From: Methylobacterium sp. 10
GTDB taxonomy: Bacteria; Pseudomonadota; Alphaproteobacteria; Rhizobiales; Beijerinckiaceae
Assembly: GCF_000519085.1 (NCBI RefSeq)
Contig: NZ_KI912577.1
Location: forward strand, 498,501-562,500
Direction: 5' to 3'
Length of the DNA stretch: 64,000 nucleotides
Part shown: piece by piece, positions 1-64,000 of the stretch
Layout: each line of letters starts with the position of its first letter
Position numbering within the stretch: the first letter of the stretch is position 1
Position numbers and translations under genes: made by a program
The notes under the pieces: model-generated
Databases searched by the model: none
Told to the model about the DNA's origin: nothing
The model's input: only the letters and a program-made list of their open reading frames with translations

Positions 1-1
1 C

Positions 2-277
2 CCGCAGGAAGTGTTCCTGATCGAGGGCTACACCGATGCGGTGGGCAGCGAGGTCGACAACCTCTCGCTCTCGGATCGTCGCGCCCAGTCGGTGGCCACG
101 GTGCTCAGCCAGAACTTCCAGGTGCCGCCGGAGAACCTCACCACCCAGGGCTACGGTGAGCAATCCCTCAAGGTGAACACCCAGGAAGCCTCGCGGGAGA
201 ACCGCCGGGTCACGGTACGCCGCATCACCCCGCTGATCCAACAGCAGGGCGAGGCCGCCGAGGCGCCGCCCAAGTAA
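2..277 (+). CDS. OmpA-family C-terminal domain protein (5' end outside window)
   Basis: Partial gene running in from the left edge; only the last 91 or so residues are visible. They form the end of an OmpA-like peptidoglycan-binding domain: a GYTD strand, the N-x-x-LS-x-x-RA-x-x-V helix and the conserved NRRV arginine pair near the C-terminus. Such domains anchor outer-membrane proteins or lipoproteins to the peptidoglycan. The tail ends in a short Gln/Ala/Pro-rich stretch. The N-terminus, and so whether this is a porin-type OmpA or a lipoprotein, cannot be seen. Confidence 0.85.
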   Translation, partial: PQEVFLIEGYTDAVGSEVDNLSLSDRRAQSVATVLSQNFQVPPENLTTQGYGEQSLKVNTQEASRENRRVTVRRITPLIQQQGEAAEAPPK

Positions 278-441
278 GTCGTCCAAGTAAGCCGCCTTGG
301 CCGCATTGTCGTGACGTCACGGGCCGCATGTCTCGAAAGAGGGGTGCGGCCCGCGCCGTTCCGTGCTTCCCCAGCACTCCCGCGGAGACGACTTGCTGAC
401 CCGCCGCCCGGTGAGCGCGCGACATCAGGAGACTGGCGACC

Positions 442-1671
442 ATGGCCGAGGAGAGCGACCGGCTGATCACGGCGGGGACGCCGATCTTTCGTCGGACCAC
501 GCTCGCTTTGTTCGCAGCGGGCTTCTCTACTTTCGCCGTGCTCTACGGCGTCCAGCCGCTGATGCCGGTCTTCGCCGATGAGTTCCACGTCTCGCCGGCC
601 GAAAGCAGCCTGTCGCTATCGCTCCCCTGCGCGATGCTGGCCCTGGCGCTCCTCGTGGTCAGCCCGCTCTCCGAGGTGTGGGGGCGCAAGCCGATTATGG
701 TCGCCTCGCTCTTCGCCTCGGCGATCCTCACCCTCATTGCCGTGATCGTGCCGAGCTGGCATGGCTTCCTGGCGTTGCGCGCGCTCACGGGGTTGGCCGC
801 GAGCGGCCTGCCGGCGGTCGCCATGGCCTATCTCAGCGAAGAGATGGATTCCCGCGCCATCGGCTTGTCCATGGGGCTCCTCATCGGGGGCAACGCCATG
901 GGCGGCATGGTGGGGCGCCTGATCGCCGGCATCATCACCGACCATGCCTCGTGGCGCGTTGGTCTCGGGACCATCGGGGTTCTGGCACTTTTCGCCGCCA
1001 TCCTGTTCTGGCGCGGCCTGCCGCCATCGAGGCGCTTCCTCGCCAATCGGATGCGCTGGCGTCAGGTGCCGGGCACGTTCGGCCAGCATTTCCGCGATCC
1101 CGGCCTGCCCTGGCTGTTCGCGGAAGCGTTCCTGCTCATGGGCGGCTTCGTCAGCGTCTACAATTATGTCGGCTTCCGCCTGCTCGATCCGCCCTACAAC
1201 CTCAGCCAGTCGGCCATCGGGGCGATCTTCGTGGTCTATCTCGCCGGTACGTTCAGCTCGGCGGTGACCGGCGAGATCGCGAGCCGGCTCGGGCGGCGCA
1301 GGGTGCTGTGGCTCGCGATCCTGCTCGGCCTCGTCGGCATCCTCATGACCCTGTCCGAGCGCCTTCCCCTCATCATCGCGGGCATCGTCGTCGTGACGGT
1401 AAGCTTCTTCGGCGCCCATTCGGTGGCGAGTTCCTGGATCGGGCGGCGGGCCCTGCGCGACCGGGCGCAGGCCTCCTCGGTCTATCTGTGCCTGTACTAC
1501 CTCGGCTCGTCGGTGCTCGGCACGGCGGGGGGCTGGTTCTTCGAACATGCGGGATGGTCGGGGGTCGTCGCCTTCTTCGGCGGCCTCTACGCCCTTGCCC
1601 TCGCCATCGCGCTCCGTCTTTCGCGCCTGCCCCCCCTGGTTGCGGGCACATCGCCCGGCCTCGACCGTTGA
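442..1671 (+). CDS. MFS transporter, YnfM-like drug-efflux type
   Basis: A 409-residue major facilitator with about 12 hydrophobic segments. The loop after TM2 carries the MFS signature SEVWGRKP (G-x-x-x-D/E-R-x-GRK/R type) and a second copy, GEIASRLGRRR, follows in the second half, as expected of an internally duplicated MFS fold. Overall sequence style resembles the YnfM/Bcr proton-coupled efflux group; the substrate cannot be told. The ATG start is chosen because AGGAGA lies 9 nt upstream at 427-432. It stands alone, ahead of a CorC-type gene on the same strand 155 bp on. Confidence 0.85.
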   Translation: MAEESDRLITAGTPIFRRTTLALFAAGFSTFAVLYGVQPLMPVFADEFHVSPAESSLSLSLPCAMLALALLVVSPLSEVWGRKPIMVASLFASAILTLIAVIVPSWHGFLALRALTGLAASGLPAVAMAYLSEEMDSRAIGLSMGLLIGGNAMGGMVGRLIAGIITDHASWRVGLGTIGVLALFAAILFWRGLPPSRRFLANRMRWRQVPGTFGQHFRDPGLPWLFAEAFLLMGGFVSVYNYVGFRLLDPPYNLSQSAIGAIFVVYLAGTFSSAVTGEIASRLGRRRVLWLAILLGLVGILMTLSERLPLIIAGIVVVTVSFFGAHSVASSWIGRRALRDRAQASSVYLCLYYLGSSVLGTAGGWFFEHAGWSGVVAFFGGLYALALAIALRLSRLPPLVAGTSPGLDR

Positions 1672-1719
1672 CCGGCCCGCCGCGACGGCCCATCTAGGCG
1701 CTCGTCGTCGCTCACCGGA

Positions 1720-1777
1720 GCGACAGGCGAGCGATCGCCGCCAACTGAGCAACAGGCGAGCCATCGCCGCCAACTGA
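1720..1777 (+). repeat. Tandem duplication of a 29-bp unit (two copies)
   Basis: Two abutting 29-bp copies (1720-1748 and 1749-1777) differ at only two positions. Each holds a GCGA(T/C)-type core and ends CCGCCAACTGA. The pair lies between the MFS stop and the GTG start of the CorC-type gene, so it falls in that gene's promoter or leader. No third copy was noticed nearby. Confidence 0.8.
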
Positions 1778-1826
1778 GGAAGTCCGGCACGCTTGGTCCA
1801 AGCGGCTCCGGCTTACGGAACCGAAC

Positions 1827-3098
1827 GTGTTCGAGCTCGCCGTCGCCGTCGCCCTGATCGCCCTCAACGGCGCCTTCGCGCTGTCCGAACTCGCCGTCGT
1901 CTCGTCGCGCAAGACGCGGTTGCGCATGATGGTGGAGGCACGCCGGCCCGGCGCCCAGGCCGCCCTGACCCTGGCGGAGGATCCGGGACGCTTCCTCTCC
2001 GCCGTTCAGATCGGCATCACCCTCGTCGGCATCCTGTCGGGGGCCGTCTCCGGTGCCGCTTTGGGCGAGCGCCTCACCGAGATCCTGTCCGAGGCGGGCC
2101 TGTCGAAACCCGTGGCCGATCCCCTCGGCTACGGGATCGTCATCGCCATCATCACCTACCTCTCGGTGATCATCGGCGAACTCGTGCCCAAGCACGTGGC
2201 CCTGCGCGACCCGGAGGGCATCGCCTGTTTCGTCGCCCGGCCGATGCGGCTGATCTCGCGGATCGCGCTTCCGGCGGTCTGGCTCCTCGACGCCTCCACC
2301 CGCGCGGTGTTCCGGCTGTTCGGCCAGGAAGCCTCCAGCGCCAGCGCCGTGACCGAGGAGGAGATCCGCACCATCGTCGCGGAGGCCGAGACGGCGGGGG
2401 TGATCGAGACCGACGAGCGCAAGATGATCGCCGGCGTGCTGCGCCTCGGCGACCGCGCCGTGCGGGGCGTCATGACCCCGCGCACCGACGTCCATTGGAT
2501 CGATCTCGACAAGGAGCCGGAGGAGATCCGCGCGATGCTGGTCTCCAGCCCGCATTCGCGTATCCCGGTCGGCGAGGGCAATCCGGACAACATGCTCGGC
2601 GTCGTGCAGGTGCGCGAACTGGTCAAGGCGCTCATCGAGAACGAGCGGTTCGACCTGCGCGCCTATATCCGCAGCGCCCCGGTGCTCCCCGACACCCTCG
2701 ACGCTCTCGACGCGCTCACCGCCCTCCAGGCGGCGGAGGTTCCGATGGCCCTGGTCCATGACGAATACGGCCATTTCGACGGTCTCGTGACCCCGGCCGA
2801 CATCCTCGATGCCATCGCGGGCGCCTTCCATTCTGAGGATCCCGAGCCCGAAGCGGTACAGCGCCAGGACGGGTCCTGGCTCATCGCCGGCTGGATGCCG
2901 GTGGACGAGATGGCCGACCAGCTCGGCATCAAGATCGAATCGAGCCGGGACTACGAGACCGCCGCCGGCCTCGTCATCGCCAAGCTGCAGCGCCTGCCGG
3001 AGACCGGCGAGACCTGCGACATCGCCGGCTGGCGCTTCGAGGTGGTGGATCTCGACGGACGCCGGATCGACAAGATCCTGGTGTCGCGGATCGCCTGA
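1827..3098 (+). CDS. Hemolysin-family protein (DUF21 / CNNM - CBS pair - CorC_HlyC)
   Basis: A 423-residue membrane protein with the domain order of the CorC/CNNM family. An N-terminal DUF21 region (about 1-180) has four hydrophobic segments and the conserved ALSELAVVSSRK and GIVIAIITYLSVIIGELVPK stretches. Two CBS domains follow (about 205-330, including RGVMTPRTDV). A C-terminal CorC_HlyC domain (about 345-423) contains GWMPVDEM and the DYETAAGLV motif. Relatives are implicated in Mg2+/Co2+ efflux or membrane-ion homeostasis; haemolysis is a legacy label. The start is GTG with a GGA-type ribosome site about 8 nt upstream. Confidence 0.88.
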   Translation: MFELAVAVALIALNGAFALSELAVVSSRKTRLRMMVEARRPGAQAALTLAEDPGRFLSAVQIGITLVGILSGAVSGAALGERLTEILSEAGLSKPVADPLGYGIVIAIITYLSVIIGELVPKHVALRDPEGIACFVARPMRLISRIALPAVWLLDASTRAVFRLFGQEASSASAVTEEEIRTIVAEAETAGVIETDERKMIAGVLRLGDRAVRGVMTPRTDVHWIDLDKEPEEIRAMLVSSPHSRIPVGEGNPDNMLGVVQVRELVKALIENERFDLRAYIRSAPVLPDTLDALDALTALQAAEVPMALVHDEYGHFDGLVTPADILDAIAGAFHSEDPEPEAVQRQDGSWLIAGWMPVDEMADQLGIKIESSRDYETAAGLVIAKLQRLPETGETCDIAGWRFEVVDLDGRRIDKILVSRIA

Positions 3099-3140
3099 CC
3101 TCCCCGCAGACCCAGCGTTCCTTCGAAGAAGCGGGCGCGC

Positions 3141-4001
3141 TCAGGCGTAGCGCTTGGCCCCCGCCACGCAGAGGACGACGAGGCCGGTCACCGCCAGCAT
3201 GCTCGGGGCGACGGGCTCGTGGAGCAGCAGGCCCGCGAGAGCCAGGCCGAAGAACGGCTGAAGCAATTGGAGCTGCCCGACGCCGGCGATCCCGCCCAGA
3301 GCCAGCCCGCGATACCAGAACACGAATCCCACCAGCATGCTGAAGACCGAGACGTAGGCGAGGCCGATCCAGGCCGGCAGGCCGATGCCGGTCCAGGCCG
3401 GGGGCAGGCTCGCCAGGGCGATGACGGCCATCACCGGCAGGGCCAGGACCAGGGCCCAGGAGATCACCTGCCACCCGCCGAGGCGACGCGACAGCGTGGC
3501 GCCCTCCGCGTAGCCGAGGCCGCAGAGCAGGATCGCGGACACCATCAGCAGATCGCCGGTGAGCGAGCCGCCCCCGCTCCGGAGCAGCGCGAAACCCGCC
3601 ACCGTGAGACCGCCGATGCCGGAGAACAGCCAGAAGACCGGGCTCGGCCGCTCCCCGCCGCGGATCACCCCGAAGATGGCGGTGGCGAGCGGCAGGAGGC
3701 CGATGAAGACGATGGAATGGGCGGATGTGATGTGCTGGAGGGCCAGCGCCGTCAGGAGGGGAAAGCCGACCACGACGCCGATGGCCACGATGACCAGCGA
3801 GGTGAGATCGGACCTCTCGGGTCGCTTCTGGCGCAAGGAGAGGAGCATCGCCGCGCCGAGCAGGGCCGCGATCACCGCGCGCGCCGAGGTGAGGAAGATC
3901 GGCGTGAAGTCGGCCACCGCCACCCGCGTCGCCGGCAGCGAGGCGCTGAAGATGATGACGCCCAGGAGACCGCTGCCCCACCCTGCCGTAGTCCGTTGCA
4001 T
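3141..4001 (-). CDS. EamA/DMT-family transporter
   Basis: A 286-residue protein with about ten hydrophobic helices in two EamA repeats, typical of the drug/metabolite transporter superfamily (for example RhaT/YdcZ-like exporters). The frame stays open far upstream through the LysR gene, but similarity-like hydrophobic sequence begins at MQRTTAGWGSG, so the ATG at 4001 is taken as the start. It is transcribed divergently from a LysR regulator 120 bp away, the usual arrangement for a regulator controlling its neighbouring exporter. The substrate is unknown, but amino-acid or metabolite efflux is common for this pairing. Confidence 0.85.
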   Translation of the reverse strand: MQRTTAGWGSGLLGVIIFSASLPATRVAVADFTPIFLTSARAVIAALLGAAMLLSLRQKRPERSDLTSLVIVAIGVVVGFPLLTALALQHITSAHSIVFIGLLPLATAIFGVIRGGERPSPVFWLFSGIGGLTVAGFALLRSGGGSLTGDLLMVSAILLCGLGYAEGATLSRRLGGWQVISWALVLALPVMAVIALASLPPAWTGIGLPAWIGLAYVSVFSMLVGFVFWYRGLALGGIAGVGQLQLLQPFFGLALAGLLLHEPVAPSMLAVTGLVVLCVAGAKRYA

Positions 4002-4067
4002 TGCGTCGTCCAAGCCCGATCGCGCCGCGCAACCGGAGAAGCCCCGGTGCGGATGCCTTGACAACCA

Positions 4068-4116
4068 TTCTGCACTCATGCCGTCAAATGCTCGTCCTTT
4101 CGATATCCATGCAGAA
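4068..4116. promoter_or_regulatory. Candidate LysR operator in divergent promoter
   Basis: A perfect 7-bp inverted repeat, TTCTGCA (4068-4074) and TGCAGAA (4110-4116), separated by 35 bp, sits between the divergent EamA and LysR genes. Placement fits an autoregulating LysR site, but arms this short and this far apart could be chance. Confidence 0.3.
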
Positions 4117-4121
4117 CAGGC

Positions 4122-5033
4122 ATGATGAACCCGGCTCATCTCGATCTCTTCCGCGCGGTCCTGCGCCATGGTGGGATGACGCGGGCCGCCGCCGCCTTGG
4201 GGATCGGACAACCTCATATCAGCCGTGCCATGGCGCAGCTCGAGGCCGATCTCGGCTTCACGCTGTTCGTGCGCGGCCATGGCAGCGCCCTGCCGACGCA
4301 GGAGGGAGAGGCCTTCGCCCGCGAAGTCGAGCGGACCTATGCGGGGCTCGACCACCTGTCCCGGGCGGCCCGCCAGATCCGCGATCTCGGCACGGGACCG
4401 TTGCGCGTCGCCTGCCAGCCCTCGTTGGCCTCGCGGCTGCTGCCGCGGGCGATCCGGCGCTTGAACGAGGAGTCGCCGGGCATCCGCGTCGCTGTCCATG
4501 TGCCGGCACCGGAGACGATCTGGTCCTGGGCCGCCTCCGGGCAATGCGATCTCGGCCTGGTGCGGCCCCGCTCCGGCTATGCGGGCGTGATCTGCGAGCC
4601 CTTTCTCGCCATCGATGCAGTCTGCGCCCTGCCCCGGGGGCACGCCCTCGCGGCCAGACGGGCGATCGAGGTGGGCGATCTCGCCGACGAGCCCCTGATC
4701 GCGGGTGGAACCGGCGTGTTCCAGCAGGCGATCGAAGCGGCCTTCACAGAGGCCGGCATCGTCCCGCGGTTCGGCCTCATGGCGCAGTATACGTCCGCGC
4801 GCTGCGGCCTCGTGGCCGAAGGGCTGGGGATCGCCATCGTCGATCCGCTTCCCGCCCGCGACCTCACCGGCCTTCCCATCGTGCTGCGACCGTTCCGGCC
4901 GCGCCTGCCCATCGAGACGATGCTGATCCGCCCGGCGGGACGACCGCCGAGCCAGGCGGCGCAACGGCTCGTCGGACACCTGCTCGGGGAACGGAACGCC
5001 CTCCTGCCGAAGACGGCGGGCGGCGGCGACTGA
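4122..5033 (+). CDS. LysR-family transcriptional regulator
   Basis: A 303-residue LysR protein. The N-terminal winged helix-turn-helix (about 4-63) reads LDLFRAVLRHGGMTRAAAAL...PHISRAMAQLEADLGFTLF, followed by a linker helix and a LysR substrate-binding domain (about 90-295). A second ATG lies directly after the first. It is divergent to the EamA transporter at 3141-4001 and probably controls it in response to the transported metabolite; that link is inferred from layout only. Confidence 0.88.
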   Translation: MMNPAHLDLFRAVLRHGGMTRAAAALGIGQPHISRAMAQLEADLGFTLFVRGHGSALPTQEGEAFAREVERTYAGLDHLSRAARQIRDLGTGPLRVACQPSLASRLLPRAIRRLNEESPGIRVAVHVPAPETIWSWAASGQCDLGLVRPRSGYAGVICEPFLAIDAVCALPRGHALAARRAIEVGDLADEPLIAGGTGVFQQAIEAAFTEAGIVPRFGLMAQYTSARCGLVAEGLGIAIVDPLPARDLTGLPIVLRPFRPRLPIETMLIRPAGRPPSQAAQRLVGHLLGERNALLPKTAGGGD

Positions 5034-5393
5034 AGCCGGGCCGCGCCGGAGCGGGCCGAGGCCACCGGGCTGAAAACAGTGAGCGCGATGGAGCACTTCG
5101 CCTCCTCGCAGGCAAAACCCCATAAGCTACGCCATAGGGTGGGCTCCACTCAGTGACACTGCACCGAACGGCAATATCGCTCGTGTCAGACCCAAGTCAT
5201 GAGACATCCCGGTCTTGATATTCGGCATGATCTTGCCGTTTAGCGCAGCGCTGCATTCTCGCTTGCTTAATCGACATGGACATCGAGAAATCTCGCACGC
5301 ACAGATGCGCGCTTAAGCTTATCTTTAGACGATATTTTGTAAGCTTTCTTCGCACAATGCTGCATGTGAATGCATATCATTCCGAGGTTTGAG
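5034..5393. other. Intergenic region upstream of chemoreceptor
   Basis: About 360 bp with no convincing gene; the last 180 bp are clearly richer in A+T than the surroundings, as expected for a promoter. It contains small dyads: CGGCA/TGCCG (5223-5238) and AAGCTTA/TAAGCTT (5315-5321 and 5340-5346). No clear -24/-12 element was seen. Confidence 0.5.
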
Positions 5394-7091
5394 ATGAAGA
5401 TCGTTAGGCAAGCCAGCGTGATGCTGAAGATCGCCATACCGCTGGCGCTGATGGGCCTCATGGCGGTCGGACTGGTGGTCTATTCGCGCACGGTCCTGAA
5501 CAGCGTCGCAGAACGAACCAAGTATTATGCCGACGTTTTGACCGTCCGACAGGAAATCTATCTGCGGGCTCAGTTCAAACTCGCGGAAGCGGCACTGCTG
5601 AGCCGCAACATTCTTCTTGAAAAGCAGCCGGAAAAGATCGTCGATTACAAGGATCGGTATGAAAAATCAGCCCAGACGACGCTCGAGCTCGTCGACAGGC
5701 TGATCCTCCTGGCCGATTCCCCGGAACGTCGCAAGATCGGCCAGGACGTCCGGCAGATGGCCGAGGCGTATTTTGACATTCTACGTCGTTCGACGGCGTT
5801 CGCCCTGGAGAACGAGATCGCCAAGGCGCTGCAGATCGTGCAGCGGGAAGGGCAGCCGGCTCGGGCGAAACTGAACGGCTTGATCGAGGAGCGCACCCAG
5901 CGAATCACGGAAGAGATGCAGGCCGGCAAGCACGCCCTCGAAGCGGAGGTCGCCGACACCATCCAGCGCCTGATCGCCATCGCGGCCATCGGCCTCACCG
6001 TCGCCGCGATCCTGGCCGGCCTCATCGTCACCTTCGGTATCACCCGCCCGCTGGGCCATCTCGTTTCGGTTCTGCAGCGGATGGCGCAGGGCGACATCGA
6101 CGCCGAGATCGAGGAGGCCAAGCGCGGCGACGAGATCGGCGCCGTGGGTAAGGCCGTGGAGCAGATCAAGGCCATGGTCGCCCGGAAGGCCGCCGAGGAA
6201 GCCGAGATCCGGCGCATCGCCGAGGACGCCGCGCAGGCGGAACGGAAGCGCACGATGATCGCGATGGCCGACAGCTTCGAGGGTGCAGTCGGCGGTATCA
6301 TCGAGATGGTCTCGGCCTCGGCGACGGAACTCCAGGCCACGGCCCAGACCATGACCTCCACCGCCACGCAGACGGCGAGCCAGTCCATGACCGTGGCCGC
6401 CGCCGCCGAGGAAGCCGCCACCAACGTCAACACCGTGGCGGCGGCGGCGGAGGAGCTCGGCGTCTCCGTCCAGGAGATCGGCCGTCAGGTCAGCGGATCG
6501 GCCGACCTCGCGCAGGGCGCCGTGACCGAGGCCGACCGGACCGCGGCCCTGGTACAGACCCTGGCCCAGGCGGCCTCCCGCGTCGGCGACGTCGTCGGCC
6601 TGATCTCGAACATCGCCGGGCAGACCAACCTTCTCGCCCTCAACGCCACCATCGAGGCGGCCCGCGCAGGCGAGGCCGGCCGGGGCTTCGCCGTGGTGGC
6701 CACGGAGGTCAAGGAACTGGCCAGCCAGACGGCGCGGGCCACCGAGGAGATCTCCAGCCAGATCGCCCAGATCCAGGGCGCGACCGGCGAGGCGGTCTCG
6801 GCCATCGCCTCCATCACGGCCCGCATCCGCGAGATCGATTCGGTGGCGACCACCATCGCCGCGGCGGTAGAGCAGCAGGGGGCCGCGACCCAGGAGATCG
6901 TCCGCAACGTCGCCCAGGCCGCGACGGGAACGAGCGAGGTGACGAGCAACATCTCCGGCGTCGCGGGGGCCGCCGAGGAGACGGGGGCCGCCGCATCCCA
7001 GGTCCTCGGCGCGGCAGGCGAACTCTCGCGCCAGTCCGAACACCTGAACGGCGAGGTCCGCCGCTTCCTCGACACCGTGAGAGCGGCCTGA
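5394..7091 (+). CDS. Methyl-accepting chemotaxis protein
   Basis: A 565-residue transmembrane chemoreceptor. One N-terminal membrane helix (about 10-32) is followed by a helical periplasmic sensor of about 150 residues, a second membrane helix ([17 protein letters not shown]), a HAMP domain with [12 protein letters not shown], and a long cytoplasmic coiled coil. The signalling tip carries the hallmark [16 protein letters not shown] and [13 protein letters not shown]. It would relay ligand binding to CheA/CheW; the ligand is unknown. The second ATG (5394) is preferred over one 24 nt earlier because GAGG lies 6 nt before it. It is monocistronic. Confidence 0.92.
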
Positions 7092-7102
7092 ACGAAAGGG
7101 AA

Positions 7103-7139
7103 CCCGGCCCGGACGGCGAGCGCCGCCTTTCGGGCCGGG
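7103..7139. terminator. Bidirectional hairpin between chemoreceptor and gltX
   Basis: A perfect 9-bp stem, CCCGGCCCG (7103-7111) with CGGGCCGGG (7131-7139), and a further GGCG/CGCC pairing inside the loop, lies between the converging chemoreceptor and gltX genes. It lacks a long T tract but is placed to end transcription from both sides. Confidence 0.6.
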
Positions 7140-7143
7140 GCTG

Positions 7144-8490
7144 TCAGCCTCGACCGCCGAGCCGGGACACAACCGTGCCCCGGCCGATGAGGGGAAGCAG
7201 GCCCGACAGGTCCGGCCCGTGCTCCAGCCCCGTCACCGCGAGGCGGAGGGGCATGAACAGGGCCTTGCCTTTGGCGCCGGTCCGCTCCTTCACCGCGTTG
7301 GTCCAGGCCTTCCAGGTCTGGCCGTCCCAGGGCTCGGGCGGCAGCACGTCCAAGGCAGCGGCGATGAAGCCGTCATCCGCGATGACCGGCGTCACCTCCC
7401 CGGCCACGATCCGCCACCATTCGGCGGCGTCCCCGACCTTGGCGAGGTTGGGCTGGATCACCGCCCAGAACGCCTGCGCACGCTCTTCCGGGATACCCAG
7501 GGCGAGGAGGCGTTCGCGCGCCTCGTCATAGGGCATGGCATGGATCAGCCGGGCGTTGAGCCCGTCGAGTTCCTGCGGATCGAACTTCGCCGGCGCCCGC
7601 GAGATGTGGGAGAGATCGACCAGGGCGGCGAGCTCGTCGAGGCCCGGGACCGCGCGCACCGCTTCGGCCGAGCCGGTGAGCACGGCAAGCGAGCGCACCG
7701 CGCCGGGTTCATAGCCCGCCTCGCGCAGGCCCCTCAGCGACAGGTGGCCGAGACGCTTCGACAGGCCTTCGCCATCGGCGGTGGTGAGCAGGTTGTGGTG
7801 GCCGAAGACCGGGATCGGCTGGCCCAGGGCCTCGAAGATCTGCACCTGCACGCCGGTATTGGTGACGTGGTCCTCGCCGCGGATGACATGGGTGATCCCC
7901 ATCTCGGCATCGTCCACCACCGAGGGCAGCGTGTAGAGGTAGCTGCCATCGGCGCGGATCAGCACCGGGTCCGAGAGGGAGGCGCAATCCACATGCGCTT
8001 GCCCCCGCACGAGATCGTCCCAGGCAACAGTGCGGGCATCGAGCTTGAAGCGCCAATGCGGCGTGCGCCCCTCTTCCTCCAAAGCCGCGCGCTCGTCATC
8101 GGTGAGGCCGAGCGCCGCCCTGTCGTAGATCGGCGGCTGGCCGCGGCCCAACTGGCGCCGGCGGCGGCGCTCCAGCTCGTCCTGGGTCTCGTAGCAGGGG
8201 TAGAGCCGGCCCGCCGCCTTCAAACGCTCTGCCGCCGCGTCGTGGATGGCGGAGCGGTCCGACTGGCGGACGAAGAGATCGGGCACGATCCCGAGCCAGG
8301 CGAGATCCTCCTCGATGGCACTCGCGAAGTCCTCCGTCGAGCGCTCGCGGTCGGTGTCGTCGAGGCGCAGCAGGAACCGCCCGCCGCGCGCCCGCGCGAA
8401 CAGGGCGTTCAACAGCGCCGGGCGGGCGTTGCCGATATGCAGGTAGCCCGTGGGCGAGGGCGCGAAGCGGACGAGGGGGGCGGATGTCAT
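7144..8490 (-). CDS. gltX: Glutamate-tRNA ligase (GluRS, shorter second-type)
   Basis: A class I aminoacyl-tRNA synthetase of 448 residues that charges tRNA with glutamate in the cytoplasm. The Rossmann signature [15 protein letters not shown] starts near residue 9 (HIGH-type HIGN). The KMSKS-type loop reads GEGLSKRLG. The C-terminal anticodon-binding part is alpha-helical. Alphaproteobacteria often carry two GluRS paralogues, and this compact form, without a zinc-binding CxC...Y/CxC segment that I could see, fits the second type. AGGAGG precedes the ATG by 7 nt. Confidence 0.9.
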
Positions 8491-8549
8491 GCCCGCCTCC
8501 TAGCCGATTTTCTCCCTGCTGGGGACTGCCGGCTCCGATGGGCGTGTTG

Positions 8550-9800
8550 CTAGCTCCAGGCGTGGAACGGTGGATTGACCCCGTTGAGCGCATGGTTGCC
8601 GATGATCGCGTATTTCCAACGCACCGGGTCGTGGAGGGTGTGGGTGCGGGCGTTTCGCCAGTGACGGTCGAGGTTGCTCTCGGCGAGGGTCGAGCGGGTG
8701 CCGGCAAGCTCGAACAGCTTGCTGCTCGCGAGCACCGCGATCTCGGTGGTGAGCACCTTTGATTCTGCCACGGCGAGCTGGGCCGCCGCGACCGTCTCCG
8801 CGCTCGGGTTGACCACCGCCTCGTCCAGCGCGAGGCCGGCCCGGTCGAGGATGGCCTCGGCCGCATGGAGCCGGATCGTCAGTTCGCCGATGGCCTGGAT
8901 CGTATAGGGGTCGTCGGAGGCGCGGTCCTGGCCGCTATCGACCCAGGGGCGGGTCTTGGTGCGCACGAAGGCGATGGTGTCGTCGATGGCCTCGCGGGCG
9001 ATGCCGGCATCCACCGCCGCCTGGATGATCTGGAACACCGCGCCGTCCGACCGCGGCTGCTCGTAGCCCTTCCAGGCCGGGACGAGATGGGTCTTGGGCA
9101 CCCGGACGTCGTCGATGAGGACGGTGCCGCTCGCCGTGGTCCGCTGCCCGAAGGCCGACCAGTCGTCGATGACGGTGAGGCCGGGAGCGCCCCTGTCGGC
9201 GATGGCGTACCAGGCGCGGCCCTCGCCATCGAGGGCGACGATGGGGACGAGATGGGCGAGAAGCGCGCCGGTGGAATAGAACTTCTTGCCGCGCACGATG
9301 ACGTGGTCGCCGTCATCGACGAAATGGGTCTTGAAGTCGGTGGCGCGCGGGGTGCCGATTTCGGAGAAGGCGTTTCCGAAGCGGGTGCCCTTCAGGACCT
9401 CGCCGAACAGCAGCGCCTGCTGCTCCGGGCCGGACACCGTGCGGATCGCCGCGACGATGCCGAGATGGTTCTGCGAGATCTGGCCGATCGAGGGATCGGC
9501 GGCCGAGATGATGGCGACGACCCGGGCCAGCGTCTTGTAGGACACCTCCGGCCCGCCGAAGGCCTTGGGCACGTTGATCGACCACAGCCCGCTCTGGGAA
9601 AAGGCGTCGAGCTCGGCATAGGGCCGCCGGTTGGCGGCGTCGCGTTCGGACGCGCCCTCGCGGAACTCCCTGGCGAGGGCATGGGCGACGCGGATCGCCT
9701 CGGCATCGTCGCGGATGACATGGGCGGGGGATGCCGGACGGGGGACCGGCGGCGCGCCCCGGGCGGTTTCGAGCGACTGGGCGCTGACGGCGATGTTCAT
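8550..9800 (-). CDS. sfnB: SfnB-family acyl-CoA dehydrogenase-like flavin oxidoreductase
   Basis: A 416-residue acyl-CoA dehydrogenase-fold protein of the SfnB (sulfur acquisition) group, related to DszC-type flavin monooxygenases. Conserved stretches include FGGPEVSYKTLARVVAIISAADPSIGQISQNH, FSEIGTP and a C-terminal RHWRNARTHTLHDPVRWKYAIIGNHALNG. These enzymes support growth on organosulfur compounds such as dimethyl sulfone, using reduced flavin. The inner ATG at 9800 is preferred because GGAG sits 6 nt upstream. It lies downstream of sfnG in the same direction, so the two probably share a transcript. Confidence 0.85.
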   Translation of the reverse strand: MNIAVSAQSLETARGAPPVPRPASPAHVIRDDAEAIRVAHALAREFREGASERDAANRRPYAELDAFSQSGLWSINVPKAFGGPEVSYKTLARVVAIISAADPSIGQISQNHLGIVAAIRTVSGPEQQALLFGEVLKGTRFGNAFSEIGTPRATDFKTHFVDDGDHVIVRGKKFYSTGALLAHLVPIVALDGEGRAWYAIADRGAPGLTVIDDWSAFGQRTTASGTVLIDDVRVPKTHLVPAWKGYEQPRSDGAVFQIIQAAVDAGIAREAIDDTIAFVRTKTRPWVDSGQDRASDDPYTIQAIGELTIRLHAAEAILDRAGLALDEAVVNPSAETVAAAQLAVAESKVLTTEIAVLASSKLFELAGTRSTLAESNLDRHWRNARTHTLHDPVRWKYAIIGNHALNGVNPPFHAWS

Positions 9801-9853
9801 GAGTGGCTCCAGCATTCAGGTTTCGATCAAGCTCGGGTCGGCCCCACGCGATC

Positions 9854-9989
9854 CCCTCTCCCCTCTGCGGGAGAGGGTGGACCTCGCGTCAGCGAGGGTC
9901 GGGAGAAGGGAGTGCGCTATTCGGCGAGGTCGCCCCCTCTCCCGCCTGCTCCGCAGGCACCCTCCCCCGCAAAGGGGGGAGGGAGAGGG
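9854..9989. repeat. Composite REP-like hairpin array between sfnG and sfnB
   Basis: This 136-bp block is built almost wholly of inverted repeats. They are CCCTCTCCC/GGGAGAGGG (9854-9862, 9869-9877), CCTCGC/GCGAGG (9882-9897), and an outer CCCTCTCCC/GGGAGAGGG pair (9935-9943, 9981-9989) enclosing GCCTGC/GCAGGC (9944-9958). The same 9-bp arm recurs at 45156-45183. It looks like a dispersed palindromic element that could modulate mRNA stability or termination between the two sfn genes. Confidence 0.7.
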
Positions 9990-9993
9990 CCGC

Positions 9994-11103
9994 TCAAGCG
10001 GCCTCGGCCCGGTGCTCGCGTGCGGCCTCGAGCGCCCTCACTTTCGGGATGATGTGGGCGCCGAAATAGGCGACATCCTCCTGGAAATGCAGGAAGGCGA
10101 GGAGCGCGAGATCGACGCCGGCATCCTTCAGGGCGACGATGCGCTCGGCGATCTGGTCGGGGGTGCCGATCAGGTTGGTCTTGAAGCCGTCATTATACTG
10201 GACGAGGTCCTCGAAGCTCGATTTCGCCCAGTTGCCCTCCCCTTCCGGGGAAGCCTTGCCGGCGTTCTTCACCTCGTGGCCGAAGGCCTTCACCGCATCT
10301 GGATCGGCGTTGTCGATGATTTCCTGGAGGACGGCGTGGGCCTCCTCCTCAGTGTCGCGGGCGATGACGAAGGCGTTGACGCCGACCTTGACCGAGTGCC
10401 CGTTGGCCGAGGCCTTGGCCTGGATGTCGTCCACCTGCGCCCGGATGCCCTCCGGGGTGTTGCCGTTCGTGAAGTACCAATCGGAGACGCGGGCGGCCAT
10501 GTCGCGGGCGGCGCGCGACGAGCCGCCCTGGAAGATCTCGGGCTGCGGATCGGCCGGCTTCGGCTTCAGGGTGTAGTTGGTGTAGCGGTAGAAATCGCCG
10601 CGGAAGGTGAAGTCGTCCTGCGTCCAGATCCCGCGCAGGGAGCGGATGAACTCCTCCGACCGGCGATAGCGCTCGTCATGGTCGAGCCAGGGCTCGCCGA
10701 TGGCGCGGAACTCACCGGAGAACCAGCCCGACACCACGTTGATGGCGATGCGCCCGTTGGTGAGTTGGCTGATCGTCGCGATCTGCTTGGCCGCGATGGT
10801 CGGGTTCCACGGGCCGGGCAGGAGCGCGGCGATGACCTTGAGCTTCGTGGTCACCGCCAGCAGGGCGTGGCTGAACGCCACCGATTCGTGCTGGAATTCG
10901 GCACCGTAGCCGGCGGTGAAGCGAATCTGCGTCAGGGCGTAGTCGAACCCGGCCTCCTCCGCGATCTGCGCGAGCTTGCGGTTATAGTCGGCATCCCAGC
11001 TGGTGCGCTGCTCGATCTTGCTGATGACGAGGCCGCCGGACACGTTGGGCACCCAATAGGCAAAACGGATCGGGGCTTGGCCGAGATGGTTCGGGAGAAT
11101 CAT
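9994..11103 (-). CDS. sfnG: Dimethyl sulfone monooxygenase SfnG
   Basis: A 369-residue FMNH2-dependent monooxygenase of the bacterial luciferase/SsuD fold. It converts dimethyl sulfone to methanesulfinate, releasing formaldehyde, in sulfur scavenging. Family hallmarks are strong: FAYWVPNVSGGLV, the DYNRKLAQIAEEAGFDYALTQIRF helix, NVVSGWFSGEFRAIGEPW, FQGGSSRAARDMA and EGEGNWAKSSFEDLVQYNDG. It precedes sfnB, matching the Pseudomonas sfn partnership. No sfnR-type activator or reductase gene is next to it. For a methylotroph, the released C1 unit could also be used. Confidence 0.92.
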   Translation of the reverse strand: MILPNHLGQAPIRFAYWVPNVSGGLVISKIEQRTSWDADYNRKLAQIAEEAGFDYALTQIRFTAGYGAEFQHESVAFSHALLAVTTKLKVIAALLPGPWNPTIAAKQIATISQLTNGRIAINVVSGWFSGEFRAIGEPWLDHDERYRRSEEFIRSLRGIWTQDDFTFRGDFYRYTNYTLKPKPADPQPEIFQGGSSRAARDMAARVSDWYFTNGNTPEGIRAQVDDIQAKASANGHSVKVGVNAFVIARDTEEEAHAVLQEIIDNADPDAVKAFGHEVKNAGKASPEGEGNWAKSSFEDLVQYNDGFKTNLIGTPDQIAERIVALKDAGVDLALLAFLHFQEDVAYFGAHIIPKVRALEAAREHRAEAA

Positions 11104-11642
11104 GCATCTATCCGCGAATTCGAGACATCGTGCGGCCCAATCGACAGTGTGACCGCAAGTGAATACATTATGATATCAAGCACACATTGAAGATTTGCTT
11201 GCGTTGTGACTTTGGCGCGATGAATGTCTTACGAAGATGGGGCATAGTCAAAGGAAGAGAAATACTTTTTCTTGGACCATGCCGGGACAATCTTCCGGCA
11301 AACAGGCCCCGCACGACACGATCGTGTTCCGACAGGATCGGCATCGGCAACGGCGAGGCCGCTCGCGACGGCCGGTCCGTGAGGTTTTCTCGGGCGACGG
11401 CTTTTCCGGTCGCGGGAGCCTCCCGCACGGCGGCAGACGGCCCTAGCTATCGATGCGCGAGCGATGGTAATCCCCGCAGTCAGAGTGCCTCACACACTCC
11501 CGGTCACGGTCGGTTCTCGCTCGGAGCACGACGGCGCAGCGGGAGTTTTGCGAGAGACATTCAGTGGTGACGGACACAGACTCGGCCCCGCCCCGGACAG
11601 GGCATGGCGGGGCATGTCGGATGACAGGTGGGAACCCAGGCG
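11104..11642. other. Intergenic region between sfnG and the SDR gene
   Basis: About 540 bp. The part near sfnG (11100-11280) is A+T-rich and presumably holds promoters for sfnG on the minus strand. Small open frames here have unbiased composition and no recognisable protein features. I looked for a -24/-12 promoter before sfnG, since Pseudomonas sfn genes use one, and did not find it. Confidence 0.5.
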
Positions 11643-12800
11643 ATGACCGGCTTCGACGCTTCGACCTCTCCTTTCGCCGGACCGTCCTTGCCGCGTCCGT
11701 CATCGCAATTGGTCACCGTCTTCGGCGGATCCGGCTTCCTCGGACGCCACGTGGTGCGGGCGCTCGCCAAGCGCGGCTATCGCGTGCGCGTCGCCGTCCG
11801 CCGCCCGGACCTCGCCCTCTTCCTTCAGCCGCTGGGCAAGGTCGGGCAGATCGTCGCCGTGCAGGCGAACCTGCGCTATCCCGACTCTATCGTCCGGGCG
11901 GTGGAGGGCGCCGACGTGGTGGTGAACCTCGTGGGCATCCTGCAGGAGAGCGGCAAGCAGAGCTTCCTGCGCCTCCAGGCGGAAGGGGCGGGCGAGATCG
12001 CGCGGGCAGCCGCCAGCGTCGGCGCGCCTGTCGTCCATGTCTCGGCCATCGGAGCGGACGAAAGGTCCGGCTCCGAATACGCCCGTTCCAAGGCCTTGGG
12101 CGAGGCACGCGTTCTGGCGGCCCAGCCTCGGTCGGTGATCCTGCGCCCCTCCCTGGTCTTCGGCCCGGGCGACAGCTTCTTCAATCGCTTCGCGTCGCTC
12201 GCCCGCGTGCTCCCGGTCCTGCCGTTGGCCGGAGCCGGGACGCGCTTCCAGCCGGTCTTCGTGGGAGACGTGGCCGAGGCGGTCGCCAGTGCGGTGGACG
12301 GACAGGCCGAGGCAGGCCGGGTCTTCGAACTCGGCGGCCCCGAAATCGAGACCCTCGACGCCCTCGTCCGCTACATGCTCAAGACCACCATGCGCAAACG
12401 CCTCGTGGTCGACCTGCCCAAGCCCCTCGCCATGCTGCAGGCCCGCGTGATCGAGACCGTGGACACGCTGAGCCTCGGCCTGCTTCCGGACAGCCTCAAG
12501 CTCACGCGCGACCAGGTCACCCTGCTCCAGACCGACAACGTGGTCTCGGACGCGGCCAAGGCAGAAGGCCGCACCCTCGACGGCCTCGGCATCCTGCCCA
12601 CCGCCATGGCGGCCGTCGTGCCGGGCTATCTCTGGACCTTCCGCAAGGCCGGCCAGTTCGCGAAGGAGACGATCACCACCTCCGAGGAGGAGGCCGCGGA
12701 ACCGTCATCCCCGCCGGTCACCCGGCCGAGCGGTCCTCCGATCGGCCCCGACGCGACGGCGCCGAGCAGGATGGGCGTGCGGTGGGGAACGCGGGGCTGA
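11643..12800 (+). CDS. NDUFA9-like atypical SDR (complex I-associated NAD(P)-binding protein)
   Basis: A 385-residue atypical short-chain dehydrogenase. The N-terminal nucleotide-binding motif is VTVFGGSGFLGRHVVRALAKRGYRVRVAVRRP (GGxGFxGxx). It is followed by VVNLVGIL and the RPSLVFGPGDSFFNRF segment that is typical of the NDUFA9 / complex I NADH-binding subunit family. In mitochondria this protein is an accessory complex I subunit; in alphaproteobacteria it is widespread but the catalytic Tyr-Lys pair is poorly kept, suggesting a structural role. The C-terminal 40 residues are Pro/Ser-rich. The ATG at 11643 is preferred over a GTG 15 nt earlier. Confidence 0.82.
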   Translation: MTGFDASTSPFAGPSLPRPSSQLVTVFGGSGFLGRHVVRALAKRGYRVRVAVRRPDLALFLQPLGKVGQIVAVQANLRYPDSIVRAVEGADVVVNLVGILQESGKQSFLRLQAEGAGEIARAAASVGAPVVHVSAIGADERSGSEYARSKALGEARVLAAQPRSVILRPSLVFGPGDSFFNRFASLARVLPVLPLAGAGTRFQPVFVGDVAEAVASAVDGQAEAGRVFELGGPEIETLDALVRYMLKTTMRKRLVVDLPKPLAMLQARVIETVDTLSLGLLPDSLKLTRDQVTLLQTDNVVSDAAKAEGRTLDGLGILPTAMAAVVPGYLWTFRKAGQFAKETITTSEEEAAEPSSPPVTRPSGPPIGPDATAPSRMGVRWGTRG

Positions 12801-12812
12801 GGCGAGCCGCGC

Positions 12813-13529
12813 TCAACCGATCCGCTTGCGCACATCCGGTCCGGCCAGGGCCGCTTTCCGGCTGAGCCCCTTATGGACATGGACCATCAGGGCGATGCCG
12901 AAGAGCGGCGTCAGCAGGTTGAGGACGGGCACGACCATCAGGCCCGCCAGCATGGCGCCGGCGGTCATGGTGGTCAGGCTGAAATGCCGACGCATGGCGC
13001 CGGCCTCCGCCATCGGCCGGAAGCGCCCGGCGGCGAGTTCGAAATACTCGCGCCCGAGCAGGTAGGTGTTGGCGAGGAAGAACGCCACGAGGTTCACGCC
13101 CGGCACGAAGAACAGGATCAGCGCCACGAGGTTGACCAGCAGGGCGAGGCCCGCGAAGCGCAGCGCGTAGAGCATCGCCGAGCCGATCGGCAGAGCCGTT
13201 CCCGGCGCGTCTCCGGGAAAGTCGGTGCGCTCCACGATGGCCGCTGCGTCGTCGAGGAAATAGCCCGCCACCAGGATCGAGACCGCCGGCATGACGTAGG
13301 CGAGGCCGATGAACAGACCCGTCCCGGCGAAGAACACCGCCAGGGTATCGAGGAACGGATAGCTCGCCGACAGGTGATGGTTCGCGAGGAACCAGTCGAT
13401 CGCCTTGGTGAGGCCGGCCCAGATCAGGACGAGCAGCCCGAGCGTCAGGGCCAGCGACTTCCACAGGATCGCGCGCAAGGGCGGCGAGAGCACCTGCTTG
13501 AACGCAGCGTAGGCTGCCTGAATGAGCAT
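12813..13529 (-). CDS. EI24/CysZ-type membrane protein
   Basis: A 238-residue integral membrane protein with four to six hydrophobic helices and the EI24-domain pattern. It opens with a helix like AAYAAFKQVLSPPLRAILWKSLALTLGLL, and a later segment reads FFVPGVNLVAFFLANTYLLGREYFELAAGRF. CysZ, the best-known relative, assists sulfate uptake, and annotation pipelines often call it a sulfate transporter family protein; that function is not proven here. AAGGAG lies 10 nt before the chosen ATG. It converges on the SDR gene with 12 bp between stops. Confidence 0.8.
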   Translation of the reverse strand: MLIQAAYAAFKQVLSPPLRAILWKSLALTLGLLVLIWAGLTKAIDWFLANHHLSASYPFLDTLAVFFAGTGLFIGLAYVMPAVSILVAGYFLDDAAAIVERTDFPGDAPGTALPIGSAMLYALRFAGLALLVNLVALILFFVPGVNLVAFFLANTYLLGREYFELAAGRFRPMAEAGAMRRHFSLTTMTAGAMLAGLMVVPVLNLLTPLFGIALMVHVHKGLSRKAALAGPDVRKRIG

Positions 13530-13798
13530 GCCGCCCGAACTCCTTGTTCCGCACGAGAGAGGACGGATGCCCGCACGGGCCCGGCCGTCAGCGCCGGGTT
13601 CTGGCGTCGCTCGAGCTGCGGCGCAACCCCCCGGCCGGTCGTACCCGACCGGCACCGTCTCTCCGGCGATGCGACATGACCGAAGGGCGACGCACGAGTC
13701 CGTGTCATGTCCTCCCACCGTAACGGCTGGTAGAGAATCACCGCGCATTCTCCCCCGCTTCGCCGATCACGGACCTCCCCTCGGAAACATTCCTCTGC

Positions 13799-15130
13799 AT
13801 GATCCCGACACCCCGTCCCGCCCACGCGCATGTCCGTCCGAGCATCGCTCCGCGCTTGGCACCCCTGCCCGACCACGCGGATGTGATCGTCGTCGGCGCG
13901 GGTGCCGCCGGGATCGCCGCAGCGCGGACGCTCACGGAGCGCGGCGTCTCCGTGGCCGTGCTGGAGGCCCGCGACAGAGTCGGAGGGCGGCTGATCACTA
14001 CGATGCTGCGCGGCCATCCGGTGGATCTCGGCGGACACTGGCTCCATGCAGGCCCGATCAACCCTCTGGTGCGCCTGGGCGAGAGGCGGGGCGAACCCCT
14101 CCGGATCGCGGCGCAGGACGGGCACCTGCTGGTGTCGGGCCGGAAAGGACGCCCGGCCGAGGCCGCCGCCCATGCCCGCGCCTTCTCAGTGGCCGATCGG
14201 GCCCTGACAACCCAGGCCGGGTTCGGCGGTCCCGACCGCCCGGCCTCGAGCGCGCTCCCGCCCGGCCTCGGCCCATGGGCCGAGCGCATCGCCCTCGTCC
14301 ACGGCCTCGTCTCCGGCCGGCCCCTGACGGAGGTCTCCCTCCATGATTTTCCCAGCATGGAATACGGTGACAACCGCTTCATCGCCGGCGGCTTCGGCGG
14401 CTATCTCGCCCGGCTGGCGCAGGGGCTGCCCATCGCGCTGAACACGCCGGTGGTGCGCATCGACTGGTCGGGGACGGGTGTCACCGTCGAGACGGCGGGC
14501 GGATCGGTTCGGCGGGCCAAGGCGGTGATCGTCACGATTCCGATGATGGTGCTGCGCGCCTCGCCCCTGTTCACCCCGTCCCTGCCGCCCGAGACGCGCG
14601 CGGCCATCGACGGGTTCTCCGGCGGGATCTACGAACACGCCGTGCTGCACTGGCCGTCCGCGCCCTTCGTCGGTCGCGACCGTCTCGCCGCCCTGGTCGG
14701 CGGACGCCACAAGCCCCCCGGACTGCTCACCCGCGTGGACGGGACGCCGTTCCACCTCTTCGAACTCGACACGCCGATGACGCGGGCTCTCGATGCACGG
14801 GACAGGAACCCGGATTCCACCCGCCGCCTGGTCCGCTCCGTCCTGGCGGAGCATGTCGGCCACCGCGCCCTGCACGATCTTTCCATTCCCGCCATCAGCG
14901 AGTGGCGCCACGACCCGTGGTCGCTCGGTTCGTGGGCCGTGGTCCCGCCCGGACACGCTCCGGCACGCGGACACCTTCAAGCACCGCTGGCCGACAAGAT
15001 CTGGTTCGCCGGAGAGGCGTTGTCTCGCCTGCAATGGGGCACGGCCGGCGGTGCCTACGAGGAAGGTCTGAGAGCGGCGGCTGAGGTTGCATCCTCCATC
15101 ACGACATATCTCAAGTTGCGCGAGCGGTAG
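13799..15130 (+). CDS. Flavin-dependent amine oxidase (NAD(P)/FAD-binding protein)
   Basis: A 443-residue FAD amine oxidase. The dinucleotide-binding fold VIVVGAGAAGIAAARTLTERGVSVAVLEARDRVGGRL is complete (about 29-63) and is followed by the VDLGGHWLHAG segment, both diagnostic of the flavin monoamine oxidase/polyamine oxidase family. The C-terminal FAD contact KIWFAGEALSRLQWGTAGGAYEEGLRAA is also present. The substrate amine is unknown. The N-terminal 25 residues are Pro/Ala/His-rich without an obvious Tat motif. It is preceded by an open intergenic gap and is apparently monocistronic. Confidence 0.86.
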   Translation: MIPTPRPAHAHVRPSIAPRLAPLPDHADVIVVGAGAAGIAAARTLTERGVSVAVLEARDRVGGRLITTMLRGHPVDLGGHWLHAGPINPLVRLGERRGEPLRIAAQDGHLLVSGRKGRPAEAAAHARAFSVADRALTTQAGFGGPDRPASSALPPGLGPWAERIALVHGLVSGRPLTEVSLHDFPSMEYGDNRFIAGGFGGYLARLAQGLPIALNTPVVRIDWSGTGVTVETAGGSVRRAKAVIVTIPMMVLRASPLFTPSLPPETRAAIDGFSGGIYEHAVLHWPSAPFVGRDRLAALVGGRHKPPGLLTRVDGTPFHLFELDTPMTRALDARDRNPDSTRRLVRSVLAEHVGHRALHDLSIPAISEWRHDPWSLGSWAVVPPGHAPARGHLQAPLADKIWFAGEALSRLQWGTAGGAYEEGLRAAAEVASSITTYLKLRER

Positions 15131-15254
15131 TTTTAGCTTGCCCAATGTCACGTCTTATCCGTAGTCTTATACTGGAAGACTGGATTAAGCCTCTCTCCAT
15201 ATTTGCAATTTATCACGAACCTGCGGGTATCATCGGATCTCTGGCTTGCCACGA

Positions 15255-16313
15255 ATGCTAGACGGGACAGTCATTCTCATTACGGACCGGCCCGACAGCA
15301 GTGAACTTCTGCGCCACGAGCTGAGCCTCGTCGCGGACTGCAAGGTTATCCGATACGATTTGGCGATAGACATGACGCCGGTGCCCATCGGTGCGGTGTC
15401 GGATGTCACCCTGGACCGGCGCGACGCCGCCTCCGCCATGCGCCGGGCCTTCGCGCGATTGAGGATCGCGGACGTTCCCGTCATCTGCCTCCTTCGGAAC
15501 ATGAGCGAGATCGGCCTGCGCAACGCCAAAAATCTCGGCGCGACCTGCTGCCTGTCGGCTCTGACGACCCCCGCGATGATTGCCCGCACCATGATGACGC
15601 AGGTGGTCCAGGATCGCGCTGAAAAGCCGGCCCGGAGCATCGAGCGCGGCGTGGCACGGGCCACGGAAGTCCTGACCCGCCTGTTCGACGGGGCGCGGTC
15701 GAACGATCCGGTTTCCCTGACGCGGGTCGATGCCAGCCTCGAACCGATCATCGCGGCGGTTCGCGAAGGTGGGTTGACCCGTTGGCTCGACCGGGTCTGG
15801 ACGCATGACGACGCCACCTATCAGCATTGCCTGCTGGTAGCGGGCGTGGCCGCCAAGTTCTCGCTTCACCTCGGCTTCTCGGCCAGCGACCGCCATCACT
15901 TCGTCCGCGCCGCCTTGCTCCACGACCTCGGGAAAGCCCGGATTCCGCTGGAGATCCTCAACAAGCCTGGCCGGCTCGACGATGCCGAGATGGCGATCAT
16001 GCGCACCCATCCGGTCATCGGCTACGAGAAGCTGAAGGAGTCCGGCTGCGATGCCCTCACCCTCGGCGCCGTTCGGCATCACCACGAGATGCTCGACGGT
16101 TCGGGCTATCCCGACCGCCTCAGCGGGGACTCCATCGGCGATACCGTGCGGCTGATGACGATCTGCGATATCTACTCGGCGCTGACCGAGAAGCGCGCCT
16201 ACAAGCCGGCCATGCCGAACGCCGTCGCCATGGCGATCCTCTCGGACATGAAGGGTCGGCTGGAGGACAGGCTGGTCCAGTCCTTCGGCGAGGCCATGGG
16301 GAACGGCTCGTGA
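15255..16313 (+). CDS. HD-GYP domain protein with degenerate receiver-like N-terminus
   Basis: A 352-residue predicted cyclic-di-GMP phosphodiesterase-type signalling protein. The C-terminal half carries the HD-GYP core: QHCLLVAGVAAKF, HDLGKARIPLEILNKPG (metal-binding His223-Asp224), HPVIGYEKLK and HHHEMLDGSGYPDRL (the GYP motif is intact). The N-terminal 120 residues look like a receiver (LITDRPDSSELL...) but lack the phospho-acceptor Asp in the usual strand, so it may respond to protein contact rather than phosphorylation. ATG 15255 is preferred to an upstream TTG. Confidence 0.85.
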   Translation: MLDGTVILITDRPDSSELLRHELSLVADCKVIRYDLAIDMTPVPIGAVSDVTLDRRDAASAMRRAFARLRIADVPVICLLRNMSEIGLRNAKNLGATCCLSALTTPAMIARTMMTQVVQDRAEKPARSIERGVARATEVLTRLFDGARSNDPVSLTRVDASLEPIIAAVREGGLTRWLDRVWTHDDATYQHCLLVAGVAAKFSLHLGFSASDRHHFVRAALLHDLGKARIPLEILNKPGRLDDAEMAIMRTHPVIGYEKLKESGCDALTLGAVRHHHEMLDGSGYPDRLSGDSIGDTVRLMTICDIYSALTEKRAYKPAMPNAVAMAILSDMKGRLEDRLVQSFGEAMGNGS

Positions 16314-16358
16314 CGAGGCCGAAACGAATCCCGGACGCGGCTCGGGGCAGGGCGAACG

Positions 16359-16841
16359 TCAGCCGAAGCCGCCCCGCTTGAGCCGCATCACGGTCCGATC
16401 CAGCGCGCCGAGATAGGCGGAGCGGTCCCGGGCCGAGAACGGTCGCGGGCCGCCTGTGACCGTGCCCGCCTCGCGCAGGTCCTGCATCAGGTTGCGCGTG
16501 GCCAGAGCGAGACCGATCCCGCTCTCGCTGAAGGGTTTTCCGGTCGGTGCCAGGACCTCGGCGCCTGCCTTCACGCAGCGGCTGGCGAGCGGCACGTCCG
16601 AGGTAACGACGACCGAACCCGGTCTCGCCCGTTCCGCGATCCAGTCGTCGGCGGCGTCGAAACCGTCGCTCACGATGACGCGCTCGATCCAGGGCTCGCG
16701 CGGCAGGGTGATGAAACTGTTCGCCACCACGTAGACATGCAGGCCGTAGCGGCCGGCAACCCGGTAGGTCTCGTCCTTTACCGGGCAGGCATCGGCATCG
16801 ATATAGACGACGATCGACCGGTCGGGCTCCGGCGCTCTCAT
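16359..16841 (-). CDS. YaiI/YqxD family protein (DUF188)
   Basis: A 160-residue protein of the DUF188 family, which has a PIN-like fold and unknown function. Hallmarks are [13 protein letters not shown] near the N-terminus, [61 protein letters not shown] and the final [17 protein letters not shown]. Its ATG overlaps the stop of the upstream cyclase gene in an ATGA, so the two are translationally coupled. Confidence 0.88.
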
Positions 16842-17917
16842 ACGGACGCCGCCAAGCGCGCGGCCACGTTCCGTTCCACTTCGGGCTCCTCGATGGCCGG
16901 GGCTGCCCGCTCCAGGGTCGAGACCGCGAGCGGCTGGCCCCGGCCGCGCAGGGCATGGGCTCCGAGCGAGCGGGCGCGGACGCCTTCGGGCAGGCGCGGC
17001 AGACGGCCGAGGAGATCGTCCGAGATCAGGATCTCGGTGCCCAGCGGCCGGCACAGGGCCTCGATCCGCGAGGTGACGTTCACCGTATCGCCGAAATAGG
17101 CGATCTTGTGCCGGTCGACCCCGACTTCCGCGGTGACGATGGACCCTCCATGCAGCGCCGCCCGCAGGCGGGGCACCACACCGAAGCGGGCTTGCCAGGC
17201 CGCCGCCTCGGCCTCGATCCGGTCGAGGACGTCGAAGACGCAGGCGACGCAGCGGGCGTCCTTGAGGCCACGCTCCATCGGCCAGGTGATCATGGCCATG
17301 TCGCCGATGTAATCGTCGGTGGAGCCGTGATTGCGGCGCACGGGCTCGGCGAGAGCGGCGAAGACCGCGCCGAGATAGGCCTGGGCCTTGAGGTCGCCAT
17401 GGGTTTCGGCGAAGGCGGTGGAGCCGACCACGTCGAGGAAGAGGAAGATGCGGTCCTCGCGCACCGGCCGGTGATAGCGCCCGACGAGGAAGTTCACGAA
17501 CACCTCGCCGCCGATGAGATCGCGCATGCGGATGACGAAGACGAGCATCGCCGACACCGCCAGCGAATAGGCGAGAACCCGCGGGGTGATCTTGACGGCG
17601 TCCTTGAGCGCATCCCCGGTCAGGCCGAGGGCCCAGACGACGAGACCGCCGAGCGCGATGCCGCTGGCGATCATCAGGACGTAGGCGAGCTCGGCCGTGA
17701 GCACGTAGATCTTCGCCGGCAACTGGCGCAAGCGCGCTTGAAGGCCGCCGAAGATCAGGCCACGGTCGAAGGCGAGGGTGGTCGCCCCCACCGCGAGGCC
17801 ATAGATCACACCGGCCAGCGGTGAGGCGCCGTTGGCGAACAGAAGGTCGTAGAGGAGCCCGGCGCCGCTGCAGGCGACGAGGATGAGGATCCAGAACCAG
17901 CGATGCGGCGGCAGCAT
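16838..17917 (-). CDS. Membrane-anchored class III adenylate/guanylate cyclase
   Basis: A 359-residue protein with four to five N-terminal hydrophobic helices (about 8-130) and a C-terminal class III nucleotide cyclase domain (about 150-335). The two metal-binding aspartates are visible: Asp162 in [10 protein letters not shown] and Asp206 in [24 protein letters not shown] is the characteristic later motif. It should make cyclic AMP (or cGMP) in response to a membrane signal. The substrate-specifying lysine before the second Asp is replaced (YIGD), so activity should be tested. Coupled to the DUF188 gene by a 4-nt overlap. Confidence 0.85.
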
Positions 17918-18228
17918 CAGGCATCACCCCGGTCTGGCTCGTCACGAAGACGACGGCGTCGCGCGGGGAGAAGCAAGGCGTGGCATCCTTCGGAAGGCCA
18001 TCGTCGGAAGGCGCGGACGAGTCGCCGCGCCAAGACGTTCAGCACACCCTGAACATCGGTCCATGATGGCGCGATTAAGGCCATCGGCCGTTAAGGCTGC
18101 CATGGAAATTCATGTTCTGCCAGGAAGACAGTGAGATCTCCGTAACCCGGCACCCTTTAGGCTCGTTGCCGGACAGGCAGTTTGACCGCTGCAACGCGGC
18201 TCGGCCGCTTCAGAAGGCGCGCATCGCG
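17918..18228. other. Divergent promoter region, cyclase / methyltransferase
   Basis: About 310 bp separating the minus-strand cyclase from the plus-strand methyltransferase. An open frame extends upstream from the methyltransferase into this space but its extra 39 residues have no family resemblance. I recognise no operator or RNA element. Confidence 0.4.
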
Positions 18229-19059
18229 ATGAGCATGACGAGGGCGAACCCAGACCCAGCCTCTCCCGGCCCGACCTTTGCCGGGAAGCCGGCCACGCGC
18301 CCCCTGGTCGCCCCGCGCGACATCCGCGCGATCGCACGCGACCTCGGCTATTCCCCCGACTGGAACTGGAGCTGGGAGAACTACAAGAACACGATCGTCG
18401 CCCTCACCAACGAGTACGGCCTTCGCGACCATCTCGAGATCGGCGGCGGGCGCGACCCGGTCTTCCAGCCGCCCGAGCTGGTCCGGCATGGGATCAAGGT
18501 GACGATCAACGACATCTCGCAGAAGGAGCTCGATCTCGCGCCGCCCGAATTCGCGAAACTCTGTTGCGACATCGCCTCGCCATCCACCCTGGAGACCATC
18601 GGCGCGAACCGGTTCGACTTCGCCTATTGCTCGATGGTCATGGAGCACGTGCCGGACGTGGCGCAGATGTGGCGCAACATCCATGGCCTCCTCGCACCGG
18701 GCGGCGCGGCGCTCAGCTTCTTTCCCACCCTGTTCGCCCCACCCTTCGTCGCCAACCAGCTCATGCCGGAGGCCCTGTCGCGCGCGGTGCTCCACACCCT
18801 GTTCCCGGACCGAAGGGACGACGGCGACAATCCGAAATTCCCGGCGCATTACAACTATTGCCGGGGCAGCGAGGCGGCGATCGTGCCGCTCCTGAAGGAA
18901 ATCGGCTTTCGCGAGATCGTCGTGCTGCCGTTCTACGGCTACAGCTACTTCCACAAGCTGCCCGGCCTGCGCCAGATCGACGATGCGTTCACCCGCCTCG
19001 CCCGGAGTCGCGACTGGCGGACCTTCACGAGCTTCGCCTTCGTCATCGCCCGTAAATAG
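18229..19059 (+). CDS. SAM-dependent methyltransferase (class I-like)
   Basis: A 276-residue protein with a methyltransferase-like Rossmann core: a glycine-rich LEIGGGRDPVF, an acidic strand end VTINDISQKEL, FDFAYCSMVMEHVPDVAQMWRNIHGLLAPGGAALSFFPT. This is the layout of methyltransferase domain 11/23 proteins. The substrate is unknown. It is followed after 23 bp by a GT4 glycosyltransferase, so the pair may decorate a surface glycan or small molecule. The start at 18229 follows a GAAGG 11 nt upstream; another ATG follows 6 nt later. Confidence 0.78.
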   Translation: MSMTRANPDPASPGPTFAGKPATRPLVAPRDIRAIARDLGYSPDWNWSWENYKNTIVALTNEYGLRDHLEIGGGRDPVFQPPELVRHGIKVTINDISQKELDLAPPEFAKLCCDIASPSTLETIGANRFDFAYCSMVMEHVPDVAQMWRNIHGLLAPGGAALSFFPTLFAPPFVANQLMPEALSRAVLHTLFPDRRDDGDNPKFPAHYNYCRGSEAAIVPLLKEIGFREIVVLPFYGYSYFHKLPGLRQIDDAFTRLARSRDWRTFTSFAFVIARK

Positions 19060-19082
19060 GTTCCGCGCAGACGGATGCGGTC

Positions 19083-20330
19083 ATGAACGTCATCATCGTC
19101 GCCGATCACGCCTTCATCAACGGCGGACAGGCGAAGGTCGCCATCGAGAGCGCCATCGGCCTCGCCGGGCGCGGCAACCGGGTCGTGTTCTTCGCAGCCG
19201 TCGGCCCGGCCGATCCGCGTCTGGCGCAAGTCGGGATCGAGGTGATCGTCCTCGGCCAGACCGACGTGGCGCTCACCACCTCGCTCGCCAGTTTCGGCGT
19301 GCAATGGCTCTGGAACCGGCCGGCGGCGCTCCGCCTGAAGGCGCTGCTGGACCGCTACGATCCGAGCGACAGCGTCGTCCACGTCCATGGCTGGGCCAAG
19401 GCCCTGTCGCCCTCCATCGGACCGGTGCTGAAAGCGACGAGGGTGCCGGTGGTGTTCACCATGCACGAATACTACATCGCCTGCCCCAATGGCGGCTTCT
19501 ACGATTACCCGATCTCGGCCGCCTGCCACCGAACCCCCCTCTCGCCCGCCTGCATCGCTTACAATTGCGATTCCCGGAGCTATGCCCGCAAGCTGATGCG
19601 GGTCGGCCGCCATGCGCTGATGCGGGGGTCGGGCCTGGTCGGCAGTGCTGCGACCGTCATCACCATCAGCCGGCTGCAGAAGACCGTTCTCGCCCCCTAC
19701 CTGCCGAGACGGACACGCTATTTCGAGGTCTCGAACCCGGTGGATGCGGAGCCCCTCGGCCGGAAGCCGGATCGGCCTCTCGGCGACATCGTCTTCGTGG
19801 GGCGGGTCTCACCGGAGAAGGGTGCCACCATCTTCGCCGAGGCCGCCCGCCTCGCCGGGGTGACGGCGATCTTCATCGGCGACGGCCCGCAACGGGCGCA
19901 ACTGGAGGCGGACTATCCGGAGGCCCGCTTCCTCGGCTGGAAGAACCCGGCCGAGGTGAAGGCACTGATGCGCTCGGCCCGTGCCCTCGTGTTTCCCTCG
20001 GTCTGGTACGAGGGCCAGCCCCTCACCGTGCTCGAGGCCCTGGCGGCGGGGACGCCAGTGATCGTCAGCGACATCTGCGCCGGCCGGGAGGCAGTGGAGG
20101 ACGGCGTCAACGGTCTCTGGTTCGCATCCGGCAAACCGGGTTCCCTTGCCGCTGCCCTTGGCCGCCTATCCGACGACGCGGTGGCCCGCCGAATGTCGGA
20201 TGCCGCCTACGACCTGTTCTGGGACGACCCGCTGACCCTCGACCGGCACCTCGACGGCATCGAGGAGGTCTACCGAAGCAGCCTCGCTTCCGCGCCCTCA
20301 CCCTCGACCATCCGGGCCATCCACGCCTGA
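19083..20330 (+). CDS. Glycosyltransferase family 4
   Basis: A 415-residue GT-B fold glycosyltransferase. The N-terminal acceptor domain has HAFINGGQAKVAIESAIGLAGRGNRVVFF, and the C-terminal GT4 domain has FVGRVSPEKGATIFAEAARLAG and the donor-binding SVWYEGQPLTVLEALAAGTPVIVSDICAGREAVEDGVNGLWF (E-x7-E type). It probably uses a nucleotide sugar for a surface polysaccharide or glycolipid. It is in a likely operon with the preceding methyltransferase. Its last 61 nt overlap the 3' end of the converging alpha/beta hydrolase. Confidence 0.85.
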   Translation: MNVIIVADHAFINGGQAKVAIESAIGLAGRGNRVVFFAAVGPADPRLAQVGIEVIVLGQTDVALTTSLASFGVQWLWNRPAALRLKALLDRYDPSDSVVHVHGWAKALSPSIGPVLKATRVPVVFTMHEYYIACPNGGFYDYPISAACHRTPLSPACIAYNCDSRSYARKLMRVGRHALMRGSGLVGSAATVITISRLQKTVLAPYLPRRTRYFEVSNPVDAEPLGRKPDRPLGDIVFVGRVSPEKGATIFAEAARLAGVTAIFIGDGPQRAQLEADYPEARFLGWKNPAEVKALMRSARALVFPSVWYEGQPLTVLEALAAGTPVIVSDICAGREAVEDGVNGLWFASGKPGSLAAALGRLSDDAVARRMSDAAYDLFWDDPLTLDRHLDGIEEVYRSSLASAPSPSTIRAIHA

Positions 20331-20917
20331 AGCGCCATGACGTCGGCCTGGCCGAGCCCGTGCCCGGCCGGCTGGATGTCGTGCGCGACGTTCGCCCCTG
20401 CGCGGGCAAAGACGCTCGCGAGACGCGCGGCGTTCTCGGCCGGTACGATCGGATCGGCCATGCCCGACAGCATCAGCACGGCCGTCCCCGTCAGGTCCGG
20501 GGCGGGCGGTTCCGCCAGCGGCATCATCGGCCGGAGCAGCGCCGCTCCGGCGAGCACGCCCGGATGGAGCAGAAGAAGGGCGGCGGCGATGTTGGCGCCG
20601 TTGGAGAAGCCGAGCGCCACGGGTGCGGCGATGCCGTAGGCGTCACGGGCCTCCGCCACGAAGGCCGCGAGGTCCCGCGCGCGGCGCCGCAGGTCGGCCT
20701 CGTCGAAGACACCCTCGGCGAGACGGCGGAAGAAGCGCGGCATGCCGTTCTCCAGGACCGGCCCGCGGGGCGACAGCAGGGCGGAGCCCGGCGACACGGC
20801 TCGGCCCAGGGGCAGCAGGTCGCTTTCGTCGCCGCCGGTGCCGTGAAGCAGCAGAAGCGGCGGCGAGCCGGCCACGGTCGCGGGCTCGAAACGGTGGGTG
20901 AAGGACAGCTTGGTCAT
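20270..20917 (-). CDS. Alpha/beta hydrolase, MhqD-like carboxylesterase
   Basis: A 215-residue phospholipase/carboxylesterase-type alpha/beta hydrolase. LLLLHGTGGDESDLLPLGR forms the oxyanion side. The catalytic triad can be read as Ser105 in GFSNGAN, Asp155 in SGMADPIVP and His186 in PAGHGL. It follows the VOC dioxygenase gene (20974-21921), the same pairing as mhqO-mhqD of Bacillus quinone/hydroquinone detoxification. It probably belongs to the same regulon as its partner. The 3' end overlaps the opposing glycosyltransferase by 61 nt. Confidence 0.83.
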   Translation of the reverse strand: MTKLSFTHRFEPATVAGSPPLLLLHGTGGDESDLLPLGRAVSPGSALLSPRGPVLENGMPRFFRRLAEGVFDEADLRRRARDLAAFVAEARDAYGIAAPVALGFSNGANIAAALLLLHPGVLAGAALLRPMMPLAEPPAPDLTGTAVLMLSGMADPIVPAENAARLASVFARAGANVAHDIQPAGHGLGQADVMALQAWMARMVEGEGAEARLLR

Positions 20918-20947
20918 GACGGCCTCGCGAAGAGTGCGTGGGAACCG

Positions 20948-20965
20948 CCCCTCCTCACGGAGGGG
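20948..20965. repeat. Small hairpin between VOC dioxygenase and hydrolase
   Basis: CCCCTCC (20948-20954) and GGAGGGG (20959-20965) form a perfect 7-bp stem with a 4-nt loop in the 56-bp gap between the two co-directional genes. It may tune relative expression; there is no T tract. Confidence 0.5.
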
Positions 20966-20973
20966 TGGCCATG

Positions 20974-21921
20974 TCAGGCGATGGTGGGGAGAACCTCCTC
21001 GATCCGCGCGCGGTGCGCTTCGAGGAAGGTTGGGAGCTTGAGCGCCTCACCGAGGGCCTCGGCCGGCTCGTCGACGGCAAAGCCCGGGATGTCGGTGGCG
21101 ATCTCGAACAGCACGCCGCCGGGCTCCCGGAAGTAGACCGAGCGGAAATAGGCGCGATCCCGCTGCTCGGTCACCTGGAGGCCGTGGGTGCCGGTGAGAT
21201 CGACCACCATGGATGCCTGCTCGGCATCGTCCTTCGCCCGGAAGGCGATGTGATGGACCGAGCCGGCACCGGGCCGGCCGCGCAGGAACTCGCCCACCGC
21301 CCGGAGGGTGACGTACCCCCCGAGAGTGCCGCCATTGGCGTAGCGGATCATCGCTCCCTCGCGCCCGGCCCCGTCGCGCCCGGCCTCGGAGAAGCCGAAC
21401 ACCCCGGTGAGGATCCGTGCCGTCGGCTCCGCCTCGTTCAGCAGCAGGGTGACGCCGTGGAAGCCCCGGATGGCATGTTCGGCCGGAACCTCGGCACCGG
21501 TCCAGGCAGGCGCTGCCTCGGCCACCTCGTCGACACCCACCAGGGCCAGCACCATCCCGTCGGGATCGCGCAGACGGAGGACCGGCTCGCCGAAGAGCTG
21601 GACCAGGGCGTCGTGGTCGACGCCCTTCTCGATCAGCCGGTGCGTCCACCACCCGATGGAGGCGCGGGGAACGCGGAAGGCGGTCTCCTGCGTCTCGCCG
21701 ATCCCGATCCGCCCCCGCGCGGCATGGGCGACGGGGAAGAACGTCAGGATCGTGCCGGGGCGGCCGGCCTCGTCACCGTAATAGAGGTGATAGGTCGAGG
21801 GATCGTCGAAATTGACGGTCTTCTTCACCAGGCGCAGGCCGAGGACGCGCCGATAGAAATCGAGGTTACGCTGGATGTCGCCGGCATAGGCGGTGACGTG
21901 GTGCAGGCCGTTATCGGACAT
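20974..21921 (-). CDS. Ring-cleaving dioxygenase of VOC superfamily (MhqO-like)
   Basis: A 315-residue protein made of two glyoxalase/bleomycin-resistance (VOC) modules. The first starts HHVTAYAGDIQRNLDFYRRVLGLRLVKKTVNFDDPSTYHLYYGD; the second contains HGVTLLL and SVHHIAFRAKDD...YFREPGGVLFEIATDIPGF. His8, the HHIAF histidine and the FEIATD glutamate are the expected metal ligands. Relatives of MhqO/MhqE type open hydroquinone-like rings and protect against quinones. GGGAGA lies 8 nt before the ATG. A divergent LysR and a strong palindromic element lie upstream. Confidence 0.85.
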   Translation of the reverse strand: MSDNGLHHVTAYAGDIQRNLDFYRRVLGLRLVKKTVNFDDPSTYHLYYGDEAGRPGTILTFFPVAHAARGRIGIGETQETAFRVPRASIGWWTHRLIEKGVDHDALVQLFGEPVLRLRDPDGMVLALVGVDEVAEAAPAWTGAEVPAEHAIRGFHGVTLLLNEAEPTARILTGVFGFSEAGRDGAGREGAMIRYANGGTLGGYVTLRAVGEFLRGRPGAGSVHHIAFRAKDDAEQASMVVDLTGTHGLQVTEQRDRAYFRSVYFREPGGVLFEIATDIPGFAVDEPAEALGEALKLPTFLEAHRARIEEVLPTIA

Positions 21922-22012
21922 GATCGTGTCTCCCGGACGCGCTGGCCGGTGGATGACCACCGCGCCGCTTCGTGATGGAGACAATCTGGCCCTTGGCAGG
22001 CCGAACGAAAAC

Positions 22013-22044
22013 AGAAACGATGGAAACCTATCGTTTCTGGAAAC
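22013..22044. promoter_or_regulatory. Palindromic operator, copy 1 (VOC dioxygenase / LysR promoter)
   Basis: A perfect 9-bp inverted repeat, AGAAACGAT (22013-22021) and ATCGTTTCT (22030-22038), with GGAAACCT between and GGAAAC following. It lies 7 bp before the LysR ATG and 92 bp before the divergent dioxygenase ATG. A 29/32 identical copy is at 59694-59725 upstream of the pirin gene. It is probably the binding site of the adjacent LysR protein or of a shared quinone-responsive repressor. Confidence 0.75.
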
Positions 22045-22050
22045 ACGCCT

Positions 22051-22977
22051 ATGAAGCTGCCCGATTTCGAAGCCTGGGCGATCTTCGCCAAAGTCGCCGA
22101 GACGGGGGCGTTCGGACGGACGGCGGTCGAACTCGGCCTGTCGAAGGCCACGGTCTCGAAGGCAATCACCCGCCTCGAAGCCCGGATCGGCGGCCGCCTG
22201 TTCCACCGGACCTCGCGCAAGATCGCCCTGACGGAGCTGGGCCATGCGGCGCGTGAGGGTGCGGCACGCATCCTGGCGGAGGGCGAGGCGGCGGAGGCGC
22301 AGGCCACGGCCTCGTCATCCGTTCCGCGCGGCATGGTGAGGCTCGCCGCCCCCATGTCGTTCGGCATCCTCCACGTCGCCCCGATCCTTCCGGATTTCCT
22401 CGGCCAGTACCCGGAGGTCTCGGTGGATCTCCATTTCAGCGATGCCCTCGTCGATCTCGTGGGCGGAGGTTTCGACATCGGCCTGCGCATCGCCGCCCTG
22501 GCCAATTCCTCCCTGCGGGCGCGGCGCCTGTGCCTCGTGAACCGCGCGCTCGTGGCCGCGCCGGACTATCTCGACCGGCATGGCAGGCCGGACCATCCGC
22601 GCGACCTCGCCCGCCATGCCTGCCTCGGCTACGCCTACCTGCCGAGCCCGGACCGCTGGATTTTCACCAGCCGGGAGGGCGAGGAGGCGGTGATCGTCCC
22701 CGCCGGGCCATTGCGGGCCAACAATGCCGATGCCCTCACGCCTGCCCTTCGCGCCGGGCTCGGCCTCGCCGTCCAGCCGGATTTCATGGTCTGGGAGGAT
22801 CTTCGGGCCGGGCGGCTCGAACGGGTGCTGCACGGTTGGGACCTGCCGCCCATCGCCCTGCATCTGGTCACGCCGCCGGGCGACCCGCGCCCCGCCCGCG
22901 TCCTCGCGCTCATCGCCTTCCTGGCAGCCCGATTCGCGGCGGCACCCTGGTCCGACGGCCCCTCCGCACAACCGTGA
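22051..22977 (+). CDS. LysR-family regulator of quinone-detoxification genes (predicted)
   Basis: A 308-residue LysR protein. The N-terminal helix-turn-helix reads [46 protein letters not shown], and the effector domain covers about 90-290. It belongs to the CrgA/DhcR-like branch of LysR proteins, judged from [21 protein letters not shown]. It is divergent from the MhqO/MhqD-like pair, with a palindromic element immediately before its own start, which fits autoregulation. No cysteine-based quinone sensor can be assigned with confidence. Confidence 0.88.
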
Positions 22978-22985
22978 GGCGGTGA

Positions 22986-23561
22986 TCAGAGCACCACATG
23001 CGGGCCGACCGCGTCTTCGTGGAGCGGCGAGAGAAAGGCCGCGCCGATGCCGTTGTCGAACCGGCGGGCGACCTTGGCCCTGGTCTTTCCGATGACGATC
23101 AGGGTGCCGACGTCGAGGGGCTCCACCATGGAGACGGCCACGCCCGATGCCGAGATGTTGATGACACGCCCCTGCCGCATCGATCCGGACTCGGTGGTGA
23201 CCAGCACCTCCTGACTCTCCGGCACGATACGCGGAAAGGCACGCGTCAGCAGGGGCGGGGGATTCTGCGATCTGGCATGGCTGAGGAGGCTCTGGACCAC
23301 GAGGCCGAGGGGATGGTCGGCACTGAGCACACGGATGGCGAAGGCTGACGTCTCCGTTCGCACGACGATGGCCTCGATGGATCCGGCATGACGGATACTG
23401 CAGGTCAGTCGTTCATCGACGGCGGGCACGACGGACGACTTGAAGCGAATTCCGTCCGAGGAAAGATCGTCGGTGACCGCATAGAAATTTGGCCGATGCC
23501 GCCCCCAGCAGAGAGCCGGCAGGGTGACTTTGTATCGCGCCTCCGACCGCCTGTCGCTCAT
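22986..23561 (-). CDS. Tandem PilZ-like domain protein
   Basis: A 191-residue protein with what appear to be two PilZ-type barrels. The first has the cyclic-di-GMP motif pair RRSEAR (N-terminus) and DLSSDGIRF. The second has NISASGVAVS, the D/N-x-S-x-x-G half of the motif, following a PRIVP strand in which the arginine motif is weaker. PilZ proteins act as cyclic-di-GMP receptors controlling motility or polysaccharide synthesis. An extra ATG lies 3 nt upstream. The gene converges on the LysR gene with only 8 bp between. Confidence 0.75.
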   Translation of the reverse strand: MSDRRSEARYKVTLPALCWGRHRPNFYAVTDDLSSDGIRFKSSVVPAVDERLTCSIRHAGSIEAIVVRTETSAFAIRVLSADHPLGLVVQSLLSHARSQNPPPLLTRAFPRIVPESQEVLVTTESGSMRQGRVINISASGVAVSMVEPLDVGTLIVIGKTRAKVARRFDNGIGAAFLSPLHEDAVGPHVVL

Positions 23562-23703
23562 CATGGTCCTTGTTGCCTTGAGCCTTCCTATGCTGGCGAG
23601 TCTTCAGGCGAAGCTTTCACGATCGCGAAAATTCGATTCAAAACCCTTCATCAACAAATCGGCGCATGGGCAATACCCGCGGAACGAGTTCAACGGACCG
23701 GGA

Positions 23704-25620
23704 TCAGGCCTTGCCGCCCGACCGCCCCACCCCCGTCAGGCCATGCACTTTGATGCGAGAGGCGAGCGTCGTCGGCTTGACGCCCAGCAGTTCGGCCGCC
23801 CCCCCGGCCCCGAAGACGCGGCCCTTGCTCAAGGCGAGGGCGGCCGAGATGTCGGCGCGGTCGCGGGCCCTTCGCTCGGCCTCGGTGGCGGGGATGGCCC
23901 CTGTCGAGACCTCGCCCTGCGGGCGCCGCCCCTCGATGGGACCGGCTCCCTCGGCCTCGGGCAGGTCGAACCGCAGCCGCCCGCGTACGGCCAGGATCGC
24001 CGCCCGCTCGACGATGTTCTCCAGCTCGCGGACATTGCCGGGCCAGTCGTAGCGCACGAGGCGGCGGACATCCCCTTCCGTGAGCCGCAGGTCGGGCATG
24101 GTGAGGCGCCGAGCCACGCCCTTGAGGAAGTGCTGGGCGATGAGGGGGATATCCTCCGGCCGCTCGCGCAGAGGCACGGCCGCGATTGGGAAGACGTTGA
24201 GGCGGAAATAGAGATCCTCGCGAAAGCGCCCGCGCTTCACTTCGGCCTTGAGGTCGCGGTTGGTGGCGGCAACGAGGCGAACGTCGACGAGGCGGGTCCG
24301 CTCCTCGCCGATCCGCTCGAACTGCCGCTCCTGCAGCACGCGCAGGAGCTTGCCCTGCAGGTCGATGGGGATCTCGCCGACCTCGTCGAGAAACAGGGTG
24401 CCGCCATCGGCGAGTTCGAACCGCCCGACCCGGTCGCGCAGGGCCCCGGTGAAGGCCCCCCTGGCATGACCGAAGAACTCGCTCTCGAACAGCTCACGCG
24501 GGATCGCCGCGCAGTTCACCCGGATCAGGGGCCGGTCCCGGCGCCGGCTCGCCTCGTGGATGGCGCGGGCGATGAGCTCCTTGCCGGTGCCGGATTCGCC
24601 GGTGACGAGGACGGTGGCGTCGGTGCCGGCCACGAGATCGATCTGCCGGAGGGTCGCCTCGATGGCCGGAGAGCGGCCGATGATGCCCTGGTGGTGCCCG
24701 CCTTCGCGGATTTCCTCGCGCAGATAGGCGTTCTCTAGCTCCAGGCGCTGGCGCAGGGAATCAACCTCCGCCAGGGCCTGGCGCAGGCGCTCGTCCGCCT
24801 CGCGCCGCTGGCTGATGTCCCGGAACACGATGACCGCGCCGAGGAGCCGGCCTCGGTCGCGGATCGGCGTCGAGGTGTATTCCACGAAGATCGGCGTGCC
24901 GTCCCGGCGCCAGAACACCTCGGTGTCGACCTGGTGCACGGCTCCGTCGCGGAAGGCGGCGTAGATCGGGCAATCCTGGTGCGGGTAATGGCAGCCATCC
25001 GGGTGGCTGTGGTGGACGGTGGCATGCATGTCGCGCCCGACGAGATCGGCCGCGTCCCAGCCCAGCATGCGCTCCGCCGCCGGGTTGATGAAGGTGGTGA
25101 TGCCCTCGGCATTGACCCCGTAGATGCCCTCGCCGGCCGCGCGCAGGATCAGCTGGTTCTCGCGCTCGATATCGCGAAAGATCCGCTCCATCCGCTGCCA
25201 CTCGGTCAGGCCGGCGCGCATATGCGCATCGGCTTCCGTATCCACGAGGCGGCGGCGGCGCTCGTCGAGGTCGAACAGGCTGACGAGGAGGAGCGCCGGC
25301 TCGCCCGGCAGGATCGTCCCGCTATATTCGATGTGGAGACCATGCCCCTCCGCGTGTCTCGGCGAGAGGGCGTGGGTCCAGTCGCGTCCCCGCGCCTGAA
25401 CCGCCTGGGTGAAGACGATGAGCGTCGGCACCTGATCGGGATGAAGACCGGTGACACGCATGCCCCGCAGGACAGCGGGATCGTAGCCGAGCAGCTGCGC
25501 CGCGGCCGGGTTGGCGTCCCGGATCTCGTCGGCCACCGGATCGAGCACCAGCATCGCCTCCGCCGCACTGTCGAAGGCGGGGCCGTAGAGCGAGGCGGGC
25601 GACGGGACCGATGTTGTCAT
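23704..25620 (-). CDS. PAS-containing sigma54-dependent activator (bEBP)
   Basis: A 638-residue enhancer-binding protein. Two PAS domains (about 10-110 and 155-280) are joined by helices and followed by a coiled coil. The AAA+ domain holds Walker A GESGTGKE (341-348), the sigma54-contact GAFTGA (388-393) and Walker [13 protein letters not shown] Fis-type helix-turn-helix ends the protein. The second PAS has an unusual His/Cys-rich loop, [18 protein letters not shown]. It is divergent from the cyanase operon, whose promoter is of -24/-12 type. The start is taken as ATG 25620; a GTG lies 18 nt earlier. Confidence 0.9.
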
Positions 25621-25621
25621 C

Positions 25622-25672
25622 ACGACATATCGTAACACACGTCACGAAAAACCGTATCCGACGATATTTCGT
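25622..25672. promoter_or_regulatory. Two candidate upstream activator sites for the bEBP
   Basis: Two 12-bp dyads of the form ACGA-N4-TCGT: ACGACATATCGT (25622-25633) and ACGATATTTCGT (25661-25672). They centre about 129 and 90 bp upstream of the predicted start of the cyanase operon, the normal range for enhancer sites. The first abuts the bEBP start codon, so binding there may also repress its own synthesis. Confidence 0.55.
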
Positions 25673-25730
25673 AGTTATATGATTTTGAGTAACCAAATGA
25701 TTCTATTGTGTTTTACACTGTTGCTACGGC

Positions 25731-25746
25731 TGGCACAGCGTTTGCC
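25731..25746 (+). promoter_or_regulatory. Sigma54 (-24/-12) promoter of the cyanate operon
   Basis: TGGCACAGCGTTTGCC matches the sigma54 consensus, with GG (25732-25733) and GC (25744-25745) exactly ten bases apart. Transcription should begin near 25757, giving a leader of about 23 nt before the ATG at 25780. It requires an activator such as the divergent PAS-bEBP. Confidence 0.82.
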
Positions 25747-25779
25747 ATGACAAGAGCGTTCCGCAGAAAGGTTCGCGAC

Positions 25780-27141
25780 ATGGCGCTCTTCGACGATCCG
25801 TTCAACGCCCGGCTGACCTTGAAGCGCGGGGGCTGCTCCTGCGGCAACCATCACGATCAAACCGCGCACGATGCCGAAGCTCCGTCCGGCGACGCCGCGA
25901 TCACGCGGGCCGTCGAAGGCGCGGTGATGCGGGCCCTGTTCCCGGAGGATGCGCAGCGGCGCGCCTTCCTTAGGAGCGTCGGCGCGGCGACGGCGCTCGC
26001 CGCCGTGAGCCAGTTCTTCCCGACGAAATTCGTGGCCGAGGCCTTCGCGCAAGGGGCCAAGCCGGAGAAGACCGACCTCAAGGTCGGCTTCATCCCGATC
26101 ACCTGCGCCACGCCGATCATCATGGCGAAACCCATGGGCTTCTACGAGAAGCAGGGGTTGAACGTCGAGGTGGTGAAGACCGCCGGCTGGGCCGTGATCC
26201 GCGACAAGACCCTGAACAAGGAATACGACGCCGCCCACATGCTGGCGCCGATGCCCATCGCCATCTCGCTCGGCGTCGGATCGAACCCCGTTCCCTACAC
26301 GATGCCGGCGGTGGAGAACGTCAACGGCCAGGCGATCACCCTGGCGATGAAGCACAAGGACAGACGCGACCCGAAGAGCTGGAAGGGTTTCAAGCTCGCG
26401 GTGCCCTTCGACTATTCGATGCACAATTACCTGCTGCGCTATTACTTGGCTGAAGCAGGAATCGACCCCGATACCGACGTGCAGATCCGCGCTGTTCCGC
26501 CGCCGGACATGGTCGCCAACCTGCGGGCCGACAATATCGACGGGTTCCTCGCACCCGACCCGGTGAACCAGCGCGCGGTCTATGACGGCGTCGGCTTCAT
26601 CCACATCCTGTCGAAGGAGATCTGGGACCGGCACCCGTGCTGCGCCTTCGCCGCCTCGCAGGATTTCGTCACCCAGACCCCCAACACCTACGCCGCCCTG
26701 CTCCGCGCCGTGATCGAGGCGACGGCCTACGCCTCGAAGATCGAGAACCGCAAGGAGATCGCCGCGCAGATTGCGCCGGCCAACTACCTCAACCAGCCGG
26801 TGACGGTGGTGGAGCAGGTGCTCACCGGAACCTTCGCCGACGGCCTGGGCAACGTCCGCAAGGTGCCCGACCGCGTCGATTTCGACGCCTTCCCGTGGTC
26901 GTCCTTCGCGGTCTGGATCATGACGCAGATGAAGCGCTGGGGGCAGATCAAGGGCGATGTCGACTACAGGGCGGTGGCCGAGAAGGTTTACCTCGCCACC
27001 GACGCCGCACGGCTGATGAAGGAGGCCGGCCTCACCCCGCCGACAGCCACGTCGAAATCCTTCTCGGTGATGGGCAAGGTCTTCGATCCGGCCAGACCCG
27101 AGGAGTACCTGAACTCCTTCGCCATCAAGCGGGCGGGCTGA
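25780..27141 (+). CDS. NrtA/CmpA-family ABC transporter substrate-binding protein
   Basis: A 453-residue binding protein of the nitrate/bicarbonate/cyanate type. A long N-terminal region with a GGCSCGNHH cluster precedes a twin-arginine signal (QRRAFLRS, Arg60-Arg61; hydrophobic 66-80; likely cut after AFA near 90). So it is exported folded by Tat. The mature part carries VGFIPITCATPIIMAKPMGFYEKQGLNVEV. The start is chosen by AAAGG 8 nt upstream and by the sigma54 promoter, which lies inside the longer open frame. With the permease, ATPase and cyanase it probably imports cyanate. Confidence 0.88.
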   Translation: MALFDDPFNARLTLKRGGCSCGNHHDQTAHDAEAPSGDAAITRAVEGAVMRALFPEDAQRRAFLRSVGAATALAAVSQFFPTKFVAEAFAQGAKPEKTDLKVGFIPITCATPIIMAKPMGFYEKQGLNVEVVKTAGWAVIRDKTLNKEYDAAHMLAPMPIAISLGVGSNPVPYTMPAVENVNGQAITLAMKHKDRRDPKSWKGFKLAVPFDYSMHNYLLRYYLAEAGIDPDTDVQIRAVPPPDMVANLRADNIDGFLAPDPVNQRAVYDGVGFIHILSKEIWDRHPCCAFAASQDFVTQTPNTYAALLRAVIEATAYASKIENRKEIAAQIAPANYLNQPVTVVEQVLTGTFADGLGNVRKVPDRVDFDAFPWSSFAVWIMTQMKRWGQIKGDVDYRAVAEKVYLATDAARLMKEAGLTPPTATSKSFSVMGKVFDPARPEEYLNSFAIKRAG

Positions 27142-27144
27142 GCC

Positions 27145-27984
27145 ATGAAGGCCTCCCTCTCGCTCCGCGCCGGCATCGTCTCCCTGGCCGTCCTCGCCGC
27201 CTTCCTGCTGCTCTGGCAGATCGCGGTGGGCGGGGTCGCCAAGACCGAAGCCATGGACCCGGAATACGCAGCCCTGATGGGTGCGAGCGCCACCACCGGC
27301 AAATCGGCGATGCCGGGCCCCCTCGACGTCGCCGCCACCGCCTGGAAGCACCTCAAGGACCCGTTCTACGACCGGGGGCCGAACGACAAGGGGCTGGGCA
27401 TCCAGCTCGCCTATTCCATCGGCCGGGTGGCGCTGGGCTACGGGCTCGCGGTGCTGGTGGCCATCCCCATCGGCTTCCTCATCGGCATGTCGCCGCTGAT
27501 GGGCCGGGCCCTCGACCCCTTCATCCAGCTCCTGAAGCCGGTCTCGCCGCTCGCCTGGATGCCGCTCGCCCTCTACACGATCAAGGATTCCAGCCTGTCG
27601 GCGATCTTCGTGATCTTCATCTGCTCGCTCTGGCCGATGCTGATCAACACCGCCTTCGGGGTCGCCGGAACGCGCAAGGAATGGCTCAACGTCGCCCGGA
27701 CCCTGGAGGTCGGGCCGATCCGCCGCGCCTTCACGGTGATCCTGCCGGCCGCCGCCCCGACGATCCTCACCGGCATGCGCATCTCCATCGGCATCGCCTG
27801 GCTCGTCATCGTGGCGGCCGAGATGCTCGTGGGCGGGACCGGCATCGGCTACTTCGTCTGGAACGAGTGGAACAACCTCTCGATCACCAATGTGATCGTC
27901 TCGATCCTGGTCATCGGCCTCGTGGGCATGATCCTCGACCAGTTGCTGGCGCGCGCGCAGCGTCTCGTCACCTTCCCCGAGTGA
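27145..27984 (+). CDS. ABC transporter permease, NrtB/SsuC type
   Basis: A 279-residue permease with about six membrane helices and the conserved EAA-type cytoplasmic loop (EWLNVARTLEVGPIRRAFTVILPAAAPTILTGMRISIGIAW), characteristic of the nitrate/sulfonate/taurine/cyanate importers. It starts 3 nt after the binding-protein stop and is followed by the ATPase 9 nt on, so the operon is tightly coupled. It forms the inner-membrane channel of the predicted cyanate importer. Confidence 0.9.
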   Translation: MKASLSLRAGIVSLAVLAAFLLLWQIAVGGVAKTEAMDPEYAALMGASATTGKSAMPGPLDVAATAWKHLKDPFYDRGPNDKGLGIQLAYSIGRVALGYGLAVLVAIPIGFLIGMSPLMGRALDPFIQLLKPVSPLAWMPLALYTIKDSSLSAIFVIFICSLWPMLINTAFGVAGTRKEWLNVARTLEVGPIRRAFTVILPAAAPTILTGMRISIGIAWLVIVAAEMLVGGTGIGYFVWNEWNNLSITNVIVSILVIGLVGMILDQLLARAQRLVTFPE

Positions 27985-27993
27985 GGTCGCGCC

Positions 27994-28956
27994 ATGAGCA
28001 AGCTCATCCCCTTCGCGCGGCGCTCCGCGAGTGCCGCTCCCGACCCCGCCGCCGGGACCAGCCGCATGTCGTACTCCGAAAAGTTCATCTCCATCGAGGG
28101 GATCGCCCGGCGCTATCCCGCCCCCGGCGGAAAGCAGAACACCGTGTTCGAGAACCTGTGGCTGCCCATGCGGCGGGGCGAGTTCGTCTGCATGATCGGC
28201 CATTCCGGCTGCGGCAAGACCACGGTGCTCAACATCCTGGCCGGGCTGGAGGCGCCGAGCGAGGGTGTCGTCATCGTAGACGGGCAGGCCATCGAGGGGA
28301 CGAGCCTCGACCGGGCGGTGATCTTCCAGGGCCATGCCCTGCTGCCCTGGCGCACGGTGCTCGGCAACGTCGCCTATGCGGTCTCCTCGCGCTGGCGCAA
28401 GGCGTCCCGCGCCGAAGTGGAGGAGCGTGCCCGCAAGGCCATCGCCACGGTTGGACTCGCCGGCTCCGAGCACAAGCGCCCCTCCGAACTCTCCGGCGGC
28501 ATGAAGCAGCGCGTCGGCATCGCGCGGGCGCTCGCCATCGAGCCCAAGATCCTGCTCATGGACGAGCCGTTCTCGGCGCTGGACGCGCTGACGCGGGGCA
28601 CCCTGCAGGATGAGGTGCGCCGCATCTGCACCGAGACCGGCCAGACCGTCTTCATGATCACCCACGATGTCGACGAGTCGATCTACCTCGCGGATCGCAT
28701 CGTGCTGATGACCAACGGCCCCGAGGCCAAGGTGGCCGAGATCGTCGAGAACCCTCTGCCCAAGCGGCGCGAGCGCGCCGAGCTCCATCACGCGCCGGGC
28801 TACTACGCCCTGCGCAACCACCTGATGGACTTCCTCGTCAGCCGCTCGAAGACCCTGCGGGACGCCATGCCCGCCGGCTACGACCAGCGCCACCCGCCGG
28901 TGGTGCGGCCGGGTTCCGACGGGCCGGAATCGATCGCCGTCCCCGCCGCCTCGTAG
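27994..28956 (+). CDS. ABC transporter ATP-binding protein, NrtD/CynD type
   Basis: A 320-residue ATPase. Walker A is GHSGCGKTT, the ABC signature LSGGMKQRV and Walker B ILLMDEPFSALDALTRG; the H-loop histidine is in MITHDVDESIYLADR. It drives the importer encoded by the two preceding genes. The C-terminal tail after about residue 260 is Pro/Gly-rich and not conserved. An internal ATG at MSYSEKF gives a shorter alternative start. Cyanase follows after 61 bp. Confidence 0.9.
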   Translation: MSKLIPFARRSASAAPDPAAGTSRMSYSEKFISIEGIARRYPAPGGKQNTVFENLWLPMRRGEFVCMIGHSGCGKTTVLNILAGLEAPSEGVVIVDGQAIEGTSLDRAVIFQGHALLPWRTVLGNVAYAVSSRWRKASRAEVEERARKAIATVGLAGSEHKRPSELSGGMKQRVGIARALAIEPKILLMDEPFSALDALTRGTLQDEVRRICTETGQTVFMITHDVDESIYLADRIVLMTNGPEAKVAEIVENPLPKRRERAELHHAPGYYALRNHLMDFLVSRSKTLRDAMPAGYDQRHPPVVRPGSDGPESIAVPAAS

Positions 28957-29017
28957 ATCCGCGCTTCGTAAATCCGCGCGCGCCCTCTCACCCACGTATT
29001 TCGAACGGAGACCTCAC

Positions 29018-29506
29018 ATGAAGCGCGAAGACCTCACGGAAAAGCTCCTCGACATCAAGCGCGAGAAGGGCTGGACCTGGAAGCATATCCAGGCGGAGAT
29101 CGGCGGCCTCTCGCCGATCCTCATCACCGCCGCCTGCATGGGACAGATGAAGTTGCCGAAAGCCCAGGCCAGGAAGGCGGCGGAGCTGTTCGGCCTGTCC
29201 GAATCCGAGGAGCGGATGCTGAACGAGGCGCCGTATCGCGGCTCGATCCCGCAGATGCCGCCCACCGACCCTCTCATCTACCGGTTCTACGAGTTGGTGA
29301 TGGTCTACGGCACCACTTGGAAAGAACTGATCCAGGAGGATTTCGGTGACGGCATCATGTCGGCCATCGATTTCAACATGACCATGGAACGGGAGCCGAA
29401 CAACAAGGGCGACCGGGTGAAAATGAACCTGTCCGGAAAGTTTTTGCCGTATAAATATTATGACAATGAAGAAGGAGTGCCGGATTACGGCTTCAAGGAG
29501 CCGTAA
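29018..29506 (+). CDS. cynS: Cyanate hydratase (cyanase)
   Basis: A 162-residue cyanase, which converts cyanate and bicarbonate to ammonia and CO2 and so both detoxifies cyanate and yields nitrogen. The N-terminal helix-turn-helix-like part (about 1-75) is followed by the catalytic segment. The conserved residues corresponding to E. coli Arg96, Glu99 and Ser122 are Arg89, Glu92 (YRFYELVMVYG) and Ser115 (DGIMSAIDF). Length and sequence are normal for the family. GGAGA lies 7 nt before the ATG. It is the last gene of the operon, before a strong terminator. Confidence 0.96.
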   Translation: MKREDLTEKLLDIKREKGWTWKHIQAEIGGLSPILITAACMGQMKLPKAQARKAAELFGLSESEERMLNEAPYRGSIPQMPPTDPLIYRFYELVMVYGTTWKELIQEDFGDGIMSAIDFNMTMEREPNNKGDRVKMNLSGKFLPYKYYDNEEGVPDYGFKEP

Positions 29507-29546
29507 ATCTGCGGCCATACTTCGAAAGCGTTCTAGACTGTAGCGG

Positions 29547-29580
29547 CACCGCGGCTTCAAAGGAGGCCGCGGTGACTTTT
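29547..29580 (+). terminator. Terminator of the cyanate operon
   Basis: A perfect 9-bp stem, CACCGCGGC (29547-29555) with GCCGCGGTG (29566-29574), followed by ACTTTT. It lies 40 bp after the cyanase stop and fits an intrinsic terminator. Confidence 0.75.
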
Positions 29581-29674
29581 CTCACGCGTGGCGAGTCGAC
29601 GGCGGAGGGGGTTTCGTGCTGATTGCGGAGACTTGGCCGCACGCACGGTCCTCCCCCTCGGAGATTGTTTCCGC

Positions 29675-30082
29675 ATGAACCTCAACGCGATCTCGTCAAC
29701 CTGGGCACCCCGGCTTCTCAGCGTCCTGCGCATCGTCGCCGGCGTGCTGTTCCTCGAGCACGGAACGCAGAAGCTGTTCGGATTTCCCGTGCGCATGGGC
29801 GGCGGGGCGGCACCGGCGCTGTTCACACTCTTCTGGTTCGCGGCCGTCCTCGAGATCGTCGGCGGCGCACTGATCATCCTCGGCCTGTTCACGCGGCCGG
29901 TGGCGTTCATTCTCTCCGGCCAGATGGCCTTCGCCTATTTCATCGCCCATGCGCCCAAGAGCCAGTTCCCAGCCCTGAACGGCGGCGACGCAGCCATCCT
30001 GTTCTGCTTCCTCTTCCTTTACCTCGCCGCTGCCGGCGCCGGTCCGTGGAGCCTGGACGCACAGCGCCGCGGGCGGTTCTGA
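29675..30082 (+). CDS. DoxX family membrane protein
   Basis: A 135-residue protein with four hydrophobic helices and the DoxX signature: LLSVLRIVAGVLFLEHGTQKLFGFP at the start, then FAAVLEIVGGALIILGLFTRPVAFILSGQMAFAYFIAHAPKS and a final FLFLYLAAAGAGPWSLDA. DoxX proteins are linked to quinone or thiol redox at the membrane, but most members are uncharacterised. The inner ATG (29675) with GGAG 11 nt upstream is preferred over an upstream Arg-rich extension. Confidence 0.85.
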   Translation: MNLNAISSTWAPRLLSVLRIVAGVLFLEHGTQKLFGFPVRMGGGAAPALFTLFWFAAVLEIVGGALIILGLFTRPVAFILSGQMAFAYFIAHAPKSQFPALNGGDAAILFCFLFLYLAAAGAGPWSLDAQRRGRF

Positions 30083-30309
30083 GCCGGGGCTCGGGGCTTG
30101 CGCCGGCGATGCCCGGCCGGATTGATCGGAGGGGCCGCGCTCCGTCCGATGCAGAGACGATCCCTGCCGTACGGCGTCCCCTGAAGCCGGCAGGCGTGTT
30201 GCCTTCACGCCCGAACCGGGCGCAGCCGATGCCCGGTTGTCGAGGTGACGGAGGCAGGTCGCATGGCGCCTGACGAAACTCCGGGGCCGCGCGTCGGCAG
30301 GCCGGCGAA

Positions 30310-30990
30310 ATGACGCAAGAGCCGGCCGACGGCCGGCGCATCCGCGTCGTCGCCGTGGCCGTGCAGAAGGGCGGTACCGGCAAGACGAGCCTTGCCGCCT
30401 CCCTGTCCGTGGCGGCGGCTGAGGATGGTGAGCGCGTGATCGCCTTCGACCTGGATCCGCAGGGGTCGCTGGCCGGCTGGGGCGCCCTGCGCCGGAAGGG
30501 CGGAGTGACCGTCGAGCGAATCCAGGCCTGGGAAATCGGGCAGATGCCCGAGATCCTGGAAGGCTGCCGGGAGAACGGAACCACCGTCGTCGTCATCGAC
30601 ACCGCAGGCACCGCCACGGGTCTGGCCCCGGCCCTGCGCACGGCCGACCTCGTCGTCGTGCCGGTGCGCCCGTCGCGGCTCGACCTCGTGGCCGCGAGAC
30701 CGACCCTCCAGACCCTCGTCGGCCTCGGGATGCGGAACCGGCTCGCCCTGGTCCTCAACCAATGCCCACCCCCGCCCTCCCCGCGCACCGATGCCTATGC
30801 GGCGCAGTTGCGTTCGCTGGGCGTGCTGGCCGAACCCAGCATCGTGCATCGGGTGGATCATCAGGACGCCGTGGCCTCCGGCCTCGGCGTCACCGAATAC
30901 GCGCCCCGGGGCCGGGCCGCCGACGAGATCCGCGCCCTGTGGGGCTGGCTCGACGCGAAGATGAGCCTATCGGATGCGGAAGCGTCCTGA
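30310..30990 (+). CDS. Orphan ParA/MinD-family ATPase
   Basis: A 226-residue P-loop ATPase with the deviant Walker A KGGTGKT (20-26), the FDLDPQGSLAGW switch and VVVIDTAGTATG Walker B. No parB or par site is adjacent, so this is not the chromosome or a plasmid partition system as laid out here. Small solitary ParA proteins of this kind position other cargoes such as chemoreceptor arrays, or have unknown roles. Its TGA stop lies within a long inverted repeat shared with the converging peptidase gene. Confidence 0.82.
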   Translation: MTQEPADGRRIRVVAVAVQKGGTGKTSLAASLSVAAAEDGERVIAFDLDPQGSLAGWGALRRKGGVTVERIQAWEIGQMPEILEGCRENGTTVVVIDTAGTATGLAPALRTADLVVVPVRPSRLDLVAARPTLQTLVGLGMRNRLALVLNQCPPPPSPRTDAYAAQLRSLGVLAEPSIVHRVDHQDAVASGLGVTEYAPRGRAADEIRALWGWLDAKMSLSDAEAS

Positions 30991-31054
30991 GCGGGTTCGC
31001 AGTCTCGGGTTGCAGGACGCGACACCGGCGACTGCTTCTACAGAACCCGCTCAG
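30987..31054. terminator. Long inverted repeat spanning two convergent stop codons
   Basis: CTGAGCGGGTTC (30987-30998) and its perfect complement GAACCCGCTCAG (31043-31054), with inner GCAGTC/GACTGC pairing. Each arm contains the stop codon of one of the two converging genes (parA-like and M20 peptidase). It probably serves as a shared terminator or mRNA 3'-end stabiliser. Confidence 0.65.
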
Positions 31055-32436
31055 CGTTCCCCGAATGCCGCCAGGATGCGCGCCCAGGAGCGGGTGCCCT
31101 TGTGGAAACTTCTGAGATCGTACTTCTCGTTGGGCGAATGGATGCGGTCGTCGTCGAGGCCGAAGCCGATGAGGAGCGTGTTGCGGTCGAGCAGCCGCTT
31201 GAAGTCGCCGACGATGGGGATCGAGCCGCCCGCGCCGATGGTCACGGCCGGCACGCCCCATTCCTCGGCGAGCGCCCCCCTCGCGGTGTCCAGCTCGGGC
31301 ATGTCGAAGGGCAGGCTGATGGCGCGGCTGCCCTTGTAGCAGATCACCTCCACCGAACAGTCGGCCGGAATGCGCTCACGCACGAAGGCCTCGAAGGTCC
31401 TGGCGAGCACTTCCGGGTCCTGATCGTCCACGAGACGGAACGAGACCTTGGCGCTGGCCTCTCCCGCGATGACGGTCTTGGTGCCCTCGCCGGTATAGCC
31501 GCCGATGATGCCGTTGACGTCGCAGGCCGGGCGCGACTGGATCAGCTCGATCAGCATGCGCCCGCGCTCGCCCGCCGGCTCCGACAGGCCGATGGGGCCG
31601 AGGAACTTCTCAGCCGTGAAGTCGAGCCCGCGCCATTGCTCCAGGATCTCCGGGGGCGTCTCGCGCACGCCGTCGTAGAAGCCCGGAAGGGCCACCTTTC
31701 CATCCGAATCGTGCAGGTCGGCGATGATCTTGGACAGGACGTGGATCGGGTTGCGCGCCGCCCCGCCAAAGAAGCCCGAATGCAGGTCGCGGTCGGCGCA
31801 GGTGACCTTCACCTCGAAATAGGCGAGGCCCCGCAGGGAGGTGGTGATGGCCGGCGTGGTGGAGTTCCACATGCTGGTGTCGCAGACGAGGACGATGTCG
31901 GCGGCAAGCTTGTCGCGGTTGGCCGCGACCCATTCGGGCAGGCCCTGCGAGCCGTTCTCCTCGGCACCCTCGATCAGGAGGGTGACGCCACAGGGCAGCT
32001 CCCCCTCCATGGCGATGAAGGCGCGGCAGGCCTCGACGAAGGTCATCACCTGACCCTTGTCGTCGGAGGCGCCGCGCGCCACGATCTGCCTTTCACCCTT
32101 GGAGTTCAGGGAGATGCGCGGCTCGAAGGGCGGCGTCTCCCAGAGGTTCAGCGGGTCCACCGGCTGCACGTCGTAATGGCCGTAGAACAGCACGTGCGGC
32201 TTTCCGGGCTTGGGCGCATGCGCCAGCACCACCGGATGCAGCGAGGTCTCGTGGATGGCGGTGTCGAAGCCGAGCGCCGTCAAGGTGCCGGTGAGCCACT
32301 GCGCCGCCTCGCGGCAATGGCCGGCATAGGCTGGATCGGTGGAGATCGACGGAATCCGCAGGAAGGCGAACAGCCGCTCCAGGGCATTGTCGAGGTCGCG
32401 GTCGATGTCGTTGAGAACCGGGTCGAGGGCGGCCAT
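31051..32436 (-). CDS. M20-family metallopeptidase (dipeptidase)
   Basis: A 461-residue M20/M25/M40 zinc peptidase. Metal-ligand motifs are in order: VLFYGHYDVQPVDP (His, Asp), ARGASDDKGQVMTF (bridging Asp), LLIEGAEENGSQGLPEW (catalytic Glu-Glu) and the late GAGGSIPIVGDFK segment. The dimerisation domain lies between about 200 and 330. These enzymes cleave dipeptides or related amide bonds in the cytoplasm. AAGGA lies 6 nt before the ATG. No partner gene is adjacent. Confidence 0.9.
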   Translation of the reverse strand: MAALDPVLNDIDRDLDNALERLFAFLRIPSISTDPAYAGHCREAAQWLTGTLTALGFDTAIHETSLHPVVLAHAPKPGKPHVLFYGHYDVQPVDPLNLWETPPFEPRISLNSKGERQIVARGASDDKGQVMTFVEACRAFIAMEGELPCGVTLLIEGAEENGSQGLPEWVAANRDKLAADIVLVCDTSMWNSTTPAITTSLRGLAYFEVKVTCADRDLHSGFFGGAARNPIHVLSKIIADLHDSDGKVALPGFYDGVRETPPEILEQWRGLDFTAEKFLGPIGLSEPAGERGRMLIELIQSRPACDVNGIIGGYTGEGTKTVIAGEASAKVSFRLVDDQDPEVLARTFEAFVRERIPADCSVEVICYKGSRAISLPFDMPELDTARGALAEEWGVPAVTIGAGGSIPIVGDFKRLLDRNTLLIGFGLDDDRIHSPNEKYDLRSFHKGTRSWARILAAFGER

Positions 32437-32736
32437 CGCAGGTCCTTGTGGCGGTCGGGGATGGCGACAGGGTTAGCCGAGGGGATGGGCGGGCGCAAAC
32501 CGCGGACATGGCCGTTCAGAACTGCAAACCCGGCAGGAAGGCTTTCGATGAGGAAGGTTCAGGCGGCGATGCCCCCGGAACCGTGATTCCGGGGCATCGA
32601 GCAGTGTTCGGATCCACGTCGACGGCATCTGAAGCCAAGGCGCCCCCCCCTGCGCCTGCACCGTACCGCACGGCTATGAAGCCGTCGGACGCGGCGCAGG
32701 ATGAGGATGTACTCGCTCACCGAGAGGGCCCGCGCT
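32437..32736. other. Intergenic region with bulged hairpin
   Basis: About 300 bp between two minus-strand genes. It contains one strong stem, GATGCCCCCGGAA (32568-32580) against TTCCGGGGCATC (32587-32598), with a single bulged C and a 6-nt loop; it could end transcription of the upstream HD gene. No convincing coding sequence was seen. Confidence 0.5.
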
Positions 32737-33414
32737 TCAGGCGTGGTGAGCGCAGCCGCATCCTGCAGAATGGGCGCCGGTGGGCCAGCGCGAGTGACGG
32801 ATCAAGGCGCAGAAGTTGCCCTTGCGAAAGCCCGGTTCCTTGTCGGCGATGACGTCCGCCTTGACGTTGCCGAACGTTGTGTCCGGCTTGTGCCGGATGC
32901 CGTCGTAGAAGGCCTGGATGATGTCCTCCTTGAAGTCGGGCGTCCGCGGGAAAGCGGATACCACCGCCTCACGCTCGGCGTCGGAGTATTCTCCGTATGT
33001 CAGGCCGAGCACGTCCATCTCGACGCCGGCCGTGACGAGCGCCACCACCGGATGCATGTGGACCGGGATGCCGGGCGTCGTGTGCAGCGCGATGGCGGTC
33101 CAGACCGTATAGACGTCCGCCTCCGGCACCCCGTGCGCCTTCAGGAAGTCGCGGGCCGCGTTGGCGCCGTCGACCTCGAAGCGCTCCTCCGCGCTGCTGT
33201 GGTCTGGCATCAGGCCGACGTCGTGGAACATCGCGCCCGCATAGAGAAGCTCGCGGTCGAATGTCAGGCCGCGGCCGATGCCGGCCAGGGCACCGAATTG
33301 GTAGACCCGGCTCGAATGATGGAAGAGGAGCTCAGTTTCCGTGTCCCGGACGAACTCGGTGACGGCACGGGCCAGTTTGCTGTCCGGAACGGTGGCCAAG
33401 GTTGGAATGCTCAT
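32737..33414 (-). CDS. HD-domain protein, cyanamide hydratase-like
   Basis: A 225-residue HD-superfamily protein. Metal ligands are visible as His32/His33 in LLFHHSSRVYQFG, His64-Asp65 in AMFHDVGLMPDHS and a later Asp region. The pattern HSxRVYxFG...FHDxGLx resembles fungal/yeast Ddi2/Cah cyanamide hydratases as much as generic HD hydrolases, so the substrate is open. The C-terminus ends CGCAHHA. It is divergent from a GlxA-type regulator, and AAGGAAA precedes its ATG. Confidence 0.7.
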   Translation of the reverse strand: MSIPTLATVPDSKLARAVTEFVRDTETELLFHHSSRVYQFGALAGIGRGLTFDRELLYAGAMFHDVGLMPDHSSAEERFEVDGANAARDFLKAHGVPEADVYTVWTAIALHTTPGIPVHMHPVVALVTAGVEMDVLGLTYGEYSDAEREAVVSAFPRTPDFKEDIIQAFYDGIRHKPDTTFGNVKADVIADKEPGFRKGNFCALIRHSRWPTGAHSAGCGCAHHA

Positions 33415-33532
33415 GATCGGGTTTCCTTTGCGCTGATCCTCCCATCGGGCTACGAGACTCCATCATTGGCATCAATCGTCGTCTAACGGCGTTTTCTGCC
33501 ATCCTTCATGCATCCTCAGCCATGGAGCTCCG

Positions 33533-34498
33533 ATGGCGCCCCGACCCGTCGCCATCCTCGCCCTTCCCGGGGTCCAATTGCTCGATGTGGCCGGCCCGCT
33601 CGACGTCTTCGCCGAGGCAAACATCCAAAGCGGCGAGGACGTCTACGATCTCGCCGTCGTCGGAACGGGCGCCGATACGATCCTCACGTCGTCGGGACGG
33701 CGCCTCGTCGCGGATCTCGTGGCTCCCGGTGCCGATCCGATGTGCTTCGACACCCTGCTGGTCGCCGGAGCGCCGCGCATGCACGAGACGGACGTCGATG
33801 GCGGTCTCCTGGACTGGCTCGTGACGGTTGCGAGGCGCTGCCGGCGCTACGGCTCGGTCTGCAGCGGGGCGTTCCTGCTCGGTCAGGCCGGCCTGCTGGA
33901 CGGTCGGAGGGTGACGACGCATTGGGCCGTGGCAGAGGTGCTGGCGGCGCGCTACCCGGAGGCGTCGGTCGAGGCCGATGCGATCTGCCTCTTCGACGGT
34001 CCGCTGAGGACGGCGGCCGGGGTCACCGCGGGACTCGACCTCGCGCTGGCGCTCGTGGAGGAGGATCTCGGCCCGGAGATTGCGCGCCGGGTCGCCAGCC
34101 AACTCGTGATGTTCTTTCGACGCGGCGGTGGGCAGATGCAGTTCAGCCGCCGCGGGCTCAGTGCACCGGCCGGCCGCTCGGCCCTGCAGGAGGTGCAGCG
34201 CTGGGTGGCCGCGTATCCCGCGGAGGATCACGCGGTCGAGAAGCTCGCGGGGCGGGCGGGGATGAGTCCGCGCCATTTCGCGCGTCTGTTCAGGACCGAG
34301 ACGGGACTGACACCGGCCGCCTACGTGGAAAACGTCCGGATCGAGGCTGTTCGCCGCCTGTTGGAAACGGACGAGATCGTTCTCAAGCAGGTGGCCAGCG
34401 CTTGCGGGTTCCTCGACGCCGACACCCTGAGGCGGGCCTTCATGCGGCGCGTCGGGACGACGCCCGCGGAGTATCGGCGACGGCATCTGCATCGCTGA
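33533..34498 (+). CDS. GlxA-family regulator (DJ-1/PfpI + AraC HTH)
   Basis: A 321-residue regulator with an N-terminal DJ-1/PfpI-like amidotransferase domain (about 4-165; VAILALPGVQLLDVAGPLDVFAEAN, GSVCSGAFLLGQAGLLDGRRVTTHW) and a C-terminal AraC-type double helix-turn-helix (about 215-315; RAGMSPRHFARLFRTETGLTPAAYVENVRIEAVRRLLE). The nucleophile-elbow cysteine in SVCSGAF is kept. It is divergent from the HD-domain gene, which is its most likely target. GGAG lies just upstream of the ATG. Confidence 0.88.
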   Translation: MAPRPVAILALPGVQLLDVAGPLDVFAEANIQSGEDVYDLAVVGTGADTILTSSGRRLVADLVAPGADPMCFDTLLVAGAPRMHETDVDGGLLDWLVTVARRCRRYGSVCSGAFLLGQAGLLDGRRVTTHWAVAEVLAARYPEASVEADAICLFDGPLRTAAGVTAGLDLALALVEEDLGPEIARRVASQLVMFFRRGGGQMQFSRRGLSAPAGRSALQEVQRWVAAYPAEDHAVEKLAGRAGMSPRHFARLFRTETGLTPAAYVENVRIEAVRRLLETDEIVLKQVASACGFLDADTLRRAFMRRVGTTPAEYRRRHLHR

Positions 34499-34755
34499 GC
34501 CGACCGCACATCCGAAGCTGCACGCCCGCTCGACATTTCAGGCCAGCAGAATCGGCGCTCGTCCAGCCGCAAGCGCCAGCGAGCGCCCGGCATCCTTCCC
34601 GAAGGCGGAAACCACCCTCCCGGGAACAGGCACAGATTGGAACGGTTATCGAGTGGACCGGCGCGGGGCGTGGACGTTCCTTCCCCTCGCGCCACCGCCC
34701 ATTCGAGAAACGCGGCCGGTGCCCTGCCCGGCCCCTGAGTTTTCAGGACACGCCC

Positions 34756-35274
34756 ATGCTCATCGACAGCGGATCGCCCGGCGCTCCGGCCACCATCGGC
34801 ATCAGCCTGACCATCAACGGCGAGGTCCGTGAGCTTCAGGTGGCGCCGTGGACCACCCTCCTCGACCTGCTGCGCGAGGATCTCGACCTTACCGGCACCA
34901 AGAAGGGCTGCGACCACGGCCAGTGCGGCGCCTGCACCGTGCTGGTGAACGGCACGCGCATCAATTCCTGCCTCGCCCTCGCCGTGATGAAGGACGGCGC
35001 CGAGATCGTCACCGTCGAGGGGCTGGCCAAACACGCCGGCCAGGACGGCGCGATGCACCCGCTCCAGGCCGCTTTCGTGGAGCGCGACGCCTTCCAGTGC
35101 GGATACTGTACCCCCGGCCAGCTCTGCTCCGCCGCCGGCATGATCGCGGAAGGTCACGCCACGTCGCGTGAAGAAATCCGCGAGGCCATGAGCGGCAACA
35201 TCTGCCGCTGCGGCGCCTACACCAACATCGTCGATGCCATCGAAGACGTGATGCACGCGGGAGCCGCCCGATGA
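34756..35274 (+). CDS. Molybdenum aldehyde oxidoreductase, 2Fe-2S subunit
   Basis: A 172-residue small subunit of a xanthine oxidase-family enzyme. The plant-ferredoxin-type cluster uses Cys52, 57, 60 and 72 (GCDHGQCGACTVLVNGTRINSC). The second cluster uses FQCGYCTPG and NICRCGAYTNI. It passes electrons from the molybdenum site to FAD. No Tat signal is visible, unlike E. coli PaoA, so the complex may be cytoplasmic. AGGA is 7 nt before the ATG. The frame is open further upstream but without homology. It overlaps the FAD-subunit gene by 4 nt. Confidence 0.9.
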   Translation: MLIDSGSPGAPATIGISLTINGEVRELQVAPWTTLLDLLREDLDLTGTKKGCDHGQCGACTVLVNGTRINSCLALAVMKDGAEIVTVEGLAKHAGQDGAMHPLQAAFVERDAFQCGYCTPGQLCSAAGMIAEGHATSREEIREAMSGNICRCGAYTNIVDAIEDVMHAGAAR

Positions 35275-36284
35275 ACCGCTTCGATTACGTTCGCCCGACT
35301 ACGGTCGAAGAGGCGGTGAAAGCCATCGGCTCCGCCGCCAATGCCCGCTTCATCGCCGGCGGCACCAACCTCGTCGACCTGATGAAGTACAATGTCGAGC
35401 GGCCCGAGCGCCTCGTCGACATCACCCGCCTGCCCCTCGAAGGCATCGAAGAGCATGAGGGGGGCCTGCGCATCGGCGCCCTCGTCACCAATTCCACTTT
35501 GGCCTATGACGAGCGCATCCAAAACCGGTACCCGCTCCTGTCGAGCGCGATCCTGGCCGGTGCCTCGGGCCAGTTGCGTAACGCCGCCACGACCGGCGGC
35601 AACCTCAACCAGCGCACCCGCTGCTATTATTTCTATGACGAGGCGACGCCCTGCAACAAGCGCGAGCCGGGTTCGGGCTGTCAGGCGATCGGCGGCGTCA
35701 ACCGCATCCATGCCATTTTCGGCACTAGCGAGAACTGCATCGCCACCCACCCGTCCGATATGTGCGTGGCGCTGGCGGCTCTCGAAGCCCAGGTCCGCGT
35801 CACCGGGCCGGGCGGTGAGCGCCGCATCCCCTTTGCCGAGTTCCACCGCCTGCCGGGGGATACGCCGCAATACGACACCACCCTGAAGGCGGACGAAATC
35901 GTCCTGTCCGTCGATCTGCCGGACGAAGGCTTTGCCGGCCACCACACCTACCTGAAGCTGCGCGACAGGCTCTCCTACGCCTTCGCCCTGGTCTCGGTGG
36001 CCGCCTTGGTGCGCCTCGACGGGAACACGATCGGCGAGGCGCGCTTTGCGCTCGGCGGCGTCGCCCACAAGCCCTGGCGCAACGCCGAGGCCGAGGCCTT
36101 CCTCACGGGCAAGCCCGCCACCCGCGAGAGTTTCGAGGGCGCCGCCGAGATCGTGATGCGGGAGGCCAAGCCCCAATCCGAGAACGGATTCAAGATCGAA
36201 CTCGCCCGGCGCGCCATCATCCGCGGCCTGACCCAGGCCGCGTCCGGCACGCCCCAGTCGCAATCCGACAAGCGCATCGCCTGA
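35271..36284 (+). CDS. Aldehyde oxidoreductase FAD subunit with extra Cys insert (PaoB-like)
   Basis: A 337-residue FAD-binding subunit (CO dehydrogenase flavoprotein family). The FAD loop FIAGGTNLVDLMKY and ATTGGNLNQRTR are present. Four cysteines, Cys118, 128, 137 and 156 (CYYFYDEATPCNKREPGSGC...C), match the extra 4Fe-4S insertion known from E. coli PaoB and 4-hydroxybenzoyl-CoA reductase-type subunits. That places this complex with PaoABC-like aldehyde oxidoreductases. It starts within the previous stop codon (ATGA). Confidence 0.9.
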   Translation: MNRFDYVRPTTVEEAVKAIGSAANARFIAGGTNLVDLMKYNVERPERLVDITRLPLEGIEEHEGGLRIGALVTNSTLAYDERIQNRYPLLSSAILAGASGQLRNAATTGGNLNQRTRCYYFYDEATPCNKREPGSGCQAIGGVNRIHAIFGTSENCIATHPSDMCVALAALEAQVRVTGPGGERRIPFAEFHRLPGDTPQYDTTLKADEIVLSVDLPDEGFAGHHTYLKLRDRLSYAFALVSVAALVRLDGNTIGEARFALGGVAHKPWRNAEAEAFLTGKPATRESFEGAAEIVMREAKPQSENGFKIELARRAIIRGLTQAASGTPQSQSDKRIA

Positions 36285-36298
36285 GGACCCGTCCAGAC

Positions 36299-38554
36299 AT
36301 GGCCAACAGCATCTCCTCCACCGGCACGGACAGCTTCGTCGGCACCGCGCGTAGTCGCGTCGACGGCCCCGCCAAGGTCACAGGCCAGGCGAAATATGCC
36401 GGCGAGTTCACCGCCATCGACCTCGCCCACGGCTACGTCGTCTCGGGTGGCATCGCCAAGGGGCGCATCACCGCCATCGACAGCGCGGCGGCGGAAGCCG
36501 TGCCCGGTGTGCTCAAGGTCTTCACCCACGAAAACCGGCCGCGCACGGCCTGGCTCGACTACAATTACCAGGACGCCGTGGCGCCCCCCGGATCCCCGTT
36601 CCGCGCCCTCTACGACGACAGGATCCACTATAGCGGCCAGCCGGTGGCCCTGGTGGTGGCCGAGGATTTCGGCACCGCCCGCTATGCCGCGTCCCTGGTG
36701 AAGGTCGCCTATGAGGCCGAGGAGCCGCTCACCGACGTCGAGCGCCAGCGCGAGTTCGGCTATGAGCCGCCGAAGAAGCGGGGCGGCATCAAGCCCCCGC
36801 CGAAGCCCTGGGGCGATGCCGACGGCGCCTTCGCCTCGGCCCCGATCCAGCTCAGAGGCGACTACACCCTCGCCGTCGAGCACCATAACCCGATGGAGCC
36901 GCACGCCTCTACCGTGGTCTGGGACGGCGACGGCGCAATCACCGTCTACGACAAGATCCAGGGCGTCTCGAACAGCCAGGGCTACATCGCGGGCGTGTTC
37001 GGCATGGACAAGGACAAGGTGCGGGTTCTGAACCCGTATCTCGGCGGCGGCTTCGGCCTCGGCCTGCGTCCGCAATACCAGCTCTTCCTCGCGGTCATGG
37101 CCGCGCGCGAGCTGGAGCGCTCGGTGCGGGTGACCCTCACCCGCGACCAGATGTTCACCTTCGGCTACCGTCCCGACGTGCGCCAGACTATCTCCCTCGG
37201 CGCGGATGAGGGGGGAAAGCTCCGGTCGATCAAGCACGATGCCCTGTCGGGTACCTCACGGTTCGAGGATTACCAGGAGGTCGTGGTCAACTGGTCGGCC
37301 ATCCTCTACGGGGCCTGCGAGAACGTCTCCCTCGACTACAAGCTGACGCAGATCGACACCTACACCCCCGCCGACATGCGGGCGCCGGGAGCGGTGACGG
37401 GGGTGTTCGCCCTCGAGATCGCCATGGACGAACTGGCCTACGCCACCGGCCAGGACCCGATCGCGGTGCGGCTCAAGAACTACACCGACCGCGACCCTAC
37501 CGAGGACAAGCCCTTCGGCTCGAAGGCCCTGCGCGCCTGCTACGAAGAGGGCGCGGAGCGCTTCGGCTGGTCGGAGCGCAATCCTGAGCCCCGCTCCATG
37601 CGCGACGGCAAGGAGCTCGTCGGCTGGGGCATGGCCACCGGCGTGTGGGAAGCGCTGATGCAGAAATCCGCGGCGCAGGCCACGCTGACCGTCGACGGCA
37701 AGCTCGTGGTCGGCAATTCCACCGGCGATATCGGCACCGGCACCTACACCATCCTCACCCAGATCGCGGCCGATACCCTCGGCCTGCCGATGGAGGACGT
37801 GACGACGAAGCTCGGCGACACCGACCTCGCCGAGGCGCCCGTGGCCGGCGGCTCGTGGACGGCGGCCTCGTCCGGTACGGCGGTGATGAAAGCCTGCCGC
37901 AAGATCGCGGCGGACGTCTTCGCCATGGCCCGCGCCATGGACGATTCGCCCCTCGCCAATGTCGATCTCGAGCGCGTCGTCTTCACCGGCGGCCGGATCG
38001 AGGTGGCGGGCGACCCGTCTCGCAGCGTCTCCCTCGTGGATGCCATGAAGGCGGCCGGCATCGACAAGGTCGAAGCCACCGAGAGTGCCGGGCCGGATGC
38101 GGGCCACATGAAGGAGTTCTCCTCCTACACCCACTCGGCCGTGTTCGCGGAGGTGAAGATCGACGAGGAACTGGGCCAGGTCCGCCTGACCCGGATCGTC
38201 TCGGCCATCGCGGCGGGCCGGATCATCAACCTCAAGACCGCGCGCAGCCAGATCCTCGGCGGCGTCGTCATGGGGATCGGCTCGGCGCTGGAGGAAGAAT
38301 CCATGCTCGACCACACGGTTGGCCGGTTCATGAACCACAATTTCGGCGAGTACCACGTGCCGGTGAATGCCGACATCCACGACATCGAAGTGATCTTCGT
38401 GGAGGAGGACGACAAGGCCAACCCGATGGGCGTGAAGGGGCTGGGCGAGATCGGCATCGTCGGCACGGCAGCGGCCATCGCCAACGCGGTGTTCCACGCC
38501 ACCGGCAAGCGCATCCGCGACCTGCCGATCACCATCGACAAGATCATCGGGTGA
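36299..38554 (+). CDS. Aldehyde oxidoreductase molybdopterin-binding subunit (PaoC-like)
   Basis: A 751-residue catalytic subunit of the xanthine oxidase family. Key stretches are the N-terminal ARSRVDGPAKVTGQAKYAGE, HNPMEPHASTVVW, the GGGFG loop in LNPYLGGGFGLGL, and a C-terminal MGVKGLGEIG that supplies the active-site glutamate. It should oxidise an aldehyde or N-heterocycle at the Mo centre; the natural substrate is unknown. No PaoD/XdhC-type maturation gene follows, so sulfuration of the cofactor must be supplied from elsewhere. It ends before a strong bidirectional hairpin. Confidence 0.9.
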   Translation: MANSISSTGTDSFVGTARSRVDGPAKVTGQAKYAGEFTAIDLAHGYVVSGGIAKGRITAIDSAAAEAVPGVLKVFTHENRPRTAWLDYNYQDAVAPPGSPFRALYDDRIHYSGQPVALVVAEDFGTARYAASLVKVAYEAEEPLTDVERQREFGYEPPKKRGGIKPPPKPWGDADGAFASAPIQLRGDYTLAVEHHNPMEPHASTVVWDGDGAITVYDKIQGVSNSQGYIAGVFGMDKDKVRVLNPYLGGGFGLGLRPQYQLFLAVMAARELERSVRVTLTRDQMFTFGYRPDVRQTISLGADEGGKLRSIKHDALSGTSRFEDYQEVVVNWSAILYGACENVSLDYKLTQIDTYTPADMRAPGAVTGVFALEIAMDELAYATGQDPIAVRLKNYTDRDPTEDKPFGSKALRACYEEGAERFGWSERNPEPRSMRDGKELVGWGMATGVWEALMQKSAAQATLTVDGKLVVGNSTGDIGTGTYTILTQIAADTLGLPMEDVTTKLGDTDLAEAPVAGGSWTAASSGTAVMKACRKIAADVFAMARAMDDSPLANVDLERVVFTGGRIEVAGDPSRSVSLVDAMKAAGIDKVEATESAGPDAGHMKEFSSYTHSAVFAEVKIDEELGQVRLTRIVSAIAAGRIINLKTARSQILGGVVMGIGSALEEESMLDHTVGRFMNHNFGEYHVPVNADIHDIEVIFVEEDDKANPMGVKGLGEIGIVGTAAAIANAVFHATGKRIRDLPITIDKIIG

Positions 38555-38584
38555 TCGAATAGTCGGTACGGAGATCAGTCAAAC

Positions 38585-38613
38585 GATCCGGGCCATCCTC
38601 GATGGTCCGGATC
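38585..38613. terminator. Bidirectional terminator between aldehyde oxidoreductase and Nit1C operons
   Basis: A 13-bp stem, GATCCGGGCCATC (38585-38597) with GATGGTCCGGATC (38601-38613), one G-T pair and a 3-nt loop, lies between the two converging operons. A TTT follows on the plus strand. It is the clearest terminator in the window. Confidence 0.8.
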
Positions 38614-38639
38614 TTTCGCCTAAGGCAGTGTTTGCTGTC

Positions 38640-39923
38640 TCAACTCGCCAACGGCAACGGCTCCCGGATGGACCGGCTCAAGCGCAGGTCGGCGATCCTC
38701 TCAGCCAAATGTTCCGTATCCCGCGCGATCCCGGAGAAGCGGCCGGAGCCCCAGGTGTGGAGCCAGGGCAGGCCGACGAAGTAAAGGCCGTCCACCGGTG
38801 TCACGCCGCGCGTGTGGATCGGCAGGCCGCGCCCGTCGAAGGCGGGGGCGTCGATGAATCTGAAATCGGCGCGGAAGCCCGTCGCCCAGATCACGCTGCC
38901 GATGCCGGCCGCCAGGCAGTCGAGGCTGGGCTCCTGTGGTCCCGGCGTCCAGAGCGGGGTGTAGTGCGCCTGTTCGGGAGCGGCGATCCCCGTGGCGGCG
39001 ATGTGCCTGTCGATGGCGCCCTGGATGCCGGTATAGACCGCATCGGCGTTGTCGAGGTTCCGGCGCAGATCGTCGGTGAAATGCAGCACCGGCCCGTCGA
39101 TGGATTCGAGGCGGCCATGGAGGCTCATGCCTTCCAGGGCGAAGCGGCGCAGGTCGATGTCACGGCCGCCATCTCGGCCGGTGAGGTAATGGTTGGCCTT
39201 GCGCCGCACATCCTCCTTGAGCGGGTGGTTTTCCACGGGGAGGTCGTACTGGCCCATCTCGGCGAGCCAATCGACGGCATCGCGCCCGCGATGAACGCGT
39301 GGGCAGCGCGGCGCCGAGCCCACCACGAGATGGACCTTTCGGCCGGACAGGTGAAGATCCTCGGCGATCTGACAGCCGGACTGGCCGGAGCCGACCACCA
39401 GCACCGCGCCGTCCGGCATGCCGCCGGCATTGCGGTAGGCGGAGGAATGGATCTGCCGGAGTCCCGCCGGCAGGCGCGCGGCGAAGGCCGGGATCGAGGG
39501 TACGTGATAGCCGCTGATCGCCATCACCACCTGATCGGCGGTGTGTTCGCCCCGGCTCGTCGCGACGGTGAAACCGCCCTCAGGTCGACGCCGGATCGCG
39601 GTCACCGCCACACCCTCGATCACGGGCGCCTCGATCATCCGGGCATAGGCCTCGATATAGCCGACGATTTCGTCCCTGGGCATGAAACCGTGCGGCTCCT
39701 CCCCCGGATAGGGGAAACCCGGCAGCTGGCACTGCCAGTTCGGTGTCACCAGGCAGAAGCTGTCCCAGCGCTGGGTCTTCCAGGCATGCGCGATGGTGTT
39801 CTTCTCGAACACGATGTGGTCGATGCCGCACCGGCGGAGCTGGTAGCTCATCGACAGGCCGGCCTGGCCGCCGCCGACGACGATGACGGAATGGTGCGAG
39901 GGGGGCGTCAGGGTCTGGTCCAT
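38640..39923 (-). CDS. MSMEG_0569-family flavin-dependent oxidoreductase (Nit1C)
   Basis: A 427-residue flavoprotein, the last gene of the Nit1C cluster (NitH in Pseudomonas naming). It has an N-terminal FAD fold HSVIVVGGGQAGLSMSYQLRRCGIDHIVFEKN and a second dinucleotide fold GAVLVVGSGQSGCQIAEDLHLSGRKVHLVVG, like flavin monooxygenases (FMO/Baeyer-Villiger type); VIWATGFRADF is the conserved later motif. It could hydroxylate a nitrogen-containing intermediate, but the reaction is not known. GGAAGGA lies 8 nt before the ATG. A 24-bp gap separates it from the preceding small gene. Confidence 0.88.
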   Translation of the reverse strand: MDQTLTPPSHHSVIVVGGGQAGLSMSYQLRRCGIDHIVFEKNTIAHAWKTQRWDSFCLVTPNWQCQLPGFPYPGEEPHGFMPRDEIVGYIEAYARMIEAPVIEGVAVTAIRRRPEGGFTVATSRGEHTADQVVMAISGYHVPSIPAFAARLPAGLRQIHSSAYRNAGGMPDGAVLVVGSGQSGCQIAEDLHLSGRKVHLVVGSAPRCPRVHRGRDAVDWLAEMGQYDLPVENHPLKEDVRRKANHYLTGRDGGRDIDLRRFALEGMSLHGRLESIDGPVLHFTDDLRRNLDNADAVYTGIQGAIDRHIAATGIAAPEQAHYTPLWTPGPQEPSLDCLAAGIGSVIWATGFRADFRFIDAPAFDGRGLPIHTRGVTPVDGLYFVGLPWLHTWGSGRFSGIARDTEHLAERIADLRLSRSIREPLPLAS

Positions 39924-39947
39924 GGGGCGTCCTTCCGGCTCGGGCCG

Positions 39948-40235
39948 CTATTCCTCGAAGGCTTCGACGGTGACGCGGGCGTCGGGCGTGGCGGAGAGCG
40001 CCGTGGCGCGCGCCTCGATCCGGGCGAGCTGTCCCAAAGCGAGGCTGCAGGGAAAGCCGTAGCGTGCCTCCACCCGCTGGCTGGCGATGGTCAGGGCCAC
40101 CCGGCTGCGGGCGACGAAGTCGGCGACGGCATAGGTCTCGCCGACCTCGAAATGCTCCTTGATCACGAGGGAGGGCGAGTAGCAGGCCTCGCGCCGGCCA
40201 TCGGGCCAGCGCACGTGGACATGCATTTCAGGCAT
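39948..40235 (-). CDS. MSMEG_0570-family nitrogen starvation response protein (Nit1C)
   Basis: A 95-residue small protein specific to Nit1C clusters. It begins MPEMHVHVRWPDGRREACYSPSLVIKEHFEVGETY, a pattern found only in this family, and has no known fold or activity. The start is set by this conserved N-terminus; it overlaps the glycosyltransferase gene by 8 nt, consistent with translational coupling. Its strict co-occurrence with the nitrilase and radical SAM genes suggests a structural or carrier role in the pathway. Confidence 0.85.
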   Translation of the reverse strand: MPEMHVHVRWPDGRREACYSPSLVIKEHFEVGETYAVADFVARSRVALTIASQRVEARYGFPCSLALGQLARIEARATALSATPDARVTVEAFEE

Positions 40236-41415
40236 CCGACATCTCCTGCTTGCGGGCGGCGAGGGACGCGTAGGCCGGCCGGTGCTTCTCGGCGCAGGTG
40301 CGCCAGGAATGCGCCTCGGCGACGGTGAGGCCCGCATTGATCAACCGCTCGATGGCGGAAGGCCGGAGGGCCGCACGCATGCCGTGGAGGACCGATCCCT
40401 CGTCCTCCGGGTCGACGAACACCGTGTCCGCGGCCGTGAGATACTCGGTGAAGGGAGGCCGGTCGGAGACGATGGTCGGCGTGCCGCTTGCCATCGCTTC
40501 GAGCACGCAGAGGCCAAAGCCCTCCCTCAGCGAGGGAAACACCAGGGCGTCGGCGAGGCGGTAGAGAGCCGGCATCGCGGCCTGGGGCACCGGCCCCGTC
40601 TGCACCACCGGGCGGCCAGGGCCGCTATCGAGGCCGTTGCGGTCGAGGGCCGCGCGGCAGCGGGCCTGGTAGCCGGAATGGTCGAGGAGCGAGGCGCCGC
40701 CGACGACGAGGAGTTGAGCATCCGGCCGTTCTTCCCTCAGCCGGGCGAATGCCTGGATGATGGCGAGGCTGTTCTTGCGCTCCTCGAACCCGCCCACACT
40801 GAGGAGGATCGGCCCCCCGCCTAGGCCCCACTCGCTCCGCAATGCGGCGTCCCCCTCTCCCGGCTCGGGTCCGAAGGCGCCGGTATCGACTCCGTTGCCG
40901 ACATTGAGGGCGGTAAGCCCGTAATCCCGCGTGAGCGCGCCCTGCCACAGGCTGCTGACGCAAAGCAGTGCGGTGGCGTCGAAGATCGCCCGGTCGTGCC
41001 AGTAGGCGAGTTGCGGATCGGAGAAGAGGTCGACGTGGTGGACCGTGCGCACGAAGCCGGGGATCAGGCGGCGGCGGGTGAGGGTGGCGAGCGCGTTGCC
41101 GCTGATCGCGTCCTGGGCATGGAAGACGTCGTAATCGCAGGCCGCCGGCGATGCGAAATGGCGCAGGTAATCCTCGATGCGGGTGCGCACGAGATCCACC
41201 GTCGAACCCGAGATTGGCCGCGCCGCCACCGAGATCACCGGACAGGCCGTCTTGCGGAAGAAGCCGCTGCCGGACGGGTCCGGCGCATGGACCACGGCCC
41301 GGTGACCGAGGGCGGCGAGCGCTTCGCCCAGCGCCAGGGCGTGGACCACCCCGCCGCGCGGATGGGTGGAATGCGCGAGGATCGCGATGCGGAGAGGCCC
41401 GGTCATTCTCGTCAT
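40228..41415 (-). CDS. MSMEG_0565-family glycosyltransferase (Nit1C)
   Basis: A 395-residue GT4-type glycosyltransferase. It has LAHSTHPRGGVVHALALGEALAALGHRAVVHAP at the N-terminus, SVGGFEERKNSLAIIQAFARL, and the donor-site FPSLREGFGLCVLEAMASGTPTIVSDRPPFTEYL. A glycosyltransferase is an accessory member of some Nit1C clusters and implies that a sugar may be attached to the product. The ATG at 41415 overlaps the preceding stop in an ATGA; a second ATG lies 9 nt later. Donor and acceptor are unknown. Confidence 0.87.
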   Translation of the reverse strand: MTRMTGPLRIAILAHSTHPRGGVVHALALGEALAALGHRAVVHAPDPSGSGFFRKTACPVISVAARPISGSTVDLVRTRIEDYLRHFASPAACDYDVFHAQDAISGNALATLTRRRLIPGFVRTVHHVDLFSDPQLAYWHDRAIFDATALLCVSSLWQGALTRDYGLTALNVGNGVDTGAFGPEPGEGDAALRSEWGLGGGPILLSVGGFEERKNSLAIIQAFARLREERPDAQLLVVGGASLLDHSGYQARCRAALDRNGLDSGPGRPVVQTGPVPQAAMPALYRLADALVFPSLREGFGLCVLEAMASGTPTIVSDRPPFTEYLTAADTVFVDPEDEGSVLHGMRAALRPSAIERLINAGLTVAEAHSWRTCAEKHRPAYASLAARKQEMSDA

Positions 41416-42386
41416 GTCCTCTGCCCGCAGCCGATGAGGGGGCTCGCGGCGAAGTCCCAGACCGCGGCCTCCTCCGTCCCGTCGGACACCGTCGCGATGC
41501 GGCCCGCATCGACGCCGCCGATGACGGAGGCGGCGATCCCGCGATCCGTGAAGCGCCGGAGGACCGGCTCGACATTCGCGGGGGGCACGCCGAGGAGGTA
41601 GCCGAAGCTCGGGAAGGCGGTGAGCCAGCGGGCAAGGTCGACGCCCTCCGGCCGAGGGATGCGGTCGAGGCGGATCGCAGCGCCGACGCAGGAGCATTCG
41701 AGCAGCATCAGGGCCGTGCCGACGAGGCCGGCCATGCTGATGTCCTTGGCGGCCTTGGCGAGGCCGTCCTCGGCGATGCCGGCGAGGATCGCGATGTCGC
41801 CGCGCAGGCGCTCCGCCGGGGCGCCGGTGGCCGCGTCCCAATAGGGGTGCGGATCGCGAAAGCCGCCGCGCAGGTCGATCGCCGCGACGAGGCTGTCGCC
41901 GGGCATGGCGTCGAAGCTGGTGAGGAGGCTCTTTGCCCGGCCGAGGATGGCGACGGCGAGATGCTCGCCCGCGTTGCGGGTGTTGCTATGCCCGCCGACC
42001 ACCGGCACGCCGAAGGTCTCGGCCCCCGCCCTCAGGCCGGCCAGGACCGGATCGGCATGGGCCTGATCGCGGCTCCACAGGGCATCGACCACCGCGATGG
42101 GGCGTCCGCCCATGGCGGCGATGTCGCTGACATTGACCATCACCCCGCAGAACCCGGCGAAATATGGATCGGCGGCCACGAACTCGTCCATGAACCCCTC
42201 GATGGCCAGGAGCAGGTAGCCGTCGCCGTCGGGGATGGCAGCGCAATCGTCGCCGAGCGGCACGGCGACCGCGCGCCCGCCGAGGCCGAGCCGGCCGATC
42301 ACGGCGTCGATGTCCCGCTTGTGGGCGAGGCCGCGCCCGTGGCGGATGCCGTGTGCGATCTCGGCGAGGGAGGGCGGCAGGGTCAT
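41412..42386 (-). CDS. sll0787-family AIR synthase-like protein (Nit1C)
   Basis: A 324-residue protein of the PurM/SelD/ThiL ATP-binding superfamily (NitF in Pseudomonas naming). It shows VPLGDDCAAIPDGDGYLLLAIEGF, MVNVSDIAAMGGRP and GGHSNTRNAGEHLAVAILGRAK, the glycine-rich and acidic segments that bind ATP-Mg in AIR synthase-like enzymes. These enzymes activate oxygen or amide groups by phosphorylation. The true substrate in Nit1C is unknown. It begins 2 bp after the GNAT gene and overlaps the glycosyltransferase by 4 nt. Confidence 0.88.
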   Translation of the reverse strand: MTLPPSLAEIAHGIRHGRGLAHKRDIDAVIGRLGLGGRAVAVPLGDDCAAIPDGDGYLLLAIEGFMDEFVAADPYFAGFCGVMVNVSDIAAMGGRPIAVVDALWSRDQAHADPVLAGLRAGAETFGVPVVGGHSNTRNAGEHLAVAILGRAKSLLTSFDAMPGDSLVAAIDLRGGFRDPHPYWDAATGAPAERLRGDIAILAGIAEDGLAKAAKDISMAGLVGTALMLLECSCVGAAIRLDRIPRPEGVDLARWLTAFPSFGYLLGVPPANVEPVLRRFTDRGIAASVIGGVDAGRIATVSDGTEEAAVWDFAASPLIGCGQRT

Positions 42387-42388
42387 GG

Positions 42389-42934
42389 TCAGGCCGCCCG
42401 CCGGAGGAGCGTGACGAGGCCGCGCTCAGGGTCGGTCATGGGCGGGTAATACGTGAGATCGGCCCGCATCAGGTGATGGGCGCGGCCGTGCAGGTCGACC
42501 TCAGTGAGGCTGGTCCAGTTCAGCGCCTGGAACAGGGACACGTTGGCGCTCTGCACATGGGCGAGGAAACGGGTGCAGCCCCGCGCATGCGCCGAGGCCA
42601 CCGCCACATGGATCAGGCCGGCGCCGAGCGCGCCGACCCGGCGGTAATCGCGGGCCACCGCGAGGCGCGAGCCCCACCATTCGCCGGGCCGGTCGGCGGT
42701 CTCGTGGATGCGCACGGTGCCGACGACGGCATCCGGCGCACCGCCGAGCGTCGAGAGGGCGCAGATCGGGATCGCCACAGCATCAATCGCATCGCGATCG
42801 TCCCCCTCGAAGATCGCCTGCTCGGCGCAGAAGACCTGCCGGCGCAGGGACGCCGTGCCGGCCCGCTCCCAGGGCGCGGTGGCGAACTTGATCCGGAAAT
42901 GGCTCGATCGGTAGGCGGGGACGGGCTCGAACAT
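42389..42934 (-). CDS. MSMEG_0567/sll0786-family GNAT N-acetyltransferase (Nit1C)
   Basis: A 181-residue GNAT-type acyltransferase (NitE). It has RQVFCAEQAIFEGDDRDAIDAVA near the N-terminus and the acetyl-CoA-binding area around RLAVARDYRRVGALGAGLIHVAVASAHARGC. Compared with typical GNATs it carries a short extra N-terminal strand conserved in this family. It presumably acylates an amine made in the pathway. It starts 8 bp after the radical SAM stop and is followed 2 bp later by the AIR synthase-like gene. Confidence 0.87.
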   Translation of the reverse strand: MFEPVPAYRSSHFRIKFATAPWERAGTASLRRQVFCAEQAIFEGDDRDAIDAVAIPICALSTLGGAPDAVVGTVRIHETADRPGEWWGSRLAVARDYRRVGALGAGLIHVAVASAHARGCTRFLAHVQSANVSLFQALNWTSLTEVDLHGRAHHLMRADLTYYPPMTDPERGLVTLLRRAA

Positions 42935-42942
42935 CGTCCCGC

Positions 42943-44100
42943 TCACCGCTCGTAGGTGGAGAGGGCCGAACAGGCGCCGCAACGTCCGCAGCCGGCCTTG
43001 ATGTCGGTGGAGCGCAAACCCGCCCCCGCCAGCATCGCCGCGAGCGGCTGGAGCACGGAATGCATGAAATCCGGCGAGGGGGCGGGATGGTCCTCCAGCG
43101 GCGTGCCGGAAATCGGCACGAACGGCACCACGAACGGGTAGACCCCCATGCCGATCAGGCGCTCGGACATGGCGAGGATAGCCTGCGCCGTGTCGCCGAG
43201 ACCGGCGAGGATGTAGGTCGAGACCTGACCCTTGCCGAAGATCGGCACGGCGGCGGCGAACGCCTGGAAGTAGCGCTCCAACGGCACGCTCGCCTTGCCG
43301 GGCATGATCGCGGCGCGCACCTCCGGCGTCACCGCCTCGAGATGCAGGCCGAGCGCATCGACGCCCGACGCCTTCAGCCGGGCGAACCAGCGGTCGTCGT
43401 CCGGCGGCTCGCATTGGGCCTGGATCGGCAGATCCACCGCCGCCTTCACCGCGAAGGCGCTCTCGCAGAGCACGGCCGCCCCCCGGTCGGTGGCGTTGGG
43501 GGTGCCCGTGGTCATCACCATGTGCCTGACGCCGTCGAGGAGAACGGCGGCGCGCGCCACCTCGGCGAGTTGCTGCGGCGTCTTGTGGGCGACGGTGCGA
43601 CCAGCCGCGAGCGACTGACCGATGGAGCAAAATTGGCAGGTCTTGGTCCGGCTCTGGTAGCGGATGCAGGTCTGCAGCACCGTGGTCGCGAGCACGTCGC
43701 GCCCGTGCAGCACGGCGATCTTCGAATAGGGCACCCCGTCGAGGGTCTGGAGCCCGTAGAACCTAGGCTTGCCCGGAAACGTCACCCGGCCGATCACCGT
43801 GCCGTCATGCTCGATCACGCTCGACCCGTCGGCATCCGGCCGGCGCACGAGGTAGGGAGAATCGAAGGCGCCCGCCGTATGGACCGGCACCATCACCGTG
43901 CGGCCGGCGATGGTCATCGCCTTGTGGTCGGAAGGCCCCGCCCCGCCCCGGCGGCTGGCGACCCCGGCGCGGGTGTCAGCCAGCCTGACTCCGTAGGATT
44001 GGAGCGCGTTGATCAGGTGCTCCGTCGGCATCCCCTGGTAGACTGGGGCGTGCGCCGGCGACGAAGCGGCCGGGGAGGTCAGCAGCGGAGAGTCGCTCAT
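42943..44100 (-). CDS. MSMEG_0568-family radical SAM protein (Nit1C)
   Basis: A 385-residue radical SAM protein (NitD). The likely cluster-binding cysteines are Cys145, Cys155 and Cys158 ([14 protein letters not shown]), a CX9CX2C spacing instead of the usual CX3CX2C. A second CX2CX2C triplet (Cys371, 374, 377) near the C-terminus could hold an auxiliary Fe-S cluster. GGAG lies about 8 nt before ATG 44100, so the gene overlaps the nitrilase 3' end by 125 nt; a shorter start at 44031 lacks a good ribosome site. The reaction is unknown. Confidence 0.87.
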
Positions 44101-45082
44101 GGTCGGTGCTCCGGGGATGCGGGATGTCCGATGCGGGCGTGGTCACCACCGTGCGGGCGGGACGCGCGTCGTGGTTGAGGCTGAGGAGTTCGGGGCGGGC
44201 GTAATGGCCGACCGAATCCATCATCCGCTTGCGCTTGGTGACCAGCGCCATGTCCATGTCGGCGACGAGGATGCCCTCGCCCTCCGTCATCGGCGGGACG
44301 AGGTGCTTGCCTTCCGGCGACACGATGGCGGTGCAATTGCCGCCGCGCAGGGCCCCGCGCATCCGCTCATCGGGAGAGATTGCGGCGACCTGCGCCTCGG
44401 TGAGCCAGCCGGTGGCGTTCACGACGAAGGCGGCCGCCTCCAACGCGTGGTGGCGGATCGTCACCTCCATCTGGTCGGCGAAGATCTGACCCACCATCGA
44501 GCCCGGGAACTGGGCCGCGTGGATCTCTTCGTGCTGGGCCATCAGGGCGTAGCGGGCCAGCGGATTGTAATGCTCCCAGCATGCCAGGGCGCCGACCCGG
44601 CCCACCGCCGTCTCGACCACCGTGAGCCCGGCGCCGTCGCCCTGCCCCCAGATCATACGCTCGTGGTAGGTCGGGGTGATCTTGCGGCGCTTGAGCAGGA
44701 GCGTGCCGTCGGCATCGAAGATCAGCTGCGCGTTGTAGAGCGAGCCGTGATCGCGCTCGTTGATGCCGAGCACGATCACCGCGCCATGCTTGCGCGCGGC
44801 GGCCGAGACCGCCTGCGTCACCGGCCCCGGCACCGTCACCGCGCCCTCGTAGAGCCGCAGGTGCTCCGGCCCCTGCGCCGCCGGCGGGGCGATGAAGGAG
44901 AAGTACGGGTAGTACGGCACGAAGGTCTCGGGGAACACGATGAACCGAGCGCCCTTGCCCGCCGCCTCCTCGGTCGCGGCGAGCACTCTCTCCAGCGTCC
45001 CGCCCGGCCGCTCCAGATCGGGTGAGATCTGGACGGCGGCGGCGCGCACGATGCGTGACTCGGACAAGCGTGACTCGGACAT
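43976..45082 (-). CDS. nitC: Nit6803-family nitrilase (Nit1C)
   Basis: A 368-residue nitrilase of the group typified by Synechocystis Nit6803, which hydrolyses nitriles to carboxylate and ammonia. The catalytic triad is intact: Glu52 ([13 protein letters not shown]), Lys134 ([15 protein letters not shown]) and Cys168 ([11 protein letters not shown]). The C-terminal 30 or so residues are encoded in the long overlap with the radical SAM gene and are not conserved. In Pseudomonas, Nit1C is needed for cyanide assimilation; the physiological nitrile is not established. AAGGAA lies 8 nt before the ATG. Confidence 0.93.
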
Positions 45083-45155
45083 GGGTCCGTTCCTTGGGGA
45101 TCAGTGGTTGCCATGCCGCCGCAGGGACCGGCACGCAGGACTCTCGGCGCAGCAC

Positions 45156-45183
45156 CCCCTCTCCCCGCCCGCGGGGAGAGGGG
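45156..45183. repeat. REP-like hairpin inside the Nit1C operon
   Basis: A perfect 11-bp stem, CCCCTCTCCCC (45156-45166) and GGGGAGAGGGG (45173-45183), with a 6-nt loop. It lies between the first Nit1C gene and the nitrilase gene. It shares its arm with the array at 9854-9989 and may adjust expression of downstream genes. Confidence 0.7.
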
Positions 45184-45194
45184 TCAGGCGCGCC

Positions 45195-45677
45195 TCACAC
45201 CGTCCAAGTGTCGATCACCACCGCGTTGTCGCGCTTGTGCAGGAGGACGAGGTCGAGGACGTCGGTGGGGGCGATGGGGCGGATGCCCTCGATCAGCGAG
45301 GGCTCGCCGTGGCCGTAGAGGGCCTGGAGGGCGAAACGGCAGGCATAGACCTTGCCGCCCTCGGAGAGGAACTTCACGATCTGGTTGTTCATGTTCATAT
45401 GGCCGGGGAAGGCCTCGTCGCCGAGGGTCGGGAAGCCGCGCTGAACGCCGAGCGTCACGCCCGGCCCGTAGAGCAGGACTGAGGTCTCGAAGCCCTTGCG
45501 AAGCAGACGGGTCGCCTGGAGCAGGTTCACGAAGCCGATGGACCCCTCGAAGGCCACGGTATGGAAGGTGACGAGCGCCTTCTGGCCCGGCTCGGCCTTC
45601 ACGTCCTCGAAGACCTTCTCTTCGTAATCGACGAAGTAATCGCCCTTCTTATGGTGCTCGGCACTGACGGCTGGCAT
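45195..45677 (-). CDS. MSMEG_0572/sll0783-family nitrogen starvation response protein (Nit1C)
   Basis: A 160-residue protein, first gene of the Nit1C operon (NitB in Pseudomonas naming). It starts [63 protein letters not shown] and resembles DsrE/YchN-like small alpha/beta proteins. The Synechocystis homologue Sll0783 is induced by nitrogen starvation and is required for normal PHB accumulation. ATG 45677 is preferred over an upstream GTG because GGGAG lies 8 nt before it. A sigma54 promoter is centred about 73 bp upstream. Confidence 0.88.
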
Positions 45678-45742
45678 CGGAAACACTCCCTGATATCGCG
45701 ATGTCCGCCGCGATCATTGCCGGCGACGGCCTATGAGGGGAT

Positions 45743-45758
45743 GGCAATCCGTGTGCCA
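45743..45758 (-). promoter_or_regulatory. Sigma54 (-24/-12) promoter of the Nit1C operon
   Basis: Read on the minus strand, 45758 to 45743 is TGGCACACGGATTGCC. GG (45757-45756) and GC (45745-45744) are ten bases apart, as sigma54 requires, and 12 of 16 positions match the cyanate-operon promoter at 25731-25746. Transcription would begin near 45732, about 55 nt before the first Nit1C ATG. Confidence 0.8.
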
Positions 45759-45812
45759 GCGTCGAAGATAGTGCAATCCGGCCAATTCCACGCTGGGGAA
45801 TACATGCAATCG

Positions 45813-45942
45813 TGCAGTCAATATGCAGCGCGGCGCGTCGCCTCCCTCGCTCGCGATGGCGCCCAAAAACCGAGCATTCGATGCATAGATACTCAACATA
45901 TGCATCCGGATACTAGTATTTTATTTGACTGTATTGACTGCA
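45813..45942. promoter_or_regulatory. ATTGACT-type boxes, probable MocR operators
   Basis: Three copies of ATTGACT or a one-base variant: AGTCAAT (45816-45822, inverted), TTTGACT (45924-45930) and ATTGACT (45933-45939). The outer two lie in perfect 11-bp complementary arms (TGCAGTCAATA / TATTGACTGCA). MocR proteins usually bind direct repeats, and a second direct pair lies at 47629-47645. Confidence 0.55.
45880..45906. promoter_or_regulatory. Inverted repeat, possible enhancer site for Nit1C promoter
   Basis: GATGCATA (45880-45887) and its exact complement TATGCATC (45899-45906) are separated by 11 bp. The dyad centre is about 161 bp upstream of the predicted sigma54 start, a plausible enhancer position. 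It does not resemble the dyads before the cyanate operon. Confidence 0.45.
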
Positions 45943-46005
45943 AATCGCCATGCAGCGTCGGGCCGCGATGCGGCGGCACGACGATTGCTATCCATACAAT
46001 TCGAC

Positions 46006-47496
46006 ATGGAACGCACATTGACTGGTTCTGCGATGATCACCGGACGAGGATCCAGGAAGCCGGGCCGTCGCCCCGGGCCATCGTGGACAAGCCCATCTCC
46101 GCCGCCGGACGGCTGGACGCCGGACCTCGGACGCTGGGGCAAGCCGCATTACCTCGCCATCGCCGAGGCCATCGCCGACGATATCCGTACCGGACGGCTC
46201 GCCGTCGGCGAACGCCTGCCGCCCCAGCGGGTTCTCGCCGAGCGGCTGGAGCTGAACTTCACCACCGTGGCGCGCGGCTACGTGGAGGCGCAGCGTCGTG
46301 GCCTCGTGGAGGCGAGGGTCGGCCAGGGGACTTTCGTGGCCGGTCCCGCGATGCCGATGCCGCAGCCCAGGACCGTGGCCCCGCGCCGGCACGGCCCTGT
46401 CGACTTCACCATGAACCTGCCGCCGGAACCCGACGATCCCGCTCTGCTCGCGCGGATGCAGGGCGGCCTCGCGGCGGTGTCCAACGATCTGCCGAACCTG
46501 CTGCGCTACCAGGGCTTCGGCGGCACGGCCGAGGACAAGGACGCAGCGATCGAGTGGCTTCGGCGCCGCGGCCTCGAAGCGTCGCGCGACCGCCTGCTGA
46601 TCTGCCCCGGCGCCCATGCCGCCCTCGGCGCCGTGATGAGCCTAGTGGCGCAACCAGGGGACACGATCTGCTGCGAGACGCTCACCTATCCCGGCGCGCG
46701 GGCGCTCGCAGCCCATCTCGGCCTGCGCCTCGTCGGGGTGCCCATGGATGGAGAAGGCATCGACGCCGCGGGCTTTGCGGCCCTCTGTACGCGGCATGCG
46801 CCGAAGGCCCTCTACCTCAACCCGACCCTGCAGAACCCGACCACGATCACCATCTCGGCGGCGCGCCGCGAGGCCATCGTCACCGTGGCGCGGCGCTACA
46901 ACGTGGCGATCATCGAGGACGACGCCTACGGTTTCGTGCCGGTGAAGCCGGCAACCAGCTTCTACCGGCTGGCGCCGGAGATTACCTATCACGTGGCCGG
47001 CCTCGCCAAATGCCTCGGGGCGGGGCTGCGGCTCGCCTACATGCTCGCGCCCAGCGCACGGGCGGCGCTCCAGCTGACGGCGTCCCTGCGCGCCTCCACG
47101 GTGATGGCCTCGCCGATCACCACGGCCCTCGCCACGCGCTGGATCGACGACGGCACCGCCGAGGCGATCCTCGCCTTCGTCCGCTCGGAATCCCGGGCGC
47201 GGCAGGCCATCGCCGCCGGGATGCTGGGGTGGCACGGCGTGACCGCCGACCCCGCCGGCTTCCATCTCTGGCTATCCCTGCCCGAGGGCTGGACCCGCTC
47301 GGCCTTCGCCAGCCAAGCCCGCGCAGCGGGGATCGGCGCCGTGGCCAGCGACGCCTTCCTCGCCGCCGGCCAAGCCCCGGAAGCCGTGCGGATCTGCCTC
47401 GGCGGCCTCGCCAGCCGCGCGGAGATCGCGCAATCGCTGGAGATCCTCGCCCATGCCCTGTCGCACTCGCCCGCGCTGGCTTCGGCCTATATCTGA
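46006..47496 (+). CDS. MocR-type regulator (GntR HTH + PLP aminotransferase domain)
   Basis: A 496-residue MocR/PdxR-subfamily regulator. A GntR winged helix (about 45-115; YLAIAEAIADDIRTGRLAVGERLPPQRVLAERLELNFTTVARGYVEAQRRGLV) is fused to a fold-type I aminotransferase domain. The PLP-binding lysine is Lys335 in AGLAKCLGAGLRLAY, although the usual Ser before it is Ala. Such proteins sense amino compounds through PLP. It is divergent from Nit1C and is its probable regulator. A TTG at 45925 opens the frame earlier but lies inside a candidate operator; ATG 46006 or 46036 is likelier. Confidence 0.85.
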   Translation: MERTLTGSAMITGRGSRKPGRRPGPSWTSPSPPPDGWTPDLGRWGKPHYLAIAEAIADDIRTGRLAVGERLPPQRVLAERLELNFTTVARGYVEAQRRGLVEARVGQGTFVAGPAMPMPQPRTVAPRRHGPVDFTMNLPPEPDDPALLARMQGGLAAVSNDLPNLLRYQGFGGTAEDKDAAIEWLRRRGLEASRDRLLICPGAHAALGAVMSLVAQPGDTICCETLTYPGARALAAHLGLRLVGVPMDGEGIDAAGFAALCTRHAPKALYLNPTLQNPTTITISAARREAIVTVARRYNVAIIEDDAYGFVPVKPATSFYRLAPEITYHVAGLAKCLGAGLRLAYMLAPSARAALQLTASLRASTVMASPITTALATRWIDDGTAEAILAFVRSESRARQAIAAGMLGWHGVTADPAGFHLWLSLPEGWTRSAFASQARAAGIGAVASDAFLAAGQAPEAVRICLGGLASRAEIAQSLEILAHALSHSPALASAYI

Positions 47497-47541
47497 CGAG
47501 GCGAAGTACCTCGTCGCCGGCATGCGGCAATAGCGTCAAGA

Positions 47542-47555
47542 TGTCTCGCGAGACA
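47542..47555. promoter_or_regulatory. Perfect 14-bp palindrome after the MocR gene
   Basis: TGTCTCGCGAGACA is a complete palindrome 46 bp after the MocR stop and 221 bp before the GntA-like ATG. It could be a regulator site for the downstream gene; no other copy was noticed. Confidence 0.4.
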
Positions 47556-47628
47556 CACAGCCTGAATATCGATGGATCGTATGAATCAGTACTGATCGAT
47601 CTAATCCGATGGTACCGGCGATCCTGGC

Positions 47629-47645
47629 ATTGACTTTCATTGACT
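47629..47645. promoter_or_regulatory. ATTGACT direct repeat upstream of GntA-like gene
   Basis: Two exact ATTGACT copies (47629-47635 and 47639-47645) spaced 10 bp apart lie 132 bp before the GntA-like start. The same heptamer forms the repeats in the Nit1C/MocR control region, where the spacing is 9 bp. This suggests that the same MocR protein binds both. Confidence 0.55.
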
Positions 47646-47776
47646 CTAGCAAAGCTGTGGATAGCGACGTCCTGTCCCTGCACGGCGCGGAACCTCCCAG
47701 GCGGCGATCGGTTTGCCATGTCCTCCTCAGGGCCAGCCTCACGAGCCAGCCTCGACCGACGACGATCCGGAGCCTC

Positions 47777-48499
47777 ATGCTGTTTCCCACCGACGATGCT
47801 ACCCATCCCCTGGCGCTCAAATTCCATGCCTTCATCAAGGATCAACCCTTCCCTTGCGTCGGCGCGAAATCGGCCCTCGCCAAGGGGCAGCTGAAGGTCC
47901 TGGTCGCGCGCGACGTCGCCTCGGGCTGGGACGACACGCGGATCTATCCGGCGCTCCTCGCCTTCATCTATCGCTACAGGGCGAACCCGAAGCTGTTCCA
48001 GAGCTTCGCCGTGGTGTTCGAGGACGCTTCGCCCCTCTCCGAAGAACGGTTCGAGGGGCACCTGTGGGACCGGGTACAGTCGCTGTCCGACAAGGACGCC
48101 TTCCTCGGCCAGCGTTACGACAAGCGGGTGCAGGCCGACCCGGACGACCCGCATTTCGCCCTGTCCTTCGGTGGTGAGGCATTCTTCCTCGTCGGGATGC
48201 ATCCCGGCGCGAGCCGGCCGGCCCGCCGCTTCTCGCATCCCGTCCTCGTCTTCAATGTACGTGCGCAGTTCGAGCAGTTGCGCGAGGAGGGCCGCTACGA
48301 GGGGCTTCGCTCGGCGATCCTCGCCCGCGACGAGGCGCTGGCCGGATCGATCAACCCCATGCTGGCCCGGCACGGCGATGCCTCCGAGGCCCGCCAGTAC
48401 AGCGGTCGCGCCGTTGGCGGCGACTGGGTCTGCCCGTTCCAGGGTCGAGCCAAGGGCGACAATGACCGCCTCGCCGAGGATGGCCGCGATGCCGCCTGA
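47777..48499 (+). CDS. YqcI/YcgG (GntA-like) heme-dependent N-oxygenase family protein
   Basis: A 240-residue member of the YqcI/YcgG family. The characterised relative, GntA of guanitoxin biosynthesis, is a heme-dependent N-hydroxylase. Conserved stretches are PFPCVGAKSALAKGQLKVLVARD, AFFLVGMHPGASRPARRFSHPVLVFN and the GGDWVCPF end. The start is set by the family N-terminus MLFP and GGAG 4 nt upstream; the frame is open further back without similarity. Its last 11 nt overlap the DUF1989 gene, so the two work together. Its substrate is unknown. Confidence 0.8.
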   Translation: MLFPTDDATHPLALKFHAFIKDQPFPCVGAKSALAKGQLKVLVARDVASGWDDTRIYPALLAFIYRYRANPKLFQSFAVVFEDASPLSEERFEGHLWDRVQSLSDKDAFLGQRYDKRVQADPDDPHFALSFGGEAFFLVGMHPGASRPARRFSHPVLVFNVRAQFEQLREEGRYEGLRSAILARDEALAGSINPMLARHGDASEARQYSGRAVGGDWVCPFQGRAKGDNDRLAEDGRDAA

Positions 48500-49127
48500 C
48501 ACCGCCCTCCCCCCGATCCACCGCCACGAGATCGCGCCCCGGAGCGGCGTCGCCTTCGAGCTTGCCAAGGGCGAGCGGCTCACCGTGATCGATCCGAACG
48601 GCGAGCAGGTTGCCGACCTTCTGGCCTTTTCCGCCGCTGACCGCGACGAGGTGATTTCGTCGGGCCGGACCCTCGATTACGCCAGCCGTATCTACCTGAC
48701 GACGGGCGATCCGATTTATTCGAACCGCTCCAACGTCCTCCTGCGCATCGTCGAGGATACGGTGGGGCGGCACGATTTCCTCCTCACCCCGTGCTCGGCC
48801 GATACGTTCCGCATCATCTATGGCGACGCGCATCCGCACCGGGGTTGCTTCGGCAACCTCGCCGCCGCACTCGCGCCCTATGGAATCGAGCCGGACCGTA
48901 TCCCGGTGGCCTTCAACGTGTTCATGAACGTCGTGGTGAACGGAGAGACCGGGGAGTTGAAGGTCGAGCCGCCGCTCAGCCGGGCCGGCGATCACGTGAC
49001 GTTCGAGGCCGAGACCGACCTCATCATCGGGCTCACCGCCTGCTCTGCCCTGCAATCGAACAATAATGCCTTCAAGCCGATCCACTACGAGATCCGACCC
49101 GCAGGTGCAGCGCCGCAATCGCCCTGA
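48489..49127 (+). CDS. DUF1989 (urea carboxylase-associated) family protein
   Basis: A 212-residue DUF1989 protein. The family core is seen in FELAKGERLTVIDPNGEQVADLLAF, SSGRTLDYASRIYLTTGDPIYSNRSNVLLRIVEDTVGRHDFLLTPCSADTF and a GCFGNLAAAL segment with a conserved cysteine. Members CgdA/CgdB form carboxyguanidine deiminase in guanidine degradation, but no urea or guanidine carboxylase gene is in the window. GAGG lies 9 nt before the chosen ATG. It is coupled to the GntA-like gene, pointing to a two-step reaction on a nitrogen-rich compound. Confidence 0.83.
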   Translation: MPPDTALPPIHRHEIAPRSGVAFELAKGERLTVIDPNGEQVADLLAFSAADRDEVISSGRTLDYASRIYLTTGDPIYSNRSNVLLRIVEDTVGRHDFLLTPCSADTFRIIYGDAHPHRGCFGNLAAALAPYGIEPDRIPVAFNVFMNVVVNGETGELKVEPPLSRAGDHVTFEAETDLIIGLTACSALQSNNNAFKPIHYEIRPAGAAPQSP

Positions 49128-49178
49128 CCCTGCGCCTCGTGCTAGGGGCCGCGCTGCCCCGGACACGAGACCAGCGCC

Positions 49179-49895
49179 ATGACGACAACGAAGCCCGCCC
49201 TCGCCCGCGCCGTCGCCTATGCCGATGGCGGCTGCGATCCCAATCCCGGCCCCGGCGGCTGGGGCGTGGTGATCGAGGGAGCGGAGGGCAAGGTCGAACT
49301 CTGCGGCGGCGACCGCGCCACCACCAACAACCGGATGGAATTAACGGCGGCGATCAAGGCCCTGTCGCATTTCCCCGCCGGCTCGGCGATCGAAATGCGC
49401 TGCGACAGCCAGTACGTCATCAAGTCGGTGACCGAATGGATGCGCGGCTGGAAGGCGAAGGGCTGGCGCACCAGCACCGGGCCGGTGAAGAACGTCGAAC
49501 TGATGCAGGAACTCGACGCCCTCAACGCCGCCCGCGATGTGAAATGGACCTGGGTGCGGGGCCATACCGGCAATGTCGGCAACGAGCGCGCCGACCGGCT
49601 GGCAGCGCAGGGCCGGCGGCAGGCTCTGGGACTGGCTCTGGCGAGCGAGCCAGTGCCGCCCCCCGCCGTCCCGGCGGTGGTGCCCCCGCCGGGCGTGGCG
49701 GCGGAACCACCGGCTCCTGCCCCCCGCACGACGCAGGTGGCGATCGATCTCGGCCTCGGCCTCGACGTGTCGCGGGGGGCCAAGCTCGCCGGCCTGACGC
49801 CCCAGGCCTTCGTCGAACGCGCGATCCGCGTGGCGCTGAAACTCGGGCCGGACGGCATCGCCCGGGTGCTGGATGGTGGTTCCGCCAAGCCGTGA
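49179..49895 (+). CDS. rnhA: Ribonuclease HI with C-terminal extension
   Basis: A 238-residue protein whose first 150 residues are a complete RNase HI, which cuts RNA in RNA-DNA hybrids. The active-site residues are Asp16 (YADGGCDPNPGPGGW), Glu54 (NRMELTA), Asp76 (CDSQYV), His129 (RGHTGN) and Asp139 (NERAD). A Pro/Ala-rich linker (about 155-190) leads to an extra C-terminal domain of about 45 residues with no recognised function. It shares a GTGA overlap with the following DNA glycosylase gene. Confidence 0.92.
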   Translation: MTTTKPALARAVAYADGGCDPNPGPGGWGVVIEGAEGKVELCGGDRATTNNRMELTAAIKALSHFPAGSAIEMRCDSQYVIKSVTEWMRGWKAKGWRTSTGPVKNVELMQELDALNAARDVKWTWVRGHTGNVGNERADRLAAQGRRQALGLALASEPVPPPAVPAVVPPPGVAAEPPAPAPRTTQVAIDLGLGLDVSRGAKLAGLTPQAFVERAIRVALKLGPDGIARVLDGGSAKP

Positions 49896-50455
49896 GTCTC
49901 GGCGCGGATTTCTACGCCCGGCCTGCGGCGAGCGTCGCCGCCGAGCTGATCGGATGCCGCCTCCTCGTCTCCGGAATCGGCGGGCTCGTCGTCGAGACGG
50001 AGGCCTACGACCGGAGCGACCCGGCCTCCCATAGTTTCAACGGCCCGACCCGGCGCAACGCCAGCATGTTCGGACCGCCGGGCCATGCCTATGTCTACCG
50101 TTCCTACGGCATGCACTGGTGCCTCAACCTCGTCTGCGAACCGGGAAGCGCGGTGCTGATCCGCGCCGTCGAGCCGGGGCAAGGAATCGAGATCATGCGG
50201 GAGCGGCGCAGCCTCGACGCCCTCCGTCTCCTCTGCGCGGGGCCGGGCCGCCTGTGTCAGGCCCTGGCGGTGACGAGCCTGCACGACGGCCTCCCCCTCG
50301 ACCGGCCGCCGTTCGAGCTGGAGGGACGATACGCGACGCCGGAGATCCGGGCCGACCGTCGCATCGGCATCACGCGCGGGGCGGACACCCCCTGGCGCTT
50401 CCTCCTCGCGGGCTCGGCCTATCTGAGCAAACCGGTGTCGCGCCGACGGGACTAG
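49892..50455 (+). CDS. DNA-3-methyladenine glycosylase (AAG/MPG family)
   Basis: A 187-residue base-excision enzyme that removes alkylated purines. The family core reads GGLVVETEAYDRSDPASHSFNGPTRRNASMFGPPGHAYVYRSYGMHWCLNLV (catalytic Glu in VETEAY, intercalating Tyr region in YVYRSYG), then CAGPGRLCQALAVT and the late RIGITRG. Length is normal. The start is the GTG overlapping the rnhA stop. Coupling of the two nucleic-acid repair genes suggests a small maintenance operon. Confidence 0.9.
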   Translation: MSLGADFYARPAASVAAELIGCRLLVSGIGGLVVETEAYDRSDPASHSFNGPTRRNASMFGPPGHAYVYRSYGMHWCLNLVCEPGSAVLIRAVEPGQGIEIMRERRSLDALRLLCAGPGRLCQALAVTSLHDGLPLDRPPFELEGRYATPEIRADRRIGITRGADTPWRFLLAGSAYLSKPVSRRRD

Positions 50456-50652
50456 GCCGCCAAAAAAGGGGCGGAAGTGCCTTCGATGTCGCGGAAATTC
50501 CCGGATTCTCGCGGCTCTCCGCCCTCGCCACGTCTGATGTTGCGGCCTATACCGCAGCTTATCCGCGCGAGCGCCACGCTCTTCGCTTCGCTGGACTCCC
50601 CTCCGCGCCCGATGGATGGCGGTCCCGCCCAACGAGGGTCTTGCCCGAGCCG

Positions 50653-53583
50653 ATGCCGCCTCACCTGCTCCTCGCCACCGCCGCCATCCTGCCCTTCCTC
50701 GGCAGCGTCGTGGCGATCTGCCTGCCCGGCCATGCGCGCAACGCCGCCGCGATCGTCGCGGGCTTCGTGATGGTGACCTGCCTCTCCTGCATCGGTCTCC
50801 TCTACCCCGCCGTCGCCGGCCCTGACCCCGTGATCTGGACGGTGGACTGGCTGCCGACGCTCGGCGTCCGCTTCGTGCTGCGGCTCGACGGGCTGTCCTG
50901 GCTGTTCGCCGTCCTGGTGCTCGGCATCGGCGCGCTCGTGGTCCTCTATGCGCGCTATTACATGGCGGAAGCGGACCCGGTGCCTCGTCTGTTCTCGTAT
51001 TTCCTCGCCTTCGTCGGCGCGATGCTGGGCATCGTTCTCTCGGGCAACCTGATCCAGCTCTTCGTCTTCTGGGAATTGACGAGCATCGTCTCGTTCCTGC
51101 TCATCGGCTACTGGTCCGACAACGCCTCCGCCCGGGACGGCGCGCGCATGGCGCTGACCATCACGGCGGCGGGCGGCCTCTGCCTGTTCGTCGGGCTGGT
51201 GCTGATCGGGCAGATCGTCGGCAGCTACGACCTCTCCGTGGTGCTCGCCTCCGGCGATGCGATCCGGAACAGCCCGCTCTACCTGCCGGCCCTGGTGCTG
51301 GTGCTGGCCGGCGCGCTCACCAAATCGGCGCAGTTCCCGTTCCACATCTGGCTGCCGCGTGCCATGGCGGCACCGACGCCGATCAGCGCCTACCTGCATT
51401 CGGCGACCATGGTGAAGGCCGGCATCTTCCTGATGATCCGGTTCTGGCCGGTGCTGGCCGACACCGAGGCCTGGTACTGGATCGTCGGCACCGCCGGCAT
51501 GATCACGATGCTGGTGGGCGCCTGGAGCGCGATCTTCCAGCACGACCTCAAAGGACTGCTCGCCTATTCCACCATCAGCCATCTCGGGCTGATCACCCTG
51601 CTCCTCGGCCTCGATTCACCCCTGGCCGTCGTAGCGGCGATCTTCCACACCGTGAATCACGCGACGTTCAAGGCCTCGCTGTTCATGGCGGTGGGCATCA
51701 TCGACCACGAGACCGGGACGCGCGACATGCGCCGCCTCAGCGGCCTGTGGCGGGCGATGCCCTATACCGCCACCCTGGCGATGGTCGCCGCCGCCGCGAT
51801 GGCGGGGGTGCCGCTCCTCAACGGCTTCCTGTCGAAGGAAATGTTCCTGGCGGAGGCGGTGGACAATGCGGACGGCCACCTGCTCAACCTCGCCTTGCCG
51901 GTGCTGGCGACGTTGGCGAGCGCCTTCACCATGCTCTACTCCGTGCGCTTCATCCGCCAGGCCTTCTTCGGACCCGCCCCCCACGACCTGCCGCATGCCC
52001 CGCACGAGCCGGTCCGCTGGATGCGCATCCCGATTGAGCTCCTCGTCCTCGTCTGCGTCGCCATCGGCCTCGTGCCGAACCTCACAATCGGTCCCCTCCT
52101 CGCAGGCGCGGTCCGGTCTGTCCTCGGCGAACGGACGCCCGATTACGATCTGGCCATCTGGCACGGCTTCAACGCGCCGCTGGCGCTCAGCGTGGTGGCG
52201 CTGCTGGGCGGCATCGCGCTCTATGTGGCGTTCGGGCGGCGGATCAACACCAATCCCCGCGGCGGCCCCTGGCTCATGGATCGGATCGACGGCGGATGGC
52301 TGTTCGAGCGGACGATGACCGGCCTCGTGAACGGTGCCCGCCGGCTGGAAGCCGGGCTCGGCGCCGAGCGCCTCCAGGCGCAATTGCGCATCCTCTTCCT
52401 CACCGTGCTCCTGGCCGCATTGGTGACGGGAGTCGTGCGGGGGCTCGACCTGTTCGCGCCGGGCAAGACCACGGAATTCGACCCGGCCTTCGCGCTGATG
52501 TGGCTCGTAGGCGCGGCCTGCGCCATCGGCGCGGCGGAGCGGGCGAAGTACCACCGCCTGTCCGCCGCCATCTTCGTCGGCGGGGCGGGCCTCGTGAGCA
52601 GCCTCACCTTCCTCTGGCTCTCCGCCCCGGATCTCGCGGTGACGCAGATCCTGGTGGAGATCGTCACCACCGTCCTGCTGCTGCTGGGCCTGCGTTGGCT
52701 GCCCAAGCGCGACGCGGCGATTCCGACACCGGCTTGGGAGAAGACGCGGTCCCGCCGTCGACGGATGATCGATCTCGGCATCGCCGCCTTTGCCGGCCTC
52801 GGGCTCGCCGGGCTGGCCTACGCGGTGATGACCCGGCCCGCCGTCGACGGGATCGCCCGCTGGTTCATCGAGGAGGCCTACCCGCAGGCGGGCGGACGCA
52901 ACGTCGTCAACGTATTGCTGGTGGATTTCCGGGCCTTCGACACGCTGGGCGAGATCTGCGTGCTGGGCATCGTCGGCCTGACGGTGTTCGCGCTCCTTCG
53001 CCGCTTCCGACCCGCCTCCGACAGTCTGGGGCCTCCCAAGCAGCAGGTGAATCACGACGCCTATGACGATGCCCGCGAGGGCCGCGAGCTCGGCGACACC
53101 ACCGCCGATGCTCTCCTCGTCCCCCGCGTGGTGATGACGTGGCTGTTCCCCTTCATCGTCCTCCTCGCCCTGCACCTATTCCTGCGCGGCCACGACCTGC
53201 CGGGCGGCGGCTTCGCGGCGGGCATCGCGCTCACCATTGCTTTCATGCTGCAATACATGGCCCAGGGCGCGCAGTGGGTCGAAGAGCGGCTGCGGATCCA
53301 GCCGATCTCGTGGATCGGCATCGGCCTGCTGGTCTCCGTCCTGGTCGGCGCCGGTTCCTGGCTGTTCGGGCGTCCGTTCCTCACCGCCTATTTCGCCTAT
53401 TGGGAGCCGCCCCTCCTGGGCAAGGTCCCGGTGGCGAGCGCCCTGCTGTTCGATCTCGGGATCATGGTGCTGGTGGTAGGCGCCAGCGCGCTGATGCTCG
53501 TCGCCCTGGCTCACCAATCCCTGCGGCGCACCCGCCCCGCCGAGGCGGGGGTGGAGCGGGCCGTCGAGAAGGAGCCCGCCTGA
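50653..53583 (+). CDS. mrpA: Na+/H+ antiporter subunit A fused to subunit B (MrpAB/PhaAB)
   Basis: A 976-residue protein combining MrpA (about 1-770, related to complex I NuoL, with the proton_antipo core KSAQFPFHIWLPRAMAAPTPISAYLHSATMVKAGIFLM) and, after about 820, an MrpB domain (TWLFPFIVLLALHLFLRGHDLPGGGFAAGIALTIAFMLQYMA). Fusion of A and B is usual in Hyphomicrobiales. It starts the six-gene mrp operon, exporting Na+ (or K+) in exchange for protons. ATG 50653 has GAGGG upstream. Confidence 0.93.
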   Translation: MPPHLLLATAAILPFLGSVVAICLPGHARNAAAIVAGFVMVTCLSCIGLLYPAVAGPDPVIWTVDWLPTLGVRFVLRLDGLSWLFAVLVLGIGALVVLYARYYMAEADPVPRLFSYFLAFVGAMLGIVLSGNLIQLFVFWELTSIVSFLLIGYWSDNASARDGARMALTITAAGGLCLFVGLVLIGQIVGSYDLSVVLASGDAIRNSPLYLPALVLVLAGALTKSAQFPFHIWLPRAMAAPTPISAYLHSATMVKAGIFLMIRFWPVLADTEAWYWIVGTAGMITMLVGAWSAIFQHDLKGLLAYSTISHLGLITLLLGLDSPLAVVAAIFHTVNHATFKASLFMAVGIIDHETGTRDMRRLSGLWRAMPYTATLAMVAAAAMAGVPLLNGFLSKEMFLAEAVDNADGHLLNLALPVLATLASAFTMLYSVRFIRQAFFGPAPHDLPHAPHEPVRWMRIPIELLVLVCVAIGLVPNLTIGPLLAGAVRSVLGERTPDYDLAIWHGFNAPLALSVVALLGGIALYVAFGRRINTNPRGGPWLMDRIDGGWLFERTMTGLVNGARRLEAGLGAERLQAQLRILFLTVLLAALVTGVVRGLDLFAPGKTTEFDPAFALMWLVGAACAIGAAERAKYHRLSAAIFVGGAGLVSSLTFLWLSAPDLAVTQILVEIVTTVLLLLGLRWLPKRDAAIPTPAWEKTRSRRRRMIDLGIAAFAGLGLAGLAYAVMTRPAVDGIARWFIEEAYPQAGGRNVVNVLLVDFRAFDTLGEICVLGIVGLTVFALLRRFRPASDSLGPPKQQVNHDAYDDAREGRELGDTTADALLVPRVVMTWLFPFIVLLALHLFLRGHDLPGGGFAAGIALTIAFMLQYMAQGAQWVEERLRIQPISWIGIGLLVSVLVGAGSWLFGRPFLTAYFAYWEPPLLGKVPVASALLFDLGIMVLVVGASALMLVALAHQSLRRTRPAEAGVERAVEKEPA

Positions 53584-53951
53584 TGGAGATCGTGCTGTCC
53601 CTGGGGATCGGCGTCTTCGCCGCCTCGGGCATCTGGCTGATGCTGCGTCCCCGTACCTTCCAGGTCGTGCTCGGCATCTCGCTGCTGAGCTACGCCGTCA
53701 ACCTGTTCATCTTCGCCATGGGCCGCCTGACGGTGGGCGCGCCGCCGGTGCTCGGGGCCGGGGCCGACATCGTCTCCGTGGACGACCCGGTGCCGCAGGC
53801 CCTCGTCCTCACCGCCCTGGTGATCGGCTTCGCGCTCACCGCGCTCTTCCTCGTCGTGCTGCTCGCCGCCCGCGGCATCACCGGCAGCGACCATGTGGAC
53901 GGCCGCGAGCCGCACCAGGCAGAGCCGAATCCAGAGAACCCGCATCCATGA
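53583..53951 (+). CDS. mrpC: Na+/H+ antiporter subunit C
   Basis: A 122-residue NuoK-like subunit with three membrane helices: MEIVLSLGIGVFAASGIWLMLRPRTFQVVLGISLLSYAVNLFIFAMGR and DPVPQALVLTALVIGFALTALFLVVLLAA. The DPVPQALVLTAIVI motif is diagnostic of MrpC. It starts inside the previous stop codon (TGATG) and overlaps mrpD by 4 nt. Confidence 0.93.
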   Translation: MEIVLSLGIGVFAASGIWLMLRPRTFQVVLGISLLSYAVNLFIFAMGRLTVGAPPVLGAGADIVSVDDPVPQALVLTALVIGFALTALFLVVLLAARGITGSDHVDGREPHQAEPNPENPHP

Positions 53952-55555
53952 ACGCCACGGTTCTGAATGCCCCCCTTGTCGGTGACTGGACCGACCATCT
54001 CGTCGTGCTGCCCATCGTTCTGCCGATCGCGGTGGCCGGGGCGATGTTCCTCATGGACGAGCGCCGGAGTCGGCTGAAGGGGGCGCTCAGCCTCGCCACG
54101 GTGCTGGCCCTCCTCGGCGTCGCCCTCGTCCTCGTCTGGCGGGCGAGCGAGGCGGCGCAGATCTACCGCCTCGGCAACTGGGCCGCGCCCTACGGGATCG
54201 TGCTGGTGGCCGACCGGCTCTCGGCCCTGATGCTGGCGCTCGGCAGCGTGCTGGGCCTGTGCGCCCTGATCTTCTCCTTCGCCCGCTGGGGCCGGGCGGG
54301 GCCGCGCTTCCACGGCCTGTTCCTGCTGCTCCTGATGGGCGTGAACGGCGCCTTCCTCACCGGAGATCTGTTCAACCTGTTCGTGTTCTTCGAGGTGATG
54401 CTGGCCGCCTCCTACGGTCTCGTCCTGCACGGATCGGGCGAGACGCGCATCCGGGCCGGCCTCGGCTACATCGCGGTCAACCTCGTCGCCTCGCTGTTCT
54501 TCCTCGTCGGCGTCAGCCTCATCTACGGTACGATGGGAACCCTCAACATGGCCGACCTCGCCCGGCGTCTTGCGGCGCCGGAGGCGGGGGAGCTCGCCTT
54601 GTTCGAGATTGGCTGCGCCATCCTCGGCATCGCCTTCCTCATCAAGTGCAGCGCCTGGCCGCTCGGGTTCTGGCTGCCCACCACCTACGCGGCGGCGAGC
54701 GCGCCGGCGGCCGCGATCCTCGCGATCCTCAGCAAGGTCGGCGTCTACGTGGTGGTGCGCCTGAGCCTGCTGCTGTTCGGGGCGGGACTGTCGGAGGGGT
54801 TCGGACAGACCTGGATCCTCGCCGCCGGTCTCGCGACGATGACCTATGGGGCCATCGGCATCCTGGCCGCGCGCGACCTCACGCGGGCGGCGGGCTACGC
54901 GGTGATGATCTCGTCGGGCACGGTTCTGGCGGCGTTGGGGAGCGGCAACGACGGGGCGCTCTCGGGCGCCCTGTACTACCTCCTCGGCTCCACCCTCGCG
55001 GCGGGCGCCCTGTTCCTCCTCGCCGAGATTCTCCAGCGCGGCCGCGACCCGCTGGAGGCCGCCCAGGCCGTTTTCGCCGATGAGTACCGCGATCCCTTCG
55101 ACGATGCAGACGCCACCGAGATCGGCCGGGCGATCCCCGCCTCGGTGGCACTGCTCGGCAGCGGTTTCCTCGTCTGTACGCTGATGCTGGCGGGAGTTCC
55201 CCCGCTCTCCGGTTTCGTCGGCAAGCTCGCGATCTTCATGGGGCTCACGACGGGCACCATGACGGCTTCGGCCTGGTGGCTCATCGCCGCGCTGACGCTG
55301 TCCAGCTTCGCCACGCTGATGCCGATGGTGCGCCTCGGGATCAAGAACCTCTGGGTTCCGAACGACGACCCGCCTCCCGTCCTGCGCCTCTCGGAATTCA
55401 CCGCTCTCGCCGGCCTGCTCGCCGCCTGTCTGGCGCTGGCCCTCTGGGGCGGCCCGGCCCTCGCCTATGCAGACGAGACCGTGCGCTGGCTGGCGCAGCC
55501 GCAGGATTACGTTCGCGCCGTCCTTGGGCCGACCCGGGAAGGCGGTGGATCGTGA
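53948..55555 (+). CDS. mrpD: Na+/H+ antiporter subunit D
   Basis: A 535-residue NuoM/N-like membrane subunit with about 14 helices. The proton_antipo core GEIGCAILGIAFLIKCSAWPLGFWLPTTYAAASAPAAAILAILSKVGVYVVVRL carries the conserved lysines of the channel, and FVFFEVMLAASYGLVLHGSG is also present. It works with MrpA in ion exchange. It overlaps mrpC by 4 nt and mrpE by 4 nt (GTGA). Confidence 0.93.
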   Translation: MNATVLNAPLVGDWTDHLVVLPIVLPIAVAGAMFLMDERRSRLKGALSLATVLALLGVALVLVWRASEAAQIYRLGNWAAPYGIVLVADRLSALMLALGSVLGLCALIFSFARWGRAGPRFHGLFLLLLMGVNGAFLTGDLFNLFVFFEVMLAASYGLVLHGSGETRIRAGLGYIAVNLVASLFFLVGVSLIYGTMGTLNMADLARRLAAPEAGELALFEIGCAILGIAFLIKCSAWPLGFWLPTTYAAASAPAAAILAILSKVGVYVVVRLSLLLFGAGLSEGFGQTWILAAGLATMTYGAIGILAARDLTRAAGYAVMISSGTVLAALGSGNDGALSGALYYLLGSTLAAGALFLLAEILQRGRDPLEAAQAVFADEYRDPFDDADATEIGRAIPASVALLGSGFLVCTLMLAGVPPLSGFVGKLAIFMGLTTGTMTASAWWLIAALTLSSFATLMPMVRLGIKNLWVPNDDPPPVLRLSEFTALAGLLAACLALALWGGPALAYADETVRWLAQPQDYVRAVLGPTREGGGS

Positions 55556-56043
55556 GCCGCATCCTGCCCTATCCGATCCTGTCGGCCAGCCTCGCCGCGA
55601 CCTGGCTCTTGCTGAACGCGCCGCTCTCACCGGGCAACGTCCTGCTGGCGTTGTCGATCGGCCTCACCGTTCCCGCCGTCATGCTGGCGCTGAGGCCTCA
55701 GGCGGTGCAGGTACGCGCGCCCGGCACCCTCGCCCGACTTGCGGTGACCGTGCTCTCCGACATGGTGCGCTCGAACATCGACGTCGCCCGCATCATACTC
55801 GGGCTTCGCCGGGGGGAGCGGCGGACCGGCTTCGTCACCATTCCCCTCGACATGCGCGAGCCGTTCGGAATCGCACTCCTGTCGATCATCCTCACCGGCA
55901 CGCCGGGCACGCTCTGGGTCCAGTACGATTCCGATACCGGCAGCCTGCTCATGCACGTGCTCGACTACACGGATGGGGACGAATGGGTGCGGCGGGTAAA
56001 GGACCGCTACGAGCGCCCCCTGATGCAGATCTTCGCCCCATGA
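55552..56043 (+). CDS. mrpE: Na+/H+ antiporter subunit E
   Basis: A 163-residue subunit with two to three N-terminal helices and a cytoplasmic tail. ILSASLAATWLLLNAPLSPGNVLLALSIGL and the later LSIILTGTPGTLWVQYDSDTGSLLMHVLDY motif are typical of MrpE. The start is GTG overlapping the mrpD stop. It stabilises the Mrp complex. 27 bp separate it from mrpF. Confidence 0.92.
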   Translation: MSRILPYPILSASLAATWLLLNAPLSPGNVLLALSIGLTVPAVMLALRPQAVQVRAPGTLARLAVTVLSDMVRSNIDVARIILGLRRGERRTGFVTIPLDMREPFGIALLSIILTGTPGTLWVQYDSDTGSLLMHVLDYTDGDEWVRRVKDRYERPLMQIFAP

Positions 56044-56070
56044 TTTTCTTCGTCCCATGAGGTTCTTTCC

Positions 56071-56355
56071 ATGAGCGCCACCACCGTTCTCGATTGGGGG
56101 CTCGGCTTCGCCCAGGGGATGCTGGTTCTGGCCATGGCGCTCGCCGCATGGCGGATGCTGCGCGGGCCCCGCGCCCAGGACCGTATCCTCGGCCTCGACA
56201 CCCTCTACCTCAACGGCATGCTGGCGGTGGTGGTCCACGGCATGCGCACCGGCAGCGGCCTCTATTTCGAGGCCGCGCTGATCCTCGGGATGATCGGCTT
56301 CACCGCCACCGTGGCACTGGCGAAGTTCCTGATGCAGGGCGAGGTGATCCAGTGA
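56071..56355 (+). CDS. mrpF: Na+/H+ antiporter subunit F
   Basis: A 94-residue subunit with three membrane helices. ARMLRGPRAQDRILGLDTLYLNGMLAVVV (family RGPx-x-DR-x-x-A-x-D pattern) marks it as MrpF. GAGG precedes the ATG, and it overlaps mrpG by 4 nt. Confidence 0.92.
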   Translation: MSATTVLDWGLGFAQGMLVLAMALAAWRMLRGPRAQDRILGLDTLYLNGMLAVVVHGMRTGSGLYFEAALILGMIGFTATVALAKFLMQGEVIQ

Positions 56356-56693
56356 ACGGTGTCGACCTGCCCGTCTGGGCCGCGTGGCTGGTGGTGACGC
56401 TCGCGATCGTCGGCGCGGGTTTCTCGCTCACCGGCGCCTTCGGCCTCATTCGCCTCCGGACGTTCTACGAGCGCGTCCATGCTCCCACCCTGGGCGCGAC
56501 CCTGGGCATGGCCCTGATCCTCATGAGCTCGATGCTGCTCCTGTCCCTGATCGAGGGCCGCCTGGTCCTGCGCGACGCCCTGATCGGCGTGTTCCTCACC
56601 GTGACGACCCCGGTGACGCTGCTCCTCCTCGCCCGCGCGGCGGCGCAACGCGACCGCCACGAAGGCAATCCCGACGCTCCGCCGGACATGTGA
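56352..56693 (+). CDS. mrpG: Na+/H+ antiporter subunit G
   Basis: A 113-residue subunit with three helices. AGFSLTGAFGLIRLRTFYERVHAPTLGATLG is the MrpG hallmark (GLIRLPDFYTRLHAxTKxxTLG type). The start is GTG overlapping mrpF. It completes the set A/B-C-D-E-F-G, so a functional group 1-type Mrp antiporter is encoded. The mrp operon converges on a Kef-type antiporter gene. Confidence 0.92.
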   Translation: MNGVDLPVWAAWLVVTLAIVGAGFSLTGAFGLIRLRTFYERVHAPTLGATLGMALILMSSMLLLSLIEGRLVLRDALIGVFLTVTTPVTLLLLARAAAQRDRHEGNPDAPPDM

Positions 56694-56718
56694 GGCGCGG
56701 CCGGCGCATCGCCGTTCC

Positions 56719-58470
56719 TCAGGCCTCCGCCGCATTCCCCCGGATCAGGTCGCGCCCGGCATAGATCCCGCCCACGGTCTCCATCTCGAGACGCTCGGCA
56801 TCGCGGCGGCGGACTTCGGCCATGACCGCGCTGGCTGCGTCGGGCTCGTCGCCGATGGCGAGGAGCGCCTGCTCGCCGAAGGCCAGGGCCGATTCGAACG
56901 TCTCCCGGAGCTGGTAGGCGACGCCGGCATGGATGAGCTCGATCGCGTGCTCGCGGTCGCGGGCGCGAGCGAGGACGGGCACGAGGGGGAACTCGGCCTT
57001 CGCCAGTTCTGCGATCCGCCGGGCGGCCTCGCGGTCGTCGATGCAGATCAGGATCGCCCGTGCCGTGGCGGCCCCGGCCGCGTGCAGGATGTCGAGGCGC
57101 GTACCGTCGCCGTAATAGATCTTGAAGCCGAATTGTTCGGCGACGCGGATATAGGCGGGGTTGGTGTCGATGATCGAGACCGAGCAGCCGCGCGAGATCA
57201 GCGGCTGGCTCACCACCTGACCGAAGCGGCCGAAGCCGATGATGAGGGCGCTACCCACGAGGTTCTCCGGCACCTCGACACCCTCCGTCGAGACCGAGGC
57301 CTTCGGGCCGAGGCGATCGAAGGCGATGACCATCAGCGGCGTGACGGCCATGGAGAGGATGATCGTCGCCGTCAGGATGGCGTTGGTGGTGCCGTCGATG
57401 ATGCCCGCGCTCGCGGCGGCGGCATAGAGCACGAAGGCGAACTCGCCGCCCTGCGCCATCAAGGCCGCACGCTCCATCGCCTCGGGATGCGAGGCGCGCA
57501 GGAGACGCGCGATGGCATAGATGACGATGCTCTTCACCACCATGTAGGCGACGACACCGGTGAGGATGAGCGCCCAGTTCGCGGCGATGACCGTCAGGTC
57601 GAGGGACATGCCCACGCCGAGGAAGAACAGACCGAGTAGGATGCCCCGGAACGGCTCGATATCGGCCTCCAGCTGGTGCCGGAAGCTCGATTCCGACAGG
57701 AGGACGCCCGCCAGGAACGCGCCCATGGCCATGGACAACCCGCCGAGCTGCATGGCCAGGGCAGAGCCGAGCACGACGAGGAGGGCGGCCGCCGTCATCA
57801 CCTCGCGGGCCTTGGCCGCGGCCAGCAGGCGGAACAGTGGGTTGAGCAGCCAGCGCCCCGCCGCCACCAGGGCGGCCACGGACCCGAGGGCGATGCCGAT
57901 GCTGGAGACGCGCTCCATCGTGCCGGTCGCCTGCCCGCCGGGCGCCAGCAGCGCGACGATGGCGAGCAGCGGCACGATGGCGAGGTCCTCCAGCAGGAGG
58001 ATCGCCACGATGCGCTGGCCCTTCGGCGTCGAGATCGACCCGCGCTCCTCGAGAAGCTGCATGACGATGGCCGTGGAGGTGAGGACGAAGCCGGTGCCGG
58101 CCACGAACGAGATGGCGGGCGAGAACCCCATGGCGATGCCGACGAGCATCAGCGCCGCGATGCAGGCGGCGACCTGGGCGAGGCCGAGCCCGAAGATCTC
58201 GCGCCGCATGCCCCAGAGCCGGGACGGCTCCATCTCCAGCCCGATGATGAACAGGAACATCACCACGCCGAGTTCCGCCACGTGCAGGATGGCGTGGGCA
58301 TCCGAGAACAGGCCGAGGCCGAACGGACCGATGGCGAGCCCCGCCACGAGGTAGCCGAGGACCGAACCGAGGCCGATCCGCTTGAAGACCGGCACCGCGA
58401 CGACGCCCGCGGAGAGGAGTGCCACGACCTGGACGAGTTCGCTCGCGGCACCGGATGCTTCAACTGCCAT
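56719..58470 (-). CDS. CPA2-family K+/H+ antiporter (KefB/KefC-like)
   Basis: A 583-residue cation:proton antiporter-2 protein. About 12 N-terminal helices (1-385; LGSVLGYLVAGLAIGPFGLGLF, LLLEDLAIVPLLAIVALL, FFLGVGMSLDL) are followed by a TrkA-N/RCK nucleotide-binding domain (about 400-515; ALIIGFGRFGQVVSQPLISRGCSVSIIDTN). It probably exports K+ under electrophile stress. Quinones are electrophiles, and it lies next to the pirin gene, though no shared operator was seen before it. GGAGA precedes the ATG. Confidence 0.88.
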   Translation of the reverse strand: MAVEASGAASELVQVVALLSAGVVAVPVFKRIGLGSVLGYLVAGLAIGPFGLGLFSDAHAILHVAELGVVMFLFIIGLEMEPSRLWGMRREIFGLGLAQVAACIAALMLVGIAMGFSPAISFVAGTGFVLTSTAIVMQLLEERGSISTPKGQRIVAILLLEDLAIVPLLAIVALLAPGGQATGTMERVSSIGIALGSVAALVAAGRWLLNPLFRLLAAAKAREVMTAAALLVVLGSALAMQLGGLSMAMGAFLAGVLLSESSFRHQLEADIEPFRGILLGLFFLGVGMSLDLTVIAANWALILTGVVAYMVVKSIVIYAIARLLRASHPEAMERAALMAQGGEFAFVLYAAAASAGIIDGTTNAILTATIILSMAVTPLMVIAFDRLGPKASVSTEGVEVPENLVGSALIIGFGRFGQVVSQPLISRGCSVSIIDTNPAYIRVAEQFGFKIYYGDGTRLDILHAAGAATARAILICIDDREAARRIAELAKAEFPLVPVLARARDREHAIELIHAGVAYQLRETFESALAFGEQALLAIGDEPDAASAVMAEVRRRDAERLEMETVGGIYAGRDLIRGNAAEA

Positions 58471-58542
58471 GATGTCGACGTCTCCGCTCGAAGAGGGTTC
58501 GCGGGCGGCGCCCCATCGGCCTCGCCCCGGTCTCGCGCATCT

Positions 58543-59496
58543 TTACGGATAGCGCACGGGCGAGGGCGCTTCCGGCGGAGACACTTCGGGCAGTGGGATG
58601 AACTCGAAATCGCCGGGCACGGTGTCGAAGCGGGCCTGGCGCCAATCCTCCTTGGCCTGCTCGATCCGTTCGGGGCGCGAGGAGACGAAGTTCCACCAGA
58701 GATGGCGCGGCCCGTCCATGGGCTCGCCGCCGAGCACCATGAAGCGCGCGGCCTCGGTCGCCCGCACGCTGATGCGGTCGCCGGGATTGAAGACGAGGAG
58801 CTGGCCGGGACCGAACCCGTCCCCGGCAATGTCGATGGCGCCGGAGACGGTGTAGATCGCGCGCTCGTCATAGGTCGGGTCGAGGGGCAGGACGGCGCCC
58901 GCCTCCAGCGTCACGTCGGCATAGACCATCGGGCTCGACGTCCGCACCGGCGACCTGGCGCCGAAGGCCTCGCCGGCGATGAGCCGGACAATCTTGCCCT
59001 CGCCGGTGAGGACCGGCAGCGCATCCGCATCGTAATGTTCGAAGGCGGGGGCGGTCTCCTCGTCCTTGCCGCTGAGCGCGACCCAGGCCTGAATGCCGAA
59101 CAGGTTCGAGCCGGTCCGGCGCAGCCCGGCGCCGGTCCGCTCCGAATGGGTGATGCCGCGACCGGCCGTCATCCAGTTGAGCTCGCCCGGGCGGATCGGC
59201 AGCTCGGTGCCCAGGCTGTCCCGGTGCATGATCTCGCCGTCGAACAGGTAGGTGACGGTGGAGAGGCCGATATGCGGATGCGGCCGCACGTCCATGCCCT
59301 GGCCGAGTAGGAACTCGGACGGCCCCATCTGGTCGAAGAAGATGAACGGCCCGACCATCCGGCACTCAGTCGACGGCAGGGCCCGCCGGACGGAGAACGA
59401 GCCAAGATCCCGCGAGCGGGGAACGATCAGGGTCTTGATCACGTCGCAGGAGAAATGATCGCCCGGAACCGGGTCGTCCGCACCGTGCCAGCTCAT
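58543..59496 (-). CDS. Pirin family protein
   Basis: A 317-residue bicupin of the pirin family. The N-terminal cupin contains the metal ligands [21 protein letters not shown] and the segment [15 protein letters not shown], the characteristic pirin signature (His-x-His, His, Glu). The second cupin ends the protein. Pirins act as quercetin-type dioxygenases or redox-sensitive cofactors; bacterial relatives such as YhhW/YhaK are tied to quinone and electrophile stress. GGAGGG lies 8 nt before ATG. A copy of the VOC/LysR palindrome lies 198 bp upstream. Confidence 0.9.
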
Positions 59497-59693
59497 TGCC
59501 CGTTTCCCTCCTGCTTGGTCCGACTGAAATGTATCGCGGGTCGCGGGGCAAGCTCGGCCTGGGTCCACGCGACCGTCTCCATCGGCCCTCACGATCAGGC
59601 CGGGGCATACGTTCCCGTCGGGCACCGTGTCTTGAAGAAAGCCGGCATGTCCGCACCGGCATGGTTATCCGGCCCATCCGAGCGGAATGAAAT

Positions 59694-59725
59694 AGAAACG
59701 ACGGAAACCGATCGTTTCCGGAAAC
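59694..59725. promoter_or_regulatory. Palindromic operator, copy 2 (pirin promoter)
   Basis: AGAAACGAC (59694-59702), GGAAACCG spacer, ATCGTTTCC (59711-59719), then GGAAAC. It matches 29 of 32 positions of copy 1 at 22013-22044. It lies 198 bp before the pirin ATG, and 210 bp before the PBP1a ATG on the other strand; pirin is the likelier target by function. Confidence 0.75.
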
Positions 59726-59844
59726 GCCCGCTCCAGTCACGGCCGTGGAGATTGTGGGCGAGGTTCGAAGAGCGGAAATCACGATCCGGACCGGCACGGC
59801 CGACCGGTTAAAATTTCCCTATGGTTTCAAAAGCTTAAAAAGAA

Positions 59845-59869
59845 GCGGGTTAAGAACCCTTAAACCCGC
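59845..59869 (+). promoter_or_regulatory. Hairpin in the PBP1a leader
   Basis: GCGGGTTAAG (59845-59854) can pair with CTTAAACCCGC (59859-59869) with one bulged A and an AACC loop. It lies 66 bp before the PBP1a start and has no T tract, so it may be an mRNA or operator element rather than a terminator. Confidence 0.4.
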
Positions 59870-59934
59870 CGTATTTACCCTGCGGTACCTGAGCATCTCG
59901 GATCGCGGGACACTCACAGGTTCAGACGAAACGC

Positions 59935-62127
59935 ATGGCGAACGGACGCAAGGGACGCGGGCGAGAGGAGCCGAACTTCGACGTGCCCGAGGGGCGCATC
60001 GGTGGTCGCGGCGATCTCGATCTGCGGCTCAGCGGCGACGATCGCGCCGGAGGCGGTGTGGGCAAACGCGGGACGAGTAGCAACGGCCAGGGCGAAGGCC
60101 CCCGGCGTCCCTCGGCGCGGGCCAAGGCACCGGCCCGCAAGCCGCGCCGGCGCTCGTTCCTCGGCGGCCTGTTCTATGGCACCCTCGTGCTCGGCCTGTG
60201 GGGCATCATCGCCATCGCGGGGCTGGTGGCCTACCATGCCTCGCAATTGCCGCCGATCGACCAGCTCGCCGTCCCGAAGCGTCCGCCCAACATCGCCATC
60301 CTCGCCAGCGACGGCTCGCTCCTGGCCAATCGCGGCGAGACCGGCGGACGGGTGGTGAGCATCGGCGAGCTGCCGCCCTATCTGCCGCGCGCCTTCGTGG
60401 CGATCGAGGACCGGCGCTTCTACAGCCATTTCGGCGTCGACCCGGTGGGCATCGCCCGTGCCGTCGCCCAGAACATCACCCGCCGCGGCGTTTCGCAGGG
60501 CGGATCGACCCTGACGCAGCAGCTCGCCAAGAACCTGTTCCTGACGCCCGAGCGCTCCGCATCGCGAAAAATCCAGGAGGCGATCCTCGCCCTGTGGCTG
60601 GAGCACCGCTACACCAAGGACGAGATCCTCGAACTCTACCTGAACCGGGTCTATTTCGGCGCCGGCGCCTATGGCATCGAGGCCGCCGCCCAGCGCTATT
60701 TCGGCAAGCCCGCCAAGGCGGTGACGCTGGCGGAGGCCGCCATGCTCGGCGGCCTCGTCCAGGCGCCCTCGCGCCTCGCCCCCAACCGCAACCTGCCCGC
60801 CGCCCAGGCGCGCGCGGCTCAGGTCCTCGCGGCCATGGAAGAGCTCGGTTTCGCCAAGCCCGCCGAGGTGAAGCTGGCGCTGGCGACACCGGCACGGCCG
60901 GCGAGCAGCCGCGGCGGCGGCTCGGCCAATTACGTGGCCGATCTCGTCATGGACGTGCTCGACGACTTCCTGCCGAAATTCGACACCGACATCGTCGTCA
61001 CCACCACCGTCGATACCCGTCTCCAGGGCGCGGCCGAGAAGGCGCTGGTGGACGAGCTGAACCAGAAGGGCTCGCGCTACAACGTCGCCCAGGGGGCCGT
61101 GGTCTCGGTGCGACCGGACGGGGCGATCCGGGCGCTCATCGGCGGGCGCGACTACGCCCAGAGTCAGTTCAACCGGGCCACCACCGCCAAGCGCCAGCCG
61201 GGCTCGTCGTTCAAGCCCTTCGTGTACCTCGCCGCCATGGAGCGCGGCCTGACCCCGGACACCGTGCGCGACGACGCGCCGATCAGCATCAAGGGCTGGA
61301 ACCCGGAGAACTATTCGCGCGACTATCGCGGTCCGGTCCCCTTGCGCGAGGCGCTGGCGCTGTCGCTCAACACGGTGGCCGTGCGCCTCGGCCAGGAAGT
61401 CGGCCCGAAGGCCGTGGTCCAGGCGGCTCAGCGCCTCGGCATCTCCTCGCCGCTGCAGGCCAACGGCTCCCTGGCGCTCGGCACCTCGGAGGTGACCCCG
61501 CTGGAGATGGTGGGTGCCTACGCCGCCTTCGCCAATGGCGGCACGGGGGTGAACCCCTATGTCATCGCCAACGTGAAGAGCACGACGGGCAAGGCGCTCT
61601 ACCAGCGAAAGGACACCAATCTCGGCCGGGTGATGAGCGCCGAGACGGATTCGATGATGAACGCGATGATGCACGAGACCTTCGTCTCGGGTACCGCGCG
61701 CAAGGCCGAGATTCCGGGCTGGGATCTCGCCGGCAAGACGGGCACCAGCCAGGATTTCCGCGATGCCTGGTTCATCGGCTACTCGGCGACTCTGGTCACC
61801 GGCGTCTGGCTCGGCAACGACGACGGCGAATCGACCAAGAAGGTTTCCGGCGGCAATCTGCCCGGCGAGATCTGGAAAACCTACATGACCGTGGCCCTCA
61901 AGGGCCAGACTCCGACGATGCTACCGGGCGCGAACCACTGGCGCAACCGTGCCCCGGCGGAGGTTCCCGCCACCACAGGCACCGCACCGGGGGGCCTCAT
62001 CGGCGCCCTCCTCGGAGAGCCGCAATCCGCCGCCCCGCCCCCGCGCGTCGCCGCCAACCAGCGCGCCCGCGGGCCGAGCCAGGACGACCGGAATTTCCTG
62101 GAGAAGCTGTTCGGGGTGGGGGAATAA
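59935..62127 (+). CDS. PBP1a-family penicillin-binding protein
   Basis: A 730-residue bifunctional peptidoglycan synthase. An Arg/Lys-rich cytoplasmic tail (1-75) precedes one membrane helix (FLGGLFYGTLVLGLWGIIAIAGLVAYHA). The GT51 glycosyltransferase domain has its catalytic Glu158 in FVAIEDRRFYSHFGVD and GGSTLTQQLAKNLFL. The transpeptidase domain has Ser424 in PGSSFKPF (SxxK), an SLN motif and Lys601 in KTGTS. It polymerises and cross-links murein in the periplasm. The tail after about 660 is Pro/Ala-rich. Confidence 0.93.
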   Translation: MANGRKGRGREEPNFDVPEGRIGGRGDLDLRLSGDDRAGGGVGKRGTSSNGQGEGPRRPSARAKAPARKPRRRSFLGGLFYGTLVLGLWGIIAIAGLVAYHASQLPPIDQLAVPKRPPNIAILASDGSLLANRGETGGRVVSIGELPPYLPRAFVAIEDRRFYSHFGVDPVGIARAVAQNITRRGVSQGGSTLTQQLAKNLFLTPERSASRKIQEAILALWLEHRYTKDEILELYLNRVYFGAGAYGIEAAAQRYFGKPAKAVTLAEAAMLGGLVQAPSRLAPNRNLPAAQARAAQVLAAMEELGFAKPAEVKLALATPARPASSRGGGSANYVADLVMDVLDDFLPKFDTDIVVTTTVDTRLQGAAEKALVDELNQKGSRYNVAQGAVVSVRPDGAIRALIGGRDYAQSQFNRATTAKRQPGSSFKPFVYLAAMERGLTPDTVRDDAPISIKGWNPENYSRDYRGPVPLREALALSLNTVAVRLGQEVGPKAVVQAAQRLGISSPLQANGSLALGTSEVTPLEMVGAYAAFANGGTGVNPYVIANVKSTTGKALYQRKDTNLGRVMSAETDSMMNAMMHETFVSGTARKAEIPGWDLAGKTGTSQDFRDAWFIGYSATLVTGVWLGNDDGESTKKVSGGNLPGEIWKTYMTVALKGQTPTMLPGANHWRNRAPAEVPATTGTAPGGLIGALLGEPQSAAPPPRVAANQRARGPSQDDRNFLEKLFGVGE

Positions 62128-62184
62128 GCGCGGGAGAGAAACACCTCCCGAGGGCGGCGAGCCGCCGCCAGACCTGGGCTGCTA

Positions 62185-62454
62185 TTACAGTCCTACGAGG
62201 CCCTTCAGCGAAGCGTTGATCCGGTCCTGCCAACCGGGGCCGTCCTTCTGGAAATGCTCCAGCACGGCGCGGTCGAGGCGCAGGGACACCATCTCGCGGG
62301 CACCGGGCGGGCTGAGCGGCGCGGCGGGCGCGCGTTCGGCGGGGGCTCGTTCGGCGGGTTTGGGAGCATCGGTCGCCTTGGTGGTGGCGGCCTTGAAGGC
62401 GGCTTCCGCCGCCTGGCGGGGGTCGCTGGCGCGACGGGTCCGATCGAATGCCAT
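62185..62454 (-). CDS. BrnA-like antitoxin domain protein
   Basis: An 89-residue protein. The C-terminal third, EMVSLRLDRAVLEHFQKDGPGWQDRINASLKGLVGL, matches the ribbon-helix-helix end of BrnA antitoxins (VSLRLDxDVLExFRxxGPGWQTRINAxL). The N-terminal half is Ala/Lys/Pro-rich and unlike BrnA. No brnT-type toxin gene is adjacent, so it may act as a stand-alone DNA-binding protein. AGGAAA precedes the ATG. It lies 29 bp downstream of another small gene and is probably co-transcribed with it. Confidence 0.72.
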   Translation of the reverse strand: MAFDRTRRASDPRQAAEAAFKAATTKATDAPKPAERAPAERAPAAPLSPPGAREMVSLRLDRAVLEHFQKDGPGWQDRINASLKGLVGL

Positions 62455-62483
62455 GGGTCGGTTTCCTGGTAAGGCTGTCTGGC

Positions 62484-62714
62484 TCAGCTCGCGGAGCGCT
62501 TGCGTTTGGGGGCCGGCGCGGGAGCGGCAGCTTTCTCCGCTGCATCGGCGGCTTCCTTGGCGAGGCGAAGGGCACGCAGCTTCACGGTGCGCTCGTCGAT
62601 CTCCTTCACCGACTGCAGATGCTCCGCCATCGCCTGCGCGCCTTCCTTGGCCATCCGCTCCGCGCGCTCGGCGCGCTCTTCGGACCTAGTCCTGGCGTCG
62701 GTTTCGTCGCTCAT
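62484..62714 (-). CDS. Small charged helical protein, unknown function
   Basis: A 76-residue protein rich in Glu, Arg, Lys and Ala (MSDETDARTRSEERAER...), predicted to be one long helix followed by a basic Pro/Ala/Lys tail ending KRKRSAS. No family is recognised. GGAAGGA precedes its ATG at a normal distance and it is placed just upstream of the BrnA-like gene, which supports its being expressed. A DNA- or RNA-associated role is only a guess from the basic tail. Confidence 0.55.
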   Translation of the reverse strand: MSDETDARTRSEERAERAERMAKEGAQAMAEHLQSVKEIDERTVKLRALRLAKEAADAAEKAAAPAPAPKRKRSAS

Positions 62715-63021
62715 CGTCGTCCTTCCTGGCTCCCCTCGCCTCGCCGCCCACGCATCGATCGCATCATTCGCCCTGGCGGAGGCGGCAGCGGCGGATGAAC
62801 CGCTCGTGCCCGCTCGCGCGGCGCATCATGTCGAAGATCGAGACAAGTGCCGACGGACGTGAAAATCCGCGATCGGCGGCAAGGAAGGGTGATCCACACA
62901 CCCTTCGCACGGGACCGGCTTCGGGCGGGATCGCCGGGACATAGCACGTCCGGGGACCAAAAAGCGAACCCTGGCAAGGACTCGCGGTGGCTGCATAGGG
63001 AAATCCCGGTGGATGTCCCCG
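62715..63021. other. Intergenic region after the DUF606 pair
   Basis: 307 bp between minus-strand genes. It contains a perfect 8-bp stem, GAAGGGTG (62884-62891) and CACCCTTC (62899-62906), about 115 bp downstream of the second DUF606 stop, which may terminate that transcript. The rest presumably holds the promoter of the small-gene pair; no coding sequence was recognised. Confidence 0.5.
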
Positions 63022-63468
63022 TCAAAACGCCGCGATGAGGACGATTCCGGCCACCATCAGCCCGGCACCTGCGATCCGTGCCTTGCCGGCGCGGTGCTTC
63101 GGCATCCCGAGCCAACCGAAATGGTCGATGGCCAGCGACGTCAACAGGTTGGCGGTGATGAGCATCCCGTTGAAGGCGCCCGCCCCCACCTTGTCGACGA
63201 AGAGGAGGCCGCCGAACACCGCCACCGCCCCGGCGATGCCGCCGAGCGGGGCCCACCACGGCATGCCTGCGAGATCGTCGCGGGTGGGGAGCGGGACTGG
63301 CCGGATCGCCAGCATCGCGACGAAGACGAAGACGATGGGCAGGAACGAGACCGCCGCCGCGAGCCACGGGTTGACCAGGGCGCCGCGAAGCGCCGCGTTC
63401 ATGGTGACGCCGATGGCCTGCAGGGCGCCGGCGACGAGGATGAAGGGATAGAAGAGAGGGCCGGTCAT
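63022..63468 (-). CDS. DUF606/YdcZ half-size DMT transporter, copy B (N-in by charge)
   Basis: A 148-residue protein of five membrane helices in the DUF606 family, half the size of a two-domain transporter. Family stretches are FYPFILVAGALQAIGVTMNAAL, MPWWAPLGGIAGAVAVFGGLLFVDKVGAG and ITANLLTSLAIDHFGWLGM. Six of its eight Lys/Arg lie on loops 2 and 4, so the N-terminus should face the cytoplasm. It follows its paralogue (63509-63955) after 40 bp. GGGAGA precedes the ATG. Confidence 0.85.
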   Translation of the reverse strand: MTGPLFYPFILVAGALQAIGVTMNAALRGALVNPWLAAAVSFLPIVFVFVAMLAIRPVPLPTRDDLAGMPWWAPLGGIAGAVAVFGGLLFVDKVGAGAFNGMLITANLLTSLAIDHFGWLGMPKHRAGKARIAGAGLMVAGIVLIAAF

Positions 63469-63508
63469 GAGCGTGGGATCTCCCGTGGATGTTTCGGGCC
63501 GGACGGGT

Positions 63509-63955
63509 TCAAAAGCGGGCGATGAGGACGATGCCGGCCACCATCAGGCCGCCGCCGAGGAGGTGCAGCAGCCCCTGCGAATTCGCCTGCATCCCGAGCC
63601 AGCCGAAATGATCGATGGCCAGCGAGGTCAGGATGTTGGCGGTGATGAGCAGCCCGTTGAACGGCCCGGCCCCGACCTTGTCGACGAAGGCGAGGCCGCC
63701 GAACACCGCCACCGCTCCGGCGAGCCCGCCCAACGGCGCCCACCACGGCATGCCGCCGAGCTGTTCCAGGCTGGGCAGCGGCGTCGGCATCACCACGAAC
63801 AGCGTGACGAAGACGAAGACGATGAGCGAGAACGAGACGGAAGCCGCCAGCCACGGATTGACGAGGGCCACGCGCAGTCGCGCGTTCATGGAATTGCCCG
63901 CCGCCTGGAGCGCGCCGGCGAGGAGGATAAAGGGATAGAGCAGGGCCGCGTTCAT
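63509..63955 (-). CDS. DUF606/YdcZ half-size DMT transporter, copy A (N-out by charge)
   Basis: A 148-residue five-helix paralogue, closely similar to the following gene (identical runs such as MPWWAPLGG and LTSLAIDHFGWLGM). It has only four Lys/Arg, all on loop 1, loop 3 or the C-terminus, so the N-terminus should face the periplasm, opposite to its partner. The pair probably forms an antiparallel heterodimer. GAGGA precedes the ATG. The upstream gene, if any, is outside the window. Confidence 0.85.
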   Translation of the reverse strand: MNAALLYPFILLAGALQAAGNSMNARLRVALVNPWLAASVSFSLIVFVFVTLFVVMPTPLPSLEQLGGMPWWAPLGGLAGAVAVFGGLAFVDKVGAGPFNGLLITANILTSLAIDHFGWLGMQANSQGLLHLLGGGLMVAGIVLIARF

Positions 63956-64000
63956 GTCGGGTCGTCCTCGGAATGGAGGGGGATCAGGGCAGGAGGAGCA

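Follow-up and report, generated by a model that had tools for sequence, protein, structure and literature searches.

The gap between the Nit1C gene cluster and a divergent mocR gene in Methylobacterium sp. 10 is likely, judging from its sequence and that of related loci, a two-way control region in which predicted MocR sites stand together with a predicted sigma-54 promoter of Nit1C. The neighbouring GntA-like/DUF1989 operon appears to be excluded from it. Coordinates below refer to the whole 64-kb stretch of DNA that was analysed (the window). A sequence-only reading had tied Nit1C, the MocR regulator and the GntA-like/DUF1989 operon into one regulon by means of shared ATTGACT boxes. The first of these ties was borne out: the boxes in the Nit1C-MocR gap belong to a conserved, MocR-linked predicted element of Nit1C, and probably of mocR too.

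Results

The window contains a full Nit1C cluster on the minus strand, with all eight family models (TIGR04042 to TIGR04049) scoring above their cut-offs. In Pseudomonas, Nit1C clusters have been linked to the use of cyanide and nitriles as nitrogen sources for growth, according to excerpts of PMC11049912 and PMC5333837. The first gene belongs to the MSMEG_0572/Sll0783 family (nitB-like; 45195..45677, start codon at 45677; TIGR04044, 283 bits against a cut-off of 109.85). It is followed by genes for a Nit6803-family nitrilase (nitC-like; 43976..45082; TIGR04048, 550.8 against 502.6), an MSMEG_0568-family radical SAM protein (42943..44100; TIGR04043, 602.4 against 303.7) and an MSMEG_0567/Sll0786-family N-acetyltransferase (42389..42901; TIGR04045, 224.8 against 68.45, residues 244-398 of the frame 42389-43630). 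Next come an sll0787-family AIR synthase-like protein (41412..42386; TIGR04049, 455.5 against 321.3), an MSMEG_0565-family glycosyltransferase (40228..41391; TIGR04047, 460.9 against 259.85, residues 151-525 of the frame 40228-41841), an MSMEG_0570-family protein (39948..40337; TIGR04042, 128.1 against 79.85) and, at the end of the cluster, an MSMEG_0569-family flavoprotein (38640..39923; TIGR04046, 645.4 against 498.35). Coordinates for the N-acetyltransferase and the glycosyltransferase begin where the family match begins and end at the stop codon.

Divergent from Nit1C lies mocR (46006..47496, plus strand; start at 46006 or 46033), followed by a GntA-like gene of the YqcI/YcgG family (47780..48499, plus; NF041366, 241 against 145; PF08892) and a DUF1989 gene (48489..49127, plus; PF09347). 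The MocR protein combines an N-terminal GntR winged helix-turn-helix domain (PF00392, 50.9 bits, cut-off 27) with a C-terminal aminotransferase-like domain (PF00155, 71.4 bits), and a Pfam scan found no AAA+ domain in it. The PLP lysine is present in 116 of 116 aligned MocR relatives. Among the best 80 of 365 matches, the nearest named relatives are from Methylobacterium and include M. bullatum, whose MocR is 93% identical.

Elsewhere in the window, in the region 23704-29506, nitrate-type ABC transporter genes and a gene for cyanase (29018-29506; TIGR00673 score above its cut-off) stand divergent to a gene for a PAS-AAA+ sigma-54 activator (23704-25638, minus). Aligned over its whole length, this activator shows 53% identity to the regulator next to a Nit1C cluster that lacks MocR (L226). 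Genes for cyanate and nitrile nitrogen, the cyanase gene and Nit1C, thus lie within about 22 kb of each other. Between the two (region 32737-34498), a DJ-1/AraC-type regulator gene is divergent from one for an HD-domain protein with a weak resemblance to cyanamide hydratases (43 bits; the cut-off of that family is 109.85).

WTTGACT boxes were found in the window sequence at every position named earlier. The Nit1C-MocR gap holds a direct pair, TTTGACT (45924-45930, plus) and ATTGACT (45933-45939, plus), and an inverted ATTGACT (45816-45822, minus); an exact ATTGACT pair (47629-47635 and 47639-47645, plus) lies upstream of the GntA-like gene. An additional, previously unlisted ATTGACT is present at 46017-46023 (plus). 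The window contains eight WTTGACT against 3.59 expected, a count reached in 2 of 100 shuffles. Across the genome (4.98 Mb) the word occurs 99 times, with six occurrences in the 1.83 kb that spans these boxes, and the reversed word occurs 137 times. The close direct pair WTTGACT-N1-6-TTGACT was seen genome-wide only at these two places (reversed-pattern control, 0) and in none of 20,000 shuffles of either gap. A fairer, post-hoc test accepted any close exact 7-mer pair whose word also stands in the Nit1C-MocR gap; when the MocR-YcgG gap was shuffled 20,000 times, such a pair arose in 229 cases, about 1%. Outside the window, the same genome has three TTTGACT copies at exact 18-bp steps (G000:C1:3641577-3641619).

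The heptamer that had been proposed as the motif is thus present in the Nit1C-MocR gap, but only as fragments of a longer half-site of about ATTGNMTGNA; ATTGACT as the whole motif was discarded because the conserved word is longer. Often arranged as a 12-bp tandem between Nit1C and the divergent MocR gene, the half-site recurs among Alpha- and Betaproteobacteria as well as on two plasmids of Gammaproteobacteria. Loci drawn from the best 80 of 365 gave 73 Nit1C/divergent-MocR gaps, of which 58, the window's own (L001) included, were kept after dropping L058 (more than 900 bases) and near-duplicates; L003 is the same locus as L228, and L004 the same as L227. The most enriched 8-mer was ATTGACTG (31 of the 58 non-redundant gaps, shuffled mean 0.67), with ATTGAATG (35 gaps) and ATTGTATG (23 gaps) as its variants, the 58 gaps being interrelated so that these counts are not independent events.

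A 12-bp matrix was trained on 51 gaps, with the seven Methylobacterium gaps left out, and scanned over both strands of the window (about 128,000 positions). The top six scores all fell inside the Nit1C-MocR gap. Rank 1 went to ATTGACTGCAAA on the mocR side (45933..45944, plus; score 15.9), which starts 9 bp after the TTTGACTGTATT site (45924..45935, plus; 12.6, rank 4); the latter persists, with small changes, in the clade alignment. ATTGTATGGATA, just before the mocR start (45989..46000, minus; 14.8, rank 2), is nearly unchanged in four aligned relatives. The inverted ATTGACT is contained in ATTGACTGCACG (45811..45822, minus; 12.5, rank 5), whose tandem partner 12 bp on is ATTGCATGTATT (45799..45810, minus; 14.7, rank 3). 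ATTGACTGGTTC, at the mocR start (46017..46028, plus; 12.1), ranked sixth and a weaker third half-site (45775..45786, minus; 9.1) tenth. In the four aligned relatives the sites of the Nit1C gap are for the most part conserved; between lineages, half-sites vary in number and orientation. Same-strand steps were most commonly 12 bp (38 pairs), then 11 bp (16). The tandem pattern ATTGNMTGNA-N0-4-TTGNMTGNA matches this genome once, at 45801-45822 of the window (minus). It has one match each in 20 of 149 family genomes, against one match in all for the reversed control, and nine of the 20 sit, by their coordinates, at a Nit1C-MocR gap.

The gap also carries TGGCAC-N5-TTGC (45744..45758, minus), which the sequence-only reading had overlooked along with the full half-site and which is a predicted sigma-54 (-24/-12) promoter of Nit1C by its minus-strand reading and its conservation among gaps. 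The box TGGCAY-N5-WTGC was aimed at Nit1C in 53 of the 58 gaps, being missing from the other five, and at mocR in none (shuffled mean 0.46, maximum 3). The stricter form TGGCAY-N5-TTGC was present in 44 (shuffled mean 0.19, maximum 3). Conserved and oriented in this manner, the box has the sequence features of a sigma-54 promoter. The box and three or more half-sites are present in each of the 30 Methylobacterium Nit1C loci fetched (58 genomes carry the gene). A single rpoN gene was found in the genome of Methylobacterium sp. 10, along with ten matches to sigma-54 activators, seven of them strong, with one (23704-25638) in the window.

Half-sites favour particular distances from the box. Of 118 half-sites that share the orientation of Nit1C and precede the -24 box by at most 160 bp, 39 are 49-52 bp and 36 are 60-64 bp away from it, and a distance of 28 bp recurs in eight cases. 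In the window the distances are 64 bp for ATTGACTGCACG, 52 bp for ATTGCATGTATT and 28 bp for the weaker third half-site. This geometry is not universal, as the tandem of the Klebsiella and Pantoea plasmids (L221, L222) precedes the -24 box by 186 bp. The Klebsiella module, with Nit1C, MocR, tandem half-sites and a sigma-54 box, is found on a clinical Klebsiella pneumoniae plasmid (L221 5234-14165), and of 515 plasmid records that contain the first Nit1C gene, 374 come from Klebsiella. In the laboratory strain Methylorubrum extorquens AM1, the megaplasmid has half-sites and the sigma-54 box at Nit1C, together with a 68%-identical MocR (L220).

Where the half-sites occur indicates that MocR very probably binds them. 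They were absent from all four Nit1C operons that have a NitA-like PAS regulator and no MocR (L205, L217, L218 and L219; 350 bp upstream), and at least one was present in 21 of 23 MocR-linked Nit1C operons, with none above threshold in L198 and L213. The chance of such a split is C(6,4)/C(27,4), about 0.0009, if the loci are independent; some of them may be of the same species as training loci, and NitA-like regulators were identified from their position and from 49-53% identity with the sigma-54 activator of the window, over the full length only for L226. Half-sites are likewise found beside MocR paralogues that lack Nit1C. At 36 mocR loci unlinked to Nit1C, none used in training and some near-duplicates of each other, the average number of half-sites per 330 bp was 1.97 upstream of mocR and 3.17 downstream of it, compared with 0.04 for coding sequence. 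A 42%-identical MocR accompanies the 12-bp tandem on the Klebsiella and Pantoea plasmids.

At eight inspected loci of the unlinked kind the half-sites precede a similar downstream gene, and the four proteins tested were DUF983. Five loci (L018, L025, L041, L054 and L061) have two opposite-strand half-sites that start 4 bp apart, downstream of mocR and before a DUF983-like gene. Such paralogue/DUF983 loci possibly form another MocR circuit, one whose operator is palindromic.

Within the genus, Nit1C was present in 58 of 110 genomes, MocR in 57 of 111 and YcgG in 96 of 111. Nit1C is present in every one of the 57 genomes with MocR. Of the 58 Nit1C genomes only one, G165, is without MocR, and its contig breaks off 482 bp beyond the first gene of the cluster. 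Two genomes record losses. G193 has lost Nit1C, and beside its YcgG-DUF1989 pair only the C-terminal part of mocR (residues 390-487) and a stub of the flavoprotein gene are left; G233 has a flavoprotein stub and no mocR at its YcgG-DUF1989 site, with MocR and Nit1C elsewhere in the genome. Together with the co-occurrence, these losses indicate that MocR goes with Nit1C. A single clade of Nit1C-linked MocR proteins was rejected, since the tree needs 10 label changes over 116 proteins, a figure that may be too high because some labels rest on short loci.

The nearest NCBIfam model to the window's MocR is EhuR, with 437.8 against a cut-off of 480, so that the protein falls outside the curated family; the seven relatives tested (four Nit1C-linked, three DUF983-linked) also scored below the cut-off. 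The PLP lysine is common to this MocR and to the EnuR/EhuR/EutR regulators of ectoine catabolism, a MocR subfamily, and the EnuR/EutR consensus operator ATTGTnnnnnnACAAT, given in an excerpt of PMC8739950, has the same ATTG core as the window half-sites. The ectoine-gene linkage of EhuR and EnuR is not seen here, where the immediate neighbours are Nit1C, YcgG and DUF1989. The layout differs as well: according to PMC8739950 the EnuR operator is a palindrome and its promoter of the sigma-70 type, whereas tandem direct repeats and a sigma-54-type box are found at Nit1C-MocR. In their direct and mixed repeats the window sites resemble the operators of GabR, TauR and PdxR, which have such repeats one or several helix turns apart according to part of a MocR survey (PMC5320631).

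MocR could instead bind these sites as a plain, EnuR-like repressor of Nit1C. This variant overlaps with our best explanation and is quite possible, if somewhat less than even in its chances. EhuR is the closest named model, EnuR is described as a repressor in the same excerpt of PMC8739950, and the weaker half-site lies only 28 bp from the -24 box. However, the main tandem lies 50-64 bp upstream, clear of the core promoter, whereas the predicted EnuR operators overlap theirs.

Control of the GntA-like/DUF1989 operon by MocR through the 47629/47639 pair, the second tie of the regulon proposed earlier, is improbable. It would fit the rarity of the close pair, one of two in the genome and rare in the shuffles even by the post-hoc count, the adjacency of mocR and the GntA-like gene, and a weak association of MocR with YcgG in the genus (55/2/41/13, p 0.002). 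However, YcgG-DUF1989 occupies this site in seven other Methylobacterium genomes (L114-L119, L130), with mocR still adjacent in five, and none of the seven has the pair. In these relatives the 320 bp upstream of YcgG hold no TTGACT on either strand, and the same was found for 29 loci other than the window's; none was found in the whole mocR-YcgG gap of five relatives checked. Examined in orthologous loci, the heptamers are therefore largely kept in the Nit1C-MocR gap and absent upstream of the GntA-like gene. The GYA end of the half-site is also missing from the pair, whose matrix scores of 6.5 and 2.4 rank only 26 and 160. By this poor fit and non-conservation, the pair was rejected as the same kind of operator as in the Nit1C gap. 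YcgG is commoner in the genus than MocR, and YcgG-DUF1989 survives mocR loss in G193 and G233.

We read the GntA-like/DUF1989 genes as probably neighbours that stand outside the MocR circuit; given the rarity of the pair in this genome, a strain-specific MocR site is possible. Upstream of YcgG (within 47640-47720; L114-L119), the words CTGTGGAY and GGAACCTC recur in every member of an alignment of seven Methylobacterium sequences that includes the window, and they may be part of the real control element of the YcgG operon.

It is slightly less probable again that another protein, such as an AAA+ activator, binds the half-sites and that MocR is a mere neighbour. The half-sites do lie upstream of a sigma-54 box, the usual position for an activator, and no further strong shared activator site was found in the 58 gaps with half-sites and promoter masked; candidates for one were rejected, as mainly Shine-Dalgarno-like and weak words were left. 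Against this stand the missing half-sites at NitA-like Nit1C operons, their presence beside MocR paralogues without Nit1C, and the ATTG core of the EnuR/EutR operator, likewise that of a MocR-type protein. NitA, the Pseudomonas regulator of Nit1C, is described in part of PMC11049912 as a divergent, Fis-family sigma-54-dependent regulator. It has in common with the window a divergent regulator of the same operon type and a sigma-54 theme, and differs in class from MocR, for which the Pfam scan gave no AAA+ domain. At L205, L217, L218 and L219, whose regulators are NitA-like, there is also no TGGC-N7-TTGC box in the 350 bp upstream. The window's own NitA-like activator was rejected as an obligatory partner of MocR, since its occurrence across the genus shows no significant association with that of Nit1C (36 shared, Fisher p 0.13).

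By far the least probable reading takes the boxes as ordinary sigma-70 -35 elements, whose consensus TTGACA resembles TTGACT, or as chance A+T-rich words; for the Nit1C-MocR gap it is contradicted by the longer conserved word, its two orientations, 12-bp steps and recurrence across bacterial classes, and for the 47629/47639 pair it is still possible.

Discussion

In the favoured mechanism, a head-to-tail MocR dimer would occupy the tandem, which precedes the -24 box by about 50-64 bp, and an amino ligand derived from nitriles or cyanide would react with the PLP of MocR and alter its grip on DNA. MocR would then help, or less likely block, a separate AAA+ activator, most simply NtrC. Under nitrogen shortage this activator would fire the sigma-54 polymerase and turn Nit1C on. 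A separate activator is invoked because sigma-54 transcription needs one and MocR has, by the Pfam scan, no AAA+ domain. The position of the tandem, upstream of the core promoter, is a mild argument for co-activation. Sites around the mocR start suggest that MocR may also regulate its own gene. These proposed steps build on the motif, its geometry, the promoter box and the linkage of half-sites to the MocR lineage, all of which are seen directly in the sequences.

Cyanide adds to the Schiff base of PLP. A bolder and rather doubtful version makes the PLP-bearing MocR a direct sensor of cyanide or aminonitriles and a DNA-bending co-activator that would alter its hold on the 12-bp tandem and so license the sigma-54 promoter. 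If true, this would make MocR a partner of sigma-54 and PLP the basis of a cyanide sensor.

Literal-term searches of the open PMC literature, covering titles, abstract openings and selected passages, found no prior description of Nit1C control outside the NitA type and no described Nit1C-MocR operator. They likewise returned no paper combining MocR, sigma-54, promoter and direct repeat, and we found no description of the sigma-54 box/half-site arrangement in the Nit1C-MocR gap. In the MocR survey PMC5320631, the string 'nitril' is absent from the main text.

The conserved control region predicts regulator, promoter class and operator layout for Nit1C in many species. It makes two questions testable: how a MocR protein with no visible ATPase domain works at a sigma-54 promoter, and which molecule signals nitriles or cyanide to the cell.
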